This document shows positions 1 through 64,000 of a stretch of DNA of 64,000 bases, one piece after another. A model generated the notes under the pieces. It made no database searches, was not told where the DNA came from, and saw only the letters and a list, made by a program, of their open reading frames with translations. Numbering within the stretch: position 1 is the first letter of the stretch; the number at the start of each line of letters is the position of its first letter. The position numbers and the translations under genes are program-made. The DNA is taken from NCBI GenBank assembly GCA_937902925.1, contig CALFNN010000082.1, positions 1-64,000 of the forward strand, in the 5' to 3' direction. The DNA comes from an uncultured Opitutaceae bacterium (GTDB taxonomy: Bacteria; Verrucomicrobiota; Verrucomicrobiia; Opitutales; Opitutaceae).

Positions 1-1
1 C

Positions 2-1750
2 GTGGCGATGCCGACGGTGCTGTCGGTGACGATGGCGGTCGGCGCGCGCCTGCTGTCCAAAAAACAGGCGATTGTCAGCCGGCTCGTGGCCATCGAGGAA
101 CTGGCGGGGGTGGACGTCTTGTGCGCGGACAAGACCGGCACGCTGACGCAAAATAAACTGACGCTCGGCGACCCGTTCGGCGTCAACGGCACGCCTGCGG
201 ATCAGGTCATACTCGCCGGTGCGCTCGCCTCCCGGTCGGAAAACAACGACGTGATCGACCTCGCCGTGCTCGGCGGCCTGAAGGATCCGAAGGCGAAAGA
301 AGGTTTCTCGGTAACGCACTTTCAGCCGTTCGACCCGGTGCACAAACGCACCGAGGCGACCGTGAAGGGTCCCGACGGCAAGGAATTCAAGGTCACCAAG
401 GGAGCGCCCCAGGTGATTCTCGCATTGGCGGCCAACGCCGGATCGGTGAAGTCCGCCGTCGAGCAGGCGGTCGATGCATTCGCGGCGCGGGGCTTTCGCT
501 CGCTCGGTGTGGCGCGCGCCGGGGACGACGGCGCCTGGCAGTTCCTCGGCGTGCTGCCGCTTTTCGATCCGCCACGGGACGACGCCAAGGAGACCATCGC
601 GACCGCGCGCGCGATGGGCGTGAAGATCAAGATGGTGACCGGCGACGCGCTGGCCATCGCCCTGGAGACCGCGAAGAAACTCGCGATGGGTGGAAACATT
701 CTCGACGCCGCCAGCCTCGGGGACGCCAAGAAACAGGAGACCGCCGAAGTGTCGGCGTCGATCGAGCAGGCCGATGGATTCGCACAGGTGTTCCCCGAGC
801 ACAAATTCCACATCGTCGATGTCCTGCAAAAGCGCGGCCATATCGTCGGCATGACCGGCGACGGCGTGAACGACGCCCCCGCGCTGAAGAAGGCCGATTG
901 CGGGATCGCCGTGTCGGGCGCCACCGACGCGGCGCGGGCCGCCGCCTCCATCGTGCTGCTGACGCCGGGCCTCTCCGTCATCATCGATGCGATCAAGGAG
1001 AGCCGGAAAATTTTCCAGCGGATGAACAGCTATGCGATCTACCGCATCACCGAGACGCTGCGCGTGCTGCTGTTCATGACGCTGTCGATTCTCGTCTTCA
1101 ATTTCTATCCGGTCACCGCGGTGATGATCGTGATGCTCGCGCTGCTCAACGACGGCGCCATCCTCGCGATCGCCTACGACAACGTCGTCTACAAGAACCA
1201 GCCCGAGGCCTGGAACATGCGCATGGTGCTGGGCATCTCGTCGGTGCTGGGCGTCATCGGCGTGGTCTCCGCCTTCGGGTTGTTCTATCTGGGCGAGCGT
1301 GTCTTCCACCTCGACCGCGCGCACATCCAGACGCTGATGTATCTGAAACTTTCGGTGGCCGGCCACCTGACGATTTTCCTGACGCGCACGCGGGGCCCGT
1401 TCTGGTCGCACCGGCCCGCCCGCATCCTGTGGGTGGCGGTGCTCGGCACGCAGATCATCGCCACGCTGATCGCGGTTTACGGCGTGTTCATGACGCCGCT
1501 CGGCTGGAACTGGGCGTTGTTCGTCTGGGGCTACGCCCTCGCGTGGTTCCTGTTGAACGATCAATTAAAGCTGATCGCCTATCGGATTTTCGATCCGATC
1601 AAACGCGTGCCGCCGCCGGGGGATTTGCGTCCGCAGATCGCCGGCCGGGCCTACGAACTTTATCAAGCCGGCGGCAGCCGGGATGGGCGCGCCGAGCAAG
1701 ACTGGCGACAGGCGGAGCAGGAAATCCGAAATCCCACCCGCCCGAAATAA
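2..1750 (+). CDS. Proton-efflux P-type ATPase, C-terminal part (5' truncated)
   Basis: ATP-driven cation pump of the inner membrane, most like the type IIIA (plasma-membrane H+-ATPase) group. The 582 visible residues start in the transmembrane segment before the phosphorylation site. The P-type signature DKTGTLT, with the phosphorylated Asp, is at residues 43-49. It is followed by the nucleotide-binding KGAP motif, DPPR, the MVTGD motif, the hinge TGDGVNDAP near residue 285, and several C-terminal membrane helices. The N-terminal actuator domain and the first helices lie before the window, so the reading frame is open at base 2 and the GTG there is not the true start. Proton specificity is inferred from overall resemblance; other cations cannot be excluded. 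Confidence 0.88.
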   Translation: MAMPTVLSVTMAVGARLLSKKQAIVSRLVAIEELAGVDVLCADKTGTLTQNKLTLGDPFGVNGTPADQVILAGALASRSENNDVIDLAVLGGLKDPKAKEGFSVTHFQPFDPVHKRTEATVKGPDGKEFKVTKGAPQVILALAANAGSVKSAVEQAVDAFAARGFRSLGVARAGDDGAWQFLGVLPLFDPPRDDAKETIATARAMGVKIKMVTGDALAIALETAKKLAMGGNILDAASLGDAKKQETAEVSASIEQADGFAQVFPEHKFHIVDVLQKRGHIVGMTGDGVNDAPALKKADCGIAVSGATDAARAAASIVLLTPGLSVIIDAIKESRKIFQRMNSYAIYRITETLRVLLFMTLSILVFNFYPVTAVMIVMLALLNDGAILAIAYDNVVYKNQPEAWNMRMVLGISSVLGVIGVVSAFGLFYLGERVFHLDRAHIQTLMYLKLSVAGHLTIFLTRTRGPFWSHRPARILWVAVLGTQIIATLIAVYGVFMTPLGWNWALFVWGYALAWFLLNDQLKLIAYRIFDPIKRVPPPGDLRPQIAGRAYELYQAGGSRDGRAEQDWRQAEQEIRNPTRPK

Positions 1751-1780
1751 GCGCCCCAATCGCCGGCCCGAACGCGCGCC

Positions 1781-3016
1781 TCACCGCTTCACCAGCCGGC
1801 GCACGACGCGCTCGAGCGTGAGCCCCTGCGCCAGGATCGAAAAGATCACGATGATGTAGGTCACAGCCAGCACGATGTCGCGTTGCGGACTGAGGGGCAG
1901 CGACAACGCCAGCGCCACCGAGATGCCGCCGCGCAAACCGCCCCACGTCATGATCGTGACGGCCCCGGGCGTGAATTTCCGCCAGCGGCTGATCACCGCG
2001 ATCGGAACCACCACGCTCACCCAGCGCGCAAAGAGAATCGCGGGAATCGCGAGCAGGCCCGCGAACAGCAGCGAGCGCGTGAAGGTCAGGACCAGAACCT
2101 CCAATCCGATCAACACGAAGAGCAGCGCGTTCAGGATTTCGTCGAGCAGTTCCCAGAAGGCGTCGAGGTTCTTGCGCGTCGTCTCGCTCATCGCAAAGCG
2201 CCGGCCATGATTGCCGATGAACAGCCCGGCCACGACGACCGCGATCGGACCGCTGACGTGAATCTCCGCCGCGAGAGCGTAGCCGCCCATCACGAGCGCC
2301 AGTGTCAGCATTACTTCCACGCGGTAGTTATCCACGCTCTTCAGCAGCCGGTAGGTGATCCAACCGATGACGAAGCCGAAGACCGCTCCGCCGATCGCCT
2401 CCTCGAGAAACAGCATCCCGATGTGCCCCGCCGACACCGCGTGACCCGCGAGCGCGATTTCGCCCAGGACGATGAAGGCCACCACGCCGATGCCATCGTT
2501 GAACAGCGACTCGCCGGCGATCTGGATCTCGAGCGCACGCGGGACCTTGGCGTCCTTGAGAATTCCGATCACCGCCACCGGATCGGTGGGCGAGATGAGG
2601 GCGCCGAACAGCAGGCACCACACGTAATCCAATTCGAGTCCGACCCAGCCAAGCGCAAAGTAGATCAGGGTGCCAAAGACAAACAACGAAATGACCACGC
2701 CCGCGATCGACAGCGTGGTGATGACGCCGCGCTGTTCGGCGAGATCGTTTAGATTGATGTGCAGCGCGCCGGCAAAGAGCAGAAACGACAGCATGCCTTG
2801 CATCAGCGCCTGATCGAAATCGATCTGCTTGAGCAGGTGCTCGGCGCTTTCCCGAATTCGCGGCTCGAGCACGCCGGCGGCGATCAGTCCGAGCGAGACG
2901 AGCAGGGCGATCAACATGACGCCGATGGTGGCGGGCAGCTTGATGTAGCGGTAGTTCAGGTAACTGAACATCGCCGTCAGCGTGATGAGAATCGCGATGA
3001 TTTGGAAAACGGTCAT
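1781..3016 (-). CDS. CPA1-family Na+/H+ antiporter (NhaP-like)
   Basis: Inner-membrane sodium/proton exchanger of 411 residues, nearly all hydrophobic helices. The family motifs PTDPVAVIGIL and GESLFNDGIGVV (containing the ND ion-binding pair) are present, as is a late RGGISVALALSLP helix. I chose the ATG at 3016 because the protein then opens directly into the first membrane helix (MTVFQIIAI); the longer open frame upstream is Arg-rich and unlike the family. It converges with the P-type ATPase, 30 bases away, so this corner of the window handles monovalent cations and pH. A 148-base gap separates it from the phosphatase gene upstream. Confidence 0.88.
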   Translation of the reverse strand: MTVFQIIAILITLTAMFSYLNYRYIKLPATIGVMLIALLVSLGLIAAGVLEPRIRESAEHLLKQIDFDQALMQGMLSFLLFAGALHINLNDLAEQRGVITTLSIAGVVISLFVFGTLIYFALGWVGLELDYVWCLLFGALISPTDPVAVIGILKDAKVPRALEIQIAGESLFNDGIGVVAFIVLGEIALAGHAVSAGHIGMLFLEEAIGGAVFGFVIGWITYRLLKSVDNYRVEVMLTLALVMGGYALAAEIHVSGPIAVVVAGLFIGNHGRRFAMSETTRKNLDAFWELLDEILNALLFVLIGLEVLVLTFTRSLLFAGLLAIPAILFARWVSVVVPIAVISRWRKFTPGAVTIMTWGGLRGGISVALALSLPLSPQRDIVLAVTYIIVIFSILAQGLTLERVVRRLVKR

Positions 3017-3164
3017 TCGACGGAAGGTTCGCGCCGTTAGTCGGCAAAGGGAAGGCGGCAGCCGGTGTCTTTTCCAACGAGGGCGGGCGCGCGGTCGGGC
3101 TCGGCGGGCGCGTTCGACTGCGCGCTGGAGCTTTCGGGCCACATTCGCCGCACTCCGGGGCGGT

Positions 3165-3752
3165 TCAGCCGGCGTCCGAGAGCGTGTTCCAGCGGGCTAT
3201 GACCGGCGTCTTCCGGTCCGGGTGTTCGTAACCGAGAATGCTCACGGAACCGGTATCGAGGCCAAAAAGTTGGCCATTGCCCACGGGCAGGCCGACCCAA
3301 CGCACCGCCAGCGCCCGCAGGAAATGTCCGTGGGAAAACAGCGCCACCGTTCCGGCAAGCGGGCGAACCGATGCCAGCACCCGGTCGGCCCGTTGGGAAA
3401 TCTGCGCCACCGACTCGCCATTCGGGCACCCATCGGCGAAAATATTCCACCCCGGCTGGCGCGCGCGAATCTGTGCGGTGGTCAAGCCTTCATAATCGCC
3501 GTAGTTCCATTCCTGAAGATCCGGTTCCACCCGTGCGGCGGCACCGCATCCGGCGAGTTCGCAGGTCCGGCGGGCGCGCTGGAGCGGACTCGTGAGCACG
3601 TGGGTGAACGTGATGCCGCGCAACCGCTCCCGCAGGTGGGCGGCGCGCTGCTCGCCGTTGGCCGTGAGCGGCAGGTCGGTGCGGCCGGTGTGCTGCCCCG
3701 AGAGCGACCACGCGGTTTCACCGTGGCGAAAGAGATCGAGTTGGGCGGCCAT
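3165..3752 (-). CDS. Histidine phosphatase family protein (phosphoglycerate mutase-like)
   Basis: Cytosolic phosphatase of 195 residues in the histidine phosphatase superfamily, where a catalytic His accepts phosphate. The RHGET signature, containing that His, lies at the N-terminus, the LTSPLQRARRT segment follows, and the second catalytic His is in a SHGHFLRAL motif near residue 145. The ATG at 3752 puts the signature about eight residues from the start, as usual. The substrate cannot be read from sequence; alpha-ribazole phosphatase, a sugar-phosphate phosphatase or a cofactor-dependent mutase homologue are all possible. It lies 60 bases downstream of cydB on the same strand. Confidence 0.85.
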   Translation of the reverse strand: MAAQLDLFRHGETAWSLSGQHTGRTDLPLTANGEQRAAHLRERLRGITFTHVLTSPLQRARRTCELAGCGAAARVEPDLQEWNYGDYEGLTTAQIRARQPGWNIFADGCPNGESVAQISQRADRVLASVRPLAGTVALFSHGHFLRALAVRWVGLPVGNGQLFGLDTGSVSILGYEHPDRKTPVIARWNTLSDAG

Positions 3753-3812
3753 GGCGGGATGGGGTGGGCGGCGTCGAGCAAACACGCGGGAATGCGGGAG
3801 GAAAGCTTTCCG

Positions 3813-4811
3813 TCAACGGTGACCGTTTCCCTTGAAGAGCCGAAACAGAAAATACAGTGACGGGAGCAGCACCACGGCCCCGGCTGCCAGCGCGCCGACG
3901 AGCAGGCGCAACGTCGCGTCCGGCGCGCGGGCGCTCGCGACGGTGACATCCGGGGTGATTAGATTCGGATACTGTGCGAGGCTCCAGCCGACGAGGATCA
4001 GCGTCACCTGGCCCACGGCTGCCGCCCGCGCCAGGGCGAACCGCCGCCGGCCCAGCGCCGCGAGCGCCCCGACGGCGCAGATGCTCGTCGCCCCGAGGAG
4101 CCAGGGCGCCCACCAGTTTGTCAGACCATGAAACAATTCCGGTGCGCCGTGTCGGGCCGTGAAAAAGACCGCGCTGGCCACCGGCCCGAGGGCGAGACCG
4201 GACCAGATCGCCCGCCACCGAAAGTCGTTTTGCAGGTCGGGCTCGTCCCGTGCATCGAGCGTCAGGTAGGTGGCCGCCAGAAATGCAAACAAGCCCAGCG
4301 CGAACACGCCGCACGCGAGGGCAAACGGGGTCAGCCAGCCCACGAGATAGCCCGTGGTCACGCCGCCGTTCGCGACACGAATCCGACCGCAGGCCATCGC
4401 GCCGAGGATCACGCCTTGGACGAACGGCGTGAAGAAACTGGCGATGCCGAATGCCGTGCCCCAGCGGTGCGGCGCCGCGCCTGGCTGCGAATCGTAGTTG
4501 CGGAAAATGAACGCGGACCCGCGCAGCACGATCCCGAGCAGCATCAGCGTGACCGGAATGTGCAACGCGATCATCATCGCCGCAAAGCCAGCCGGAAACC
4601 CGGTGAACAGCAGGACGACGACGAGGATCAGCCAGACGTGGTTGGCCTCCCAAATGGGTGCGATGGCGTGCGAGATCAGCGCGCGCTGCCGGGCGGCACG
4701 CGGCCCGGCCGCCAGCAAATCCCACATGCCGCCGCCGAAATCCGCGCCGCCCATCAGCGCATACAGGATGAGCGACGCCAGCAGGAAAACAGCCACGGCC
4801 AGGGTTAGCAT
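3813..4811 (-). CDS. cydB: Cytochrome bd ubiquinol oxidase subunit II
   Basis: Second subunit of the bd-type terminal oxidase of the inner membrane, 332 residues with about eight hydrophobic helices. The CydB N-terminal signature GGADFGGGMWDLL is near residue 20, and a conserved WEANHVWLI motif follows. The ATG at 4811 was chosen because it begins at the first helix. cydA lies immediately upstream, four bases away, so the two subunits are co-transcribed in the order A then B. The bd oxidases reduce oxygen with quinol and work at low oxygen. Confidence 0.93.
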   Translation of the reverse strand: MLTLAVAVFLLASLILYALMGGADFGGGMWDLLAAGPRAARQRALISHAIAPIWEANHVWLILVVVLLFTGFPAGFAAMMIALHIPVTLMLLGIVLRGSAFIFRNYDSQPGAAPHRWGTAFGIASFFTPFVQGVILGAMACGRIRVANGGVTTGYLVGWLTPFALACGVFALGLFAFLAATYLTLDARDEPDLQNDFRWRAIWSGLALGPVASAVFFTARHGAPELFHGLTNWWAPWLLGATSICAVGALAALGRRRFALARAAAVGQVTLILVGWSLAQYPNLITPDVTVASARAPDATLRLLVGALAAGAVVLLPSLYFLFRLFKGNGHR

Positions 4812-4815
4812 GGGT

Positions 4816-6135
4816 TCAGGCGGATGGCAGTTGGGAAGGCGCCGCGGCCGTCTCCACAAACAGCCGGCGCAGGAGCTTCACGACGACGAATGCGAGCACG
4901 AGGTAGAGCACCGTAAACGCGATGAACGGGACCGCGACGCCGGGCATCGGGGTGACGGCATCGGCGGTCCGGATCACCTGGTAAATGATCCAGGGCTGGC
5001 GTCCGACTTCGGTCACGACCCAGCCGGTTTCGATGGCTACAAACCCCAGCGGCCCGGCGAGCACAAGCGCGCGCAGCAAACGGGGATGATCCGCTGGTCG
5101 TCGGCCTCGCCACCAGGTCCAGCCCACCCACCCCGCCACCGCCAGCATCATGAAGCCGGAGGCCACCATCAGGTCGAAGGACCAGTGCACGATCCGGACA
5201 TTTGGCCAGGTGTCGCGCGGAAACGCCTCGAGGCCGATGACCGTGGCGTTCGGATTGTCGTCGAGCAGCAGGCTCAAGCCGCGAGGAAGGCTGAGCGCAT
5301 AGTCGGTCGTCCCGGTCGCATCGTGGGGCATGCCGCCGAGAAGCAACGGCGCCCCGGCCTGCGTCCGGTAGTGCGCCTCCATCGCCGCGAGCTTGACCGG
5401 TTGCAACCGGCCCACCGCGCGGGCGCTGAGATCGCCACTCGCGATTTGCAGCGGGATGCTGACGCACGCCACCGCGAGGGCCAGCCCGAGCGCACGGCGA
5501 TGGAAGCGGCTTGCCGGATGGCGCAGCAGAAGGAAAGCGTGAACCGCTGCGACCGCAAAACCGGTCGCGACAAATGCCGCCAGCGTCATGTGGAGAACCT
5601 CATGAAAGCTCGCGGGATTCAGCATCGCGGCAATCGGGTCGAGGTCGGTGAACCGGCCGTGGGCGAATCTGAAACCAGTCGGCGCGTTCATCCACGCATT
5701 GGCCGTCACGACAAAAATTCCCGAGAGGACTCCGCTGCCGGCGACGACGACCCCCGACAGCCAGTGCAGCAACGGCGGCAGCCGTTTCCTCCCATAAAAA
5801 TAGATCCCGATGAAAATCGCCTCCGCAAAAAACGCGAAGCCCTCGAGCGAAAACGGCATGCCGATGATGGCGCCGGCCTGGGCCATGAAACCTGGCCAGA
5901 GCAGGCCCAGCTCGAACGACAGCACGGTCCCGGAAACCGCGCCCACCGCAAACAGAATCGCGGTGCCCTTCGCCCACCGCTGGCTGAGTTCAAGATAAAC
6001 GGGCTGGCGTGTCCGGAGCCACGCGCCCTCGGCCAGCACCATGAGGAGCGGCATCCCGATGCCGCATGCGGCGAAGACGATATGGAATGCCAGCGACAGC
6101 GCCATCAGCGCACGGGCGAAAAAGAAATCGCTCAT
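4816..6135 (-). CDS. cydA: Cytochrome bd ubiquinol oxidase subunit I (short Q-loop type)
   Basis: Haem-binding catalytic subunit of the bd quinol oxidase, 439 residues. Recognisable family features are the N-terminal region with the haem-ligand His (LAFHIVFA), the GLLWPGFM and FSLEGFAFFAEAIF helices (with the conserved Glu of the proton/haem pocket), and a Trp-rich C-terminal helix bundle. The protein is shorter than E. coli CydA (about 520 residues), consistent with the short Q-loop class that includes CIO-type oxidases. Whether it is cyanide-insensitive cannot be told from sequence. The ATG at 6135 has purine-rich sequence just upstream (GGAGG one base before the ATG and another GGAGG further up). 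Confidence 0.93.
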   Translation of the reverse strand: MSDFFFARALMALSLAFHIVFAACGIGMPLLMVLAEGAWLRTRQPVYLELSQRWAKGTAILFAVGAVSGTVLSFELGLLWPGFMAQAGAIIGMPFSLEGFAFFAEAIFIGIYFYGRKRLPPLLHWLSGVVVAGSGVLSGIFVVTANAWMNAPTGFRFAHGRFTDLDPIAAMLNPASFHEVLHMTLAAFVATGFAVAAVHAFLLLRHPASRFHRRALGLALAVACVSIPLQIASGDLSARAVGRLQPVKLAAMEAHYRTQAGAPLLLGGMPHDATGTTDYALSLPRGLSLLLDDNPNATVIGLEAFPRDTWPNVRIVHWSFDLMVASGFMMLAVAGWVGWTWWRGRRPADHPRLLRALVLAGPLGFVAIETGWVVTEVGRQPWIIYQVIRTADAVTPMPGVAVPFIAFTVLYLVLAFVVVKLLRRLFVETAAAPSQLPSA

Positions 6136-6215
6136 GCCTCCGCCCTCCCGCCGGCGAACACGCCCCGGCAATCAGTCCGTGTCGGCGCGATCGGTTTCGA
6201 CATCTTGGCAGCCTG

Positions 6216-8618
6216 CTAAATCGGGTTGCCGATCGCGATGGAGTAATTCCGGCCTTCCCAGCGCTGGTCCGATTTCCAGAAAAACGTGAACTCGATCCTA
6301 GATCCGCCGGCACAATCCCCGGTCGGCAGATCGGCGAACCACAGGTTCAATGGGTGGCTCGCTTTCGCCTCACTGCATTGGGTCGTGGCCCAGTTGTCGG
6401 CGGACCAGGTCACCGTCGCTTCCGCGCCGGCGATGAGGCGAAGCGTTTTCCCGGGTGGCATCCGCCGGATCGCGTGACGGAAACTCCACATCTCGTGGGA
6501 ATGGGTCACGCGTTGCACCACGTAGCGCTGGAACGCGGGTTCAATGCGATCGAAACACACGCCGTCGTGATGGCTGCGCACGAGCGAAATATATTCGGCG
6601 TGGGACCAGCAGAGCGGCATCGCCGCGCCGGTGGGCTGACCGCGTGTCAGTTCTTTTCCGGGCAGGTCGTCGGCATCCCACAACTGCTCGCTGATCATCC
6701 CGCCCTCGTTGGCGAAGTTTTCCATCGCGGCACTGAACGGTTTGGGATCGCGGCCCGCGGCGAGTTCATAGTGGCCGCGCTCGCCGGTCAGGATCGGCCA
6801 CGCGCGGCCCACGCCCGCGCCATCGAACGCGCCGCCGTCATCCTTCTGGCCATAGCCATCGTGATTGTAGCGGCGCCAGCCCGGGCCCTGCGGCAAGTCG
6901 CACTTGAGCACGCGATCGACGACCGCGATCGAATCGCGCACGATTGGATCGTCCGCTGCGCGGATGCCGAGCCGCACGAGTTGCAGAAAATCTCCGCCGA
7001 CGACATTTCTCGCCGCATGGACGCCGCCGGCGTTGGCCACGGGAAGCATCGTCGAATTAGGATCGGCGTGCGGGTCCGGGGACTCCGCATCGGTGGGGTT
7101 GATCCGGATGTAGTGGCGCGGGCATCCTTCGACGAGTTCGCCGGCGGTGGTCACGGTCCAATCCTCGATGTGCGCCGCCAGCCAATCCGCATACTGCAAA
7201 ATAAAACCCGTGGTGCCGGCGTCGTGACTTTGCGCGGCCAAATCCGCGGCACAAACGAGACCGGCGATCACCATGGCGAGCGTCGAGGGGGAATACCCGG
7301 CATTCTCCTCCCAGCGTTCCTGGGCCGTGACCGGGCCCTGCCGGATGAGATAGGCCGCGGCCCGCCCAATCATCACGCCCGGATCGAACCGGCCCAGCGA
7401 GACGCCTTCGCGCTGCAGCCGCCACGCGAGCAGGATCGGCGCAGCCACTTCGTCGAGTTGCACGCCGGACCAATACGCCTTGCCGTTGATCCAGCTGTTT
7501 TGCGGAAACCGTCCGTCTTTCCGTTGAATCGCGGCCAGCCAGATCAGGGCGCGCAACGGAGTCCCGGTCTGGCCGGAGGCGAGCAGCGCGGTCGCGCTCT
7601 GCACGAGATCGCGCGTCCAGACGAGGTGATAGCCGCCGAGATCGCCATCGCCCTTCGTCTCGCCCCACGGGATGCTCATGGAGGCGACGATCGCGCCTTG
7701 AAACGATTTGTCCTCGTGCGCGAGCAGGATGCAGCGACTCAGCCGGTAAATGTGCCCCCCATCCGACGTATATTCGTGGAAATCGGAATTTGGTTTGACC
7801 ACCGTGCGCTGCCACTGGCGCACGTAGGTCGCGCGATGTTGCTCGAACGGTTCCGCGAGCGATTGGAGCAGGCGCGCAACGGTGCTCTGGCGGCTTCGGC
7901 CCAGGGCGATCGCGACCGTGAACTCGTCACCTTTCCCCAGATCGATTCCGGCGGTGAGCGCGATGTTGCCGGGTCCGGCGGAGCGGAATTCCCAATCCAT
8001 CTTGAGGTGTTGCATCACATCCTGCCACCCATCGCTGCTCCCGACGTAGCCCACGGAGCGCTGCGTAAAGCCTGCGCTGCAGCCCATCACCAGATGCACG
8101 TCCTGGCGCTCGGCGTGCAGCAGGTTGTTGCCGCTGACCTCGGAACACCATCCGGCGTTGCCCGCGCCCTGACGCGCGAGGTGCGGCGTCAGCAAGGCGA
8201 AGAGCCGCAGCCTCCCGCGCAGCGACTCGTCGAGCACTTCGAGTTTTGTGTGCACCAGCAGCACCGGGCGGTGGGGGTCGGCGAGGACGTGCTTGACCAG
8301 CCGGTAGCGTCCGCCGCGATCCGAATTGGTCAGGCGGTAGAGCACGCAATCCTTCTCCGGGTATTCGATCCGGTGATCGAGGTCGCGTTTTTCCTCGTGG
8401 CAGAACGTCTCCCCGTCGGTGATCAGGAATTGAAAATCGCGCGTGTTGGGTTCGTCGACCGACGGATAGTAGATTTCGTTGACGATGCCATGGCTAAGCG
8501 TGAACCAAAGCCGGCAACTCGTGTGATAAGCGGTGCCGAGGCCTTCTTTCGCACTGGACGTCCAGCGGGGCTCGATGCCGGGTGCGCCGAACGCGACGGG
8601 ATTTTCGGTGGGGTTCAT
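6216..8618 (-). CDS. Glycoside hydrolase family 15 glucoamylase-like protein
   Basis: Predicted glucan 1,4-alpha-glucosidase of 800 residues, releasing glucose from the non-reducing ends of alpha-glucans. It has the bacterial two-part layout: an N-terminal beta-sandwich of about 270 residues (opening with GLGTAYHTSCRLWFTLSHG), then the alpha/alpha-barrel with LVWTRDLVQS near residue 330, WENAGYSPST near 430, and a C-terminal SWSHAEY-like segment. No signal peptide is visible, so it probably acts on internal glycogen rather than external starch. It is the last gene of the carbohydrate block, 22 bases after ppgK, which would phosphorylate the released glucose. Trehalase or isomaltose activity is possible within GH15. 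Confidence 0.9.
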   Translation of the reverse strand: MNPTENPVAFGAPGIEPRWTSSAKEGLGTAYHTSCRLWFTLSHGIVNEIYYPSVDEPNTRDFQFLITDGETFCHEEKRDLDHRIEYPEKDCVLYRLTNSDRGGRYRLVKHVLADPHRPVLLVHTKLEVLDESLRGRLRLFALLTPHLARQGAGNAGWCSEVSGNNLLHAERQDVHLVMGCSAGFTQRSVGYVGSSDGWQDVMQHLKMDWEFRSAGPGNIALTAGIDLGKGDEFTVAIALGRSRQSTVARLLQSLAEPFEQHRATYVRQWQRTVVKPNSDFHEYTSDGGHIYRLSRCILLAHEDKSFQGAIVASMSIPWGETKGDGDLGGYHLVWTRDLVQSATALLASGQTGTPLRALIWLAAIQRKDGRFPQNSWINGKAYWSGVQLDEVAAPILLAWRLQREGVSLGRFDPGVMIGRAAAYLIRQGPVTAQERWEENAGYSPSTLAMVIAGLVCAADLAAQSHDAGTTGFILQYADWLAAHIEDWTVTTAGELVEGCPRHYIRINPTDAESPDPHADPNSTMLPVANAGGVHAARNVVGGDFLQLVRLGIRAADDPIVRDSIAVVDRVLKCDLPQGPGWRRYNHDGYGQKDDGGAFDGAGVGRAWPILTGERGHYELAAGRDPKPFSAAMENFANEGGMISEQLWDADDLPGKELTRGQPTGAAMPLCWSHAEYISLVRSHHDGVCFDRIEPAFQRYVVQRVTHSHEMWSFRHAIRRMPPGKTLRLIAGAEATVTWSADNWATTQCSEAKASHPLNLWFADLPTGDCAGGSRIEFTFFWKSDQRWEGRNYSIAIGNPI

Positions 8619-8640
8619 CGGGGAGCGTTATTGGCCGGAG

Positions 8641-9351
8641 CTAAGGGACGAAGCGTTCGTGCCCGGAGCCGCCGAAGCGTTTTGTCCAGAGGCGAAAGCC
8701 GCCCTTGAACGCGTGGGAATTTTTCCCGAGTCGCGCACCGGCCGGCAGTTTTTTCAACCGCCGCGCGTTGCCTCCGCCGAGCACGACGTCGTCCGCCTGC
8801 ACCGCGCTCCGGAGCAGCCGGGTAACTTTGTCGACATGCCGGCGCCAGTGCTTTTTCCCCGAGCGCTTCAGGCCGGCCAGCCCCACGTAATCCTCATAGC
8901 TGCGACCATGTTTGTAAGGCAGATGCGCCAGTTCCATCGGCTCCAGCGCATCGGCGACGATCAGCGCCGAGCCGAGTCCCGTGCCCAGTCCGAGAAAAAG
9001 CATCCGGCCGCTTCGGTAACTGCCGAGCGCCTGCATGGCCGCATCGTTGATCATTTTCACCGGGCGGCCCAACGCCTTTCTGAAATCGAAACCCACCCAG
9101 CCGCGTCCGAGATGGCACGGCTCGCTGACCGGCCGGCCGTGCACGACCGCTCCGGGATAGCCGATCGAGACGACCTCGTAGTTCCATCCGGCCGTGGCGG
9201 TTTTCAGGGCGGCGACCATTTTGGCGGGGGTCATTTTTGGCCCCGACGAAATTTTAATCTCGTGCTGGCGGCCGGTGGCGAGCGCCTTCACGTGCGTGCC
9301 ACCGATATCGATGACCAGGATTTTCGGATGCAACCGCTCGGGTTTGGTCAC
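8641..9351 (-). CDS. ppgK: Polyphosphate glucokinase (ROK family)
   Basis: Predicted to phosphorylate glucose to glucose-6-phosphate using inorganic polyphosphate, possibly also ATP. The 236-residue protein has the phosphate-binding DIGGTHVK motif near residue 15 and GLGTGLGSALI near residue 120, both characteristic of the PPGK branch of ROK kinases, and ends near the usual family length. It starts with GTG at 9351, which overlaps the zwf stop codon in a GTGA arrangement, so translation is probably coupled. Between zwf and a glucoamylase, its role would be to return free glucose to the glucose-6-phosphate pool without spending ATP. Confidence 0.88.
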   Translation of the reverse strand: MTKPERLHPKILVIDIGGTHVKALATGRQHEIKISSGPKMTPAKMVAALKTATAGWNYEVVSIGYPGAVVHGRPVSEPCHLGRGWVGFDFRKALGRPVKMINDAAMQALGSYRSGRMLFLGLGTGLGSALIVADALEPMELAHLPYKHGRSYEDYVGLAGLKRSGKKHWRRHVDKVTRLLRSAVQADDVVLGGGNARRLKKLPAGARLGKNSHAFKGGFRLWTKRFGGSGHERFVP

Positions 9352-10883
9352 GACGATTTCCCTTTCTTCGCGCGGGCGCCCGTGAGTTCAGTCGGCCGTG
9401 GCCAACTGTGACCTTCGGCGAGCAACCCCTGCGCCTCCTCCGGTCCCCAGGTGCCGGCGGCGTAATTCGGGAAATCACTCGGTGCAGTAATTTGCCACGC
9501 CCCGAGCACCGGCATCAACCATTGCCAGGCCGCCTCCACTTGATCGGCGCGCATGAAGAGCGTGGCGTCGTTCTTCATCACATCCCACAGCAACGTTTCG
9601 TAGGCATCCGGCGAGGGCGCCGCGAAGCTGTCGCGATAATTGAACCGCATGTCCACCGGCCGCAGTTGCATCTTCGCCCCGGGATATTTCGCCTGAAAGC
9701 CCAGCACGATGCCTTCGACCGGCTGGATCGACAGCACGAGGCGGGACGGCTGCCAGCCGAGCGAGGCCTCGGGCGGAAAGGATTGGTGCGGCACGGCGCG
9801 GAATTGGATGGAAACTTCCGACGCCTGCTGCGGCAGCCGCTTGCCGGTGCGCAGGTAAAACGGCACGTCCTGCCAGCGCCAGTTGTCGATGAACAGTTTC
9901 AACGCCGCAAACGTCTCCGTCGCGGAATCGGGCGCCACGCCGGGTTCCTCGCGATAGCCGGGGGCTTTTTTTCCGCTCGTGTTGCCGGCGCCATACTGGC
10001 CGCGCACCGCGCACTTCGGGACGGCATCCCGGTGGATCGGTCGTGCCGCGTGCAGCACGTCCACCTTCTTGTTCCGAATCTCGTCGGCCTCGAAGGAGAC
10101 CATCGGCTCCATCGCCACGAGACAGAGCAGTTGCATCAGGTGGTTCTGCACCATGTCGCGAAGCGCGCCGGCGTGATCGTAGTAGCCGCCGCGGTGCTCG
10201 ACGCCGACGGTCTCGGCGACGGTGATCGTCACGTAGTCGATATAGCGCCGGTTCCAGATCGGCTCGAAGAGGGGATTGGCGAAGCGAAACGCCAGGATGT
10301 TCTGCACGGTCTCCTTGCCGAGATAGTGATCGATCCGGAAAATCTGCGACTCCTCGAAACTCGCCGCGAGCACCGCATTCAACGCGCGCGCCGATTCCAG
10401 ATCGTAGCCGATCGGTTTTTCGATGACGATGCGCGCGAATTCCCGATCGCGGGCGAGACCGGCGCGTCCGAGATATTTTGGGATTTCGCCGAACATGCTC
10501 GGCGGCGTCGCCATGTAGAAAATGCGGTGGGCCTTGGCGCCCCACTGCTTTTCCAGTTTCGTGCACAAGCCGCCCAGCGCCGCGTAGGTCGACGGTTTCT
10601 TGAAGTCGCCCGGTTGGTAGTGAACGTGCGGGGCGAATTGATTCCAGACGGCGGCCTTCGCTTTGCCGAAGCGGGAGAATTGATTGACCCCGTCGTGCAG
10701 GCGGTGGCGGAGCGCGGCATCGCCGAGCTTGATGCGATCCACCGCGATGATCGCGAATTTCTCCGGCAGGCTGCGATCCTGCGAGAGGTCGAACAGGGCC
10801 GGCACGAGTTTGCGCCACGTGAGATCGCCCGCGCCGCCAAAGATGACGAAGATCGTGGGGTCGAGTTGGTCGGTCGTTTTCAT
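9348..10883 (-). CDS. zwf: Glucose-6-phosphate 1-dehydrogenase
   Basis: First enzyme of the oxidative pentose phosphate pathway, oxidising glucose-6-phosphate to 6-phosphogluconolactone with NADP+. The 511-residue protein begins with the nucleotide-binding FGGAGDLTWRKL motif and carries the active-site signature RIDHYLGKE near residue 190. The ATG at 10883 overlaps the gnd stop in an ATGA arrangement, and the downstream ppgK start overlaps its own stop. No pgl (lactonase) is visible in the block, so that step is either spontaneous or encoded elsewhere. Confidence 0.96.
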   Translation of the reverse strand: MKTTDQLDPTIFVIFGGAGDLTWRKLVPALFDLSQDRSLPEKFAIIAVDRIKLGDAALRHRLHDGVNQFSRFGKAKAAVWNQFAPHVHYQPGDFKKPSTYAALGGLCTKLEKQWGAKAHRIFYMATPPSMFGEIPKYLGRAGLARDREFARIVIEKPIGYDLESARALNAVLAASFEESQIFRIDHYLGKETVQNILAFRFANPLFEPIWNRRYIDYVTITVAETVGVEHRGGYYDHAGALRDMVQNHLMQLLCLVAMEPMVSFEADEIRNKKVDVLHAARPIHRDAVPKCAVRGQYGAGNTSGKKAPGYREEPGVAPDSATETFAALKLFIDNWRWQDVPFYLRTGKRLPQQASEVSIQFRAVPHQSFPPEASLGWQPSRLVLSIQPVEGIVLGFQAKYPGAKMQLRPVDMRFNYRDSFAAPSPDAYETLLWDVMKNDATLFMRADQVEAAWQWLMPVLGAWQITAPSDFPNYAAGTWGPEEAQGLLAEGHSWPRPTELTGARAKKGKSS

Positions 10884-12316
10884 GCGCTGGCCTTCGCGGT
10901 CCATTCCGAGTGAAAGGTGCCCTTGGCGTCGATTCGCTCGTAGGTGTGCGCGCCGAAGTAATCGCGCTGCGCCTGGATGAGATTGGCGGGCAGCCACGCG
11001 CTCCGGTAGGCATCGAGGTAGCCGAGCGCCGACATCAGGCCGGGCGCCGGCAGGCCGAGTTGCGCGGCCGTGGCGACAACGACGCGCAAATCCTCCTGAT
11101 GGGCCATCACCGTTTTCCCGATCTCGGGGTCGAGGAGCAGGTTGGGCAGGGTAGGCTGGATGCGGTAGGCCTCGCGAAAATGGTCAAGAGCAGCCGAGCG
11201 AATGATGCAGCCGCCACGCCAGATGCGCGCCACGGCGGACAGATCCAATCCATAGGCGTATTTGTCCGACGCGGTTTTCAAAAGCGCCATCCCTTGGGCA
11301 TAGGCAATGATCGTGGCGGCAAAAAGTCCGCCGCGCAATTGCTCCAGAAAGATCTTGGAGTCGCCCGCAAAAGGCCGCGCCGGACGCGGCAGGGCGGCGC
11401 TGGCGGTCGCGCGCTCGCCGGCCAGCGTGGAGAGATTGCGCATCGCGACTCCGGCGTCGATCGTCGGGACCGGCACCTGCAGGTCCAGCGCGCTTTCCGA
11501 AGTCCACTTGCCCGTGCCGTTTTGCCGGGCGACGTCGAGGACTTCATCGACCAGCCGCCGGCCGGTTTTCTTGTCCCGCTTGGAAAAAATATCGCCCGTG
11601 ATTTCGACGAGATAGCCGGCCAGCTCGCCCTGATTCCAGCCCGCGTAGAACTCGTGCAGCTCATCGTCACTCAATCCCAGGCCCCGTTTCATCAAATCAT
11701 ACGTTTCCGCCAGCAGCTGCATCAGGCCGTATTCGATGCCATTATGGACCATCTTGACGTAGTGCCCGGCTGAACCGGGACCGAGCAACGTGACGCAGGG
11801 TTCGCCGTTGATTTGGGCGGCGGCCGCCTCGAAGACGGGACGCACCCGCTCGTAGGCTTCCTTGGTTCCACCGGGCATGATGCTCGGGCCATGCCGCGCA
11901 CCCTCGGCGCCGCCCGAGACGCCGACTCCGAGAAACTGAATTCCCTTCGCCGTCAGTTGCAGCGTGCGGGCATCGGTGTCGCTGAAATGGGAGTTTCCCG
12001 CGTCGACGATCAGATCGCCTTTTTCCAGGTGCGGCAGCAAATCCGCAATGACCGAGTCCACCGGCGCGCCGGCCGGCACGAGCATCATGATGGCGCGCGG
12101 ATGGCGGAGCAGCGCGACAAACTCTTTGATGTCAGCCGCGCCACGCACGTCGCGCTGTTCGGCTTCCGTGTGCAGGGCCGCGACCTTGGCGGCGTCCTTG
12201 TCCAGGCCCGCCACGGAGAAGCCATGGTCGGCCATGTTGAGCACAAAATTTCGTCCCATGACGCCGAGGCCGACCATGCCGATGTCGGCTCCGGGTCGAG
12301 ATGTTTTCTTGTTCAT
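10880..12316 (-). CDS. gnd: 6-phosphogluconate dehydrogenase, decarboxylating
   Basis: Converts 6-phosphogluconate to ribulose-5-phosphate, CO2 and NADPH. The 478-residue protein opens with the NADP-binding GLGVMGRNFVLNMADHG segment. It contains the substrate-binding VSGGAEGARHGPSIMPGG region and the catalytic-Lys motif GHYVKMVHNGIEYG near residue 190. The ATG at 12316 has a good ribosome-binding site (AAAGGA) a few bases upstream, one of the clearer ones in this window. It sits 47 bases after glgP and overlaps zwf by four bases, making a gnd-zwf unit that would yield two NADPH per hexose. Confidence 0.96.
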   Translation of the reverse strand: MNKKTSRPGADIGMVGLGVMGRNFVLNMADHGFSVAGLDKDAAKVAALHTEAEQRDVRGAADIKEFVALLRHPRAIMMLVPAGAPVDSVIADLLPHLEKGDLIVDAGNSHFSDTDARTLQLTAKGIQFLGVGVSGGAEGARHGPSIMPGGTKEAYERVRPVFEAAAAQINGEPCVTLLGPGSAGHYVKMVHNGIEYGLMQLLAETYDLMKRGLGLSDDELHEFYAGWNQGELAGYLVEITGDIFSKRDKKTGRRLVDEVLDVARQNGTGKWTSESALDLQVPVPTIDAGVAMRNLSTLAGERATASAALPRPARPFAGDSKIFLEQLRGGLFAATIIAYAQGMALLKTASDKYAYGLDLSAVARIWRGGCIIRSAALDHFREAYRIQPTLPNLLLDPEIGKTVMAHQEDLRVVVATAAQLGLPAPGLMSALGYLDAYRSAWLPANLIQAQRDYFGAHTYERIDAKGTFHSEWTAKASA

Positions 12317-12363
12317 GATAGTTCCTTTTACTGTTATCCGTCTGTGATGGAGCGAGTTTTGGA

Positions 12364-14898
12364 TCATTTCTGCCATACGATCCAACCGGCCTCCAGCGGC
12401 ACGCTGAGTCCCGCGCTTTTCGAAACGATGCGCGCGGTGAAGTCGGTCGTCAGCCGCGTCGACGCCACGTCGGCGCTGTAGCTGAAGCCGCCCAGCCCGC
12501 CTGGGACCGGATGCAGCCGTGTCATTTCCAGATGGAGCGCACCATCGCCGTTCGCAGCGTTCGCGTAGAGTTCCACGTTCACGGCGGCGGGGTCGATGTC
12601 GGGCAAGAAGACATTCAGCGTGAAAAAGTGCCGGTCGTCCCTGGTTTCGATGTTCGTCGCTCCGAAACGGAATGCCGCCCATTTCGGGGCGAGAGCGTTG
12701 CGCTGCTCCACCAGTTTTCGCGCGAGCTCGCCCGAGTTCGCGGCGCGCGCCCGATACGCGTCGGCGGCCGGGAGATAATGCAGCCCGGTGTATTCGGTCA
12801 CGGTGCGACTGGCGGCAAAGGCGGGCGTCAACCGTGCCATGCTCTCCCGCATGCGTGCAACCCAGGCCGTCGGGATGCCTTTGTCGTTTCGCGTATAAAA
12901 TTCCGGGACTACCTGTTGTTCCAGTTGTTCGTAAAGCGCCTCCGCCTCGGCGGCGTCCCACGCCGGATCGTCGCCATGCTCCTGACCGTCGCCCAACGCC
13001 CAGCCGACCTCCGGCGCATAGGCTTCGGCCCACCAGCCATCCAACTCGGACAGATTGAGGCCGCCATTGACCAGCACCTTCATGCCGCTGGTGCCGCTGG
13101 CTTCCCACGGCCGGCGCGGGGTGTTGATCCACACGTCGACGCCCTGCACGAGATGCTCGGCCAGCAGCATGTCGTAGTCGGCGAGAAAAATCACGGGCGG
13201 GCTCGCATCGCTGCGCCGGATGAACTGCGTCCATTCCTTGATCAACGCCTGCCCGGCCTGGTCGGCGGGATGCGCCTTGCCGGCGAGGATGAGCTGCACC
13301 GGGCGCTGCGGATGTTTCAGAATGCGAAGCAGGCGTTCCGGATCGTGCAGCAGAAGATTCGGCCGCTTGTAGGTCGCGAAGCGGCGCGCGATGCCGAGCG
13401 TGAGCACGCCCGGGTTCAATCGGGCCTGTGTGCGGGCGATGGTCTCTCGATCGGCTCCGACCGAGGCCATCTGGCGGCCCACAGCCTTGCGGGCGTAAGT
13501 CACCAGTGCTTTCCGGCTGTCCGTCCGCAGGGCCCAGAGCGTTTCGTCGGCCACGCCCCGCAGGTCTTTTTCCAGCGTTGCGGACGTTCCCTGCCACCGG
13601 TTTTTGCCGCAGGCGTCGGTCCAGAGTTTGTCCGCGGCCGGCGAATCCCACGTCGGCATGTGGACGCCGTTCGTGATGTGGCCGACCGGCACTTCGTCCA
13701 CCGGCCACCGGGAAAATAGCGGCGAAAAAATCTGCCGGCTCACCTGGCCGTGCAATCGACTGACCCCATTGATCGCGCCGCTCCCGTTCGTCGCCAGATA
13801 AGCCATGTTGAACGGCTCGGCCGGGTCCGCGGGATTCCGGCGCCCGAGCGCAAGCAGGTCATGCAGCGAAATCCCCAATTCGTCCTGCGCATACCCTCCG
13901 AGATATTGCTCCATCAATCCCGGGGAAAAGAGATCGAAGCCGGCCGCGACCGCCGTGTGGGTCGTAAACAAATTGCCCGCGCGCGTCGCCGCCAGCGACA
14001 CGGCGAACGGCAGTCGGTGCGCCTGGGTGAAACTCCGGGCCCGCTCCAGCAGCGCGAACGCCGCGTGGCCCTCGTTGAGGTGGCAGACCTCCGGTTTGAG
14101 ACCGAGCGCCTCGATCAAGCGCCAGCCGCCGATGCCGAGCACCATTTCCTGTTTCAGCCGCAACTCCTGGTCGCCGCCGTAGAGTTCGCTGGTGATCCCG
14201 CGATGCACCGGCAGGTTGTCGGCCTCGTTGCTATCGAGCAGATACAGATTGCACCGGCCGACCCGAACCTGCCACACGCGCAGCCAGACGGAATCGCCCG
14301 GCAGCCTGACCTCCACCCGCAGGAGTTCGCCATCCGGCCGCCGGACCGGCGTGACGGGCAATTGACCGGGATCGTTGGTCGGATAAAGGGCCTGTTGCGC
14401 GCCGTCGCGATCGATCACCTGGCGGAAATAGCCGTGTTGATAGAGCAGGCCGACGCCGACGACCGGCACGCCGAGATCGCTGGCCGCCTTGAGCTGGTCG
14501 CCGGCCACGTTGCCGAGTCCGCCCGAATAAATCGGCAGCGCCTCGGTCAGCATGAACTCCATGCAAAAATACGCGACGCAGGTCAGGCCGGCCTGCGGGT
14601 GGGTCTGCTGAAACCACGCGGGCGTCGTTTCCGCCTGGCGTTTTTCCTTGACCAATTGGTCGAGCGACTGGCGGAAACCCGGATCGGCGAGAGCGGCGGT
14701 CAGCCTGTCGCGTGCGACCGTCTGCAACATCACGCTCGGGTGATGCGTCCGTTCCCAGAGCGCGGGGTCGAGCCGGCGCCACAACTCGTCCGCGCCATGA
14801 TTCCACGTCCAGCGCAGATCCATGGCGAGCTCGGTCAGGGCGTCGAAGCCTGGCGGTGACTGGGACGGAGGTGGGTTGCCCGTCGAAGTTGTGCTCAT
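12364..14898 (-). CDS. glgP: Alpha-glucan (glycogen) phosphorylase, GT35
   Basis: Releases glucose-1-phosphate from glycogen using phosphate and a PLP cofactor. The 844-residue protein is of the shorter alpha-glucan family type with an N-terminal DUF3417-like region (TELAMDLRWTWNHG near residue 25). The motif EASGTSGMKVLVNGGL near residue 600 matches the family segment after the PLP site. An extra C-terminal beta-rich segment of about 100 residues is present. The ATG at 14898 overlaps the pgm stop by four bases (ATGA), so pgm, which converts its product to glucose-6-phosphate, is translated just ahead of it. Confidence 0.93.
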   Translation of the reverse strand: MSTTSTGNPPPSQSPPGFDALTELAMDLRWTWNHGADELWRRLDPALWERTHHPSVMLQTVARDRLTAALADPGFRQSLDQLVKEKRQAETTPAWFQQTHPQAGLTCVAYFCMEFMLTEALPIYSGGLGNVAGDQLKAASDLGVPVVGVGLLYQHGYFRQVIDRDGAQQALYPTNDPGQLPVTPVRRPDGELLRVEVRLPGDSVWLRVWQVRVGRCNLYLLDSNEADNLPVHRGITSELYGGDQELRLKQEMVLGIGGWRLIEALGLKPEVCHLNEGHAAFALLERARSFTQAHRLPFAVSLAATRAGNLFTTHTAVAAGFDLFSPGLMEQYLGGYAQDELGISLHDLLALGRRNPADPAEPFNMAYLATNGSGAINGVSRLHGQVSRQIFSPLFSRWPVDEVPVGHITNGVHMPTWDSPAADKLWTDACGKNRWQGTSATLEKDLRGVADETLWALRTDSRKALVTYARKAVGRQMASVGADRETIARTQARLNPGVLTLGIARRFATYKRPNLLLHDPERLLRILKHPQRPVQLILAGKAHPADQAGQALIKEWTQFIRRSDASPPVIFLADYDMLLAEHLVQGVDVWINTPRRPWEASGTSGMKVLVNGGLNLSELDGWWAEAYAPEVGWALGDGQEHGDDPAWDAAEAEALYEQLEQQVVPEFYTRNDKGIPTAWVARMRESMARLTPAFAASRTVTEYTGLHYLPAADAYRARAANSGELARKLVEQRNALAPKWAAFRFGATNIETRDDRHFFTLNVFLPDIDPAAVNVELYANAANGDGALHLEMTRLHPVPGGLGGFSYSADVASTRLTTDFTARIVSKSAGLSVPLEAGWIVWQK

Positions 14899-16565
14899 GA
14901 TTTGGAATTCACCTGGGAAGAGCCGCCGATCAGGGCCGCGTCGACGACCGTCTGGGCCTCCGCGAGAATTTTTTTCAGGTGGGCCTCGTCGCGAAAACTT
15001 TCCGCGTAAATTTTGTAGATGTCCTCGGTGCCGGAGGGACGCGCGGCGAACCAGCCGTGGGCGGTCGCCACCTTCACGCCGCCGAGCGGCTCGTGGTTGC
15101 CGGGGGCGTGGGTCTGAATGCCTTCGATCTTTTCACCGGCCAGTTCGGTCAGCTTGATCTGCTCGCGCGACAGCCTGGCGAGCGCGGCTTTTTGCGCGGG
15201 CGTGGCGGGCGCCTCCACGCGATCGTAAAACGGCTGGCCGAATTCCTGCGTGAGTCCGCGATAGAGTTCGCCGGGATTGCGGCCCGTCCGTGCCGTGATC
15301 TCGGCGGCGAGCAAACACGGGATGAATCCGTCCTTGTCCGTCGTCCACACGCTGCCATCCCGCCGGAGAAATGATGCGCCGGCGCTCTCTTCGCCTCCGA
15401 AACCCAGCGAACCGTCGAGCAGGCCGTCGCCGAACCATTTAAACCCGACCGGAACCTCGTAGAGTTTGCGGCCGAGCTTCGCCGTGACGCGATCGATCAT
15501 CGCGCTGCTGACGACGGTTTTCCCGACGGACGCCTCTGCGCTCCACGCGGGACGAGTCTTGAAAAGTTCAAGGATCGCGACGGCGAGATAATGATTCGGC
15601 GGGAGCAGGCCGTCGCCGGGCGTGACGATGCCGTGCCGGTCATGGTCCGTGTCGCACGCGAACGAGAGATCGAAGCGATCCTTCATTCCGACCAGCCGCG
15701 CCATCGCATAAGGCGAGGACGGATCCATCCGGATCCGGCCGTCCCAATCCACCGTCATAAAACGAAACGTGGGATCGACGGCGTCGTTGACGACGGTGAG
15801 GTCCAGATGATGCCGCTCCGCGATCCGCGGCCAGTAGTGAACGCCGGCGCCACCGAGCGGATCGACGCCGAGCCGGAGTTTCGCGCCGCGGATGACATCC
15901 AGCGCGACAACGGCGCCGAGATCGTCGATGTAGGCGTTGAGATAGTCGTGTCGATGCGTCGTGGCGGCGGTCAGCGCGCGCGCATGTGGAACGCGCTTTA
16001 TGCTGGCGGCGCCGGCTTCGAGCAGCGCGTTGGCCTTCGCCTCGATCCAACGGGTGACCGTCTTGTCCGCCGGTCCGCCATGGGACGGGTTATATTTGAA
16101 CCCGCCGTCGCGGGGTGGATTGTGCGAGGGCGTAACGACGATGCCATCCGCGAGCCCGCTTCTTCGCCCGCGATTGTAGGTCAGGATGGCGTGGGAAATG
16201 ACCGGAGTGGGGGTGTAGTCGTCACCCTCGGCGAGCATCACCTCGACGCTACGGGCCGCCAGCACCTCCAGCGCCGTCGCACACGCCGGCGCCGACAACG
16301 CATGGGTGTCGATGCCGAGAAACAGGGGGCCGTTGATACCCTGTTGCGTCCGATGCAGACAGATCGCCTCCGTGATCGCGAGGATGTGCGATTCGTTAAA
16401 TGAAAGGTCCAGCGACGATCCGCGGTGTCCCGACGTGCCAAAGGCCACGCGTTGGGCTGGAACGGCGGCGTCCGGCACGCCGCTGTGGTAGGCGGCAACG
16501 AGCCGCGGCACGTCGATCAGGATTTCGGGCGGTGCCGGCTTGCCGGCGAGTGGACTGATTTTCAC
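14895..16565 (-). CDS. pgm: Phosphoglucomutase (alpha-D-glucose phosphate-specific)
   Basis: Interconverts glucose-1-phosphate and glucose-6-phosphate. With a GTG start at 16565 the protein has 556 residues, close to E. coli Pgm, and opens with the family-like KISPLAGKPAP. The FGTSGHRGS motif and the catalytic phosphoserine motif TPSHNPPRDGG near residue 145 are intact, as is the sugar-binding GGEESAG motif near residue 385 and a C-terminal RPSGTEDIYKIY phosphate-binding loop. The longer frame upstream of the GTG overlaps rpiB and lacks family similarity. GTGA overlap with the rpiB stop suggests coupled translation. Confidence 0.94.
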   Translation of the reverse strand: MKISPLAGKPAPPEILIDVPRLVAAYHSGVPDAAVPAQRVAFGTSGHRGSSLDLSFNESHILAITEAICLHRTQQGINGPLFLGIDTHALSAPACATALEVLAARSVEVMLAEGDDYTPTPVISHAILTYNRGRRSGLADGIVVTPSHNPPRDGGFKYNPSHGGPADKTVTRWIEAKANALLEAGAASIKRVPHARALTAATTHRHDYLNAYIDDLGAVVALDVIRGAKLRLGVDPLGGAGVHYWPRIAERHHLDLTVVNDAVDPTFRFMTVDWDGRIRMDPSSPYAMARLVGMKDRFDLSFACDTDHDRHGIVTPGDGLLPPNHYLAVAILELFKTRPAWSAEASVGKTVVSSAMIDRVTAKLGRKLYEVPVGFKWFGDGLLDGSLGFGGEESAGASFLRRDGSVWTTDKDGFIPCLLAAEITARTGRNPGELYRGLTQEFGQPFYDRVEAPATPAQKAALARLSREQIKLTELAGEKIEGIQTHAPGNHEPLGGVKVATAHGWFAARPSGTEDIYKIYAESFRDEAHLKKILAEAQTVVDAALIGGSSQVNSKS

Positions 16566-17062
16566 GAGCCTTCCTTTGCGCCGGCCTGTTCGAGCGCCGC
16601 CACTTTCGCCAGGCGGCGGCGGTGGCGCTCCGCACCGCTGAAACGCGCCGTGAGAAAAGTCTGCACCAGGCCCCACGCGGTCTCGTGGCCGACGACGAGG
16701 CCGCCGAGGCAGATGACGTTGAGGTCATCATCCTCGACTCCCTGCCGCGCCGAAAAATTCTCATGGATCAGGCACGCGCGAACGCCCGCCACTTTGTTGG
16801 CCGCCACGCACGCCCCGACGCCACTGCCACAGACGGCCACGCCGCGCTCCACCTCGCCCCGCGCGACGGCCCGCGCCAGCGGGACGACGAAATCCGGATA
16901 GTCGTCGTCGGGCTGCGGCCGGTGGCCGCCGAAATCGTTTACGCGGTGGCCGGCCTCGCGCAGGCGGGTCTCCAGATACTGCTTCAATTCATACCCGCCG
17001 TGATCGGCGGCCACCCCGATCCGCCGCGATTCCATTTCCGATGGCATGTTCTCGTTTGTCAT
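16562..17062 (-). CDS. rpiB: Ribose-5-phosphate isomerase B
   Basis: Interconverts ribulose-5-phosphate and ribose-5-phosphate, the step after gnd. The 166-residue protein is of the RpiB/LacA/LacB family: GVAADHGGYELK near the N-terminus, the catalytic-Cys motif VAVCGSGVGACVAANK near residue 77, and HENFSARQGVEDDDLNVICLGG. ATG codons at 17062, 17047 and 17035 are all possible starts; the last would place the first strand closest to the usual position. It lies 10 bases downstream of the aldolase and overlaps pgm by four bases. Confidence 0.92.
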   Translation of the reverse strand: MTNENMPSEMESRRIGVAADHGGYELKQYLETRLREAGHRVNDFGGHRPQPDDDYPDFVVPLARAVARGEVERGVAVCGSGVGACVAANKVAGVRACLIHENFSARQGVEDDDLNVICLGGLVVGHETAWGLVQTFLTARFSGAERHRRRLAKVAALEQAGAKEGS

Positions 17063-17072
17063 CTGGCTCCGG

Positions 17073-18113
17073 TCATTTTGCGGTGCCGGAGGGCGGGCCC
17101 GCGCGTTCCGCCTCGGCCGAATACTTGCCCTGCACGGCGAGGCCGTTGCAGCGGGCGCGGTGCAGCAGCGCCGCCTGCGCCGCCGCCACGTTGGCCGGCG
17201 CGCCGTGCCACGTTTTCATCGCGGCGTCCTGCAACGCCCGCCCGAACGAGAAGGTCAGTTTCCACGGTGCGGCGCCCGTGGCGCAAATGGCGTTGAGGCG
17301 CTCCGTTGCCGCCACGTCGCTTTGCCCGCCAGAAAGGAAGACGACCCCCGGCACCGCGGCGGGCACCGCCCGGCGCAGGCAGCGGAGCGTGGCCGCGGCT
17401 ACTTCCTTCGTGCCTGCCTGCTGGGGACATTCCTTGCCGGACAGCACCATGCCGGTCTTGAGCAGCATCGCCTCGAGCACGACGCGATGGCCAATCAACG
17501 CGGCCAACACCGCTTGCAGCGTGAGGCCCGTGACCTCCTCACAGCGGGCGAGCGTATGGTTGCCGTCCATCAAGACTTCCGGCTCCACGATCGGCACCAG
17601 CCCGGCCTCCTGACTGCGGGCGGCGAACAGGGCGAGCAGGCGGGCGTTCGCGCCGATGCACGTGGCTGTCGGCAGCCCGTCACCGATGGCGATCACGGCG
17701 CGCCATTTGGTAAACCGGCCGCCGAGCTCCCGGTATCGCAGGAGTCGTTCCGGCAGGCCGTCAAGCCCGCGGGTGATTTTCTCGCCGGGAAAATTCGCGA
17801 GCGCGATCGTGGCCCCGTCCACTTTTACGCCCGGCACGATCCCGCGGCTGATGAGGACTCCGGGCAGCGATTCTCCCAGTCCGGTTCTTTGGCTGGTCGT
17901 TTCGTCGAAGAGAATCGCGCCGCTGATGCTCTCGTTCAAATGGCGCGTCGAGAACAGCAGTTCGCGGTAGGCCCGGCGATTTTCCTCGGTGGGCGCGATG
18001 TTGAGCGCCGCGAATCGCTTGCCGATGGTTGGCAGACTTTCATCCGCGGCGAGGATGCCCTTGCCGGGCGCGAGGAGCGCCGCGACGGTCGATTCCAAGG
18101 GGTGGGCGGTCAT
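17073..18113 (-). CDS. Class I fructose-bisphosphate aldolase
   Basis: Cleaves fructose-1,6-bisphosphate through a Schiff-base mechanism. The 346-residue protein follows the animal/plant ALDO-type family: GKGILAADES near residue 18, LLFSTRHLNESISG near residue 49, and the Schiff-base Lys in MLLKTGMVLSG near residue 210. The FLSGGQSDVAATERLNAIC segment is also typical. Bacteria more often use class II enzymes, so this is the less usual choice. It is 10 bases upstream of rpiB and 18 bases downstream of the MDR reductase, all on the minus strand. Confidence 0.93.
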   Translation of the reverse strand: MTAHPLESTVAALLAPGKGILAADESLPTIGKRFAALNIAPTEENRRAYRELLFSTRHLNESISGAILFDETTSQRTGLGESLPGVLISRGIVPGVKVDGATIALANFPGEKITRGLDGLPERLLRYRELGGRFTKWRAVIAIGDGLPTATCIGANARLLALFAARSQEAGLVPIVEPEVLMDGNHTLARCEEVTGLTLQAVLAALIGHRVVLEAMLLKTGMVLSGKECPQQAGTKEVAAATLRCLRRAVPAAVPGVVFLSGGQSDVAATERLNAICATGAAPWKLTFSFGRALQDAAMKTWHGAPANVAAAQAALLHRARCNGLAVQGKYSAEAERAGPPSGTAK

Positions 18114-18131
18114 GAGCGTTCGTGTCGTTGG

Positions 18132-19136
18132 CTAGGCGAGCTTGACCACCATCTTGCCGATATTCTTCCCCGCGAAGAGACCGAGGAACGCGCCGACGGC
18201 CTCGTCGATTCCGGCGACGACCGTCTCCTTGTTCTTCAGTTGGCCGGATTGGAAATAGCCGCCCACTTCCCTTTGAAATTCGGCCTGGCGATCCAACCAG
18301 TCGCGGACAATCAGCCCCTTCATCGTGAGTCGTTGGGTGATCATATTCGACAGATTGGAGGGTCCGGGCCGCGGTCTTTCCTCATTGTAACTGGAGATGC
18401 CGCCGCACGCGACGATCCGGCCATGCACCCGCAGCGTCGCCAGCGCCGCTTCGAGCGCTTCGCCACCGACGTTGTCGAAATAGACGTCGATACCGCCGGG
18501 CAGTTCCAAGTTCAGTTGCTCGAGAACCGGGCCGGTCTTGTAGTCGAAGGCGATGTCGAAGCCGCATTCCTCTCGCAAAAACCGCACTTTCTCCATCGAA
18601 CCGGCGGAGCCGATGACCCGGCAGCCACGCAATTTCGCGAGTTGCCCGGCGACATTGCCGACCGCACCGGCGGCGCCCGAGATGTAGATGACATCGCCGG
18701 CTTTGACCTCCACGAGATTCAGCCCGGCCCAAGCCGTCATTCCGGTCACGCCGAGCGCACCCAGGTAAACCGACAGCGGCTGCATCTTGCGGCTTACGGG
18801 ATGCAGGTTGTCCGGTGTCGCAACAAAATATTCCCGCCAGCCGAAATTCGAGGTGACAGCGTCACCCGGTTGAAAGGCCGTAGCGCGCGACGCGATGACC
18901 TCGCCGACCGCGCCGCCCGCGAGGGGCCGGCCCAACTCGAACGGCGGCAAATGGGATTTCCCTTCGTTCATGCGACCGCGCATGTAGGGGTCAACCGACA
19001 TGAAAAGGTTGCGCACGAGCACCTGGCCCTCCTGCAGCGGGGGCAGCTCGACTCGGGCTTGGATGAAGTTCGCGGCGGTCGGGAGGCCCCTCGGGCGGGA
19101 GACGAGCCGGATTTCGCGACTGGAGATGTTCGACAT
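18132..19136 (-). CDS. NADP-dependent oxidoreductase, MDR superfamily (CurA/YncB-like)
   Basis: Zinc-free medium-chain reductase of 334 residues, probably reducing alkenal/enone double bonds with NADPH. Family features are the N-terminal VSRPRGLPTAANF, the SVDPYMRGRM motif near residue 50, and the nucleotide-binding GAAGAVGNVAGQLAKLRG near residue 145. The substrate is not known; relatives include leukotriene B4 12-hydroxydehydrogenase-like enzymes and curcumin reductase. Its position between a ferritin-like gene and the NADPH-generating block suggests a detoxification role, but this is inference. Confidence 0.88.
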   Translation of the reverse strand: MSNISSREIRLVSRPRGLPTAANFIQARVELPPLQEGQVLVRNLFMSVDPYMRGRMNEGKSHLPPFELGRPLAGGAVGEVIASRATAFQPGDAVTSNFGWREYFVATPDNLHPVSRKMQPLSVYLGALGVTGMTAWAGLNLVEVKAGDVIYISGAAGAVGNVAGQLAKLRGCRVIGSAGSMEKVRFLREECGFDIAFDYKTGPVLEQLNLELPGGIDVYFDNVGGEALEAALATLRVHGRIVACGGISSYNEERPRPGPSNLSNMITQRLTMKGLIVRDWLDRQAEFQREVGGYFQSGQLKNKETVVAGIDEAVGAFLGLFAGKNIGKMVVKLA

Positions 19137-19166
19137 GGACAGGAGGCGACGTCTCGTCCGCCGGCT

Positions 19167-19631
19167 TTACGCGCGCGGCACGTTGATCCCGAGCGCGGCG
19201 CTCAGATCGATTGCGTGGTCCTGTTCCTGCACGATGATCCCGCGCAAGGTCTCGCTTAACCCAAATTCTCCCATCGCTTCGGCCTGCTGGATTCGCTCGC
19301 GATAGCGCCCGACGGTGATCCGTTCGTTCTCCAGATCCGCCTGCAGCATTTCGACCGGGTCGTTGGACGTTGTTACCGGCTTGGGTGTCACCGCCGGCAT
19401 TCCACCGAGGTAGTCAATCTGTCTGGCGATCTTGATGGCGTGCTGCAATTCCTCGGCCGCGTGCAGTTCCAATTCCCCGGCGACGTCCGTGTAAGCGGCG
19501 CCTTTCAGCACCTGGCTATACACCGTGTAGGCGATGATGGCCTGATATTCGCCGGCCAGATCTTCGTTGAGCAGCTCAATCATCTGCTCGCGCGTTATTT
19601 TAAATTCCGCAGGCGTTGGTTCTTTGGGCAT
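19167..19631 (-). CDS. Ferritin-like/bacterioferritin-like protein
   Basis: A 154-residue four-helix bundle protein predicted to hold a di-iron site. The spacing of acidic and His residues fits the ferritin-like pattern: NEDLAGEYQAIIAY in helix 1, ELELHAAEELQHA in helix 2, then LENERITVGRYRERI and IIVQEQDHAIDL in helices 3 and 4. The N-terminus MPKEPTPAEF is not a signal peptide, so it is cytosolic. It may store iron or protect against peroxide. It lies between the stress-protein genes and the MDR reductase with gaps of 24 and 30 bases, consistent with one transcript. Confidence 0.85.
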   Translation of the reverse strand: MPKEPTPAEFKITREQMIELLNEDLAGEYQAIIAYTVYSQVLKGAAYTDVAGELELHAAEELQHAIKIARQIDYLGGMPAVTPKPVTTSNDPVEMLQADLENERITVGRYRERIQQAEAMGEFGLSETLRGIIVQEQDHAIDLSAALGINVPRA

Positions 19632-19655
19632 AAATAGGTCCGGAGGTTGTTGGTC

Positions 19656-20168
19656 TTACTGGTGGTGCTGCAGGTTCTCCGGCTTGGTGCGGGACACGGC
19701 CTCCCTGGCGGCGGAGATTTCGGCGGCGGAGCCATGAACGATCAGGAGGAACTTGTCGGTTTTGAGCGCCGTTTCATATTGCAGGATGCTGTCCTTCGGG
19801 ATGCCCAGGCTGAACAGTCCCGCCCCGAGCGCGCTCAATCCACTCACGACGACGGCGGTTTCCAGCGCGCCAACCAGCCAGCCGACCAGCGGCCCTGCCA
19901 CCACCAACGGCCCGATGCCCGGAATCAAAAAGAACGCGGAGCCGAAAAGGCACCCCCAGATCCAGCCCCAGAATGCGCCCCGCCTGCCCCAGACGTTCAT
20001 GCGATCGCCCGCATTGTAGTAGCCGACGACGTGCTCGTCGGTGTGATAGTCGCGTCCAACGATCGACAGTTTCTTCATGTCGAAGCCGGATTGCTGCAGT
20101 TCCTTGACCGCGGCTTCGGCGGCGAGGTGCGTGGGATAAATGGCGACGATGGATTGGTTCGGATTCAT
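19656..20168 (-). CDS. General stress protein 17M-like membrane protein
   Basis: A 170-residue protein. Its first 45 residues fit the general-stress-17M domain (IVAIYPTHLAAEAAVKEL, then KLSIVGRDYH). A glycine-rich pair of membrane helices follows (about residues 60-115), and a short C-terminal domain ends in KFLLIVHG. The ATG at 20168 gives the conserved start MNPNQSIV, but the frame is open for a further 246 bases upstream, where it encodes a DUF2934-like segment; see the next entry. No clear ribosome-binding site precedes the ATG. Function is not established for the family beyond association with stress. Confidence 0.75.
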   Translation of the reverse strand: MNPNQSIVAIYPTHLAAEAAVKELQQSGFDMKKLSIVGRDYHTDEHVVGYYNAGDRMNVWGRRGAFWGWIWGCLFGSAFFLIPGIGPLVVAGPLVGWLVGALETAVVVSGLSALGAGLFSLGIPKDSILQYETALKTDKFLLIVHGSAAEISAAREAVSRTKPENLQHHQ

Positions 20169-20414
20169 GGTTTTCGTTTCGTGGTTGGATTCATAGCGGG
20201 CAGATAACCGGGAAGGCGGCGGTGGTTCTCGTTCCGCGTCGTCGGCCAATTCCCGCTTGGCCTGCTCCCAATCGGATTTCGTCGCGTCATGCGCAGCGCG
20301 GCCGTTAATCACGGCGAGTTCGACCGCCCGCTCCCGCAGCTTTCTCCGGGTCACCGACTCGTGGGAGACGGCGTTTTCCGTCAGTGCACGTTGCGTGTGC
20401 AGGCTATCTGGCAC
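20169..20414 (-). other. DUF2934-like coding segment in frame with the stress protein
   Basis: From a GTG at 20414 the frame runs without a stop into the general-stress-17M gene. It encodes about 82 residues with a DUF2934-like core (RRKLRERAVEL, then GRAAHDATKSDWEQAKREL). DUF2934 proteins are normally stand-alone. Either the two are one 252-residue fused protein, starting at the GTG that overlaps the preceding stop by 11 bases, or a separate small gene has lost its stop. I cannot decide between these from one sequence. Confidence 0.5.
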
Positions 20415-20814
20415 GTTCGTCTGCTTTCGCTTCGGATTTGGCCGCCTGGAGCATGCGATCGCGTGCGGCTGCTTCGGCGCCCTCGTCGACGAGTTGCTCG
20501 GTTTCGCTGCGTCCCTCGGCGTCCTCGTCCTCGCTGGCCGTCTGCGGCGCCTGATGCCCCGTCGAGCCGGGAACGGGATCCCAGCGTTTGGCTTCGGGCA
20601 GCGCGTCGAGGATCGCGTCCTGCTGATCGACGTCCGACTCACCGGTCAGTTCGCGTTTGGCCCGCTCGTAGTCCGCCTGGGACACGTTGGGTGGAACGCG
20701 GCCGGCGATCAGCGCCAGCTCGCGCGTGCGTGCGTTGAGCATGGCACGGGTCACCGGGCCGATGCCGGCGGTGTTGTTGGTGACGACGCCCCGGTTGAGA
20801 GGATTTTGGTTCAT
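20404..20814 (-). CDS. DUF2934-like hypothetical protein
   Basis: A 136-residue soluble protein of unknown function. The N-terminal half has a DUF2934-like helix pair (TRELALIAGRVPP, then SQADYERAKREL near residue 45). The C-terminal half is acidic and Glu/Ala-rich, probably disordered or helical. The ATG at 20814 gives the start MNQNPLNRG. Its stop region overlaps the GTG from which the next frame opens. It is 126 bases downstream of the PRC-barrel gene; that gap has one short hairpin (20841-20857) with no T-tract. Confidence 0.65.
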   Translation of the reverse strand: MNQNPLNRGVVTNNTAGIGPVTRAMLNARTRELALIAGRVPPNVSQADYERAKRELTGESDVDQQDAILDALPEAKRWDPVPGSTGHQAPQTASEDEDAEGRSETEQLVDEGAEAAARDRMLQAAKSEAKADERAR

Positions 20815-20940
20815 GAGAAAGAGAGCAGGACGCGCGCGATCGGACGACTTCCGTCCGGGAAAAACTTCAGGCCTGATGGCGAACACGCTCCGCGGTCGCC
20901 GGACACACCCGAACGCGGCTGCGAATATCCACCGGCTCGA

Positions 20941-21636
20941 TCAGGCGCCGGATTTCGCGAGTTCGTTTTCTGCCGTCCGTTGGATCTCGGCCTTGGTGAG
21001 GTCCACGAACACGTTCGAGTCCTCATAGCTGATGCGCAAAACCTTGCCGGAGGAGATCCGGATTTCCTTGCCCGAATACCAGTGGCCGGCTTCGACGACC
21101 ACCTCGTGAATCGCCCAGCTCCTGTCGTCCACCATGAATCCGTTGACGGTGCCGATCGCCTCGTCGGTGGCGTGGATTTGATAGCCGGTCACGGCTTTCA
21201 TGCTCTGCAGATGCTTGTCGTCCCGGTGGTGATGGGGCTGCTGCGCCTCAATCTGGTCTTTCGAGGGTGGCATCACCATGGGATAGCCGCCGAGGCCCCA
21301 GATCGCGCCGCCATTCCAATAAGCCGGCCAGCCGTAGTAGCGGTAATAGTCGACCTCGTATTGACGGGAAACCGGCTTGTGCGACTCGATCGAGGGGCTG
21401 TCTTCAATCTGCTTTTTGTTGAGGTTTACATGGAGCGCGTTCCCTTCGCGGTCCAATTTCCCGAAGGCATGCGGCGAGAGCAGCACTTGCCGCCCACTCA
21501 ACCATGAGCCGGTGTCCACGACCAGGTAGCGCACCACCCAGGTCTTGTCGTCGAAGTAAAAGTCCTTCACGTGACCGATGTCGCCATCCGACGCGGTGAG
21601 TTTGATGCCGTAGAGTGTTCTGCTTTCCTGTAACAT
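20941..21636 (-). CDS. Double PRC-barrel domain protein
   Basis: A 231-residue soluble protein with two PRC-barrel domains, at about residues 1-85 (LYGIKLTASDGDIGHVKDFYFDD) and 145-225 (VTGYQIHATDEAIGTVNGFMVDD). A Tyr/Trp/His-rich linker joins them. PRC-barrels are found in ribosome maturation, photosynthetic reaction centres and stress-linked proteins, and the tandem version with this linker is common beside stress genes. It lies 57 bases downstream of the small DUF2934 gene and probably shares its promoter. Confidence 0.85.
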   Translation of the reverse strand: MLQESRTLYGIKLTASDGDIGHVKDFYFDDKTWVVRYLVVDTGSWLSGRQVLLSPHAFGKLDREGNALHVNLNKKQIEDSPSIESHKPVSRQYEVDYYRYYGWPAYWNGGAIWGLGGYPMVMPPSKDQIEAQQPHHHRDDKHLQSMKAVTGYQIHATDEAIGTVNGFMVDDRSWAIHEVVVEAGHWYSGKEIRISSGKVLRISYEDSNVFVDLTKAEIQRTAENELAKSGA

Positions 21637-21693
21637 GATTAATTGCCCTGGTTGAGTTGTCGGGAGAGAGGGGAGCGCGGAGATGAACCGGAT

Positions 21694-21948
21694 CTACGAA
21701 GCGAGGATTCTGGCCTCGATCGAAAGGAGCGAAAAATCACCGGCGGGCCGGTGGAGATGCTGATGAAGACGGGTGCCGGACTGGTGCGGGGGAATGTTTG
21801 CGCGCAGGCACGCGGTGGCTTCCAGCCAGTTGGCGAGGTCCTGCCCGGGAGTGCAGCTGTCCTCCTGGTAGAGGTGAAAGGCGTAGGCACGAATGTCTGC
21901 TTCGCTGAACGCGGAAACAATGGGCGGCGGAAGGGATTGGTTATTCAT
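21694..21948 (-). CDS. Small DUF2934-like protein
   Basis: An 84-residue protein with the DUF2934-type helix-turn-helix pattern: ADIRAYAFHLYQED, then CTPGQDLANWLEATACL at residues 33-49. Function unknown. It is the first gene of a long minus-strand run, and a conserved promoter element (dyad 22029-22044, -10 at 22001-22006) lies upstream, predicting a leader of about 46 bases. The Asp/Trp/Leu-Glu-Ala core agrees with the family; the C-terminal 30 residues are not conserved in any way I recognise. Confidence 0.75.
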   Translation of the reverse strand: MNNQSLPPPIVSAFSEADIRAYAFHLYQEDSCTPGQDLANWLEATACLRANIPPHQSGTRLHQHLHRPAGDFSLLSIEARILAS

Positions 21949-22000
21949 GCTAGTTTTTCCGGGCGTGAGATTCGCGATTCAGCGAATCCGGCTGGCGTGA

Positions 22001-22044
22001 CAATAAGCCTGTGGACCATCGGAGAGCCATGGGGTGTAACCCTA
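22001..22044 (-). promoter_or_regulatory. Dyad-type promoter, copy a (DUF2934/PRC-barrel genes)
   Basis: On the minus strand the 16-mer TAGGGTTACACCCCAT spans 22044 to 22029. After exactly 22 bases comes a -10-like TTATTG (22006-22001), predicting transcription from about 21994. The dyad would be centred near -43. It is one of eight copies in the window with identical spacing, and it is divergent to copy b. Confidence 0.7.
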
Positions 22045-22217
22045 GCGCGGAAGCGGCGCGGGGATGAGATGCGCACGTCTTTCCGCCGGGGCCGCTCACG
22101 GCGCGAGATGCTCTGGCGCGCGAGCGAAGATCAATCACGGACTTCCGCGCGGGAACCGGTCGGAGCAGATTGCAGGCGCCCGAAAATAGGCGCGGCGGTG
22201 AACTCGCGCGGCGGCGG

Positions 22218-22261
22218 GCGGGTAACACCCCATTCTTTCGTTTCGCGCGACGGACTATCTT
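22218..22261 (+). promoter_or_regulatory. Dyad-type promoter, copy b (VOC operon)
   Basis: The 16-mer GCGGGTAACACCCCAT spans 22218-22233. Twenty-two bases later is the -10-like TATCTT (22256-22261), predicting a start near 22268 and a 58-base leader to the VOC gene. Spacing is identical to the other copies. Confidence 0.7.
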
Positions 22262-22325
22262 ACCGGCGAGACCGGGAAGACGAAGCAGCTAGCTGTCTTG
22301 GCTCTGACGACCGCCGAACAATACC

Positions 22326-23243
22326 ATGCACACGAATTCTTCCGGATACCGACTCGCGGCTCTCCTCGCTCTCGCGGTCACGACTATGCTGGGGATCGGA
22401 TTTCCCGCTCCTGTCCGCAGCGCCGAGCCGTTTCAGCCGCTCAACCAGCCCGCGACGAAGGAGCACCGCCCCGGCAAGTTCGTCTGGGCGGATCTCTTCA
22501 CGACCGACCCCGTAGCCGCGACCAAATTCTACAGCGGCCTCTTCGGCTGGACGGCCAACACTATTACGCAGGACGGCAAGGCCTATACCGTATTCAGCAA
22601 CGGCAGCCGGCCGGTGGCTGGAATTGCGCCGCGTCCCTCGTCGAACACCAAGCGGCCGTCCCGGTGGGTTGCTTACATCGCGGTGAAGAACATGTCTTCG
22701 ACCCTTAAGCTGGTGACGAAAGCTGGCGGACAAATTCGGGCCAAGGCCCTTGAATTCCCCAATCGCGGTATCCAGGCGATCATCGCGGACAATGAGGGCT
22801 CCACCATCGGACTGCTGCAGTCGTCGTCGGGCGATTCGGTCGATGACCAGTTGAAGATCGGCGACTGGAGCTGGTTCGAACTTTACGTCAAACAACCACA
22901 AGTGGTCGCCGCCTTCTACCGCGACATCGTCAATTACGCCATGACCCCGGATCTGCGCACCGAGCGAAAGGGCGATTTGCTACTTTCGAGCGACGGTGTC
23001 GCCCGCGCCGGCGTCGCCCCGCTCCCCGATCTCGAGGATGCGAAACCCGGCTGGCTCGGTGTCATCCGGGTGGCGGACATCGACGAGGCGCTGGCGCGGA
23101 CGACCAAGCTCGGCGGCGAAGTTTTGCTGGCTCCCCGACCGGCCGCCTTCGAGAGCCGTTTCGCGATCATCGCCGATTCCACCGGCGGCACCGTCGGTTT
23201 GTTGGAATATGTCGACAGCGCCAAAGTCGCCACCCACCCATGA
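22326..23243 (+). CDS. Secreted double-VOC (glyoxalase/bleomycin resistance fold) protein
   Basis: A 305-residue protein with an N-terminal signal peptide (hydrophobic LAALLALAVTTMLGIG, cleavage probably near AEPF) and two VOC domains, about residues 48-165 and 172-298. The first begins with FVWADLFTTDPVAATKFYSGLFGW. VOC proteins bind a metal and small molecules; most are cytosolic, so export is unusual. The substrate is unknown. It starts at the first ATG after a predicted promoter, with no obvious ribosome-binding site. The next gene overlaps it by four bases (ATGA). Confidence 0.85.
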   Translation: MHTNSSGYRLAALLALAVTTMLGIGFPAPVRSAEPFQPLNQPATKEHRPGKFVWADLFTTDPVAATKFYSGLFGWTANTITQDGKAYTVFSNGSRPVAGIAPRPSSNTKRPSRWVAYIAVKNMSSTLKLVTKAGGQIRAKALEFPNRGIQAIIADNEGSTIGLLQSSSGDSVDDQLKIGDWSWFELYVKQPQVVAAFYRDIVNYAMTPDLRTERKGDLLLSSDGVARAGVAPLPDLEDAKPGWLGVIRVADIDEALARTTKLGGEVLLAPRPAAFESRFAIIADSTGGTVGLLEYVDSAKVATHP

Positions 23244-23515
23244 AACACACCCGCAAGATTCTCCTCGGTTCCCTTCTTCTGGCCGGCCTGCAATTCGGGC
23301 TGACCAGCTGCCTCACGGGTGCCTACGTGGGCACCGGCGTCTACTACGGCCCGCGGCGCGATCCGTGGTTTCACGACGATCCGTGGATGGATGGCAATCG
23401 CTGGTATGGTGGCGATCGCGGCCCAAGAGGCGGCGGCAACGTTGATGTCTACATCAGCCCGCCGCGGATCTCCGGACAACTGCACCTGCCACTCCCGCCA
23501 GGCATCGGGCGGTAA
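23240..23515 (+). CDS. Small lipoprotein with Gly/Tyr/Trp-rich body
   Basis: A 91-residue protein with a lipoprotein signal: charged MKHTRK, a hydrophobic stretch, then a lipobox-like LTSC at about residues 22-25. The mature part is rich in Gly, Asp, Arg, Tyr and Trp and ends in a predicted short beta/Pro-rich segment (YISPPRISGQLHLPLPPG). I do not recognise a family. Its start overlaps the VOC stop (ATGA), so it belongs to that operon. Confidence 0.7.
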   Translation: MKHTRKILLGSLLLAGLQFGLTSCLTGAYVGTGVYYGPRRDPWFHDDPWMDGNRWYGGDRGPRGGGNVDVYISPPRISGQLHLPLPPGIGR

Positions 23516-23626
23516 TTGCTCCGTCATTCCGGCAAGCCGCGGTGGTTCGAACCCGCCGCTGATCGCACTCCCCGCTTCGCTGTTGCTCCTCCCGATCTCG
23601 ACCAATCCTCCAACCTCCTCACCTTC

Positions 23627-23782
23627 ATGGCTCATCTCTTTGTCGCCCTTTTTCTCATCATCTTCGGCCTGAACGTGCTGTTCGGGCTTTCCATCCCGAT
23701 CTGGGTTTCCGGCCTGCTCGCATTGATCGGCGGCGTCCTCCTGCTGTTGGAGCGCTTCGGCATGCGCATTGGTGGAAGGTAA
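23627..23782 (+). CDS. Small two-helix membrane protein
   Basis: A 51-residue hydrophobic protein with two helices: AHLFVALFLIIFGLNVLFG and then PIWVSGLLALIGGVLLLLE, ending in a charged RFGMRIGG tail. I chose the ATG at 23627 because the upstream part of the frame is Arg/Pro-rich and lacks membrane character. It lies in the VOC operon, 24 bases before the next gene. Function unknown. Confidence 0.6.
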   Translation: MAHLFVALFLIIFGLNVLFGLSIPIWVSGLLALIGGVLLLLERFGMRIGGR

Positions 23783-23806
23783 CCCGCGCCTTCGTCGGCC
23801 AACACC

Positions 23807-24808
23807 ATGAGCTTCCCTCTCCGGACATTGAAACTGTCCGCCTTCCTCCTGCTTGGCGCTGGCCTGAGTCTGCACGCGCAGGAGCTGACTTTCCTCGGCG
23901 GCATGCTGCCGCGCGCGAACCTGGAGCGATCAAGCGTCACCTGGCAGGTCGACTACCGCCAGGACCTGTATCGCAATTTTGCGGGATCGATCGCCTATAT
24001 CAATGAAGGTCATGTGACGGGACACCACCGCGACGGCACGGCGTGGCAGGTTTGGGGTCGGCTGCCGTTCAACGAAGATCTTCTCTCCGTCTCGTTGGGC
24101 CTCGGCGGCTATTATTTTTTCGACACCCAGCCGTTGCCCGGTGGCGACACGGCAAACGTTCACGGCATGGCGCCGATTTACAGCCTGTCAGCCACCGGCT
24201 ATTTTTCGAATCGCTGGTTCTGGCGGGCGATGGTTAATCGCATCAGCCCGGCGAATGACATCAAGGTGACCACGGCGACGGGCGGTGTGGGCTTCTGGTT
24301 TGGCCGCGAGCGAAAGCCCACGCCCGGAAAACTCGGCGACGCGCCGGACGAAGATTCCTATGTGACCGATCCCGAACTCACCTTCTTTGGCGGCCAGAGT
24401 GTCGTGAACACTTTCCTGAGCCAGGAGGCGCGCGCCTATGCCGGCGAATATCGCCGGGGCGTCGTGCCCCACGTCGATTGGACCGCGTCCGCCATCTATG
24501 AAGGCGACCCGAAAATCATCCGGCGCAGCGGCCTGGCCACGCAGTTGTGGTTTGTGAACAGCTTTTTTCACGATCGCATCGCGATTGGTGGCGGCCTCGG
24601 CCCCTACATTTACCTCGATCACCATCATCCTGCCGGCGCCGGCGCGAAGAACCCCGCGGCGGTCGCGCCGCTCGCGTCGCTGACGTTTTCCACCCGGCTC
24701 TCCGCGCACTGGATCATGCGGCTGGTCTTCGACCGCGTAACCAGCAGCTACAACCGCGATGCGGATATTTTCCTGATCGGGCTCGGCTACCGCTGGCGCA
24801 ACGATTGA
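23807..24808 (+). CDS. Predicted outer-membrane beta-barrel protein
   Basis: A 333-residue protein with a signal peptide (LKLSAFLLLGAGLSLHAQ, cleavage after AQ) and alternating hydrophobic strands throughout, typical of an outer-membrane barrel. Strand-like examples are NFAGSIAYINEGH, LSVSLGLGGYYFF and TATGGVGFWFG. The C-terminus ends in IFLIGLGYRWRND rather than a terminal Phe or Trp. It resembles the class of small porin-like or lipid-related barrels, but I cannot name a family. It is the last gene of the VOC operon. Confidence 0.65.
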   Translation: MSFPLRTLKLSAFLLLGAGLSLHAQELTFLGGMLPRANLERSSVTWQVDYRQDLYRNFAGSIAYINEGHVTGHHRDGTAWQVWGRLPFNEDLLSVSLGLGGYYFFDTQPLPGGDTANVHGMAPIYSLSATGYFSNRWFWRAMVNRISPANDIKVTTATGGVGFWFGRERKPTPGKLGDAPDEDSYVTDPELTFFGGQSVVNTFLSQEARAYAGEYRRGVVPHVDWTASAIYEGDPKIIRRSGLATQLWFVNSFFHDRIAIGGGLGPYIYLDHHHPAGAGAKNPAAVAPLASLTFSTRLSAHWIMRLVFDRVTSSYNRDADIFLIGLGYRWRND

Positions 24809-24847
24809 GGGACTCCGCCGGTGGCCACCGCGCGCCGGAGATTCCTG

Positions 24848-24891
24848 CCGGGTTTCACCCCATAGTGATTCACGGGTGCGACCGATAGGAT
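24848..24891 (+). promoter_or_regulatory. Dyad-type promoter, copy c (collagen-OmpA gene)
   Basis: The 16-mer CCGGGTTTCACCCCAT spans 24848-24863. Twenty-two bases later is TAGGAT (24886-24891), predicting a start near 24898 and a leader of about 99 bases. Confidence 0.7.
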
Positions 24892-24996
24892 GGGCGCTTC
24901 AAGGAATCACGGTCACCGGTGATGTCGTCCCGCAGTCCGCGGGAATCTGACGCGCATCCAAACAGAGGCCCTCATCCCCTTGCAAAAATCAAATCC

Positions 24997-25944
24997 ATGA
25001 AACTTGAATTAATGACAATCGCGATTTCCGCGATGCTCGTCGCCGGTTGTGCCAGCCAACAACCTGTTGCTAATATTGCCTCCAACTCGGAAAGTCTCGT
25101 CGGGCCGCGCGGGGCCGATGGCCCAACGGGTGCCACCGGTGCGCAGGGCGCCACTGGCGCACGCGGCGCGCCGGGCATCGCCCTGGCGGGCCAGCGCGGG
25201 GCCGATGGTCCGATGGGCGCCACGGGTGCGCAGGGCGCCACGGGCGCGACCGGCGCTGCAGGCGAAGTTCGCCGCGGGATGGCCGGCCGGACCGGCGCCA
25301 CGGGCGCCACGGGTGCCACGGGTGCGGTGGGTCAGACAGGCGCGACCGGAATGAGCACCGCGGGTTACGCCGGTGCGACCGGAGCGACCGGTGCGACGGG
25401 TCTGCAAGGCGCCACGGGTGCCACGGGTGCCCAAGGTTCGACTCTTTATGGACCCACGGGACCACAAGGCCGCACGGGTGACGCCGGCGCGCAAGGCGTC
25501 AGCGGAAACGAGGGCGGGGCGGGGCGCACCGTGGCTGGTGTCGCCGGCGCAACGGGTTTCACGGGCGCGACGGGAGCCCAGGGCGGGACCGGAGCGCAAG
25601 GCGACACGGGCGTGGCAGGTATCGTGGGTTCGTGGACATCCTACCGCGACTATATGTTCAGCTATAACGATGCCCGGGTGCAGGATTCGGACGCGACCAA
25701 GAGCGCTAATATCGCCGCCTACCTGAATGCGAATCCATCGCTCCGGCTGGCGCTCGATGGCACCATTGATCCCCGGGGCTCCGATCCGAAAAACCAGAAC
25801 CTGAGCGATCAGCGGGTCGAGGCGGTGCGAAATTCCCTGATCGCGGCGGGTGTTCCTTCTTACAAAATCAGAACCGGTGCGTTCGGTGATCCACAATCGC
25901 GCCGCGACCGTCGGGTTGAAGTTTTGTTTGCGACCGCCAACTGA
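24997..25944 (+). CDS. Lipoprotein with collagen-like repeats and OmpA C-terminal domain
   Basis: A 315-residue predicted lipoprotein. The signal peptide ends in a VAGC lipobox near residue 18. Residues 36-208 are collagen-like Gly-X-Y repeats dominated by [10 protein letters not shown]-type triplets, with a few short interruptions such as GIALAG. The C-terminal 100 residues form an OmpA-like peptidoglycan-binding domain ([41 protein letters not shown], then [21 protein letters not shown]). The likely arrangement is a lipid anchor in the outer membrane, a triple-helical spacer and a peptidoglycan anchor. The ATG at 24997 gives a normal signal peptide; a longer frame upstream does not. A strong terminator follows. 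Confidence 0.85.
25102..25620 (+). repeat. Collagen-like Gly-X-Y coding repeat
   Basis: About 57 consecutive Gly-led triplets with short interruptions, seen in DNA as degenerate 9-base units related to GGTGCCACG. Such repeats can change length by slippage or recombination, which would alter the spacer length of the encoded lipoprotein. Confidence 0.85.
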
Positions 25945-26256
25945 CCGGCGCTCGCAGCGACAAGGCCCGCGGGCCAACCGACACTGGTCACTTTCTCCTT
26001 CGAGCCTTCCAGGCCGAAGGAGATTTTTGCGTCGGGTGCCGACGGCATCTCGGGATCGGGGCGAAAGCCCCGCGTGGCTGGCAGCCCGATCGAACAGCGG
26101 AAACGCCTGCGAGGAGCGCCGATTGTTGACGTGCTGGGCGGGAACGGCGACGGCGATTCCGCCTTGGCCCCGGCCGATGCCGAGCTGCCGCAGTCGCCCA
26201 TGCCGAGGCGATGTGGCAATGGATAGCCCATGACGGAATTTGATGGGATTCCAGAT
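25945..26256. other. Convergent intergenic region with terminator
   Basis: This 312-base gap lies between the convergent collagen-OmpA and dihaem genes. It holds the plus-strand terminator at 25994-26028 and a separate GNRA-capped hairpin, CGGGGC-GAAA-GCCCCG, at 26057-26072 that lacks a T-tract. I see no gene in the remainder. Confidence 0.6.
25994..26028 (+). terminator. Rho-independent terminator of the collagen-OmpA gene
   Basis: A perfect 9-base stem (TCTCCTTCG at 25994-26002 with CGAAGGAGA at 26015-26023) extended by an inner GCC/GGC pairing, followed by five T at 26024-26028. It lies 50 bases after the stop codon. Confidence 0.85.
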
Positions 26257-27699
26257 TCACAGCACGCGGAGAAACGCCTCGAGGTCGGTCTTCTCGCTCG
26301 TGGTGAGGTGCGTCTCAAGGATTAGATTAAAGAACTCGACGGTGTCCGCGAGCGTCAGGAGCCGGCCGTCGTGGAGATAGGGCGGCGAGTCCTTGATGCC
26401 GCGCAGCGGGAAAGTTTTGATCGGGCCGTCGGTTGTCATCATCGCACCCCCGGCGGCGCGCGGTGCAAAGAAACGTTCGGTGTCCAGGTTGTGCATCGAG
26501 TTGTCGGTGTAGTAGGGTGGGGCGTGGCATGTGGCGCATTGCGCCCGGCCAAAAAACAGTTCCTGTCCGCGCAACTCCCGCGCGGTGGCTTTTTTCGGAT
26601 CGAGTTTGCCGAACACGTTCAATTTTGGGGCCGGCGGAAAATCGAACAGCTCCTGCATCTCCGCCATCGCCTGCACCTGGCTCCCGCGATCGAGAATGTT
26701 GACCCCTTTCTTGGCCGCGATCACCGGGTCGCCATCGAAGTAGGCGCCGCGCTGCTCGAATTCCGTGAAGTCCTCGACGCTTTTCATGGCCCGCTGCGAG
26801 CCGAACAGTTGCTGGATGTTCACCCCGCGCAGGCTTGGCGTGTCGACCCGGTGCCGGAACGCCTGCGGCCGGGCATCGCCGGTGAGATGGGTGGCGGCGT
26901 CGGTGTGCCCATTGCTGTGACAGTCAAAGCAGGCGACCCCGCGGCTCGGGCGCAGCGAGCGCCGGTCGTCGGTGGCGTTGAACTGCTGTTGCGGGAATGG
27001 CGTGAGCAAGAGCCGCAAGCCCTCGAGTTGTTTGGGATTCAGCAGCCCATCGAACAGCGCGAAGTAATTGTCGAGCGTCACCACCCGGCCCTGCGACACG
27101 TCGCCGAGGTCGGAGCGGGTCGTGAGAAAGATCGGCGCGGGAAACTCCGGGAGAAAATGATCCGGCCAGTCGAAATCGAGGTCGAACCGGGTGAGATCGC
27201 GCTGTTCCTGGCGGGCGAGTTCGTCGATGACGAAGTGGGGAAATACCATGCCGCCCTCGGGGTGATTGGGATGCGGCAGGGGCATGAATCCCGCGGGGAA
27301 CAAATCCTGCGAGCGGATTTCCTCCGGGGTCAAGGAGGCGAGTTTTTCCCACGTCAGTCCCGGCTTGAGCCGGACGCGCACGCCCTGCTGCACGGGTTTT
27401 CCCCGCGTCATCACGACGCCGTCGGCCGGCCGGTTGGACAAGTCGTAGCGTTCCCTCACGAGTTCCATGTGTGCCTCCATCAGCCCGGGCTTCGCCGCGG
27501 CCATGCGCCGCTGGACGGCGGCGAACGGCTCGTTGCCGCTGACCGGCGCATAGCTCGAATCCCGCTCCGGCACGGCCGACGCAGGCTGGGCGCACATGGC
27601 GCCGGATGGGGCGAGACAGGCGAGCGTCGCCCCGAGCAGAGCGAAGCGGAGGGAAGCCCGGCAACGGGCCTCGGAACATTTGGGGGAGAAAAAGTGCAT
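26257..27699 (-). CDS. Exported dihaem cytochrome c peroxidase/MauG-like protein
   Basis: A 480-residue periplasmic protein with a signal peptide (FALLGATLACLAPSGAMCA) and two c-type haem-binding motifs, CFDCH near residue 255 and CATCH near residue 388. A distal Met/His region follows in the C-terminal domain (IKTFPLRGIKDSPPYLHDGR, typical of MauG/CcpA relatives). The N-terminal 200 residues are longer than in classical peroxidases. Likely roles are hydrogen peroxide reduction or oxidation of a partner; electron donors are not visible nearby. It is divergent to the He_PIG gene. Confidence 0.85.
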   Translation of the reverse strand: MHFFSPKCSEARCRASLRFALLGATLACLAPSGAMCAQPASAVPERDSSYAPVSGNEPFAAVQRRMAAAKPGLMEAHMELVRERYDLSNRPADGVVMTRGKPVQQGVRVRLKPGLTWEKLASLTPEEIRSQDLFPAGFMPLPHPNHPEGGMVFPHFVIDELARQEQRDLTRFDLDFDWPDHFLPEFPAPIFLTTRSDLGDVSQGRVVTLDNYFALFDGLLNPKQLEGLRLLLTPFPQQQFNATDDRRSLRPSRGVACFDCHSNGHTDAATHLTGDARPQAFRHRVDTPSLRGVNIQQLFGSQRAMKSVEDFTEFEQRGAYFDGDPVIAAKKGVNILDRGSQVQAMAEMQELFDFPPAPKLNVFGKLDPKKATARELRGQELFFGRAQCATCHAPPYYTDNSMHNLDTERFFAPRAAGGAMMTTDGPIKTFPLRGIKDSPPYLHDGRLLTLADTVEFFNLILETHLTTSEKTDLEAFLRVL

Positions 27700-27840
27700 T
27701 GGATAACCGGGACGCGCGGAAAGAGTCCGGGGTCCGTGACGGAATCGTAGCGGGCGTCGGTGCGGCGGAACATGGGGTCTTCACGGCAGGGCCTTCACCG
27801 CGCGGCCCCGCACGCGAAGCGATGGTAGGTCAATGCCCCA

Positions 27841-27884
27841 TCTCGTTTCACCCCATATCAGCGGCACTCCTGCGTGGCTATCGT
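27841..27884 (+). promoter_or_regulatory. Dyad-type promoter, copy d (He_PIG gene)
   Basis: The 16-mer TCTCGTTTCACCCCAT spans 27841-27856; its right half is perfect and its left half degenerate. Twenty-two bases later is TATCGT (27879-27884), predicting a start near 27891 and a 59-base leader. A second partial copy, TAGGTCAATGCCCCAT, abuts it upstream at 27826-27841. Confidence 0.6.
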
Positions 27885-27949
27885 GGCTCCTTCATTCGCG
27901 CCGCGTCCGTCGCGCCCCCTTCATCCAGCGCACAGAAAAGAAGAATCAC

Positions 27950-30900
27950 ATGAAATACAGCACGCTCGTCTCATCGGCCCTTGTGGCCCTCACGGTTTTC
28001 ACGGGCATCCCAGCCCGCGCCGCCGACAACATGGCCTCCATCGGCATCACCCCTGCCACGGGCGTGGTCACGCTCCTCCCGCACTGGGCCATCGGGGGTA
28101 ACCTCGCGGGGTTTCATCAAATGTCGCAAAATCTCGGGCTGACGGGCAGCGTCGCCAACAATTTCTACTCGATCAGGGCCGGGACCATTCCGGCGGGCGG
28201 CGACATTCTCGCATTCAATTTCTATGTGCCGGGCTCCGGCTCGGCGACCCCGCATTCGGACATTGGCAGCAAACTGACGCCGGACTCCTATTCGGCGCTG
28301 ACCTCGGCCGATCCCGATGTCGGCTATGGCTCGGTTAATCTCTACCTCATCCATCACAAAGGGACGACGGACTACTTCACCGCCATCGTTCCCGGTTCCG
28401 CCACGTCCTCGGCGGTCACCGATGAGAAGCCGATGTCCGGACCCGGCGGCCCCGGCACGGTCACCGGCGTCAGCGGCTACTTCGGCCTGACATTCGCGGC
28501 CGGCAATCTGGGTTACGGTCTCAATAGTTTCTATTATCTCCGCACGGATCCGGTCAGCGGGATCACCAAGTTCGGCACGCTCGCCCCCGCATTGCTCGCC
28601 GGCTCGGCGGACCAATTCGATTTGGGCACCAGCGGCCACAAGGCCCTGGCCTTCACCGGCGCCGACGTCGGTTACGGCGTGAACAAGATGTATTATCTCC
28701 GGCTCGATCCCGTCACCGGCTTCACGATTTTCGGCATGCTGGACCCCGCCCTCGCGGGTGCCCGGCATACGTCCGACATCGCCAACCTCGGCAGCGTCTA
28801 TTCGACCCTGACCTTTGTTCCCGGTGACGTGGGATATGGCAGCAGCCAATTCTACACCACGGGCACGGTCAACACAACCTGGCAGTCCGTCAGCTTCGCC
28901 GCCATTGCCGACCAGGCGATCAGCAGCGGTTCGTTCGCGATCAATCCGACCGCAAGTTCCGCCTTACCGATCGTGGTTACCGTGGTGGCCGGATCGACGG
29001 GCGCCGCAACCATCAGCACGCCGGTTGGCGGCGTGTTCACCGTTACGCCCACCCAGCCCGGCATCGTCACGCTGCAGGCGACGCAGGTCGGCGCGGTCAA
29101 CCCGATTCCCTACGAATCCAATATGCTTCGGCAGAGCTTCACCGTCACCGGCATCGGTTATCCGGTTGTCACGAACTCCCCGCTGACGAAGGCGGGCACG
29201 GTCGGCACGGCGTTCAACTTTTCGATCACGGCTTCGAATTCACCGACTGTTTACACGGCCAGCCCGCTCCCGGCCGGTCTCGTATTTAACGGCGCCACCG
29301 GTGCCATCACCGGCACGCCCACCACGGTGGGTGTCACGTCGGTGCTGCTCGGCGCCACCAATGCCAGCGGCACGGGCAACGCCACGTTGACCGTCACGGT
29401 CGCCGCTGCGGGTGTCGCCCCAATCATCACAAACAGTCCGCTGACAGCCGCGGGGACCATTGGCACCGTCTTCAGCTTTTCGATCACCGCCTCGGGCACG
29501 CCCACGACCTACACCGCGAGTCCGCTCCCGGCCGGTTTGAGCATTGCAGCCGCAACCGGTGTCATCACCGGTATCCCCACCACGGTGGGTGTCACGTCGG
29601 TGCTGCTCGGCGCCACGAACGGCACGGGCACGGGCAACGCCACGTTGACCATTACGGTGGCCGCCGCCGGCGTGGCCCCGATCATCACGAACAGTCCGCT
29701 GACCGCGGCAGGCACCATCGGCACGGCGTTCAGCTTTTCGATCACCGCCTCGGGTTCGCCCGCGAGCTATACCGCCAGTCCGCTGCCCGCAGGTTTGACC
29801 GTCGTGGCCGCGACCGGAGTTATCACGGGCACGCCTACGACTGCGGGAGTCACGTCGACGGTTCTCAGTGCGACGAATGGCACCGGCACCGGTAGCGCCA
29901 CGCTCACGATCACGGTGGCCGCCGCTGGCGTGGCCCCGATCATCACGAACAGTCCGCTGACCGCAGCGGGCACGGTCGGCACGGCGTTCAGCTTTTCGAT
30001 CACGGCTTCGGGCTCGCCCGCGAGCTATACCGCCAGCCCGTTGCCCGCGGGCCTGAGCGTTGTGGCGTTGACCGGTGTCATCACCGGCACGCCGACCACG
30101 GCCGGAGTCACGTCCGTCTTGCTCGGCGCCACTAATGGCACCGGCACCGGCACCGCCACCCTGACGGTCACGGTCGCCGCCGCTGGCGTGGCTCCGAATA
30201 TTACCAGCCCGACCACGGCACCCGGCACCGTCGGCACGGCCTTTGTCACTTATCAAATCATCGCCACCGGATTGCCCACGAGCTTTTCCGCGAGCGGGCT
30301 CCCGGCTGGGCTGACCATCAATACTTTGACCGGCGCAATCAACGGCACGCCCACCACGGCGGGCGTCTCGGTTGCGACGATCGGAGCCACGAACAGCACC
30401 GGCACCGCTACCGCCACCCTGACGATCACGGTCGCCGCTGCCGGCGTCGCGCCCGTCATCACGAGCGCGACCACGGCACCTGGCACCGTCGGCACGACCT
30501 TCGCCACCTATCAGATCGCCGCGACGGGCCTGCCCACGAGCTTTTCCGCCACCGGCCTCCCAGCCGGCCTGACCGTGAATACTTTGACCGGTGCGATCAA
30601 CGGCACGCCGACGGCGGCCGGCACGTCGGCTGCAACGATCAAGGCCACCAATGGCACGGGCACCGGAACTGCCACTCTCACGATCACGGTCGCCGCGGCT
30701 GGCCTCCCTCCGGTCATTATCGTGCCGGTTCTCACGAGTGCGGCATCCGCTTCGGGCACTGTCGGCGCACCCTTCGTCACCTACCAAATCACCGCGACCG
30801 ACAATCCCACGAGCTACGCTGCCAGCAACCTTCCGCCCGGACTGGTGATCAACACCCTGACCGGCAGGATCACCGGCACGCCGGTTTCGACAGGTAGTTA

Positions 30901-31996
30901 TCACGTCTCATTGAGCGTCATCGGCGCCGACGGCATTGGCTCCAACTCATTACTCATCGCGATCGCTCCGGGCATCAGCGTGCCGCCGGCGAGCGCCACC
31001 GTGGCCTCCGGCGCGGGAGCGACCTTCTCGGTCACCGCAAACACCGGCGGCAATTCCGTGACCTATCAATGGCAGAAAGACGGCGTGAACATCCCCGGTG
31101 CCACGGGTGCGAGCCTCACGGTCGCGAACGTGCAAGCTGCCAACATCGGATCTTATCGGGTCGTCGTTTCCAGTTGGGACACGTCAACGACCAGTGTGGC
31201 CGCGGTGTTGGGAATGACTTTCACGGGCCAGATCGCCGGCACCGCCGTCCTGGCTGGTGCGAATATCCAGCACCCAAATGGCAATTTCTACGATCAGGTT
31301 CAGCTCACGGGCGTAGCCGCGAGCACGAAAGCCGTATCCGGCCGGGTGGTGCGCGTGTCCTTTGTCGACCTGACCGACGACATTGTGCAGGTGGAAATGA
31401 GTGGCGCGGGCGTGCTCACGATCAATTTGGAGGGTTCCAGTGGGCCCGCCTCACCGGTCAAATACAACCAGCCGGGTGTGCTCTACATGAAAGGCCAGGC
31501 TTCGATTGCGATCACGGGCGCCGATGCCACCACGAACGTCAGTATTTTCAGCGTGGGGCGCTCCAATGCGGTCGACCAGACGCTCTTCATTCCTGGAGTG
31601 ACCTATGACGGTTATGCGGACATCGCGCTCGTCACCGTCGCCAGCGCGGATGGCAGCTTTGGCGGCCTGCGCACGGCGAATGCGAGTTATTTCCGCGCCA
31701 ACGGCACGACGGGAATCTACGCGCCGGGCGTGCGGTTCAACGGCCCGGTGTTTGTCAGCGACATCGATGGCGCCAACACGGCGAACGCCGATCTGATCCT
31801 GGGTTCGGTGACCGACGCACGCGTCACCGGCGGCGATTTGTTTCAGGACAACGGCGGTGCCGTGGAGGTCAGTGGAATGACGCGCCTGCAATTTACCGCC
31901 GGCACTTCGTCCGGCGGCATGCTGTTGCCGGCGCAGGCAAACCGCGGCGTGCTCATGACCAACGGCGCAGTAGTGACCAGTCAGCTGGTGCCCTGA
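27950..31996 (+). CDS. Large exported He_PIG (putative Ig) repeat protein
   Basis: A 1,348-residue secreted protein. The signal peptide (LVSSALVALTVFTGIPARA) is followed by about 380 residues of repeated Gly/Tyr-rich beta segments (GYGVNKMYYLRLDPVTGF type). Seven He_PIG/cadherin-like Ig repeats of 86 residues follow, from about residue 406. Next come an immunoglobulin I-set-like domain (VTYQWQKDGVNIPGATG, near residue 1045) and a C-terminal beta-rich domain of about 270 residues. No PEP-CTERM, autotransporter barrel or lipobox is apparent, so how it is displayed or secreted is unclear. ATG 27950 was chosen as the signal peptide start. A perfect terminator follows. Confidence 0.85.
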   Translation: MKYSTLVSSALVALTVFTGIPARAADNMASIGITPATGVVTLLPHWAIGGNLAGFHQMSQNLGLTGSVANNFYSIRAGTIPAGGDILAFNFYVPGSGSATPHSDIGSKLTPDSYSALTSADPDVGYGSVNLYLIHHKGTTDYFTAIVPGSATSSAVTDEKPMSGPGGPGTVTGVSGYFGLTFAAGNLGYGLNSFYYLRTDPVSGITKFGTLAPALLAGSADQFDLGTSGHKALAFTGADVGYGVNKMYYLRLDPVTGFTIFGMLDPALAGARHTSDIANLGSVYSTLTFVPGDVGYGSSQFYTTGTVNTTWQSVSFAAIADQAISSGSFAINPTASSALPIVVTVVAGSTGAATISTPVGGVFTVTPTQPGIVTLQATQVGAVNPIPYESNMLRQSFTVTGIGYPVVTNSPLTKAGTVGTAFNFSITASNSPTVYTASPLPAGLVFNGATGAITGTPTTVGVTSVLLGATNASGTGNATLTVTVAAAGVAPIITNSPLTAAGTIGTVFSFSITASGTPTTYTASPLPAGLSIAAATGVITGIPTTVGVTSVLLGATNGTGTGNATLTITVAAAGVAPIITNSPLTAAGTIGTAFSFSITASGSPASYTASPLPAGLTVVAATGVITGTPTTAGVTSTVLSATNGTGTGSATLTITVAAAGVAPIITNSPLTAAGTVGTAFSFSITASGSPASYTASPLPAGLSVVALTGVITGTPTTAGVTSVLLGATNGTGTGTATLTVTVAAAGVAPNITSPTTAPGTVGTAFVTYQIIATGLPTSFSASGLPAGLTINTLTGAINGTPTTAGVSVATIGATNSTGTATATLTITVAAAGVAPVITSATTAPGTVGTTFATYQIAATGLPTSFSATGLPAGLTVNTLTGAINGTPTAAGTSAATIKATNGTGTGTATLTITVAAAGLPPVIIVPVLTSAASASGTVGAPFVTYQITATDNPTSYAASNLPPGLVINTLTGRITGTPVSTGSYHVSLSVIGADGIGSNSLLIAIAPGISVPPASATVASGAGATFSVTANTGGNSVTYQWQKDGVNIPGATGASLTVANVQAANIGSYRVVVSSWDTSTTSVAAVLGMTFTGQIAGTAVLAGANIQHPNGNFYDQVQLTGVAASTKAVSGRVVRVSFVDLTDDIVQVEMSGAGVLTINLEGSSGPASPVKYNQPGVLYMKGQASIAITGADATTNVSIFSVGRSNAVDQTLFIPGVTYDGYADIALVTVASADGSFGGLRTANASYFRANGTTGIYAPGVRFNGPVFVSDIDGANTANADLILGSVTDARVTGGDLFQDNGGAVEVSGMTRLQFTAGTSSGGMLLPAQANRGVLMTNGAVVTSQLVP
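29165..30970 (+). repeat. Seven tandem He_PIG coding repeats (258-base period)
   Basis: Unit starts at 29165, 29423, 29681, 29939, 30197, 30455 and 30728. The first six are exactly 258 bases apart; the sixth is 15 bases longer. Units 2-4 are the most alike (SPLTAAGT, then YTASPLPAGL, then TGVITG); units 5-7 are more diverged (FSASGLPAGLTINTLTGAI type). This pattern fits recent duplication of the central units. Confidence 0.88.
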
Positions 31997-32028
31997 GCCA
32001 AGGCATTAAATTAGCGATTCATCATACC

Positions 32029-32060
32029 GTGGAGCCGATCTTCGATCGGCTCCACTTTTT
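32029..32060 (+). terminator. Rho-independent terminator of the He_PIG gene
   Basis: A perfect 12-base stem, GTGGAGCCGATC (32029-32040) and GATCGGCTCCAC (32044-32055), with a TTC loop and a run of five T at 32056-32060, starting 33 bases after the stop codon. Confidence 0.92.
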
Positions 32061-32192
32061 CGTGTCTGCGGGATCCCGTTCAAATTCCTCGCGAAAGGCG
32101 GCGCGAGATTTCGGTTTACGCCGCCCACTCGTGGTGACTGTTTCCGTGGTCGCGGCGAAAAGCGGCTCGAGGGCAGCTTTGAGGGGTGGGGG

Positions 32193-32236
32193 TAGGGTAT
32201 CACCCTATCGCAATCCCGGCGCTAAGAGCGTCTAAT
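32193..32236 (+). promoter_or_regulatory. Dyad-type promoter, copy e (kaiC operon)
   Basis: The 16-mer TAGGGTATCACCCTAT spans 32193-32208 and is the most symmetric copy. Twenty-two bases later is TCTAAT (32231-32236), predicting a start near 32243 and a long leader (198-267 bases depending on the kaiC start). Confidence 0.7.
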
Positions 32237-32247
32237 CGTATTAGACG
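32229..32247. promoter_or_regulatory. Inverted repeat overlapping the kaiC-operon -10
   Basis: The palindrome CGTCTAAT-CGT-ATTAGACG has two perfect 8-base arms. It covers the predicted -10 hexamer and the start point of promoter e. It could be a repressor operator or an RNA hairpin at the very 5' end. It is absent from the other seven promoters. Confidence 0.5.
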
Positions 32248-32509
32248 GATGTTCGCCAAGTGACGATACCCTGCCGTGTGACCGATTGAGAGCTGCGGCC
32301 GCGTGAAGCGCCTCCGCAATTGAAACAGGTGACAGGGAATGAATCATGATGAAAAAACACTGGGGTTGGCGCTACATCATTTCGCGGCACTGCGCGTCCC
32401 TTGACGTGAGCGGCGCGCGAATCGCTTTTCGCGGAGTTGCATGTCGTGCTCGCATTCGCCCCGCCGGGCCATGGAAGGGTCTCCGCTTCCTTCTGCTTCT
32501 CGGCCCGTC

Positions 32510-34267
32510 ATGAAAACGAACGCCTCCAAAACCAGCGGGCGGGCGGTGGCGCTGCCGAAATGCGCCACGGGCATCAAGGGTCTCGACGAAATCACCGGCG
32601 GCGGTTTGCCGCGCGGCCGGCCCACGCTGGTTTGCGGGAGCGCGGGTTGCGGCAAGACGCTCCTGGCGGCGGAATTCCTCGTGCGCGGCGCCGTGCAGTT
32701 CAACGAACCGGGCGTGCTGGTCGCGTTCGAGGAGACCGAGGCGGAGCTGACGGCCAACGTCGCCTCGCTCGGTTTCGATCTGGCCGGCTTGATCCGGCGC
32801 AAAAAAATCGTGCTCGATTACGTCCATGTCGAGCGCAGCGAGGTTCAGGAAACGGGCGAGTATGACCTGGAGGGACTGTTCGTCCGGTTGAACCACGCGA
32901 TCGATTCGATCGGAGCCAAGCGCGTGGCGCTCGATACACTGGAAGTGCTGTTCGCCAGCCTGCCCAACGAGGCGATCCTGCGCAGCGAACTGCGGCGGCT
33001 TTTCCGCTGGCTCAAGGACAAGGGCGTGACCGCGGTCATCACCGCCGAGCGCGGTCGCGAATCGCTGACGCGTCACGGCCTGGAGGAATATGTTTCCGAC
33101 TGCGTCATTCTGCTCGACCACCGGGTCTACGACCAGATCGCCACGCGGCACCTGCGCGTCGTGAAATACCGCGGCGCGCTGCACGGCACCAATGAATTCC
33201 CGTTTCTCATCGGCGCGGATGGCATCAGCGTGCTGCCGATCACGTCGCTGGCGCTCAATCACCAGGCGTCGACCGAACGAATCGCAACCGGCATCCCGCG
33301 ACTCGACGCCATGCTCGGCGGGCGCGGATTCTTCCGGGGAAGCAGCATCCTGCTCACCGGCACGTCCGGCACGGGCAAGTCGATCATCGCCTCCAATTTT
33401 GCGCAGGCGGCGGGCCGACGCGGGGAGCGCGTGCTTTTCTTTTCGTTCGAGGAATCGCCCAATCAGATCATCCGCAACATGCAGTCCATCGGCTTGCGGC
33501 TCCAGCCGCTGGTGAAGCGCGACCTGCTGCGCATCCACTCGGCGCGGCCCACGCTCTACGGCCTCGAGATGCATCTCGCCACGATGTTCAAGGAGATCGC
33601 CAACTATCGGCCCGACGTCGTCATCGTCGATCCCATCACCAGCCTGATGGATTTGGGCACCGCCTCCGAGGGCAAGGGAATGGTCACGCGGCTGATCGAT
33701 TACCTGAAGGCCGGACAGGTCACCTCGCTCTTCACGAGCCTGACCCAGGGCGGCGCGGCGCCCCAGCAAACGGAGTCCACGATGTCATCCCTGATGGATG
33801 CGTGGCTGCTGCTGCAGGACTTCGAGGGCAACGGCGAACGCAATCGCGTGCTCTACGTGCTCAAGGCGCGCGGCATGGCGCACTCGAACCAAGTCCGCGA
33901 ATTCCTCATTTCGAATCACGGCGTCGACGTGGTGGACGCCTACATCGGACCCAGCGGCGTGCTGACCGGTTCGGCGCGCGCCGCCCAGAGCTCCCTCGAA
34001 ATGGCCGCCGTAGTGGCCGGCCAGCAGGAAGCCGAGCGCCGCAAGCGCGAGATCGAGCGCAAACGCGCGGCGATCATGCGGCAGATCGGCGGCCTGCGCT
34101 CCGATTTTGAGGCCGAGGCGGTCGAACTGCGGCGCATTGACGAGCAGGTCGGCACCAGCGCGCTCCGCCTGAACACCGAGCGGGCGGCGTGGGGCCGCCT
34201 GCGCCAGGCGGACGCCAAGACGGCTGGCACACGCCGCCAGCGCCGGCCCGCAAGGAAACACCGATGA
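32510..34267 (+). CDS. kaiC: KaiC-like double RecA-domain ATPase/kinase
   Basis: A 585-residue KaiC homologue with two RecA-type ATPase domains. The first has Walker A GSAGCGKT at residues 43-50 and the catalytic acidic pair in FEETEAE; the second has GTSGTGKS (Lys at residue 290) and FSFEESPNQ. At the position of the cyanobacterial phosphorylation pair Ser431/Thr432 it has Ser426-Ser427 in TMSSLMDAW. A C-terminal extension of about 90 residues is coiled-coil and basic (EAERRKREIERKRAAIM), which cyanobacterial KaiC lacks. The start at 32510 is the most compact choice; ATGs at 32441 and 32471 are in frame. It overlaps kaiB by four bases (ATGA). Confidence 0.9.
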   Translation: MKTNASKTSGRAVALPKCATGIKGLDEITGGGLPRGRPTLVCGSAGCGKTLLAAEFLVRGAVQFNEPGVLVAFEETEAELTANVASLGFDLAGLIRRKKIVLDYVHVERSEVQETGEYDLEGLFVRLNHAIDSIGAKRVALDTLEVLFASLPNEAILRSELRRLFRWLKDKGVTAVITAERGRESLTRHGLEEYVSDCVILLDHRVYDQIATRHLRVVKYRGALHGTNEFPFLIGADGISVLPITSLALNHQASTERIATGIPRLDAMLGGRGFFRGSSILLTGTSGTGKSIIASNFAQAAGRRGERVLFFSFEESPNQIIRNMQSIGLRLQPLVKRDLLRIHSARPTLYGLEMHLATMFKEIANYRPDVVIVDPITSLMDLGTASEGKGMVTRLIDYLKAGQVTSLFTSLTQGGAAPQQTESTMSSLMDAWLLLQDFEGNGERNRVLYVLKARGMAHSNQVREFLISNHGVDVVDAYIGPSGVLTGSARAAQSSLEMAAVVAGQQEAERRKREIERKRAAIMRQIGGLRSDFEAEAVELRRIDEQVGTSALRLNTERAAWGRLRQADAKTAGTRRQRRPARKHR

Positions 34268-34608
34268 AAACCAAAACGGCAAAACGTCGCGCACCCGTCC
34301 CCCGGCCGCCGGCCAAACTGTGGCAACTGCGGCTTTATGTGATCGACGAGATGCCCAAGTCGCGGACGGCGTTCGCCAACCTCAAGGAGTTGTGCGAAAC
34401 CCACCTCAAGGGGCGGTATCGGATCACGGTGATCGACTTGTTGAAGCATCCCGAGCTGGCCAAAGGCGACCAGATCCTCGCCGTTCCGACCGTCGTGCGC
34501 CGGTTGCCGAGCCCCGTGCGCACCATCATCGGCACGCTGACGGATACGGCGCAAGTATTGGTCGGCCTCGATTTGCGGCCGGCCGGACAGCCCAAACGAA
34601 CGCCCTGA
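34264..34608 (+). CDS. kaiB: KaiB-like protein (first copy)
   Basis: A 114-residue protein with the thioredoxin-like KaiB fold: LWQLRLYVID at the first strand, then ITVIDLLKHPELAKGDQILAVPTVVRRLPSPVR near residue 52, and GLDLRP at the end. In cyanobacteria KaiB binds the KaiC C1 ring and helps reverse its phosphorylation. The N-terminal 18 residues are a basic Pro-rich extension. It is translationally coupled to kaiC (ATGA overlap). There is no kaiA in the window. Confidence 0.88.
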   Translation: MKTKTAKRRAPVPRPPAKLWQLRLYVIDEMPKSRTAFANLKELCETHLKGRYRITVIDLLKHPELAKGDQILAVPTVVRRLPSPVRTIIGTLTDTAQVLVGLDLRPAGQPKRTP

Positions 34609-34640
34609 AAACAAACCCCACCATCCGCACGCGGCGGGCC

Positions 34641-34958
34641 TTGGAAAAAACTGCGGCCGGCGGGACTTCCGGCAAATACGTCCTGCGCCTGTTCGTGGCG
34701 GGGGCCACGGCCCGCTCGCGCGCGGCCGTGCTGCACGTCCGCCAGCTGTGCGCGGCCGAACTGAGGGCTGGCTGCCAGTTGGAAGTGATCGACATTTATC
34801 AGCAGCCCGAGCTGGCCCGTGCCAACCAGATCGTCGCGACGCCGACGCTCGTCAAGGCGCTGCCCCGCCCGGTGCGCCGGTTCATCGGCAACCTCCTGAA
34901 CACCTCCGGCCTGTTTGGCGGATCCGACGAGGTCGAAGTCATCAATTCCGCCCCGTGA
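34641..34958 (+). CDS. kaiB: KaiB-like protein (second copy)
   Basis: A second KaiB-type protein: KYVLRLFVAGATARS, then LEVIDIYQQPELARANQIVATPTLVKALPRPVRRFIG. The core strand/helix layout matches the first copy. No ATG or GTG exists at the right place; the most reasonable start is the TTG at 34641, giving 105 residues. A CTG at 34604 is an alternative. The stop overlaps the GTG of the following kinase gene (GTGA). The two copies are clearly diverged rather than a recent duplication. Confidence 0.82.
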   Translation: MEKTAAGGTSGKYVLRLFVAGATARSRAAVLHVRQLCAAELRAGCQLEVIDIYQQPELARANQIVATPTLVKALPRPVRRFIGNLLNTSGLFGGSDEVEVINSAP

Positions 34959-36178
34959 AACCGACTCGGGGTCAAAGCTCCTCCCCGCTCGCGATGGCCG
35001 GCGAAATCACGCGGCTTCGCGCCCGTCTCGCGGAGACCGAGGAAACGCTCCGCGCCATCCGCACCGGCGAGGTCGACACCGTGGTGGTCGCGGGCAGACG
35101 GGGTCGGCAGGTGTTCACGCTGATGGGCGCCGAGCATGCCTACCGCGTGCTCATCGAATCCATGAACGAGGGGGCCGTGACCCTGAGCGCGGACCAGACG
35201 ATCCTCTATGCCAACCAGTGTTTCGCGCGGATGGTCCAATGCCCACTGGAGCAGGTGACGGGAGGTTCCTTTCGCCGCTTCCTCTCCCCCGGCGACAACG
35301 CGATCCTCCGACCGCTGATGAAGCGGGCCGGCCGGACCGGCTCCAAGCTGCCGGGACGCCTCACGACGGCCGGCGGCACGCTCGTGCCCGTCCAGATTTC
35401 CATCCGCGAAATCGATCAGGCGGGAGCAACGAACCCGACCTTCGGCCTGGTCGTGACCGATCTCTCGGAGCCCCGCCGGGCCGAGGATATGCTGCGGGCC
35501 TTGACGCACCGCGTCGTGCAGGTGCAGGAGGCCGAGCGCGCCAGCCTGGCCCTCGAGTTGCACGACCATATCACGCAGCCGTTGATCGCCGTCCTTTTCA
35601 GCAGCCAGACGTTGACGGAAAAGCTCTCGGCGGGTGACCGGGCCGCCCGGGACGAGGCGGTGAAACTCCGCGAGCTGCTCAGCCGGACGGCCGACGAAGT
35701 GGAGCGCATCTCACGCGACCTGCGGCCGAGCATCCTCGAGCACCTGGGTCTTTTCGCCGGCTTGCGCGCTGCGGGCCGGGAATTCGCGCAGCGAACCGCG
35801 GTCGCGCTCGAGCTGGCCGGTGCGCCGCTGATGCCGCGGTTGCCGGCCGAAACCGAGCTGGCGTTTTACCGCATCTTCCAGGAAGCACTGAAAAACATCG
35901 AACGGCACGCCCGGGCCAGCCACGTGACCGTGTCGCTGAGCCAGCCGGGGGAATTCGTGCAATTGGTGATCATCGACGATGGGATTGGTTTCGACGCGAT
36001 ACGGCATGCGGCGAAGCGGGAAGAGAAGGCCACGTTAGGCCTGGTCGGGATGCGCGAACGGGCGGTCAATGTGGGCGGCACCGTTACGGTCAAATCCGGT
36101 CTCCGGGTCGGCACGGAGATCGAGGTGCGTGTTCCCTATCCGCCCGGCACGACGGCGGCGGACCGGACCGCCGCTTGA
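34955..36178 (+). CDS. PAS-domain sensor histidine kinase (HisKA_3 type)
   Basis: A soluble 407-residue sensor kinase. A short coiled coil (ITRLRARLAETEETLRAIR) leads into one PAS domain (about residues 60-175) and a HisKA_3 dimerisation domain with the phospho-acceptor His203 in ELHDHITQPL. A HATPase domain follows, with NIERHARASHVTV (N box), DDGIGF (G1) and LGLVGMRERA. HisKA_3 kinases usually partner NarL-type regulators; a candidate is the regulator at 40204-40890. It starts with GTG overlapping the kaiB stop, so all four genes of this operon are chained. The ATG at 34994 is a possible alternative start. Confidence 0.9.
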   Translation: MKPTRGQSSSPLAMAGEITRLRARLAETEETLRAIRTGEVDTVVVAGRRGRQVFTLMGAEHAYRVLIESMNEGAVTLSADQTILYANQCFARMVQCPLEQVTGGSFRRFLSPGDNAILRPLMKRAGRTGSKLPGRLTTAGGTLVPVQISIREIDQAGATNPTFGLVVTDLSEPRRAEDMLRALTHRVVQVQEAERASLALELHDHITQPLIAVLFSSQTLTEKLSAGDRAARDEAVKLRELLSRTADEVERISRDLRPSILEHLGLFAGLRAAGREFAQRTAVALELAGAPLMPRLPAETELAFYRIFQEALKNIERHARASHVTVSLSQPGEFVQLVIIDDGIGFDAIRHAAKREEKATLGLVGMRERAVNVGGTVTVKSGLRVGTEIEVRVPYPPGTTAADRTAA

Positions 36179-36200
36179 TCGCGCCAGCGTCCGGCGTGGG

Positions 36201-36244
36201 TAGGGTTTTACCTTATGGCTATTCGATGGAACCGGGAGTTTAAT
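36201..36244 (+). promoter_or_regulatory. Dyad-type promoter, copy f (CheB-CheR-kinase and response regulator)
   Basis: The 16-mer TAGGGTTTTACCTTAT spans 36201-36216. Twenty-two bases later is TTTAAT (36239-36244), the best -10 match of the set, predicting a start near 36251 and a 69-base leader. It lies upstream of the gene pair that includes the LuxR-type regulator. Confidence 0.72.
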
Positions 36245-36319
36245 TAGGATTAGCCGGAAGTTTCGTCACGCCGACCTCGCACCCGCCGTGCAGTCGGTGC
36301 CTCGCGAGGCCGACGGCTG

Positions 36320-39300
36320 ATGTCATCCAGCCACGACCGGAAATGCCTCATGATTAAAAATTCCCGCCCGAAGAATCCCGCGCGCGGGGCGGTGTGCCCG
36401 ATCGTTGGCCTCGGCGCCTCCGCGGGAGGCTTGGTGGCGTTCACCCAGTTGTTGAAGGAACTCCCGGTCGACACCGGATTCGGATTCGTGGTGGTGCAAC
36501 ACCTGGACCCGCTGCACCAGAGCGCGCTCGCGCAACTGCTGGCCCGCGCCACGGCGATGCCGGTGCGCGAGGCGGCGAACAACCTGCGCGTGCTCGCCAA
36601 CCACGTTTACATCATCCCGCCCAACGCGAGCATGGGCATCGTCCGCGGCCGGCTGAAGCTTCAGCCGCGCACGCGCAACGGCATGGCCTCGCGTTCGATC
36701 GATGTCTTTTTCGAGGCGCTCGCGAGGGATCAGCAGGAGCGCGCGATCGGGGTGATCCTGTCGGGCAACGCTAGCGACGGCACGATCGGCCTCGAGGCGA
36801 TCAAGGCGGAGGGCGGGCTCACTTTTGCGCAGGACGACTCGGCCCGCTATGAATCGATGCCGCGCAGCGCCATTGCGGCCGGCTGCGTGGACGCCGTGCT
36901 CTCCCCGGCGCAAATCGCGCGGGAGGTGGCCCGGATCGCGCGGCATCCCTATGTCGCGGGTCCGGCAGCGGTGGCGGCAAATCGTCGCGGGGCGGCGGCT
37001 TCGGCGGACCCGTCTGCGCCGGCGGGGCGGCCCGAGCAAGATAGCTACAAGAAGATCCTGCTCCTTCTTCGCAATCACACCGGGGTCGATTTTTCCTACT
37101 ACAAGCCCACCACCATCCGCCGGCGGATGACGCGCCGCGCGGTGCTGAACCACCGGGAATCGCTGGCCAACTATGCCGAATTCCTGCGGGGCAATGCGCG
37201 GGAAATCGAGGCGCTCTATGCCGACACGCTGATCAGTGTGACGGGTTTTTTCCGGAATGCGGACGCGTTCGCCGTGCTCAAGTCCAAGGTCCTCGCCAGG
37301 CTGCTCGCCCAGCGGGGCGACGCACCGCTGCGGGTCTGGGTGCTCGGCTGTTCCACCGGGCAGGAGGCTTATTCCATCGCGATGCTGTTCACGGAGGCCG
37401 CCGCGAAATCCCACCGGCCGCGCAAGCTCCAGATCTTCGCCACCGACCTCAGCGAGACCAACCTGAACCGGGCGCGCCATGGCCTTTATCCCAAGAGCGT
37501 CACGCTGGACGTTTCGCCGGATAGGTTGCGACGGTTCTTCGTCCCGGAGGATGGCGGTTACCGGGTGATCAAGTCCCTCCGCGAACAGGTGGTGTTCGCC
37601 CGGCACAATCTCATCAGCGATCCGCCGTTCTCGCGGATGGATCTCATCACCTGCCGCAACGTGATGATCTACCTCGAGCCGAGCCTGCAGCAGAAGGTGC
37701 TCCCCGCGTTCCACTACGCGCTCAAGCCCGAGGGCTATTTGTTCCTGGGCGGATCGGAATCCGTCGGCGGCCACACCGACCTGTTTGCGCCGGTGGACAA
37801 GAAGCAGAAGATCTTTTCGCGGAAGCCGGCGACGACGCTCGCGTTGCAGCTGCCGGTGCGAACCGAGTTCGGCAACGGCAATGGATCCGGCGCGGCGCGC
37901 GTGCCGGCGCTGACCGGCCGGGGTCCGGGCGGGCCGACCGAGGATTTCCGGGGCGAGCTCAACGCCGAGCGCGAGGCGGATCGCGTGACCGTCAATCAGT
38001 TCGCGCCGCCCAGCGTGCTGATCAACGACGACCTGCAGATCCTGCAATTCCGCGGACCAACCGGGCTTTACCTCGAACCGCCGACGGGCAAGGCGCGATT
38101 CGACCTGCTGAAGATGGCCCGCGAGGGCCTGATGCTGCCGTTGCGCACGGTGATCAATCGCGCAAGAAAGGAGCACCAGACCGCGAGAAAGGAAAGCGTG
38201 CCCTTCAAGCTGGATGGCAGGAACCGCGCCGTGAGCCTGGAGGTCGTGCCGCTGAAAAATCTCAAGGAGCGGCGTTATCTGGTCCTGTTTCAGGATGCGG
38301 AAAAACGCGGACCGGGCGCGCCGGCGAACGTCGAAATCCCGCGCATTTCCCCCGTCACCAAGCGGGAGGAATCCAGCCGGATTGCGGCCTTGGAACAGGA
38401 GCTCGCCGAGACCCGCGACTACCTGCAATCCATTCAGGAGCATCAGGAGACCGCGAACGAGGAACTGCAGGCGGCCAACGAGGAGGGCCAGTCCGCCAAC
38501 GAGGAATTGCAGAGCCTCAACGAGGAACTCGAGACCTCCAAGGAGGAGTTGGAATCGACCAACGAGGAACTGACCACGGTCAACGAGGAGATGGTCAGCC
38601 GGAACGCCGAGCTGAACCGGCTGAACAGCGACCTCACGAATCTCCAGACCTCGACCCGGCTGGTCATTGTGCTGCTTGGGCGCGACCTGACCATCCGCCG
38701 GTTCAGCGCGCAGGCCGAAAAACAATTCCATCTCCACGCGGCCGACCTCGGGCGATCGATCGGCGGGATCAGGCACAATCTCGACCTGCCGGACCTCGAG
38801 GCGCTCATCGCGGAGGTCGTCGCCGACGTCCGGGAGTGCGAGCGCGAGGTGCAGGACAAGGATGGCCGCTGGTATTCGCTGCGCGTGCGCCCCTATCTCA
38901 ACCTCGACAACGCGGTGGATGGCGCGGTGCTGGTGCTGGTCGATATCACGGCGCGCAAGGAGGCCGAGCACGAGATCGTTCGCGCCCGTGACTTTGCCGA
39001 GGCGGTCATCGGCACGGTGCGCGATCCCCTCCTCGTGCTGGATGCCGGCCTGCGCATCCACGAAGCCAACGAGGCGTTCCTGGACACGTTCAAGGCCACC
39101 CATGAAAAGCTGGCGAATCGCTCGCTCTTCGAACTCGACGGCGGCCGCTGGGACATCCCGCGGCTCCGCACGCTATTGCAGGACATCCTGCCGCGCGACA
39201 CGTCGTTCGACAACTTCGAGGTCACGCTGAAGACCAGGAATCGCGGCACCCGCACCGTGCTGCTCAATGCCCGGACGTTGAACCAGGATTCCGGACACCG

Positions 39301-40207
39301 GGAAAAGATCCTGCTGGGATTTCAGGACATCACGGCGCGCAAGGCCGTCGAGGAAGCGCTGCGGGTGGCCGAGGTCCAACTGGCCTCGCACGCCGCCAGA
39401 CTGGAAGGCACCGTGGCGAAGCGCACCGCGCAATTGACCGCGAGCAACGCGCGGCTGCTGGCCTCGGTGCAGTCCATCACCAAGGGCAAGGAGGAGTATC
39501 GGGCGCTGCTGCACGAGGCGCAGCTCCTGCAGAAAAAGCTCCGCCAGGTGACGCACCAGATCCTGACGGCGCAGGAGGAGGAGCGGAAGAAGATCAGCCG
39601 GGAATTGCACGACGAGGTCGTGCAGACGCTGGTGGGCATCAACGTCGAGCTGTCGGCGCTCGTCCACGGCAATTCCGCGGGGGTGCGCCAGATCAAGGAC
39701 AAGATCGCGCACACGCAGCGCCTGGTGGAAAGCTCGGTCGACGCGGTGCACCGTTTCGCCCGCGACCTGCGGCCGACGGTGCTCGACGACCTCGGCCTGA
39801 TCCCGGCGCTCCATGCCTTTTGCCGGGGCCTCGCGGAGCGGAAAAAATTCAAGATCGAACTGACGGCCTTTGGCGGCGTCGAAGCCCTCGCCAGCGACAA
39901 ACGGACCGTGCTGTTCCGCGTCGCCCAGGAAGCGCTCAACAATGTCGCGCGCCACGCGCGCGCCACGCAGGTCGTGGTGACCATCGCCAAGATCCCCGGC
40001 GCGGTGCGGATGGAGATCAACGACAACGGCAAATCATTTCCCGTCCAAAAAGTGCTCCAGGCCAAAACCAACCGGCGCCTGGGCCTGGTCGGCATGCGGG
40101 AGCGCGTCGAAATGGTCGGCGGCTGCCTGACCATCGAATCCACGCCCGGGCAGGGAACGATCGTCCGGGCAGAAATCCCCTTTACCCCGGAGCCCATAAA
40201 AAAATGA
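36320..40207 (+). CDS. CheB-CheR-PAS-histidine kinase fusion protein
   Basis: A 1,295-residue signalling protein without membrane helices. The CheB methylesterase domain (residues 27-210) has its catalytic triad in GASAGG (Ser34), VQHLDP and GNASDGT. The CheR methyltransferase domain (about 238-500) has the SAM-binding VLGCSTGQEAYS and the FFRN motif. A coiled coil with repeated NEELQ units (about 690-775), PAS domains (about 780-1020), a HisKA_3 domain with His1097 in ELHDEVVQTL, and a HATPase domain (NNVARHAR, LGLVGMRERVEMVGG) follow. Its ATG at 36320 and one at 36350 are both plausible. It overlaps the response regulator by four bases, indicating a cognate pair. Confidence 0.92.
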   Translation: MSSSHDRKCLMIKNSRPKNPARGAVCPIVGLGASAGGLVAFTQLLKELPVDTGFGFVVVQHLDPLHQSALAQLLARATAMPVREAANNLRVLANHVYIIPPNASMGIVRGRLKLQPRTRNGMASRSIDVFFEALARDQQERAIGVILSGNASDGTIGLEAIKAEGGLTFAQDDSARYESMPRSAIAAGCVDAVLSPAQIAREVARIARHPYVAGPAAVAANRRGAAASADPSAPAGRPEQDSYKKILLLLRNHTGVDFSYYKPTTIRRRMTRRAVLNHRESLANYAEFLRGNAREIEALYADTLISVTGFFRNADAFAVLKSKVLARLLAQRGDAPLRVWVLGCSTGQEAYSIAMLFTEAAAKSHRPRKLQIFATDLSETNLNRARHGLYPKSVTLDVSPDRLRRFFVPEDGGYRVIKSLREQVVFARHNLISDPPFSRMDLITCRNVMIYLEPSLQQKVLPAFHYALKPEGYLFLGGSESVGGHTDLFAPVDKKQKIFSRKPATTLALQLPVRTEFGNGNGSGAARVPALTGRGPGGPTEDFRGELNAEREADRVTVNQFAPPSVLINDDLQILQFRGPTGLYLEPPTGKARFDLLKMAREGLMLPLRTVINRARKEHQTARKESVPFKLDGRNRAVSLEVVPLKNLKERRYLVLFQDAEKRGPGAPANVEIPRISPVTKREESSRIAALEQELAETRDYLQSIQEHQETANEELQAANEEGQSANEELQSLNEELETSKEELESTNEELTTVNEEMVSRNAELNRLNSDLTNLQTSTRLVIVLLGRDLTIRRFSAQAEKQFHLHAADLGRSIGGIRHNLDLPDLEALIAEVVADVRECEREVQDKDGRWYSLRVRPYLNLDNAVDGAVLVLVDITARKEAEHEIVRARDFAEAVIGTVRDPLLVLDAGLRIHEANEAFLDTFKATHEKLANRSLFELDGGRWDIPRLRTLLQDILPRDTSFDNFEVTLKTRNRGTRTVLLNARTLNQDSGHREKILLGFQDITARKAVEEALRVAEVQLASHAARLEGTVAKRTAQLTASNARLLASVQSITKGKEEYRALLHEAQLLQKKLRQVTHQILTAQEEERKKISRELHDEVVQTLVGINVELSALVHGNSAGVRQIKDKIAHTQRLVESSVDAVHRFARDLRPTVLDDLGLIPALHAFCRGLAERKKFKIELTAFGGVEALASDKRTVLFRVAQEALNNVARHARATQVVVTIAKIPGAVRMEINDNGKSFPVQKVLQAKTNRRLGLVGMRERVEMVGGCLTIESTPGQGTIVRAEIPFTPEPIKK

Positions 40208-40890
40208 CTGTTTCCAAGAAAATCGCGGTCCTGCTGGCCGAGGATCACGCCATCGTGCGACAGGGCCTGTCCGCCCTGCTGAACGCCGACGGCGGCTTCG
40301 TGCTGGTCGGCGAAGCCCGCAACGGCCGCGAGGCCGTGAATTTGGCGCAGACCCTTCACCCCGAAGTCATCCTGATGGATATCGCGATGCCGGTGCTCAA
40401 CGGGCTCGAGGCGACGCGGCAGATTCTCGACGCCAACCCGGCGGCGAAGGTGCTCATTCTCTCCGCGCATAGTGACGACGAATATATCGAACGGATGAGT
40501 TCGGCCGGCGTGGCTGGGTTCCTCGAGAAGCAAACCTCCGCCGAAATCCTGGCTTTCGCGATCCGCCAGATTGCGTCGGGCAAGAAGTATTTCAGCCCCC
40601 GGATCGCCAAACGCCTCGGGGAGGTCGCGGCCAAGCCGCGCGACCGGAACGGGATGGTCAGGGCCAACGGCGGCCGCCTGACTTCCCGCGAGACCGAGGT
40701 GCTGCAACTGGTGGCCGAGGGGCACGCCAACAAGCAGGTCGCGTCCGAGCTCAGCATCAGCATCAAGACCGTCGAAAAGCACCGGCAACACCTGATGGAC
40801 AAGCTCAACATTCATGAGACCGCGGGCCTCACGCGTTACGCCATCGCGCATGGCATCATCGAAAACACCGTGCAATTGACGATCATCTGA
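40204..40890 (+). CDS. NarL/FixJ-family response regulator with LuxR-type HTH
   Basis: A 228-residue transcription regulator. The receiver domain has an acidic pocket (LLAEDH) and the phosphorylatable Asp59 in VILMDIAMP; Lys108 is in the GFLEK segment. The C-terminal domain, from about residue 158, has the LuxR/GerE helix-turn-helix (LTSRETEVLQLVAEGHANKQVASEL, then IKTVEKHR), interrupted only by normal variation. It starts in the ATGA overlap with the kinase. It is the only DNA-binding regulator in the window and the natural candidate for binding the dyad promoters, one of which controls its own operon. Confidence 0.94.
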   Translation: MTVSKKIAVLLAEDHAIVRQGLSALLNADGGFVLVGEARNGREAVNLAQTLHPEVILMDIAMPVLNGLEATRQILDANPAAKVLILSAHSDDEYIERMSSAGVAGFLEKQTSAEILAFAIRQIASGKKYFSPRIAKRLGEVAAKPRDRNGMVRANGGRLTSRETEVLQLVAEGHANKQVASELSISIKTVEKHRQHLMDKLNIHETAGLTRYAIAHGIIENTVQLTII

Positions 40891-40947
40891 CCGGGCGTGC
40901 CGGCGCGGTGCAACTCGCGGCGACCGCCGGCTTCGGGGAGGGCGAGG

Positions 40948-40991
40948 CAGGGTTTCACCTTATATAGCGCGCATGGAACTTGGTGTAGCGT
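40948..40991 (+). promoter_or_regulatory. Dyad-type promoter, copy g (coiled-coil membrane protein)
   Basis: The 16-mer CAGGGTTTCACCTTAT spans 40948-40963. Twenty-two bases later is TAGCGT (40986-40991), predicting a start near 40998, only about three bases before the ATG at 41001. Either the mRNA is nearly leaderless or the true start codon is further downstream. Confidence 0.65.
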
Positions 40992-41000
40992 CGGGCCGCG

Positions 41001-41726
41001 ATGCCTGAATATCCCGTTTCCACTCCGGCGAAAACCGCCGCGTCACCTCCCGGTTCCTCAATCGCGGCGCCCCCCGGGGTCGCGCCGGAAAAAACGGCGG
41101 TCGCGGTGCCGGTGGCCGGCGCTCGAGGCATCAAGGACCGCGCTCCCGTTGTGGCCGGGCCGCTTCCGCGCTGGATCGCTCCGCTGACCGTCGCGCTCGG
41201 GGCGTTGTCCGCCGCGCTTTTGATAACGGTCGTGATCCTCTGGAGCCAGGTGGGTGCGCGCGACACGACCATCGTGGAAAATCGAAATCGAGCCGATCAA
41301 CGGGATGTCGCCGCGACGGAAATGCGGGGCCAGTTGGACGGTGCCAAGGCAGACTCGACCAAGCTTCAATCCCAGGTCGAGGCCGCCAAGACCGAGTCGG
41401 CCCAGCTCAGCGGCAAGGTGGCGGAGGGGAAGGCCGGCGCGGTCGAGCTCGGAACCCGGTTGGAAAAAGCCAAGGCGATCTCCAACGGTTTCCAGTCGGG
41501 CATGGAGGACGCCAAGGTCGCCGCCATCCGGGAGCAGGGACTGGCGGAGAAGGCCAAGGCCCAGGCCACGGTGATGCAGACCCGGCTCGATGCGGCCGAG
41601 TCCGACCGGACGAGACTTCAAACGCAATTGGTGGACAGCCGGGCCGAGGCCGACGCTTTGCAGGCAAAACTGGACAAGGCGGAAGCGGCGATCGCCCAAC
41701 TGCAAAAGACACTCGCGCAGAAATAG
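41001..41726 (+). CDS. Single-pass membrane protein with long coiled coil
   Basis: A 241-residue protein. The N-terminal 55 residues are Pro/Ala-rich and probably disordered in the cytoplasm, followed by one membrane helix (IAPLTVALGALSAALLITVV, about residues 59-80). A periplasmic coiled coil of about 150 residues follows, with heptad-like stretches such as LQSQVEAAKTESAQLSGKV. No family is recognised. It sits between the signalling block and the outer-membrane assembly genes. The gene is preceded by promoter g with almost no leader. Confidence 0.75.
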   Translation: MPEYPVSTPAKTAASPPGSSIAAPPGVAPEKTAVAVPVAGARGIKDRAPVVAGPLPRWIAPLTVALGALSAALLITVVILWSQVGARDTTIVENRNRADQRDVAATEMRGQLDGAKADSTKLQSQVEAAKTESAQLSGKVAEGKAGAVELGTRLEKAKAISNGFQSGMEDAKVAAIREQGLAEKAKAQATVMQTRLDAAESDRTRLQTQLVDSRAEADALQAKLDKAEAAIAQLQKTLAQK

Positions 41727-41728
41727 CC

Positions 41729-41750
41729 CGATGGAGTTTCGCCTCCATCG
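41729..41750 (+). other. Hairpin after the coiled-coil gene, no T-tract
   Basis: A perfect 8-base stem, CGATGGAG (41729-41736) and CTCCATCG (41743-41750), with a six-base loop, two bases after the stop codon. It lacks the T-run of an intrinsic terminator and may act in mRNA stability or Rho-assisted ending. Confidence 0.5.
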
Positions 41751-41854
41751 CGTAATCGTATCGGCAGGGAAAAAGTGCCGAGCCGGCGAAGAGCTCCACC
41801 GGTTTCAAGTCGGGCCTGTTTTCTAGGCTGGGGGAATCCCGGCTGTGCCATCCG

Positions 41855-44800
41855 ATGCGTCGTCGCCTCCTCCTTTTAGCCGCCTGGCTGGTCGCCGGGT
41901 TCATCACGGCGATCACCGCCCTGCCATGGTGGCTTGGTCCCGTGCTGGGGTGGGCGGGGCGTTCGCGGGGTGCGACCTTCGGCGCTTATGACCGGATCGG
42001 ATATTCCCGCTTCGCGCTGCACGATTTGACGGTGCGCCGGGCCGGCGTCACGATCACGGTTTCACGGATCGAGGCCGACACGCCGTTGCTGTGGCTCTGG
42101 CGAAGCTGGACCGGCCAGCCCGGGGAACTGCTGGCGGGACATTGGACGGTGAGGGTGGAGAGCCGCAACGGCGGTGAGCTCAAGCCGCCGGCGACCACCG
42201 TGGGAAACGGAGGCTGGCTTCCGTTGCGTGCCACGCTGATCCATCTCGCCGCGATGTTTGATCGCTGGCTGCCGCGGGCGAGAGCCGCTGCGGGCAGCGT
42301 GCAATGGCCGGGTGGCGCCCTTACGCTCGCATCGGCGACGTGGCAGGGACACTTGCTGGCCGCCGAAAACGTCACGGTCGGATCTTTGCACGCCAATGCC
42401 ACGCTCGCGTTACCGGCCGGAACGGACACGATGCGATTCACGGCCCGCACGATCGACGGACATGTCACGGCCGGTCTGGAAAGTCGCGGCGCGGATGTCA
42501 CGGGCATCGTCACATGGTGGGAGCAACGCGCGGCGCTGAACGCTCATTTTGGCGGGACCGCCTGGTTGCCGGCCACGGCGGCATTGCAGGCGGACGCCTG
42601 GCAGGTGCCCGGGGCACGGCTGAAGCTCGGCGAACTTTACGCGTTTGTGCGCGGGCACGGGACGATCGAGTGGCGCGACGGGCATTTCGAGGCGGATGCG
42701 GCGGCGACGGGCGAACCGCTGGCCGGAAAATTAGCGCCACCCCTGGAGGCGGCCGTTCGCGGGCATGGCGACGCACAGTCGTTTACCGTCGAGACGCTGC
42801 ACGCCACGCTGCCGGGAATCACCGCCGCGCTCAGCGAGTCGGTGACGCTCGACCGGCAGGGAAGATTTAAAACCAGCGCGGCGCGGTTTACGGTGGAGGC
42901 GGATCTGGCGAAGCAGCCGTGGTTTGTCGCGAAGGGGACGGTGAGCGGCGGCGCCGGTCTCGTGGCGGGCGTCGCCCAGTCGCCGGTCGTCGATTTCAAC
43001 CTCGAGGCGCGGGATGTGGCAGTGGGCGACATTGCGCTGGGCACGGCGACGGCAAGGGGGCGCTTCGACTGGCCGCGGATGGAAATCACGGCCGGCACGA
43101 TCGTGCCGGCAGAAAACGGGGAAATCGCGTGGCATGGGGGGTGGGATTTTCGCACGAAGGAAATCTTTCGCGCGGCGGTCGCCGGACAAATCCGGCGCGC
43201 GGCGATTGCGCGCTGGCTGCCGGCGCATCCGGATTTCGAGACGATCGCCGTCAAGGTGGAGGCCAGCGGGCCGCTCGCGCGTCTGACCCACGCGGGCAGC
43301 GCGCAAGCCGACGGCGTGAAGCTGCCCGGGCTGAACCCGCTGGCGCTCGCGATCACATGGCGTGGCCACGGCGACCGCATCGAGGATTTCACGGCAGAAG
43401 CGACGGCGGGCACGACGGTGATTTCGGCGGCGGGTGCGGCGACACGCACGGAGATGCGCCTGACCGGACTGACGCTCGCGAAGGGCGGCGCGACGCACCT
43501 CAAGTTGACGGCGCCAGCGATCGTGAAGTGGAGCCCCGCGGCGCAGGTGGATGGATTGCAGCTGGCGGGTGACGGCGATGTCGGCGCCGCGGTCACATGG
43601 GGGGAAACCGGTCGCGTCGAGTTCACCGTCCACAAGGTTTTGTCGGCGTGGTTCGAGGACCTGGCGCCGCTGCCGGGGCCGGCGTGGCAGCTGAATTCAC
43701 TCGCGATGTCCGGGGCATGGGACCGTGGACCGATGGCGTTCTCCGTGGCGGGCGAGGCGGCGATCGCTCTCGGCGACCGGCGCAGTGCGGTGGTGACCGT
43801 GGAAGCGAAAGGCGACAAGGACGGTTTGCGCGTGGAGGCGCTGCGCGCGACGGAGGGGACAACGACGATCGTTACGGCCACCGGGCAGGTTCCTGTCGTA
43901 TTTTTTCCGGCCGCGGCGCCGCGGATGCGAATCGAACCGAAGGGTGCGCTCCTGATCGAGGCGGCGACGGAATCGAATGCGACGTTCTGGGAGAAATTCA
44001 CGGAGCTGACGGGACTCGAGTTGAAGGAGCCGCAGGCGTCGGCGCACGTGACGGGCACATGGGCGCAACCGCTCGGCGAAATTCGCGTGAAGGCGGCCCA
44101 CGTTGCAATGGACGCGGCGCGTTTCAAACGACCGCTGCCGGCAATGACGTCGCTCGACCTGGCGCTGACGGGCGATCGCGGCGGGATAAAACTCGAGACG
44201 TTCTCCGCGCGCATCGAGGGCCAGGCGGTGCGGGCCGAAGGCCGGCTGCCGGTGACGGGAGGCGGGTGGGATGAGTTCCGCAAGGCGCCGCTCGCATTTG
44301 CACTGCGCGGCACGGAGCTGCACCTCGAAGTGGCGGACGCGGGCCTGGCGGCGTTCGCGGGATTTCTGCCGGCGTATCTGGCGCCAAAGGGACGTCTGCA
44401 GGTCGACCTGAACTATCGGGGAGGTGGAGCGGTCGCCGGGTTTGTGCGCCTGCAGGACGGGGCTTCGCGGCGGCTGGGCCCGCTTGGCGTGTTGCAGGAG
44501 ATCAACGCGGACGCGCAGGTTTCCGGCCGCACGCTCGAACTGCGCACCGTGACGGCGACCGCCGGCGGCCGGCCGGTCACCCTGAGCGGCTCGGTCGAGT
44601 TTCCCGCCGGCGCCGAGCCGCGTTACGCGGTCGAGTTGCACGGGGAGAATCTGCCGTTCATGCGGCAAACCGGCCTGATCGTGCGGGGCGATCTGGATTT
44701 GAAACTCCACACGCCGGCGATCGGGCCGACGATACTCAGCGGCGCGGTCCGGCTGCGTGACAGCCTTTTTCTCTCCGACGTGCGCGCTTTCCTGCCGGGC

Positions 44801-45535
44801 GGCACGAAGGGCGGCGTGCGGGTGCCGCCGTATTTCGCGGTGGCCGCGCCGCCCCTCGGGGCCTGGGCGCTCAGCGTGGACGTCGGCGGCGAGCGGTTCA
44901 TGCGGCTGCGCACGCCCGTGTTCAACGGCGTGGCGTCAGCACGATTCCGCCTGGGTGGCACGCTCGCCGAACCGCGCCTGATCGGCGAAGTGGTGATCGA
45001 CGAGGGGCAGATCCTGATGCCGTTCGCGAGTTTCGCGGTGAAGCAGGGCACGCTGCGGATTACGGAGGATCGGCCGCACGAGCTGGCGCTCTTTCTGCGC
45101 GGGACCGGCCGCCGCAACGACTACGAGCTGACGATGGAAATCACGGGCACCGCGGCGGCGCCGAGCATCGTGTTCACGTCGAGTCCGGCGCTGGATTCGG
45201 GGCCGCTGTTGCTGATGGTGATGACCGGCGCCGCGCCGAGCAGCGAGATCGCTTTCACCAGCACGCAACGGTTCGCCCGCTTCGGAACCTACCTCGGTCA
45301 GACGCTGCTCGGCAGTTTCGGCGGCGACGCCACCAGCGCCGACCGGCTCAGCATCGCTTCCGGCGAAAAGGTTTCGCGGCAGGGACGCGAGACCTACGAC
45401 GTCGAATACAAACTGGCCGACCGCTGGAAATGGGTGGGGGAATACGACGAATTCGACGACTATAACATCGGGCTGAAGTGGCGGATCTACCCGGGGAAAC
45501 GCGCTGCGGAGGCGCCACCCGATGCCCCGCACTAG
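41855..45535 (+). CDS. tamB: Translocation and assembly module protein TamB (AsmA-like, DUF490)
   Basis: A 1,226-residue inner-membrane-anchored periplasmic protein of the TamB family, which forms a beta-groove thought to help lipid or outer-membrane protein transfer between membranes. One N-terminal membrane helix (LLLLAAWLVAGFITAI) is followed by hundreds of residues of beta-repeats. The C-terminal part matches the TamB/DUF490 domain: RLGGTLAEPRLIGEVVIDEGQI, then FTSSPALDSGPLLLMVMTG and YDVEYKLADRWKWVGEYDEFDDYNIGLKWRIYP. It overlaps the downstream TamA-type gene by 14 bases, the usual partner arrangement. The ATG at 41855 follows a 128-base gap. Confidence 0.9.
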   Translation: MRRRLLLLAAWLVAGFITAITALPWWLGPVLGWAGRSRGATFGAYDRIGYSRFALHDLTVRRAGVTITVSRIEADTPLLWLWRSWTGQPGELLAGHWTVRVESRNGGELKPPATTVGNGGWLPLRATLIHLAAMFDRWLPRARAAAGSVQWPGGALTLASATWQGHLLAAENVTVGSLHANATLALPAGTDTMRFTARTIDGHVTAGLESRGADVTGIVTWWEQRAALNAHFGGTAWLPATAALQADAWQVPGARLKLGELYAFVRGHGTIEWRDGHFEADAAATGEPLAGKLAPPLEAAVRGHGDAQSFTVETLHATLPGITAALSESVTLDRQGRFKTSAARFTVEADLAKQPWFVAKGTVSGGAGLVAGVAQSPVVDFNLEARDVAVGDIALGTATARGRFDWPRMEITAGTIVPAENGEIAWHGGWDFRTKEIFRAAVAGQIRRAAIARWLPAHPDFETIAVKVEASGPLARLTHAGSAQADGVKLPGLNPLALAITWRGHGDRIEDFTAEATAGTTVISAAGAATRTEMRLTGLTLAKGGATHLKLTAPAIVKWSPAAQVDGLQLAGDGDVGAAVTWGETGRVEFTVHKVLSAWFEDLAPLPGPAWQLNSLAMSGAWDRGPMAFSVAGEAAIALGDRRSAVVTVEAKGDKDGLRVEALRATEGTTTIVTATGQVPVVFFPAAAPRMRIEPKGALLIEAATESNATFWEKFTELTGLELKEPQASAHVTGTWAQPLGEIRVKAAHVAMDAARFKRPLPAMTSLDLALTGDRGGIKLETFSARIEGQAVRAEGRLPVTGGGWDEFRKAPLAFALRGTELHLEVADAGLAAFAGFLPAYLAPKGRLQVDLNYRGGGAVAGFVRLQDGASRRLGPLGVLQEINADAQVSGRTLELRTVTATAGGRPVTLSGSVEFPAGAEPRYAVELHGENLPFMRQTGLIVRGDLDLKLHTPAIGPTILSGAVRLRDSLFLSDVRAFLPGGTKGGVRVPPYFAVAAPPLGAWALSVDVGGERFMRLRTPVFNGVASARFRLGGTLAEPRLIGEVVIDEGQILMPFASFAVKQGTLRITEDRPHELALFLRGTGRRNDYELTMEITGTAAAPSIVFTSSPALDSGPLLLMVMTGAAPSSEIAFTSTQRFARFGTYLGQTLLGSFGGDATSADRLSIASGEKVSRQGRETYDVEYKLADRWKWVGEYDEFDDYNIGLKWRIYPGKRAAEAPPDAPH

Positions 45536-47648
45536 CCGACGGCGTCGGCGGGCCGCCGGCCTGGCCGCCTTGGTGCTCGCGGCCGCGGTGGCGCTGGCCG
45601 GTGCGTCCGCACCGCCGTCGTCGCCGACGGAACCGGCGACACTCCGGGTGTCGGGCGTCGGACTACTGCGCGACCGGGAACTGCGCCGCTCGCTCATCCT
45701 GCTGCTCGGGGCGCAGCGTGGATCGGTCCTCGATGCCAGCGCAATCGAGGATGCCGCCGTGATGCTCGTGTCGGCCCTCGGGGAGGAGGGCTTTCAGAAG
45801 CCGCGCGTGGAAATCGTCGCAACGCTGGTCGACGGCACCGTGCAATCGTCGGCATTCGACGCGAGTCTCGAGACGCCGCTGCCGCGCCCGCTGGTGGCGC
45901 AGAAGGTGGAATTCCGCGTGAAGCCCGGTGCGCGCTGGCATGTCGCCGCCGTGGAGATCACCGGCCTCACGGCGCTGCCGGTGAAAACCGCGCGGACCTA
46001 TTTTCGCGCCGAGGCGATGCTGATCGTGCTGGCGAGGACCAATGCCTACTCTCCGTCCCACGTCGAGAGCGGGGCAAGCGCGCTGCTCGGCGAGTTGCGG
46101 CAGCGCGGTTACGCCGACGCCGCGGTGCAGGCCGATGCCGTGACAACCGACGAGGCGAGCGGGGCCGTGTCGCTGCATGTGGCGGTGACGGAAGGCGCAC
46201 GCTGGCAGGTGGCCGCCGTCCGCTACGAGGGCGCGACGAGCGACGCCGTGACGCTGCCCCTCGCGACGGGATGGACGGGTCGGGCGTGGTCGCGGACCCT
46301 GGAGGAAAACTTGAAGGAGACGATCCGGCGGGCCTACGACCAAAAAGGATTTCCCGATGTCGCCGTGCAGATCCTGACCGATTCGCGGCCGGTGCGGGAA
46401 GGAGTCAGGCTGGTGACCGTCACCGCCAAAATCCAGCCGGGGCCGGAAGTGACGATCGGCCGGGTGCATTTCGAGGGCGATGTCATCACGCGGGAGCCGG
46501 TGCTGCGGCGCACCGTGCGGATGCAGGCCGGGGAGCCGCTGGATCCGCTGGCGCTGGCGACCGCCCGCTATCGGGTATCCCGGCTGGGAGTGTTCGACTC
46601 GGTGGACCTGCATTACGAGCCGGCGGCGGGCGCGGTGCGCGATCCGGTGTTCACCCTGAACGAGAGCGAGCGCTATGAGGCGAGCGTGCTGTTCGGGTGG
46701 GGCAGCTACGAGCAATTGCGCGGCGGCATCGAGTTTCGCCAGCTCAACCTCTTCGGGCTGGCGCACCAGAGCCGGTTTCAGCTCGTGCAGTCGATGAAGA
46801 GCACGAACGCCGACTATACCTATTCGGTGCCGGAAATCTTCGGCGAGTCGATCGACGGCGCGGCGCGGCTCTTCGCCCTGCAGCGCCAGGAAATCGCGTT
46901 CCGGCGCCAGGAGTTCGGTGCGAGCTTCACGTTGAAGCGGCCGGTTCCGTGGCTGCACGCCGAGGGCACGGTCGGTTACACGTTTCAGGCGCTGCGCAAC
47001 CAGGACAACGAACTCGCGACCCAGGCGACCGACCAGGCGCAGGTCAACGTGGCAAGCGTGGATGTCGGGCTGACCGGCGACCATCGCGACAACCCGCTGC
47101 GTCCGCGACGCGGCTACCGGTGGTTCACGCAGCTCGAGGTGGCCGGCCGCAATCTCGGAGGCGCGGCGGAGTATCAACGGCTCGAAGTGGGCGTGGCCTA
47201 TCATACGCCGTGGGGCGACGGGCATTGGCTTCACTTTGGGGCGACCCACGGGGTGATCACGACGTTGGGGACGACCGACGCGACGCTGCCGGTGAACAAG
47301 CGATTCTTTCCCGGCGGCGACAACAGCATCCGCGGCTTCCGGCCGGGCGAGGCGGCGCCGCGCGGGGCGGACGGGCTTTTCGTCGGGGCGAAGAGCTACG
47401 TGCTGCTCAACTTCGAGCTGGAGCAGGCGCTCACGCCGAACTGGTCGGTGGTGGCGTTGGTGGACGCGCTGGGCATCGCGGCGCAATTACGCGACTATCC
47501 CTTCGCCGAGCGACTCTACACCGCCGGGCTGGGCGTGCGTTATCAGACGTTGATCGGACCGATCCGGGTGGAATACGGCCGCAACTTGAATCCCCGGACC
47601 GGCGATCCGGGCGGAACATGGCAGATCTCGATCGGCTATCCTTTTTAA
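45522..47648 (+). CDS. tamA: TamA/BamA-type outer-membrane assembly protein (Omp85)
   Basis: A 708-residue Omp85 protein with a signal peptide (GLAALVLAAAVALAGASA). Several POTRA domains follow (visible repeats: VEFRVKPGARWHVAAVEITG, EGARWQVAAVRYEG and PGPEVTIGRVHFEGD, ending near residue 360), then a C-terminal 16-strand barrel. The barrel shows the Omp85 motifs NKRFFPGGDNSIRGFRPGE and the terminal IRVEYGRNLNP, then WQISIGYPF with the C-terminal Phe. As tamB lies directly upstream, the TamA role is more likely than BamA, but family sequence alone does not separate them. It starts in a 14-base overlap with tamB. Confidence 0.9.
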   Translation: MPRTSRRRRRAAGLAALVLAAAVALAGASAPPSSPTEPATLRVSGVGLLRDRELRRSLILLLGAQRGSVLDASAIEDAAVMLVSALGEEGFQKPRVEIVATLVDGTVQSSAFDASLETPLPRPLVAQKVEFRVKPGARWHVAAVEITGLTALPVKTARTYFRAEAMLIVLARTNAYSPSHVESGASALLGELRQRGYADAAVQADAVTTDEASGAVSLHVAVTEGARWQVAAVRYEGATSDAVTLPLATGWTGRAWSRTLEENLKETIRRAYDQKGFPDVAVQILTDSRPVREGVRLVTVTAKIQPGPEVTIGRVHFEGDVITREPVLRRTVRMQAGEPLDPLALATARYRVSRLGVFDSVDLHYEPAAGAVRDPVFTLNESERYEASVLFGWGSYEQLRGGIEFRQLNLFGLAHQSRFQLVQSMKSTNADYTYSVPEIFGESIDGAARLFALQRQEIAFRRQEFGASFTLKRPVPWLHAEGTVGYTFQALRNQDNELATQATDQAQVNVASVDVGLTGDHRDNPLRPRRGYRWFTQLEVAGRNLGGAAEYQRLEVGVAYHTPWGDGHWLHFGATHGVITTLGTTDATLPVNKRFFPGGDNSIRGFRPGEAAPRGADGLFVGAKSYVLLNFELEQALTPNWSVVALVDALGIAAQLRDYPFAERLYTAGLGVRYQTLIGPIRVEYGRNLNPRTGDPGGTWQISIGYPF

Positions 47649-47656
47649 AGGCGGAC

Positions 47657-48427
47657 ATGCGTTTCACCGTGACCAACCTGTCGCGTCGGACCGCCCCACA
47701 GCATGACCGTCGACCCGGCGTTGGCTGGCTGCGGGAGGCGGGCACACGGATGCGGACGCACTGGTTGGCCAAGATGTTGGGCACGATGGCCGCCATGGGC
47801 GCGTTCTTCGCGGCCTATTTCTGGCTGCTCCGTCATCCACTTTATCCAATCACGATCATGCCGCTCACGGCTCTCGACCGGATCGTCGGATTTCGACCTG
47901 CGGCGCTCCCGGTTTATTTGTCTCTCTGGCTTTACGTGTCACTGGCGCCCGGGCTGCTGGTCGGGCGACGCGAAATCCTGGCTTACGTTCTGGCGGTTGT
48001 CGGGCTTGGCGTTTTCGGCCTCGGCACGTTCCTCGTCTGGCCGACGGCCGTGCCGCCATCCGGCGTCAACTGGTCGCAGCATCCGGCGTTTGGGTTTCTG
48101 CAGGCCGCGGATGCCGCGGGCAACGCGTGCCCCTCCTTGCACGTCGCGTTCGCCGTGCTGACCGCGATGTGGCTCGGGCGGTCGTTGCGCCAGATGGGAG
48201 CCGGCCGGGGCGTGCGGTCGTTCAACTGGCTGTGGTGCGGGGGCATTCTTTATTCCACGGTCGCGATCCGCCAGCACGTCGCCCTCGATGTCCTCGCCGG
48301 GTCCGCGCTTGGTGCGGCGATAGCCGGGCTGCTTTTGCGATGGGTTCAGACTCCCACGCGCCGGTTTGATCCCGGGTTCGGATCTCCCGCCACCAGTTGT
48401 TCCGGTCCGGGCACGACGCACCGGTAG
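47657..48427 (+). CDS. PAP2-superfamily membrane phosphatase
   Basis: A 256-residue membrane protein with about six helices. The PAP2/PAP2_3 catalytic motifs are ACPSLHVAFAVL near residue 157 and the IRQHVALDVLAGSALGA motif (His and Asp) near residue 200. The family removes phosphate from lipid or isoprenoid pyrophosphates, or moves phospho-headgroups in inositol phosphotransferase relatives. The ATG at 47657 is eight bases after the tamA stop. Its last 82 bases overlap the convergent deacetylase gene. The C-terminal tail beyond the last helix is variable and not conserved. Confidence 0.82.
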   Translation: MRFTVTNLSRRTAPQHDRRPGVGWLREAGTRMRTHWLAKMLGTMAAMGAFFAAYFWLLRHPLYPITIMPLTALDRIVGFRPAALPVYLSLWLYVSLAPGLLVGRREILAYVLAVVGLGVFGLGTFLVWPTAVPPSGVNWSQHPAFGFLQAADAAGNACPSLHVAFAVLTAMWLGRSLRQMGAGRGVRSFNWLWCGGILYSTVAIRQHVALDVLAGSALGAAIAGLLLRWVQTPTRRFDPGFGSPATSCSGPGTTHR

Positions 48428-49170
48428 CCTTCGTCGCGCAGCCGCTGAAGGACATGGCGGATCGCGTGGAGGCGAATGGCCGGCGGCACGCGTGGACCTT
48501 CATGCAGAAGGAGGATGGCGCCCGGCGCGAGATGGTGGAGCACCCGGGCGGCCACGATGTCGACGTCGTCCCGTCTGCTTTCGCGACCGCGCGCGCTCCA
48601 GCCGATGCAGGTCAGTCCACGCGCGCGCAGGGCGCGCCCCAGTGCGAGATTCTTGATGCCCGCGGGTGGACGAAATCGCGTGGGCTGCACTCCCGTGACC
48701 CGCAATGCCGCCAGGCCCGCCTCGAGTTCATGTTTCACCCGCCGGGGCGAAGCACACCAAAACCAGGCCAGCGGATGCGTGTGCGTGTGGTGCGCCACCT
48801 CGTGCCCGGCGGCGACGATCGCGCGAATCAGGTCGGGATGGCGGGCGGCGTTTTCTCCGATGACAAAAAATGTCGCGCGGGCCCCGTGCGCCGCCAGCAG
48901 TTCGAGAATGCGCGGCGTGTCGTCGGGGTCGGGGCCGTCGTCGATCGTCAGCCACACCTCGCGCCGGCCGGTCCGGAAGCGCCGGTGCGTGCGCACCAGT
49001 CCCTGTGCCCGCATGGCGAACAGGTGATAGGCCAGAAGCGCGTCGGGCCCGAGCCATAGCGCCAGCGCCGTCACCGGCGCCGGCGAGGCGACGAAGACAG
49101 CCGCGAATTTTCCGGCCAGATTGACGATGACGAGAAGCCACACGCCGGGCCTTCCGCTCAGCGAGCCCAT
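48346..49170 (-). CDS. Polysaccharide deacetylase (NodB family)
   Basis: A 274-residue protein with two N-terminal membrane helices and a NodB domain. The catalytic motifs are present: TIDDGPD (metal-binding Asp pair, near residue 78), HHTHTHP (metal His pair, near 134), RFRPPAG (near 170), WSAR, and the late ILLLHEG. NodB enzymes remove acetyl groups from chitin, peptidoglycan or exopolysaccharide; the target here is unknown. The ATG at 49170 overlaps the PagL-like stop by 13 bases. It converges on the PAP2 gene with an 82-base overlap. Confidence 0.85.
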   Translation of the reverse strand: MGSLSGRPGVWLLVIVNLAGKFAAVFVASPAPVTALALWLGPDALLAYHLFAMRAQGLVRTHRRFRTGRREVWLTIDDGPDPDDTPRILELLAAHGARATFFVIGENAARHPDLIRAIVAAGHEVAHHTHTHPLAWFWCASPRRVKHELEAGLAALRVTGVQPTRFRPPAGIKNLALGRALRARGLTCIGWSARGRESRRDDVDIVAARVLHHLAPGAILLLHEGPRVPPAIRLHAIRHVLQRLRDEGYRCVVPGPEQLVAGDPNPGSNRRVGV

Positions 49171-49748
49171 CCGCAGCCGAGTGTGAATCCCAGCGCGTCG
49201 ATTCCCGGATTGGGCTTGGTCATCCCGCCGTTCGACATGTGTTGAAACATGATGCCGGCGCTCCACCGAATATTCTTGGCGGTGACGTGCTCGATGCCGC
49301 CGCGGATGAACCAATTCAGCGTCAAGTCCTGGCCCATGCCGCCTTTGATGCCACGGGAATCGATCACGCCGAAGCCGCCGCCCGATCCGGTGAACAACGA
49401 CCAGGTTCCGGTCTTGTTCCAGAGTTCCAGCGACGGCGACCCGGCGACGCCGACATAGTGCGACTCCGGTCCGTTTTGAACCCAAGTGCCGATCAACGTG
49501 AGCCGGTGCCGGAGCACGATCCGGGAACCGTTCGAAAAGGCGTGGCCAAAGAATTCCGCGGATCGCCATGACAGCTGCGTTGGCACCAGCCGGTAAGCGA
49601 TCGGGGTGCCGCTGCCGATTTCCCAGAGCTCGCCCGTTTCGACAGTCAGGGCGCTGGACGCCCAGGGCAGGGTGGGGAATGGTTCGGCCGCGAAAACGGC
49701 GGCGTAGAAAACGCAGCCGAGCAGGGTGGTCTTGAGGAGATGGGACAT
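49158..49748 (-). CDS. Acyloxyacyl hydrolase / PagL-like lipid A deacylase
   Basis: A 196-residue outer-membrane protein with a signal peptide (LLKTTLLGCVFYAAVFA). It shows the small-barrel pattern of PagL-type lipid A 3-O-deacylases. The diagnostic catalytic segment IMFQHMSNGGMTKPNPGIDALG has the His-Ser pair and a following Asn, and strands such as WRSAEFFGHAF surround it. PagL removes an acyl chain from lipid A in the outer membrane and modulates recognition and permeability. The ATG at 49748 is chosen as the signal peptide start. It is followed by the NodB deacetylase in a 13-base overlap. Confidence 0.8.
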   Translation of the reverse strand: MSHLLKTTLLGCVFYAAVFAAEPFPTLPWASSALTVETGELWEIGSGTPIAYRLVPTQLSWRSAEFFGHAFSNGSRIVLRHRLTLIGTWVQNGPESHYVGVAGSPSLELWNKTGTWSLFTGSGGGFGVIDSRGIKGGMGQDLTLNWFIRGGIEHVTAKNIRWSAGIMFQHMSNGGMTKPNPGIDALGFTLGCGWAR

Positions 49749-49883
49749 AAAAAAGTGGTTTTCGGGAAGAGGAGAACGGGGTTTTGTGGGGTGGGTGCGG
49801 CCATCGCCCGTTCGGCCACGAGCAAACTTACGCGCTGGATTCTCCACCTGTGGCTGGCGCGGATTCGATTTTCGGGGGGGCGC

Positions 49884-50810
49884 TTACGGCTGGATGAATT
49901 CGTTCAGGATGCCGCTCTTCGATTGCGATTCGGCGGCGGCGTCCGGCGACTTGATCGGGATCTTCGGGGCCCATTTCAGCCAGTCCTTGTCGGGCTCCGC
50001 CGCGAGCGCGAATTGGGCATCGCGCGGTGCCTCGGCGGCGAGCGTGGGACTGTCGGGAGTGGCGAAGGCCACGCCGCCGGTGATGAGCGACTCGAGCGAA
50101 TTGCCCTGGGAGCTGGCGCCGCCGAACAGGCTGAGGTTGAGGGAGAATCCGCCGGTGTTCCAAAACTTGGAGTTGGTGCGCACAAGACCGACGTAGGGCG
50201 CCGCCACATGAATGCGCGTCAGCACCGCCGTGGAATCCTCCGAGAGCCGGCTGGCTTCGACCTGCCCGACCTTGAAGGCGCGATAGAAAACCGGGGCCCC
50301 GATCGTCAGGGAGCCAAGCCGGTCGCTCTGCAAGATGAATGCCCGGCCTTGATCGGTGATTTCGGGCGCCGGCGTTTTGTCGAGGCCCGTGAACTGCAGC
50401 GCCGGCGGCCCGGCCCCCGGCCGCACATTGAGTCGCACGCCGGTGACGAGGGTGTCGAGTCCGCGCACGCCGGCGAAGCCGATCTCGGGATGCACGATCC
50501 AGAACTGCGCGCCGGTGCTGGCGAGCACCGCCGCGTTCTTGTTCAGGCGCAGACGAATCGTCACGCCGCCCAACCCCGGCTTCAGCTCCACCGTCTCCAC
50601 CGTGCCGGCGGCGACCCCTTTGTATTCGAGGATGGTCCTGCCCGCCTCGACCGCGGAGCCGTCGGAAAAATCGATCGTGACCAGGGGCCCGCGATGGTGC
50701 AGTTCGCGGAAAGCCATCCAGCCGCCGATGGCGGCCGCGATAATCGGAACCACCCAGACGAGCGGGAATGCGGGAGCGCGGGAGGTTTTGGGTGTGGGAA
50801 GCGTGTTCAT
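49884..50810 (-). CDS. pqiB: MCE-domain protein of the PqiB type
   Basis: A 308-residue protein with one N-terminal membrane helix (LVWVVPIIAAAIGGWMAF) and two MCE (MlaD-like) domains, about residues 38-120 (GPLVTIDFSDGSAVEAGRTI) and 153-240 (GSLTIGAPVFYRAFKVGQVE). E. coli PqiB has three MCE domains and forms a syringe-like lipid channel across the periplasm; this one is shorter. The C-terminus is a charged helix. It begins in an ATGA overlap with the upstream PqiA-type gene. Probable function: lipid transfer between membranes. Confidence 0.85.
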   Translation of the reverse strand: MNTLPTPKTSRAPAFPLVWVVPIIAAAIGGWMAFRELHHRGPLVTIDFSDGSAVEAGRTILEYKGVAAGTVETVELKPGLGGVTIRLRLNKNAAVLASTGAQFWIVHPEIGFAGVRGLDTLVTGVRLNVRPGAGPPALQFTGLDKTPAPEITDQGRAFILQSDRLGSLTIGAPVFYRAFKVGQVEASRLSEDSTAVLTRIHVAAPYVGLVRTNSKFWNTGGFSLNLSLFGGASSQGNSLESLITGGVAFATPDSPTLAAEAPRDAQFALAAEPDKDWLKWAPKIPIKSPDAAAESQSKSGILNEFIQP

Positions 50811-51331
50811 GCAGGAGAAAGGGGCGCCGCGGGCCAGAGGGCGCGCGGGTCGAACGCCCGGGTGGCGAGCACGGTCAGCACCACGGCCGCGGCAAACGCG
50901 ACAATGCCGCCGCGGGGCGTCACGGTTGATAACTCGCCGAACCGCACGAGGCCCGTGAGGAAGGCGACCAGGAAAACGTCGAGCATCGACCAGCGTCCGA
51001 TGAAATCGAGTGCGGCGTAGACTCGCGTCAGGCGGCGTGCATTCCCGGCGACACCCCGTCGGATGCTGAATAGCAGCCACGCCAGACCGAGCAGCTTGAG
51101 GAACGGAATGAGGATGCTGGCCGTGAACACAATGATGGCGAGGACCCACAGGCCTTGCTGCCAGAGCTCGACCGCGCCGGAGAATATGGTGTCGCTGCGG
51201 TTGCGGCCGGAACTCGCCGTGCTCAGGACCGGAAGCAGGTTGGCCGGCACGAGCATCACGGCGGCGGCCAGGGCGAGGGCGGCGGAAGCGGAGGTGCTTT
51301 TGAACCGGGCGCGGGCGGAGCGAAGGTTCAT
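50807..51331 (-). CDS. pqiA: PqiA-like membrane protein (second)
   Basis: A 174-residue protein with four membrane helices, such as AALALAAAVMLVPANLLPVL and GLWVLAIIVFTASILIPFLKLLGL. The conserved PqiA pieces VPANLLPVL and IPFLKLL are recognisable, and the late motif GRWSMLDVFLVAFLTGLVRFG is typical. It lacks the Cys-rich zinc ribbon seen in the first copy. PqiA proteins are inner-membrane partners of PqiB. It starts in an ATGA overlap with the first copy. Confidence 0.85.
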   Translation of the reverse strand: MNLRSARARFKSTSASAALALAAAVMLVPANLLPVLSTASSGRNRSDTIFSGAVELWQQGLWVLAIIVFTASILIPFLKLLGLAWLLFSIRRGVAGNARRLTRVYAALDFIGRWSMLDVFLVAFLTGLVRFGELSTVTPRGGIVAFAAAVVLTVLATRAFDPRALWPAAPLSPA

Positions 51332-51870
51332 GGCGGGAAGCCGGCGTCGGATCCGCCGGTCGACAGCGACCGGTCGGCCGACTCGAATTCGAAACTGCGC
51401 TGCGCGATCAGGAGAGAAAGGACCATCGCGCAATAGAACCAGAAGCCGGATCCGACCGTGACGACGACCACGCTGCCCAGCTTCATGAGCGCGACGAGGA
51501 CCGCCAGCACCTGGACCTCGGGAATCGCCCAATGCTCGAGGACGCGGACCGCGCGACGCACGGTGCGGAAGTCGAACTGCCGCCAGCCGAGACGGGTGGA
51601 CGCGTGGAGAAGTGCCAGGGCGGCGAGGAGCAAGACCGGAAGCAGCCAGCCACCGAGGAAAACCAGAACGGCCAGCGCACGCATGCCGGTCTCCCACAGG
51701 CTAGTCACACCCGTAAACAGCAGGCTGATCCGTTCGGCTCCGAGCTTACCCGCGCTGACAAATGGGAGCAAAGCGGCGGGCACCGCGAGGACCAGACCGG
51801 TGACCGAGAACACGAGAGCGCCATCGGGTCCCAGTCGCACGCCCTGCGCCAACAGGGTGCCACAGCGCAC
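51328..51870 (-). CDS. pqiA: PqiA-like membrane protein (first), start uncertain
   Basis: A 180-residue protein as drawn from the GTG at 51870, with four membrane helices and the motif IPEVQVLAVLVALMKLG in place of the second copy's SMLDVFLVAF. The family usually opens with a zinc ribbon of two CxxC pairs. In frame and upstream of the GTG the sequence indeed encodes TCNLCGQD and then VCVRCG, so the real start is probably a CTG at 51939 or an ATT at 51966, both non-standard. The start at 51870 would cut the ribbon in half. A dyad promoter predicts transcription from about 51972. Confidence 0.8.
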   Translation of the reverse strand: MRCGTLLAQGVRLGPDGALVFSVTGLVLAVPAALLPFVSAGKLGAERISLLFTGVTSLWETGMRALAVLVFLGGWLLPVLLLAALALLHASTRLGWRQFDFRTVRRAVRVLEHWAIPEVQVLAVLVALMKLGSVVVVTVGSGFWFYCAMVLSLLIAQRSFEFESADRSLSTGGSDAGFPP

Positions 51871-51978
51871 GCAAACCGCCTTTTCGCCCGGTCCGAGAGG
51901 AACCGACCGGTGGTCCTGGCCGCAAAGATTGCACGTCAGGCGTGCGTTTGAACCCCTCGTTTGAATGAGATGGCGAAA

Positions 51979-52022
51979 ACAGTATCGTCGGGCGGTCGCG
52001 CCCGATATGGGGTGTTAACATC
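51979..52022 (-). promoter_or_regulatory. Dyad-type promoter, copy h (PqiA-PqiA-PqiB operon)
   Basis: On the minus strand the 16-mer GATGTTAACACCCCAT spans 52022 to 52007, with a perfect right half and a weak left half. Twenty-two bases later is TACTGT (51984-51979), predicting a start near 51972. Spacing is identical to the other seven copies. Confidence 0.6.
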
Positions 52023-52154
52023 ACTGTCTCGCCGTCGTGCTTTTCATCGGGTCTTCGCACCACGATGTCAGGGGGCGCAGTGGGGTGAACACCCACGTAT
52101 TCGGACGCGCGCATACTTTGACGCCGCGGTCATCGGGAAGCACGCTGTCGATCC

Positions 52155-52874
52155 TTGGGTTCCGCCATTCCATCATCGTTCGGTCGCCTCGCAAAAAAAC
52201 ATCTGGTCGTCACGGCGGTGCTCATCGCATCGCTCGTCGTTCTGGCGGGCGTGGTCGTGGGTCCGGAACTGCTTGCCGCGGTCGATTCGGTCATCTTGCG
52301 CGTGCGGGAGGCGGGCCCGGTGGTTTTCTTTGGGGCGATGGCCGTGCTGCCGGCGGTGGGGTTTCCGATGATCGCGTTTACGCTGGCCGCGGGGCCGGTG
52401 TTCGGGCCGACGCTGGGAACCGGCTGGGTCATTGCCTGCGCGGTCGCCGCCGTGGTAATCAATCTGCTGCTGACCTACTGGCTGGCGGACCGTGCGGTGC
52501 GGCCGCTCGTGGGCCGGCTGCTGACCTGCTTTGACGTCCGGCTGCCGGATCGTGTTGCAGTCGGAGCCTGGCAGTTGACGTTGATTGTGCGGCTTGCCCC
52601 CGGCCTGCCGTTTTGGGTGCAGAGCTATTCGTTGGGCCTGATGCATGTGCCGCTTCTGGCCTATATGATCGTCTCCACCGTCGTGATGACCGGCTATGTT
52701 GCGGCGCTCGTGTGCGGGGGCGAAGCGGTGGCGAGCGGCAACGGCCGGCTGGCCTTCATCGCCATCGGCACGCTGGTGGTTTCGATTGTCCTGCTCCGGC
52801 TGTTGCGCCGGCGAACGCTGCGGCTCCGCTCCTTCGCGCCGCTCGCTCCCCTTTCCGTCGAATCGTCGTCCTGA
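52155..52874 (+). CDS. VTT/TVP38-family membrane protein
   Basis: A 239-residue membrane protein with about six helices and the VTT (DedA-like, SNARE-associated) fold: AVGFPMIAFTLAAGPVFGPTLG near residue 66 and the later RLAPGLPFWVQSYSLGLMHVPLLAYM. The family is thought to move lipids or undecaprenyl phosphate. The ATG at 52155 gives a short cytoplasmic N-terminus. Its stop (TGA) shares a base with the next ATG. It lies at the boundary between the PqiA operon and the aryl-polyene genes. Confidence 0.82.
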   Translation: MGSAIPSSFGRLAKKHLVVTAVLIASLVVLAGVVVGPELLAAVDSVILRVREAGPVVFFGAMAVLPAVGFPMIAFTLAAGPVFGPTLGTGWVIACAVAAVVINLLLTYWLADRAVRPLVGRLLTCFDVRLPDRVAVGAWQLTLIVRLAPGLPFWVQSYSLGLMHVPLLAYMIVSTVVMTGYVAALVCGGEAVASGNGRLAFIAIGTLVVSIVLLRLLRRRTLRLRSFAPLAPLSVESSS

Positions 52875-53833
52875 TGCCCTTCGCCGCCCCTGCACGGTCC
52901 CGGTTGAGAATCACGCTGGGCGCGGGCGCGGGCGGGGAGGTTGACACGGACGTTCCCGTGCTCGCGGGCGTCGGCGTGGAAAATCTTTTCGGCCCCGCGC
53001 GGCCGGCCGGCCGGGAAGGACCGCTCGCCCTTTTTCAAGCCGGGGACTGGCTGCTGGGCGCAGCGACGCTGCCGCTGGTCGCGGGACTGGAGCAGGCGGC
53101 ACGGGAATGCTACGCGCATGTTTTTGCGGCGACCGCCGGCCGGCATCTCGCGCGCGTTTGGAATTACGTTCCGGCCATCAACGCACCCGGACCCGGCGGG
53201 CTGGAAAACTATCAATTGTTTTGCCGGGGTCGTTCGCTGGCGTTCGAGCAACAATTCGGCAAGGCGTTCAACATGCGGCTGCCATCCGCCTCCGCGGTCG
53301 GCAGCGAGTCGGAAGACCTCACCGTCGTGTTCGCCGCCTGTTCCGCGCTTCCCCGCCACGTGGAGAATCCGCGACAGGTGGCGGCCTACGACTACCCGGC
53401 CGAATACGGGCCGCGTCCGCCGAGTTTCGCCCGTGCGACGGTGATCCGCGCACCGGGCGGCACCACGGTTTTCATCTCCGGCACCGCCGCCATCCGCGGG
53501 CACGCGACCTTCGCCAGGGACAGCCTGCCCGAGCAGTTGGAATGCACCTTGTCGAATCTCCGTGAAATTTCGCTCGCATGCGGCCTGGGCTTCGGCCTGG
53601 ACGAGGGCGGCATCTCGACGCGCCACTTCAAGGTTTACCTCCGCCATGCCGGCGACCAGCCCGCGGTCGCCGCGAGGCTGGCGGAAGGCTTCCTGAAAAG
53701 CACGGACTGCGTGTCCTACCTGAAAGCCGATTTGTGCCGCGCTCCGCTGCTGGTCGAGATCGAGGCGTCTTTGTTCGGGGTGACATTGCTCCAGCCCGAT
53801 CCGGCGGCATCTCCCGTTTCGCTCCCCGCATGA
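52874..53833 (+). CDS. Chorismatase (XanB2/FkbO-type), aryl-polyene starter synthesis
   Basis: A 319-residue protein of the FkbO/Hyg5/XanB2 chorismatase family, which cleaves chorismate to hydroxybenzoates or a dihydroxycyclohexadiene. The FARATVIRAPGGTTVFISGTAAIRGH region and the late HFKVYLRHA fit the family, and a VWNYVPAINAPGPGGLENY motif near residue 97 is also typical. XanB2 makes 4- and 3-hydroxybenzoate for xanthomonadin, so this enzyme probably supplies the aromatic starter of the polyene. The start shares a base with the VTT stop, and DUF502 follows in an ATGA overlap. Confidence 0.82.
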   Translation: MPFAAPARSRLRITLGAGAGGEVDTDVPVLAGVGVENLFGPARPAGREGPLALFQAGDWLLGAATLPLVAGLEQAARECYAHVFAATAGRHLARVWNYVPAINAPGPGGLENYQLFCRGRSLAFEQQFGKAFNMRLPSASAVGSESEDLTVVFAACSALPRHVENPRQVAAYDYPAEYGPRPPSFARATVIRAPGGTTVFISGTAAIRGHATFARDSLPEQLECTLSNLREISLACGLGFGLDEGGISTRHFKVYLRHAGDQPAVAARLAEGFLKSTDCVSYLKADLCRAPLLVEIEASLFGVTLLQPDPAASPVSLPA

Positions 53834-54432
53834 GCACGGGCAAACGCCGTCCCTCGCTCGTCGTGCGCCGCCTGCTGCGGTATTTCTGGCAGGGAGTCTT
53901 CGTGCTGGCCCCGATCGGCCTGACCATCGTGACGTTGGTCTGGGTGTTCGAGAAGGTGGACGGCATTCTTCGGCCCTACGTGAAATATCCCGGGGTCGGC
54001 TTCGTGCTCGTGCTGGGCACCGTGGTGCTGGCCGGTTGGTTTGCCTCGTATTTTTTCATGCGCCGGATGTTCAAGCATCTCGACGGCTGGCTTGAGCAGA
54101 CTCCCGGGGTGAGTTTTGTTTATTCCACCCTGCGCGATTTCTTCGAAGCCTTCGTGGGAAACAAGCGTCGTTTCACCCATGCGGTGCTCGTCAACGTGTT
54201 CGCCGAGGAGGTCTGGATGGTCGGGTTTCTCACCAGCGACGATCTGGACAACTTCAAACTCGGCGCCGGGTTTGTCTCCGTCTACGTTCCGCAGGCCTAC
54301 AACGTCGCTGGCCAGCTTTTTCTCGTAAAGCGCGACCGTGTCCGCCCGATCGAGCATCTGGCGCCCGGTGACGTGATGAAATATGCCGTCACTGGCGGCG
54401 TCGTGGACAGCGTGGAGACAAAGTCCGCTTGA
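53830..54432 (+). CDS. DUF502 family membrane protein
   Basis: A 200-residue membrane protein with two N-terminal helices (FWQGVFVLAPIGLTIVTLVWVF, then GFVLVLGTVVLAGWFASYFF) and a soluble C-terminal domain containing the DUF502 hallmark VYSTLRDFFEAF and the VYVPQAYNVAG motif. Function is unknown in this family. It starts in an ATGA overlap with the chorismatase and ends 83 bases before the convergent AMP-ligase stop. Confidence 0.85.
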   Translation: MSTGKRRPSLVVRRLLRYFWQGVFVLAPIGLTIVTLVWVFEKVDGILRPYVKYPGVGFVLVLGTVVLAGWFASYFFMRRMFKHLDGWLEQTPGVSFVYSTLRDFFEAFVGNKRRFTHAVLVNVFAEEVWMVGFLTSDDLDNFKLGAGFVSVYVPQAYNVAGQLFLVKRDRVRPIEHLAPGDVMKYAVTGGVVDSVETKSA

Positions 54433-54515
54433 TCCGCGTGTCGCGGCCGCCCGGATCGAGGCGCGCAATATGCGCACCGTGTTGCGCAAGATCCCTGCTC
54501 ATTCCGGCGCCCGAC

Positions 54516-55862
54516 TCATCTGGCTTCGCCAAATGTCATCGCCCGCAGCGCCCGTCCGTCGGGTTTGCCGCGCGCGGTCAGGGGCAGGGCGGCAAGCACG
54601 ACTAGTTTTTTCGGGACTTTCCACGCCGCCGTGTCGGCTAACAACGCGGCGCGCACGCCAGCCGCGGTCCGGTCGGTCGCCACCACGGCGCCGAGCACGG
54701 GTTCGGCGCCCGCACCGACGCCGACCCAGGCGTCGCGCACGCCGGGCACCCCGAGCAGCCGCGCCATCACGTCCGCCAGGTTCACGCGCCGGCCGGCGAG
54801 CTTGATTGTGGTGCCACGTCGTCCGAGCAACGTCAGCCGGCGTTGCGCGTCGAACGCTGCAAGGTCAGGCACGATCCACGCGCCGTGCCGGCCGGTTCGT
54901 CGCCGCTGCCCGCACGTCACGACTGCGTCGCTGCAAACCATCAGTCTTCGCGCCGGCAACGCAGTCAGCTTCACGCCGCGCAAAGCGCGTCCCACGCTGC
55001 CGGCGAGCGTCGCCGCTCCCGACGCGTCATACGCGATGCCGCCCGTCTCGCTCGATCCGTAGAAATTGTGCAGTCGCCGGCCAAAGCGTGCGGCGAAATC
55101 CCGCGCCACTTCCGCCGGCAGCGGTGCGCCCGCCGAAATCCCGAGTCGCAGACTCGGCATCGACACGGCGGAGGCGGCGAGGGCGCGCCATAACGCCGGC
55201 ACGCCCGGGAACACCGTGGGTTTCCATCGCGCGAAGTCCGCCGCGATGGCATGCGGCAAGGGGGCCGTTCCACAGACGAGCGGCACGCCTTGCGCGAGCA
55301 ACGGCACGGTAAGATTCCCCAGGCCGTAGGAGTGGCCGAGCGGAATCATCGCGTAGTTCAGGTCGCGCCGGCGAACGCCCATCGTCGCCGTGACCTGGCG
55401 CGCGTCGGCGAGCAATTGCCCGGCCGTGAAGACGAGCGGCCGCGGCTCTCCCGTGGTGCCCGACGTCAGTTTGATGAGGCACAATTCCGGGTCGCGCCAG
55501 CGGCGCGCCTTGGCCAGCGGCACCAGCGTCACGCCGTTCCACCAATAGCCCGCGTGCAGCGATTCGGCCAGGCGCCGCTGCGCCGCAGGTGGCTCCCCGG
55601 CGTCGAGCGGCACCGGCAGCGCCCCGGCGTGAATCAGTCCGAGAAAAATCTCCAGCCAGCCGGTGCCGTTGGGAGTGGCGAAGACGACCGCGCGTCCGGC
55701 GAGGGCGCCCGGCTGCGGCGCCGCGGCTGCCAGCCACGAGACGGCTCGCCGATCCAGGTCACAAAATGTCACGGTTTGGCCGTCGGCCGCCTGGATCACG
55801 GCGCGGCGGCCGCCGCAACGCCGCACGGTTTTTTTCCACGCGTCCAGCAAGGCATGGCTCAT
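54516..55862 (-). CDS. AMP-dependent ligase of the aryl-polyene cluster
   Basis: A 448-residue ANL-superfamily enzyme, shorter than typical acyl-CoA synthetases. The AMP-binding loop LTSGTTGEPRP is near residue 138, the YGSSETGG motif near residue 276, and the C-terminal domain has a GRRGTTIKLAGRRVNL hinge and a final ARGKPDGR catalytic-Lys segment. In aryl-polyene and xanthomonadin clusters an enzyme of this kind loads the hydroxybenzoate starter onto the acyl carrier protein. It overlaps the exporter gene by four bases (ATGA) and is the last gene of the minus-strand cluster. Confidence 0.85.
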   Translation of the reverse strand: MSHALLDAWKKTVRRCGGRRAVIQAADGQTVTFCDLDRRAVSWLAAAAPQPGALAGRAVVFATPNGTGWLEIFLGLIHAGALPVPLDAGEPPAAQRRLAESLHAGYWWNGVTLVPLAKARRWRDPELCLIKLTSGTTGEPRPLVFTAGQLLADARQVTATMGVRRRDLNYAMIPLGHSYGLGNLTVPLLAQGVPLVCGTAPLPHAIAADFARWKPTVFPGVPALWRALAASAVSMPSLRLGISAGAPLPAEVARDFAARFGRRLHNFYGSSETGGIAYDASGAATLAGSVGRALRGVKLTALPARRLMVCSDAVVTCGQRRRTGRHGAWIVPDLAAFDAQRRLTLLGRRGTTIKLAGRRVNLADVMARLLGVPGVRDAWVGVGAGAEPVLGAVVATDRTAAGVRAALLADTAAWKVPKKLVVLAALPLTARGKPDGRALRAMTFGEAR

Positions 55863-58204
55863 GGTTTTGCCCCCAGCGCACCCAGGTGTTCGAACTCGAT
55901 CGCAAGCAGCGCGGCCATGACCATCAGGGCCACCGTTGCGCCGAGCGCGTGCACGACCGGGATGCCGCTCAATGCCAGCACCCCGAACGACGCCGCCGTG
56001 GTGAGCGCCGACAAGCGCACCGACACCGGTGGCCGCTCATGCCGGTAGGCGGAGGTCGCGGAAAAGATGGAGTAGTTGTGGGTCAGGCAGACGCCAAGAA
56101 ACGCGCCAAGGAGGTTGAAGAGATTGAGGGGAAGTCCGACCCAGCCGAACAGGCCGAAGACTCCGAGGCAGGCGCCACACGGAATCGCAAAGATACGCAG
56201 GCCGTCGCGCAATCCGTAGGAAACGAGCACCCCGGCTCCGACGATCGCGAGACCGATGAGGCTGAGCCACATCGCGGACCGGCGGTAGCGACTGAAAAGC
56301 CGGTTCAGCGTTTGCAGCTGGCTCGCGCTGACGGTGTGCGTGTCGTCCGGCGGCGCGAGCACCGGTGCGTCCGTGGCGACCGTGATGAACCAACTGAGCG
56401 GCTGTCCGCGGTGCAGCAACAGGCCGAGCGGTCCGGTTAGTTTCGCCTCCAGCGCCGCCACAGCGGCGGCGAGGTCGCCTTCGCCCGCCTCGTCCGTTGG
56501 GTGCGCGTAGGCGTCAAAAAACGGCGCAAATCCGGCGGCATCGAATCCCGCGCGATCCAGCGCCGCACGGAATTTCGGGACGAAGTCCGGCGTCTCGCGC
56601 ACAAAGTGCACGGCATGCGCCTGCGCCTCCGCCGTGGGCATGAGCAGGCCGAGGCCGGTGGTCATGGTATGCCCGCGCCCGGCGGTGTGCAGCCAGGTTT
56701 CGAGCGCGGCGAGCGAAGCGCGCGCGGCAGCGAGGCTGGAGCCATAGGTCAGGTAGATTGTGCCGTCGTCCCGTTCGCCGAAAAGCCTTCGGATGCGCGC
56801 ATCTTCGCGTTGCAGCTCGGGCGACGGGATCTCCAGCTCCCGGATGTCGTCGCGCCAATGGATCATCGCCAGACCCGGCAGCGCGACGAGCCACGCCGCC
56901 ACGAGCAGCCGGCGCAGGCCGCGGCGCCATCCCGCCGGCAGCGCCTGCCCGCCGCGAAACGTTCGCGTGGGCAAAAAAGCGTTTCGCACCGTGGAAAAAT
57001 AAACGACCGCCGCGACGAGCGCGCAGACGAGGCCGGTGCCGACAAAGACGCCGAGCTGGCGGATCAGCGGCAGTTCGGAAAAAAGCAGCAGTGCAAATCC
57101 GGCCACGGTGGTGAGGCAGCTCGCAAGGAGCGGCTTGGCGAGCCGGCGCACTTTTTCCCAGTAAGGCTCGTCCGGCCGCTGGGGTGGCTGCAGGTAGAGA
57201 TAGAACGCATAGTCGATGGCGACGCCGGTCAGCATCGAGCCGACGACAAAGACCAGGACGTGCACTCGTTCGAAGACCAGGGTCGTGCCCGCCCAGGCGC
57301 CGAGCACCGACAGCAGCACAATGGGAATCAGATGCAGCCCGCGATGCACCGCCGGGATGAAAATCAGGGCGACGCCGAGCACAGCGACGAGCGAGAGGGC
57401 GTTGAGCCAGCCGACCTCGTGTTCGATGCGCGCCCGGCTGGCCGCGGCGAAGCGGTTCACGCCGGTGCTCGCGACTTTCAGTCCGGGAAATGCCGGGCGA
57501 AGCTCCGCGGCCACGCGGTCGATGGCGGCGAACGCCGGCCCTTGTCCCGCTGCACTCAGCGGCGACGCCGCGAGCCGGGCCCACACGAGGGCCGCGGTTT
57601 TTCCGTGCGCAGCGGAGGGACCGGCGAACGCGCTGCCCTTCAGTCGTTCGATCACGGAGGGCAGGAGCAACAGCGGGTCCGCGGGCACCATTTCTTGGAA
57701 GGCGAGGGCTTCGGGCGTGGAAAGAAACCGGCTGAGTTTCGCCGCGCTGTCGTCGGCCAGCCACGCGGCGAATCCGGCGGGCGCACCGCCCGTCGCCGTA
57801 TACGCGATTTCACGGTCGCGGAGCCAAGAGGGAAACAACAGCGTCAGCCGTTGCGCGAACAGCACGGCGCCGAGCGTCTCGCGCGGCGCCGGGTCGCTCA
57901 GCGACAGCGCCTGGTCGAATGCCGGCTCTTGGGCGAGGCGCGCGGCAAATTCCCCGGCGGCCTCGGTCGGAGCGGGCGCGCCGTCCGCGCCGGTGAGGAC
58001 GAGGAACATCGTGCGCGCCTCGGCCTGGCTCGCTAGTTGGCGGATCAGCGACAACTCGGGCGAGCGCTCGTCGACGGGGATGAGATCGAGCACGTCGCTC
58101 GATATTTTCTTGGCGTAATCGAGGCTTGCCAGCCAAAGACCGCCTGCGAGCGCCGCGGCGCCCAACACAGACCAGCCCAGCAGTTGGCGGCGACGAAACG
58201 TCAT
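55859..58204 (-). CDS. MMPL/RND-type exporter of the aryl-polyene cluster
   Basis: A 781-residue inner-membrane transporter with two repeats, each with a large periplasmic domain followed by a membrane helix bundle. The GSMLTGVAIDYAFYLYL motif of the first bundle is the MMPL/RND pattern; the second bundle shows VCLTHNYSIFSATSAYRH near residue 705. In aryl-polyene clusters a protein like this is proposed to move the finished lipid to the outer membrane. The ATG at 58204, four bases after the upstream stop, gives a leading membrane helix. Confidence 0.87.
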   Translation of the reverse strand: MTFRRRQLLGWSVLGAAALAGGLWLASLDYAKKISSDVLDLIPVDERSPELSLIRQLASQAEARTMFLVLTGADGAPAPTEAAGEFAARLAQEPAFDQALSLSDPAPRETLGAVLFAQRLTLLFPSWLRDREIAYTATGGAPAGFAAWLADDSAAKLSRFLSTPEALAFQEMVPADPLLLLPSVIERLKGSAFAGPSAAHGKTAALVWARLAASPLSAAGQGPAFAAIDRVAAELRPAFPGLKVASTGVNRFAAASRARIEHEVGWLNALSLVAVLGVALIFIPAVHRGLHLIPIVLLSVLGAWAGTTLVFERVHVLVFVVGSMLTGVAIDYAFYLYLQPPQRPDEPYWEKVRRLAKPLLASCLTTVAGFALLLFSELPLIRQLGVFVGTGLVCALVAAVVYFSTVRNAFLPTRTFRGGQALPAGWRRGLRRLLVAAWLVALPGLAMIHWRDDIRELEIPSPELQREDARIRRLFGERDDGTIYLTYGSSLAAARASLAALETWLHTAGRGHTMTTGLGLLMPTAEAQAHAVHFVRETPDFVPKFRAALDRAGFDAAGFAPFFDAYAHPTDEAGEGDLAAAVAALEAKLTGPLGLLLHRGQPLSWFITVATDAPVLAPPDDTHTVSASQLQTLNRLFSRYRRSAMWLSLIGLAIVGAGVLVSYGLRDGLRIFAIPCGACLGVFGLFGWVGLPLNLFNLLGAFLGVCLTHNYSIFSATSAYRHERPPVSVRLSALTTAASFGVLALSGIPVVHALGATVALMVMAALLAIEFEHLGALGAKP

Positions 58205-58208
58205 GCAA

Positions 58209-59612
58209 TCAACGAAAGTAACGCTGCAATTCGTCGGCGGTGAATGCCGCCGTTGCGCGCGGCGGGGCGTTGAGGACCTCGATGTATTCCTTCGCCGAAT
58301 GGCGGAGTTCGATGCTCCGCACCGCGGCATCCTCACCCGCCACCGTGATCACGCCGATACCCCGGCGGAGCGCGGCGGTGCGCGCGATCAGGACAAGGCG
58401 CCACGCCGCGCCCGTGCGCTGACCGTAGATTTCGAAATCGTTTTCGAGCGCGGCAAAATCCAGGCGCAAGATATGCAGGAGCGCGGCATCGGCGGCCTGA
58501 ACGCGCGGATCCGGCGGCAGCGATTGTTCGCCCTTGGCGTCGCGGACGAGCATGCCCACGGCATCGAGGATGATCGTGCGCTCTTCCGGCGCCGTGTAAT
58601 GCAGGCTCAATCCGCGCATCGCCGAGACGCGCACTTCGCCGGCGAGCTCGACCGGTTGTTTCTTGAAAGGAAAGAAACGGCGTTCGGTGAACTCCGCCGT
58701 CGTGTCAGGCTGGCGCGCGAACGTGGCGACGAGATCCGCCCAGCCCGGGGCGTCGGCGGCGAGCCGGTGGGCTGGATTCACCAGCGGATCGGGATCCGCC
58801 GCACGGATGAAGGTTGTGCCGAGGAGCAGCAGGGCGAAAGTTGCGCCGGCGAGCGACCAGCGACGCCGCTGACGGCGAACCGCAGGCCAGCGCCACAACA
58901 AGAGTTCCGCAATGAGGCGAAAGTGCAGCCAGACCTGAGTGGCGTTGTCGCGCACGTAGTGAAAGTGCGAGACACCGCCCTCCGCCCGGGAAAAATAGCG
59001 CACGGGCGCCGTGAGGTTCCGCGGCGGCACGCCGGCCCAGCAAAGGCGCACCGATGACTCGGTGTCGAAGTCGTAGCGCCGGCCTCCGCGACACGATCCC
59101 AGCACCGCGAGCAGCGGCGCCAGGGGATAGATGCGAAAGCCGAACAGCGGATCGGCAATGCCGCGGCCCAGCAGCTCGAAACGGACGAGCCAGATGCTGA
59201 GCTTCCGGCCATGCAACCGCGCGGGCGGGATGTTGGCGGGAAAGATCGGGCGGCCGAGGACCATGGTGTTCAAGTGCCGTTGCGAGGCCGCCATGAACTT
59301 CGCGATGCTCGCGGCGGGATGCTGGCCGTCGGCATCCATGACCAGCGCGTGGGTGAAACCGCGGTCGGTGGCCGCGCGCGCCCCGGCGAGCACCGCGGCA
59401 CCCTTGCCGGCGTTGCGCGGCATCAGGAGCACGGTCAGGCCCGGCTCGGTCTCCGCCAGCTTGATCACCGGGTCGGCGCTGCCGTCGGTGCTGCCATCGA
59501 CCACGACGAACACGGGGTGCCAATGCCGCAATACCTCGCACACGACTTCGTGCAGGCGCGGACCGGTGTTGTAGGTCGGCAGGATCACGAGGTGGGTTTG
59601 GGACGCTGTCAT
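58209..59612 (-). CDS. GT2 glycosyltransferase fused to a LolA-like domain
   Basis: A 467-residue fusion. Residues 5-235 are a family 2 glycosyltransferase: PTYNTGPRL at the start, DGSTDGSAD, and the MDADGQHP (DXD) motif at residues 92-99. After it comes a hydrophobic, signal-peptide-like stretch (RWSLAGATFALLLLGTTFIR, about residues 251-270) and then a LolA-like domain (about 285-467), with FTERRFFPFKKQPVELAGEV, LHILRLDFAALEN and IELRHSAKEYIE. In comparable clusters these are separate genes. The stretch at 248-272 probably crosses the membrane, leaving the transferase in the cytoplasm and LolA in the periplasm. There is no stop codon at the join. Confidence 0.85.
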   Translation of the reverse strand: MTASQTHLVILPTYNTGPRLHEVVCEVLRHWHPVFVVVDGSTDGSADPVIKLAETEPGLTVLLMPRNAGKGAAVLAGARAATDRGFTHALVMDADGQHPAASIAKFMAASQRHLNTMVLGRPIFPANIPPARLHGRKLSIWLVRFELLGRGIADPLFGFRIYPLAPLLAVLGSCRGGRRYDFDTESSVRLCWAGVPPRNLTAPVRYFSRAEGGVSHFHYVRDNATQVWLHFRLIAELLLWRWPAVRRQRRRWSLAGATFALLLLGTTFIRAADPDPLVNPAHRLAADAPGWADLVATFARQPDTTAEFTERRFFPFKKQPVELAGEVRVSAMRGLSLHYTAPEERTIILDAVGMLVRDAKGEQSLPPDPRVQAADAALLHILRLDFAALENDFEIYGQRTGAAWRLVLIARTAALRRGIGVITVAGEDAAVRSIELRHSAKEYIEVLNAPPRATAAFTADELQRYFR

Positions 59613-59621
59613 GGGGCCGGC

Positions 59622-60365
59622 TTACGCAATCGCGACGGGAGCTGTTCCGCGAAACCACGCCTCGATGTCGGCGGTGAGTTCCGAGGTGCTCGCAGTCGTG
59701 CCCGTGGGGATGAGGGGGCCGGCGGTCACGGCGATGTGGGCGGGAAACCGCGGCAGCCGCCACCAGGCGCGGCCTTTGGTGAGGACGTCGGAATCCGTTG
59801 TGATACGCACAAGGCGGATCGGCGCGCGGGCACGCCGGGCAATCAGCACGAAACCCGACTTGAAGGGCAGCGGTCCCTGGCCGGGCGGCTGCCGGGTGCC
59901 TTCGGGAAAGACGATCAGGGTATGACCGCTGGCGACTTTGTGCGCGGCGCGGCGCACGAGGTCCGGTCCGCCGTCGTTGGCCAGATAACCGGCGCGCCGG
60001 GCGGCGGCACCCAGCACCGGATTGCGGCGAATGGCAGGTTTGAAAATGCACACCGCCTCGGGGGTCCGCGCGAGCAGACAAGTGATGTCGATCAGGGCGG
60101 TGTGATTCGCGGCGATCACGAGTCCGCCGTGCGGTCCGGTGCCGAAGCCCTCGTAGCGGACGTGAACCAGCCGAGCGATTTCGCACCAAGCGTGGAAGGC
60201 CGCGAAGTGCCGGTGGATCAGCCGCTGGAAAAAGCGCTCCGTCCGCTCGGTCGCCGGCAGCCAGCCGGTCAGCGCGCTCAGCAGGCTCAACTCCAAGCCG
60301 CCGGCGGCAAAGAGCAGCAGCGTGACATAATAGGCCGGCAGGTTATAGATCGAGCGAAGTGTCAT
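59622..60365 (-). CDS. 1-acyl-glycerol-3-phosphate acyltransferase-like protein (PlsC type)
   Basis: A 247-residue membrane-bound acyltransferase with the PlsC catalytic motif NHTALID (HX4D) near residue 88 and FPEGTR near residue 150. An N-terminal membrane helix (YYVTLLLFAAGGLELSLL) precedes it. In aryl-polyene clusters an enzyme of this sort helps assemble the lipid anchor of the polyene. It is preceded by the LpxL-like gene (ATGA overlap) and followed by the transferase fusion after a nine-base gap. Confidence 0.87.
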   Translation of the reverse strand: MTLRSIYNLPAYYVTLLLFAAGGLELSLLSALTGWLPATERTERFFQRLIHRHFAAFHAWCEIARLVHVRYEGFGTGPHGGLVIAANHTALIDITCLLARTPEAVCIFKPAIRRNPVLGAAARRAGYLANDGGPDLVRRAAHKVASGHTLIVFPEGTRQPPGQGPLPFKSGFVLIARRARAPIRLVRITTDSDVLTKGRAWWRLPRFPAHIAVTAGPLIPTGTTASTSELTADIEAWFRGTAPVAIA

Positions 60366-61297
60366 GGACGGGCGCGTTGCGATGCCGGGCCGTGCGCGGT
60401 CGGCGCCTCCGGGTTGAGTGGAAGAAAATTAAACCAGAGAAACGGATGCCGGCGGACGAGAACCTCCAACCGTGCGAGAACCGCCTGAAAGTGCCGGCGG
60501 GCTGCCCGGGTGTTGCCTTCGCGATCGCTGGCCGGATCCGGAGTGAACACCGGTGATGCGTAGACGCGCAGTGCATCCTCCGCTTCATCCGGCACGGCGG
60601 TGCAAAACACGACCGGCCGCTCGAAGAGCATCGCAAGATGATAGATCGTGAAGGGAAACAGGCGCGATGCGCCGAGAAACTGAAAAGCCTCGGTCTTCGA
60701 GCTGAATTCCGGCCGGTCGCATTTCAGCGCCACCGAGTCGCCGGCCTCGATGGCCACCTTCAAGTCGAAGAGAAGTTCCGAGGGGTTGTTGACCCAGAGG
60801 AATGAAACCTTGCCGGCGAAGCGCTGGCCGAGCAGGCGCGTGTCAGTGGAATTGCCCACGCGGAGCCGGAGAATCGAAACGCGCCGACCGCGCTCGCCCA
60901 AAAGGTAGCCGAGTAAATCGGAGCCGCCAAAATGAAACGCGCCGAAGAGCGCCGGCCGGTCCGATGTCACCAAGGCGTCGAAGCCCGCGGCGTTGTCGGG
61001 TTCCATCCGGCAGGCGACCGGCGCGCCACGACCGGCGCGAAGCATCAGCGTGAGATTGGTTGTCAGGGCAAAAAAGTGCCGCCACACCTCGACCAGGCGC
61101 GCAGGGCGGCCAAAGACGGTCGTGAGGTAGCGGCGGGAATGCGCGCGCTGCACCGGCAAAAGCGCGAGCCCGACCCAGGTGCCGGCCATGAGGAGCGGTT
61201 GGAAGACCCACCGTGGCCACCAGTGGTGGGCCCACAGCAGAAAATCGCAGCCCCAACTCGGGCCGAGATTGCGGGTGAGCGCGGCGGAAGGGTTCAT
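60362..61297 (-). CDS. LpxL/HtrB-like lysophospholipid acyltransferase
   Basis: A 311-residue protein of the lipid A lauroyl/myristoyl acyltransferase superfamily, with one N-terminal membrane segment (WVFQPLLMAGTWVGLALL) and an HFGGSD motif near residue 120 in the catalytic position. Segments ALKCDRPEFSSKTE and FPFTIYHLAMLFERPVVF follow. Together with the PlsC-type enzyme it probably acylates the polyene's lipid carrier. ATGs at 61303 and 61297 are adjacent; 61297 is preferred because it overlaps the upstream stop as ATGA. Confidence 0.82.
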   Translation of the reverse strand: MNPSAALTRNLGPSWGCDFLLWAHHWWPRWVFQPLLMAGTWVGLALLPVQRAHSRRYLTTVFGRPARLVEVWRHFFALTTNLTLMLRAGRGAPVACRMEPDNAAGFDALVTSDRPALFGAFHFGGSDLLGYLLGERGRRVSILRLRVGNSTDTRLLGQRFAGKVSFLWVNNPSELLFDLKVAIEAGDSVALKCDRPEFSSKTEAFQFLGASRLFPFTIYHLAMLFERPVVFCTAVPDEAEDALRVYASPVFTPDPASDREGNTRAARRHFQAVLARLEVLVRRHPFLWFNFLPLNPEAPTAHGPASQRARP

Positions 61298-61950
61298 AGC
61301 CATGCGAGCGACCACGCTCCACCGATACCATGCCAGTTCAGAGTCCGCCGGCTGGCGAGGTCCTGCGCAAAATCCTGCAGGGTCGGGCAGACGCCTTCGG
61401 ACTGAGCGTCCGGGGAGAAGGCGACGTGCGCCACGGCGCCGGCGGGTTGGCGGGTCAGGATCGCAGCGAACGCAAACGACGTGGCCGAAGCCACGCGCCG
61501 CTCGAGCATCCACGTGCCGCGCTCCTCGCCACCGACGACCGCGACGCGGGCGGCCGGTTCGAGCAGCGCGGTCAACAAAGCCTGCTCGACCAAACGCGTT
61601 CGCCCCGCGAGCGGCCAGAGACGGGCAATGGGTTGCTGCCGTCCGATCAGCACCTGCTGCGCGCCCCCGGGGTGAATCGACGCGTGGAACCACAGCGGGC
61701 TCGCCGCGGGAAAGCTCGTGAGGAATTCCTCGAGCGCCCGCGTCTCGGCAAAGCTCGATGCATACACGAGGGCATCCTCCGGTGCCAGCGGTGCGCCATC
61801 GAGCACCGAGCCGATGAGCAGGCCGAGGTGCGTCATCCGCCGTAGCGCGGGGCGCGGAAATTTGTCGGCCAGCCGCAGCCGCGCCTCCGCCGCCCTCTCG
61901 GTGGCCGGGGGGAGTTCGACGCGCAGGTGGTGAATGAACCGCTCAGTCAT
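61294..61950 (-). CDS. Beta-ketoacyl synthase N-terminal-like protein
   Basis: A 218-residue protein resembling the N-terminal half of a ketosynthase (Ketoacyl-synt_2 type). VYASSFAETRALEEFL and VAVVGGEERGTWMLERRVASATSFAFAAIL are present, but there is no catalytic Cys-His-His set. Similar truncated proteins occur in aryl-polyene clusters and may set chain length or stabilise a partner ketosynthase. It overlaps the upstream ketosynthase gene by eight bases. Confidence 0.78.
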   Translation of the reverse strand: MTERFIHHLRVELPPATERAAEARLRLADKFPRPALRRMTHLGLLIGSVLDGAPLAPEDALVYASSFAETRALEEFLTSFPAASPLWFHASIHPGGAQQVLIGRQQPIARLWPLAGRTRLVEQALLTALLEPAARVAVVGGEERGTWMLERRVASATSFAFAAILTRQPAGAVAHVAFSPDAQSEGVCPTLQDFAQDLASRRTLNWHGIGGAWSLAWL

Positions 61951-63070
61951 GGGTGAGGAGCATCGCGGCGTGGGCCCCGCCGAACGCGTTGCTGGTGAGA
62001 ATCGCCCCGTCGAATTCCGCGCTGGAAAGCGATTCGAGCGCGACGGTGTCGGTGAAACTCGGCGCGGCGCCGCCGACGGTGCCGGGGATCTTACCCGCCG
62101 CGCCCGCGCTGGATCCGCGCAGCGCGGCGATCGCAATCGCGAGCTCGACCAACCCGCAGCTTCCGAGCGTGTGGCCGAGGCTTCCTTTCCACGAGACGAG
62201 GGGTGCGCTTGGAAACTGACGTGCGAAAACTTCCGCTTCCAGTCGTCCCGCCTCGAGCGTGCCGGTGCCATGGCCCTTCACCCACACGCGCCGTCCGCCG
62301 GTGGTGGCGGCGATCGCGGCGGCGCACGCGGCGAAGCCGGCGCCGTCCGGGCGGTTGCCGGTGAAATGAAACATCTCGTTGTGCAGCGCGTGCGCGGCGA
62401 GCTGGAACGGCGTGGCGTCGCGCGTGAGCACCGCGAAGGCGGCGCCGTCGCCCAGGCCGATCGAACCCGTCTCCCGCACCGAGTAGGGCGCGGGCATGAT
62501 GCCATTGAGGATTTTCAGGCTGTGAAATCCGCCGGCGACAAACGGACTCACGAAATCGAAGGAGAAGACGAGGACGCGATCCGCCAGGTCCGCGTGCAGC
62601 AGGCGCGCGGCGTGAGCGAGGCCGAGATGTGCCGTGACGCACGCGTGCGAGAAGACCTGCACATTCTCGCCCCAGTCGAAGTCGGCGCGGAGCAAGTCGA
62701 CCGTCGCGAATGGCGTGCCGTGCGCGAGATGGCGCGGGTCGTGATCGCGCGTGAAGGCGTAGAAACTGCCGACGCCGAAATTACTGCTCGTCACGATGAC
62801 GGGACTCCGTGCCGAACCCCACGCGGCGGGAGGGATGGCGGCGGCCATTTCCTTCAGGCGGGCGAGCCAGTGCGGAGGCAGCGTTTCGTCCATCGGCCCG
62901 AGGAGGGCGAGCGGCACGAGGTCGCCGCCGTCGCGACCGAGCACCGGGGAGAACGCGAGCGCGCGCCGACCCGCGAGCAGGGCGGTGGCGGTGGCTGCGG
63001 CGCTGCCGAAAGGCGTGAGGCAGTCGCATGCCTCGACTCCGACGGAAAGCTGGTCAGCCAAGGCATTCAT
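61943..63070 (-). CDS. Beta-ketoacyl-ACP synthase of the aryl-polyene cluster
   Basis: A 375-residue ketosynthase. The active-site Cys is in SHACVTAHLGL near residue 143, the first His in KGHGTGTLEAG near residue 265, and the second in GSLGHTLGSCGLVE near residue 300. The C-terminal TSNAFGGAHA matches the usual NSFGFGG pattern. It extends the polyene by condensing malonyl units, probably as a partner of the adjacent partial ketosynthase. Its ATG at 63070 is 12 bases after the ACP stop. Confidence 0.87.
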   Translation of the reverse strand: MNALADQLSVGVEACDCLTPFGSAAATATALLAGRRALAFSPVLGRDGGDLVPLALLGPMDETLPPHWLARLKEMAAAIPPAAWGSARSPVIVTSSNFGVGSFYAFTRDHDPRHLAHGTPFATVDLLRADFDWGENVQVFSHACVTAHLGLAHAARLLHADLADRVLVFSFDFVSPFVAGGFHSLKILNGIMPAPYSVRETGSIGLGDGAAFAVLTRDATPFQLAAHALHNEMFHFTGNRPDGAGFAACAAAIAATTGGRRVWVKGHGTGTLEAGRLEAEVFARQFPSAPLVSWKGSLGHTLGSCGLVELAIAIAALRGSSAGAAGKIPGTVGGAAPSFTDTVALESLSSAEFDGAILTSNAFGGAHAAMLLTHD

Positions 63071-63082
63071 CCGGCGGAACGC

Positions 63083-63349
63083 TCAGAATCCGCTGACGTG
63101 AGCCCGAAGGTAGGCGGAGAGGGCGTTGACGCTGCCGAGCGCCCGACGGGATTCCTCGCTGCTCCCGATCTTGACGCCGAATTCCTTTTCGAGCGCGAGG
63201 ACGAGTTCGAGGGCATCGATCGAATCCAGGCCGAAGCGCGGCGAACCAATGAGCGGTTCGTCGTCGGGGATGTCCTCGGGCCGGACACCGTCGAGTTTGA
63301 GCGTGGCGACGATGAGGGTCTTGAGCCGGAGGGTGGGCGGGTTGGACAT
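63083..63349 (-). CDS. Acyl carrier protein
   Basis: An 88-residue acyl carrier protein. The phosphopantetheine attachment Ser is in GLDSIDALEL, near residue 43. Helix I (TLRLKTLIVATLKLDG) and helix III (VNALSAYLRAHV) are in place. It carries the starter and the growing polyene chain. The ATG at 63349 lies seven bases after the upstream ketosynthase stop. Confidence 0.9.
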   Translation of the reverse strand: MSNPPTLRLKTLIVATLKLDGVRPEDIPDDEPLIGSPRFGLDSIDALELVLALEKEFGVKIGSSEESRRALGSVNALSAYLRAHVSGF

Positions 63350-63356
63350 AGGCAGA

Positions 63357-64000
63357 TCAGGCTGGGCGGCGGAGGAGATGGCAGACGTTGCTGCCGCCAA
63401 AGCCGCTGCTGTTGTTGAGCGCGAGGCGGGGCGCCTCCTCGAGGGATGTGGGGGGCAGGTCGAGGCCGTCGCAAACGGGGTCCGGCTCCTCGAGATGGGC
63501 GGCGCCGGGGATGAAACCCTCGCTGAGCGCGAGCGTGCAGAACGCCGCTTCCATCGCCCCCGCGAGCGAAAGGCCGTGCCCCGTGAGGGCCTTGGTGCTG
63601 CTGACGCGCGGTCTCGCCCCGGACGACGTGAAGACCGAATGCAGCGCCAGCACCTCGGAGCGATCGCCGGCGGGCGTGGAAGTTGCGTGGGCGTTGACGT
63701 AGCCGACGTCGGCCGCGTTCACACCGGCGTCGGCCAGCGTGCGGCGCATCGCCTCGCGCAAACCGGCGCCCTCGGGATGCGAAATCGCGACGCTGTGGCC
63801 GTCGCCCGCCTGGCCCCAGCCGACCAATTCGGCCTGAATCCGCGCACCGCGCTTTCGCGCGAGCGTGGCGTCCTCGACAACTAAGGCGACGGCGCCGCCC
63901 GTGCCGACGAAGCCATCACGTCGCCGGTCGAAGGGGCGCGAGGCCGTCGCCGGATCGGGGTTGTGCGACAGCGCGCGCAGGCTCGAGAACGAGACGACGC
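63357..64000 (-). CDS. Beta-ketoacyl-ACP synthase, C-terminal part (5' truncated)
   Basis: The last 213 residues of a FabF-type ketosynthase whose start is beyond the right edge. The RPFDRRRDGFVGTGGAVALV motif, the first catalytic His region (VNAHATSTPAGD) and the second (TKALTGHGLSLAGAM) are present, and the end is NNSSGFGGSNVCHLLR. The Cys-containing half is off the window. It is the first visible gene of the minus-strand cluster; further aryl-polyene genes (ketoreductase, dehydratase) are expected beyond the edge. Confidence 0.88.
   Translation of the reverse strand, partial: VVSFSSLRALSHNPDPATASRPFDRRRDGFVGTGGAVALVVEDATLARKRGARIQAELVGWGQAGDGHSVAISHPEGAGLREAMRRTLADAGVNAADVGYVNAHATSTPAGDRSEVLALHSVFTSSGARPRVSSTKALTGHGLSLAGAMEAAFCTLALSEGFIPGAAHLEEPDPVCDGLDLPPTSLEEAPRLALNNSSGFGGSNVCHLLRRPA

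Follow-up and report, generated by a model that had tools for sequence, protein, structure and literature searches.

Which protein reads the dyad GGGTNNNACCYYAT that recurs in front of genes in the window (the whole 64,000-nt stretch of Opitutaceae DNA analyzed here)? The first-pass annotation proposed the LuxR-type response regulator encoded at 40204-40890 (hereafter REG) as its likely binder, arguing from position and protein family. The proposal is partly supported, by linkage at individual loci and by co-occurrence within genera, while its exclusivity is not. The link between REG and the dyad is well supported but unproven, because some relatives keep the dyad without REG; judged by sequence comparison, REG is probably a dyad binder but not the sole one across the family.

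REG and the dyad promoters of the window

REG has the composition of a NarL/FixJ-type response regulator. Its frame (ATG at 40204 to TGA at 40890, plus strand) encodes an N-terminal receiver (Pfam Response_reg, 3.4e-25) with the phospho-acceptor Asp motif VILMDIAMP in its translation, followed by a C-terminal GerE helix-turn-helix (1.1e-18) whose recognition helix, according to the helix alignment, is SIKTVEKHRQHLMDKLNIHE. Apart from a Sigma70_r4_2 match below the cut-off, Pfam returned only these two domains and no autoinducer-binding domain. A HisKA_3-type kinase gene (36320-40207) lies beside REG, as is typical of NarL/FixJ-type regulators, and its stop codon overlaps the REG start codon in an ATGA. 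As annotated, the operon of REG is preceded by a dyad, copy f at 36203, and both HisKA_3 kinase operons, 34955 (PAS-HisKA_3-HATPase_c by Pfam) and 36320, lie downstream of copies (32195 and 36203, respectively). REG also proved to be the sole DNA-binding regulator of the window among the 50 frames scanned with Pfam, with frame 27833-31996 and short frames among those outside the scan. This large frame contains 258-nt tandem repeats and has a weak dyad promoter at 27843. At 1784-19631(-), carbon and energy genes adjoin stress-type genes, the gene kinds there being glycosyl hydrolase 15, G6PD, phosphorylase, phosphoglucomutase, RpiB, aldolase, cytochrome bd, and ferritin-like.

A position matrix located eight dyad promoters, which fits the number annotated, at 22042(-), 22220, 24850, 27843, 32195, 36203, 40950, and 52020(-) (Table 1); with the window reversed, no site exceeded 9 bits. 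The exact core is present in six of the eight and absent from the weak copies 27843 and 52020. Across the 6.0-Mb genome, the refined core GGGTWWHACCYYAT has 11 matches versus none for the reversed pattern, distributed over the window contig C82 (6), C90 (3), and C7 (2), and the looser core GGGTNNNACCYNAT has 21 matches versus 3; the number of dyads in the genome exceeds chance. Searched against Rfam with gathering thresholds, the window gave no matches, placing the dyads in no known curated RNA family or riboswitch.

The circuit is not self-contained within the window, as had been suggested. Further dyads of the same genome lie on contigs C7 and C103, and contig C90 encodes a second REG-like regulator (C90:33381-34061), 74% identical to REG, with the same recognition helix and its own dyad upstream. 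Among the 28 GerE genes of the genome, only REG and this C90 paralog have a dyad match within 1.5 kb. The third REG-like gene of the genome (on C73, with an E-K helix) showed no match above 11 bits. The C90 paralog, with its identical helix, probably binds the same sites as REG.

Table 1. Dyad promoters and neighboring genes in the window, with matrix scores of promoters and evidence for genes.
Feature	Coordinates	Strand	Score or evidence
REG operon, dyad promoter f: GGGTTTTACCTTAT, with TTTAAT 36 nt downstream of the first G	36203..36244	+	34.4 bits
Dyad promoter, KaiC-KaiB-KaiB-kinase gene run	32195..32236	+	29.0 bits
Dyad promoter 5' of coiled-coil gene 41001	40950..40991	+	29.8 bits
Dyad promoter 5' of DUF2934 gene (21697-21948) and PRC-barrel gene (20941-21636)	22001..22042	-	27.2 bits
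Dyad promoter 5' of glyoxalase-family gene 22326	22220..22261	+	33.7 bits
Dyad promoter 5' of collagen-repeat/OmpA gene near 24991	24850..24891	+	33.0 bits
Weak dyad promoter near start of 258-nt-repeat frame (27833-31996; real start probably further in)	27843..27884	+	18.9 bits
Weak dyad promoter 5' of PqiA gene 51331-51870	51979..52020	-	13.9 bits
REG, NarL/FixJ-type (LuxR-class) response regulator, receiver and GerE	40204..40890	+	Pfam, sequence, helix alignment
CheB-CheR-PAS-HisKA_3-HATPase_c kinase, REG operon gene 1	36320..40207	+	Pfam
KaiC (frame 32441-34267), KaiB (in 34189-34608), KaiB (in 34641-34958), PAS-HisKA_3 kinase (34955-36178)	32441..36178	+	
PUMA_CC-type coiled-coil protein, recurrent dyad target	41001..41726	+	

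Promoter architecture around the dyad

To characterize the surroundings of the dyad, we computed an information profile from 148 distinct sites, with the core as the sole selection criterion. Its strongest signal beyond the dyad and its flanks was a TAnnnT box, which starts exactly 36 nt from the first G of the dyad in 71 of the 148 sites, 35 nt in nine, and 37 nt in four. Taking this box as the -10 element (-12 to -7) places the dyad axis at about -43, which agrees with the annotated position of about -42 on predicted start sites. No -35 hexamer was recognizable in the profile, where the right flank of the dyad extends into the -35 region. The layout is that of an activator-dependent (class II-like) sigma70 promoter, with an operator near -42, a conserved -10, and no conserved -35, the start sites being putative.

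The fixed spacing from dyad to -10 box, together with the sigma-factor genes that lie behind dyads in two loci, might instead mean that an alternative sigma factor recognizes the dyad and that no activator binds there. We consider this very improbable, as the element is a 4+3+4 palindrome next to an ordinary sigma70 TAnnnT, and sigma factors are not known to recognize palindromic -35 regions.

Kinase-operon promoters additionally share a leader beyond the dyad and -10 box, AGACGG...GACGA...GCCGTG...GGCGGCCGC (window 32240-32310; L138 13205-13299(-); L015, L026, and L208), the consensus fold of which is weak (8 pairs, -4.29 kcal/mol). Three core matches in the REG-less genomes G060 and G017 read TAGGGGTWTTACCCTA, with no -10 box at the usual place (L210:213(-), L215:8392(-), L216:8848(+)), and may represent another element.

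Linkage of dyads to REG loci

We then asked how closely dyads accompany relatives of REG, fetching 80 of 190 REG-like loci. These loci (1.09 Mb) contain GGGTNNNACCYNAT 52 times versus zero for the reversed pattern, and 100 matrix matches above 11 bits versus two reversed. Because the 113 training sites of the matrix were chosen for a -10-like box and some came from the very loci under test, we report exact-core counts alongside. Among loci with an E-K-H helix, a same-strand matrix match within 7 kb upstream of REG was found in 28 of 51, compared with one when the sequence was reversed and 14 when the opposite strand was read, and the exact core was found upstream in 17 of 51 versus none reversed. 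Loci with another helix triplet had an upstream match in only 3 of 17 (Fisher p 0.011), including L046, which retains a perfect dyad upstream despite its changed helix. This comparison excludes six of the 80 loci with less than 1.3 kb upstream and six more without a readable helix, three of which have an upstream match. The REG-like genes of L028, L029, and L049 have unusual recognition helices, and their upstream dyads are likewise off consensus, which possibly reflects co-variation or decay.

The distance from dyad to REG falls into three groups: around 1.2-1.3 kb, spanning one kinase gene (e.g., L009); 4.4-6.4 kb, spanning longer CheB/CheR-kinase genes (e.g., L022); and less than 0.5 kb, where REG stands alone or behind a short gene. 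In most loci the gap is mostly covered by open plus-strand frames, a weak test in GC-rich DNA. The autoregulatory layout noted in the window, a dyad upstream of the REG operon, is repeated in many relatives' loci, and it suggests that REG would regulate its own operon. Nevertheless, a dyad upstream of the operon marks REG as a target, not necessarily as the binder.

Within the family, 27 of 31 REG loci have dyads (70 matches in 491 kb), whereas loci of a control LuxR-type regulator have them in 2 of 25 (2 matches in 395 kb); exact-core counts are 27 and 1, respectively. The 31 loci come from 38 places, leaving out the window, the C73 gene of the source genome, and five others, and including its C90 paralog, while 20 of the control loci were taken from REG genomes and five from REG-less genomes. 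No matrix match was present in four of the 31 REG loci. Around outgroup regulators with another helix, 13 loci contained no dyad matches at all.

Co-occurrence of dyads and REG across genomes

At the genome level, a REG-like protein (E 1e-60 or better) was detected in 29 of 100 family genomes, by scoring about 29 candidates per genome and, in the ten exceptional genomes described below alone, rescoring all candidates. Refined dyads averaged 4.7 per genome with REG versus 1.0 without (Mann-Whitney p 3e-7, uncorrected for kinship). In the 16 genera that hold both kinds of genome, dyads were higher with REG in ten, lower in four, and tied in two (one-sided Wilcoxon p 0.037); at a post hoc 59% identity cut, the outcome was nine up, two down, and two tied in 13 genera (p 0.007). 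Both the refined core (WWH) and the 59% cut were picked after the data had been seen, and the genomes are related, so that all p-values other than that of the within-genus test ignore kinship. Four REG-positive family genomes (G041, G068, G086, G088) have no refined dyads, although the REG loci of G041 and G088 nonetheless show matrix matches.

For a wider comparison, 38 of the 80 REG-like loci, author-chosen and mostly non-Opitutaceae, were carried forward. In 26 further genomes, reached via REG loci outside the family draw (25 E-K-H, one D-K-H), we found 112 core matches versus 16 for the control; 29 of the 112 fall inside REG loci, which make up 0.28% of the DNA (0.3 expected), with none inside in 11 of the 26. 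In the isolate Brevifollis gellanilyticus, which encodes a REG with the E-K helix, there are three core matches versus one for the control, all three outside the REG locus. Conversely, 12 genomes with related regulators of another helix had 6 matches versus 10 for the control. In an acidobacterial metagenome-assembled genome (MAG), three of four dyad matches lie on the 11.7-kb contig of REG, and in another genome both of two lie within the REG locus; these contigs may be misbinned, a caveat for the acidobacterial, fibrobacterial, planctomycete, and kiritimatiellote loci alike. The co-occurrence expected of a regulator and its motif thus holds insofar as dyads are commoner with REG, also within genera, but not without exception.

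Dyads in genomes that lack REG

Among the 71 family genomes without an intact close REG, ten carry 3-8 refined dyad matches each (G001, G049, G078, G060, G017, G053, G084, G023, G057, and G093). Among the matches listed for the refined core, 29 sites were read in seven of these ten (G084, G057, and G093's six core matches lying outside), of which 24 exceed 25 bits and 18 show the TAnnnT box at precisely the 36-nt spacing. Convincing sites number 4 of 4 in G001, 6 of 7 in G049, 5 of 6 in G060, 5 of 5 in G053, and 2 of 2 in G023, whereas G017 and G078 have just one each, out of three and two sites, respectively. The best matches to REG in the ten genomes are 37-41% identical, except for a 56% identical REG in G093, the frame of which is interrupted at residue 162. 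In G053, a REG-like helix is joined to a diverged receiver, and no dyads lie near this gene; G001 encodes just two GerE proteins, neither with an E-K helix; the GerE helices of G023, G057, G053, G078, and G084 were read in part. The promoter of the 41001-type coiled-coil gene retains its dyad in REG-less G049, G060, and G017. Since dyads are kept in REG-less genomes, the dyad can outlive REG. A strict one-to-one link is contradicted by these genomes, which are the refuting case that the annotation had named, and the pair is not exclusive in the source genome either, where the C90 paralog has the same helix.

These exceptions bear directly on the main alternative to REG, namely that REG is merely a target, and that the dyad is bound by some other protein of wider conservation, with REG operons belonging to stress-gene clusters under its control. 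At least three dyad matches in each of the ten genomes, the same -10 layout at most of the sites read, and the retention of the 41001-type promoter without REG are consistent with such a general binder. Yet we regard it as rather unlikely, given the linkage of dyads to REG across many genomes, their co-variation within genera, and the lack of dyads around related regulators with another helix. Moreover, inspection by eye of the listed REG-less genomes found no DNA-binding gene that recurs directly 3' of dyads, whereas kinases do.

We also considered named candidates. Other E-K-helix regulators of REG-less genomes (G053 C125, G017 C48, G060 C19, G057 C315) and C105, a relative in the source genome (G000), were rejected as binders, as the five stretches contain no dyads. 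A widespread LuxR-type regulator, the C39 kind, is encoded in 77 of 100 family genomes and could bind this dyad, on its own where REG is absent and alongside REG in other genomes. It provides the best match to the DNA-binding domain of REG in seven of the ten exceptions and the second best in three (52-65% identity), and at the cut-offs used each family genome with at least two refined dyads has a REG or a C39-type gene. However, dyads occur in just 2 of 25 of its loci, the control set above, and none was seen in its upstream regions, and at the contact positions presumed from NarL its residues are D-N-T versus E-K-Q in REG. In addition, 28 of 52 genomes having a C39-type gene and no REG show no dyad, the gene is absent at E 1e-65 from dyad-bearing G005, G045, and G096, and the comparison of dyads in REG-less genomes with and without it gives p 0.09. 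We consider a role for the C39 kind improbable, and disfavor it as the sole binder because its loci are mostly without dyads and it is absent from some dyad-bearing genomes. Of the 25 C39-type loci (e.g., L250, L300, L301, L303), 22 contain a tRNA-Lys (TTT) gene, and by eye it lies directly upstream of the regulator in several.

Candidate regulon and proposed mechanism

A census of the genes directly 3' of dyads started from 144 sites, of which 27 were dropped because no frame with a sufficient score followed them; members scanned with Pfam are named from it, the others by eye. The largest recurring class comprises kinases and response regulators, a cluster of 28 joined partly via shared domains. 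The coiled-coil family of gene 41001 has eight members, with the dyad 50-51 nt before the start in seven, and the arrangement of dyad promoter and gene is repeated in eight loci, including the window. Other recurring genes are PRC-barrel-like (5), small membrane proteins (5), glyoxalase-family (4), PRC/BON (4), and smaller groups; the label 'stress' is our interpretation of these families. Sigma-factor genes directly follow two dyads (L261:3803-4864(-), L033:10850-11602(-)), one with regions 1.2 to 4 and the other only with regions 2 and 4.

Altogether, the most likely reading of these sequences is that REG switches on its own kinase operon and stress-type genes via the repeated dyad. In this mechanism, the HisKA_3 kinases of its own and neighboring operons would phosphorylate REG, presumably upon a stress signal, and phosphorylated REG would bind the dyad centered near -43. 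Bound REG would then activate promoters of the sigma70 type, in which a -10 box is present but no -35 is recognizable. Its targets would include the kinase-REG operon itself, as autoregulation, the KaiC-KaiB-kinase genes, and further genes of stress or envelope type (PRC-barrel, DUF2934, glyoxalase-family, BON, and others). On present comparisons we think it reasonably likely that REG and the C90 paralog both bind and activate dyad promoters. More tentatively, and with some doubt, the dyad regulon could be a general stress response of Verrucomicrobiota under two-component regulators in place of a dedicated sigma factor, KaiC-KaiB included, which as a module has reached other phyla along with its regulator, as in the acidobacterial MAG, another regulator having replaced REG on the same sites in some lineages.

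If REG binds the dyad, genome sequences would suffice to identify a regulon throughout the phylum. Genomes that keep dyads without REG offer natural cases in which to test how a regulon persists once its regulator has been lost or exchanged.

Relation to known regulatory systems

Among the papers listed on stress, Kai, and LuxR regulators of Verrucomicrobiota, none describes a stress-type regulon or operator for Opitutaceae or Verrucomicrobiota, and none concerns the dyad. REG and its candidate regulon belong to the NarL/FixJ-type class of regulator and regulon. The closest solved sequences to REG are VraR (5hev, 4gvp) and, further off, NarL (1a04). Like VraR, NarL, DevR, and DesR, REG combines a receiver with a GerE domain, a nearby HisKA_3 kinase, and a putative dyad operator, but regulon and host group differ, and the dyad GGGTNNNACCYYAT is not known as a motif of any of these four. 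The lux box is likewise a dyad near -42 that is paired with a GerE domain, yet LuxR has an autoinducer-binding domain where REG has a phosphorylation receiver. The general stress responses of the SigB, RpoS, and EcfG type control kinds of genes akin to those downstream of dyads; they depend on a dedicated sigma factor, whereas here a two-component activator would act on a sigma70-type promoter. Finally, KaiC-KaiB-kinase clusters are known outside cyanobacteria, and the window has a comparable run of KaiC, two KaiB frames, and a HisKA_3 kinase; here the run lies behind the same type of dyad promoter as the REG operon.
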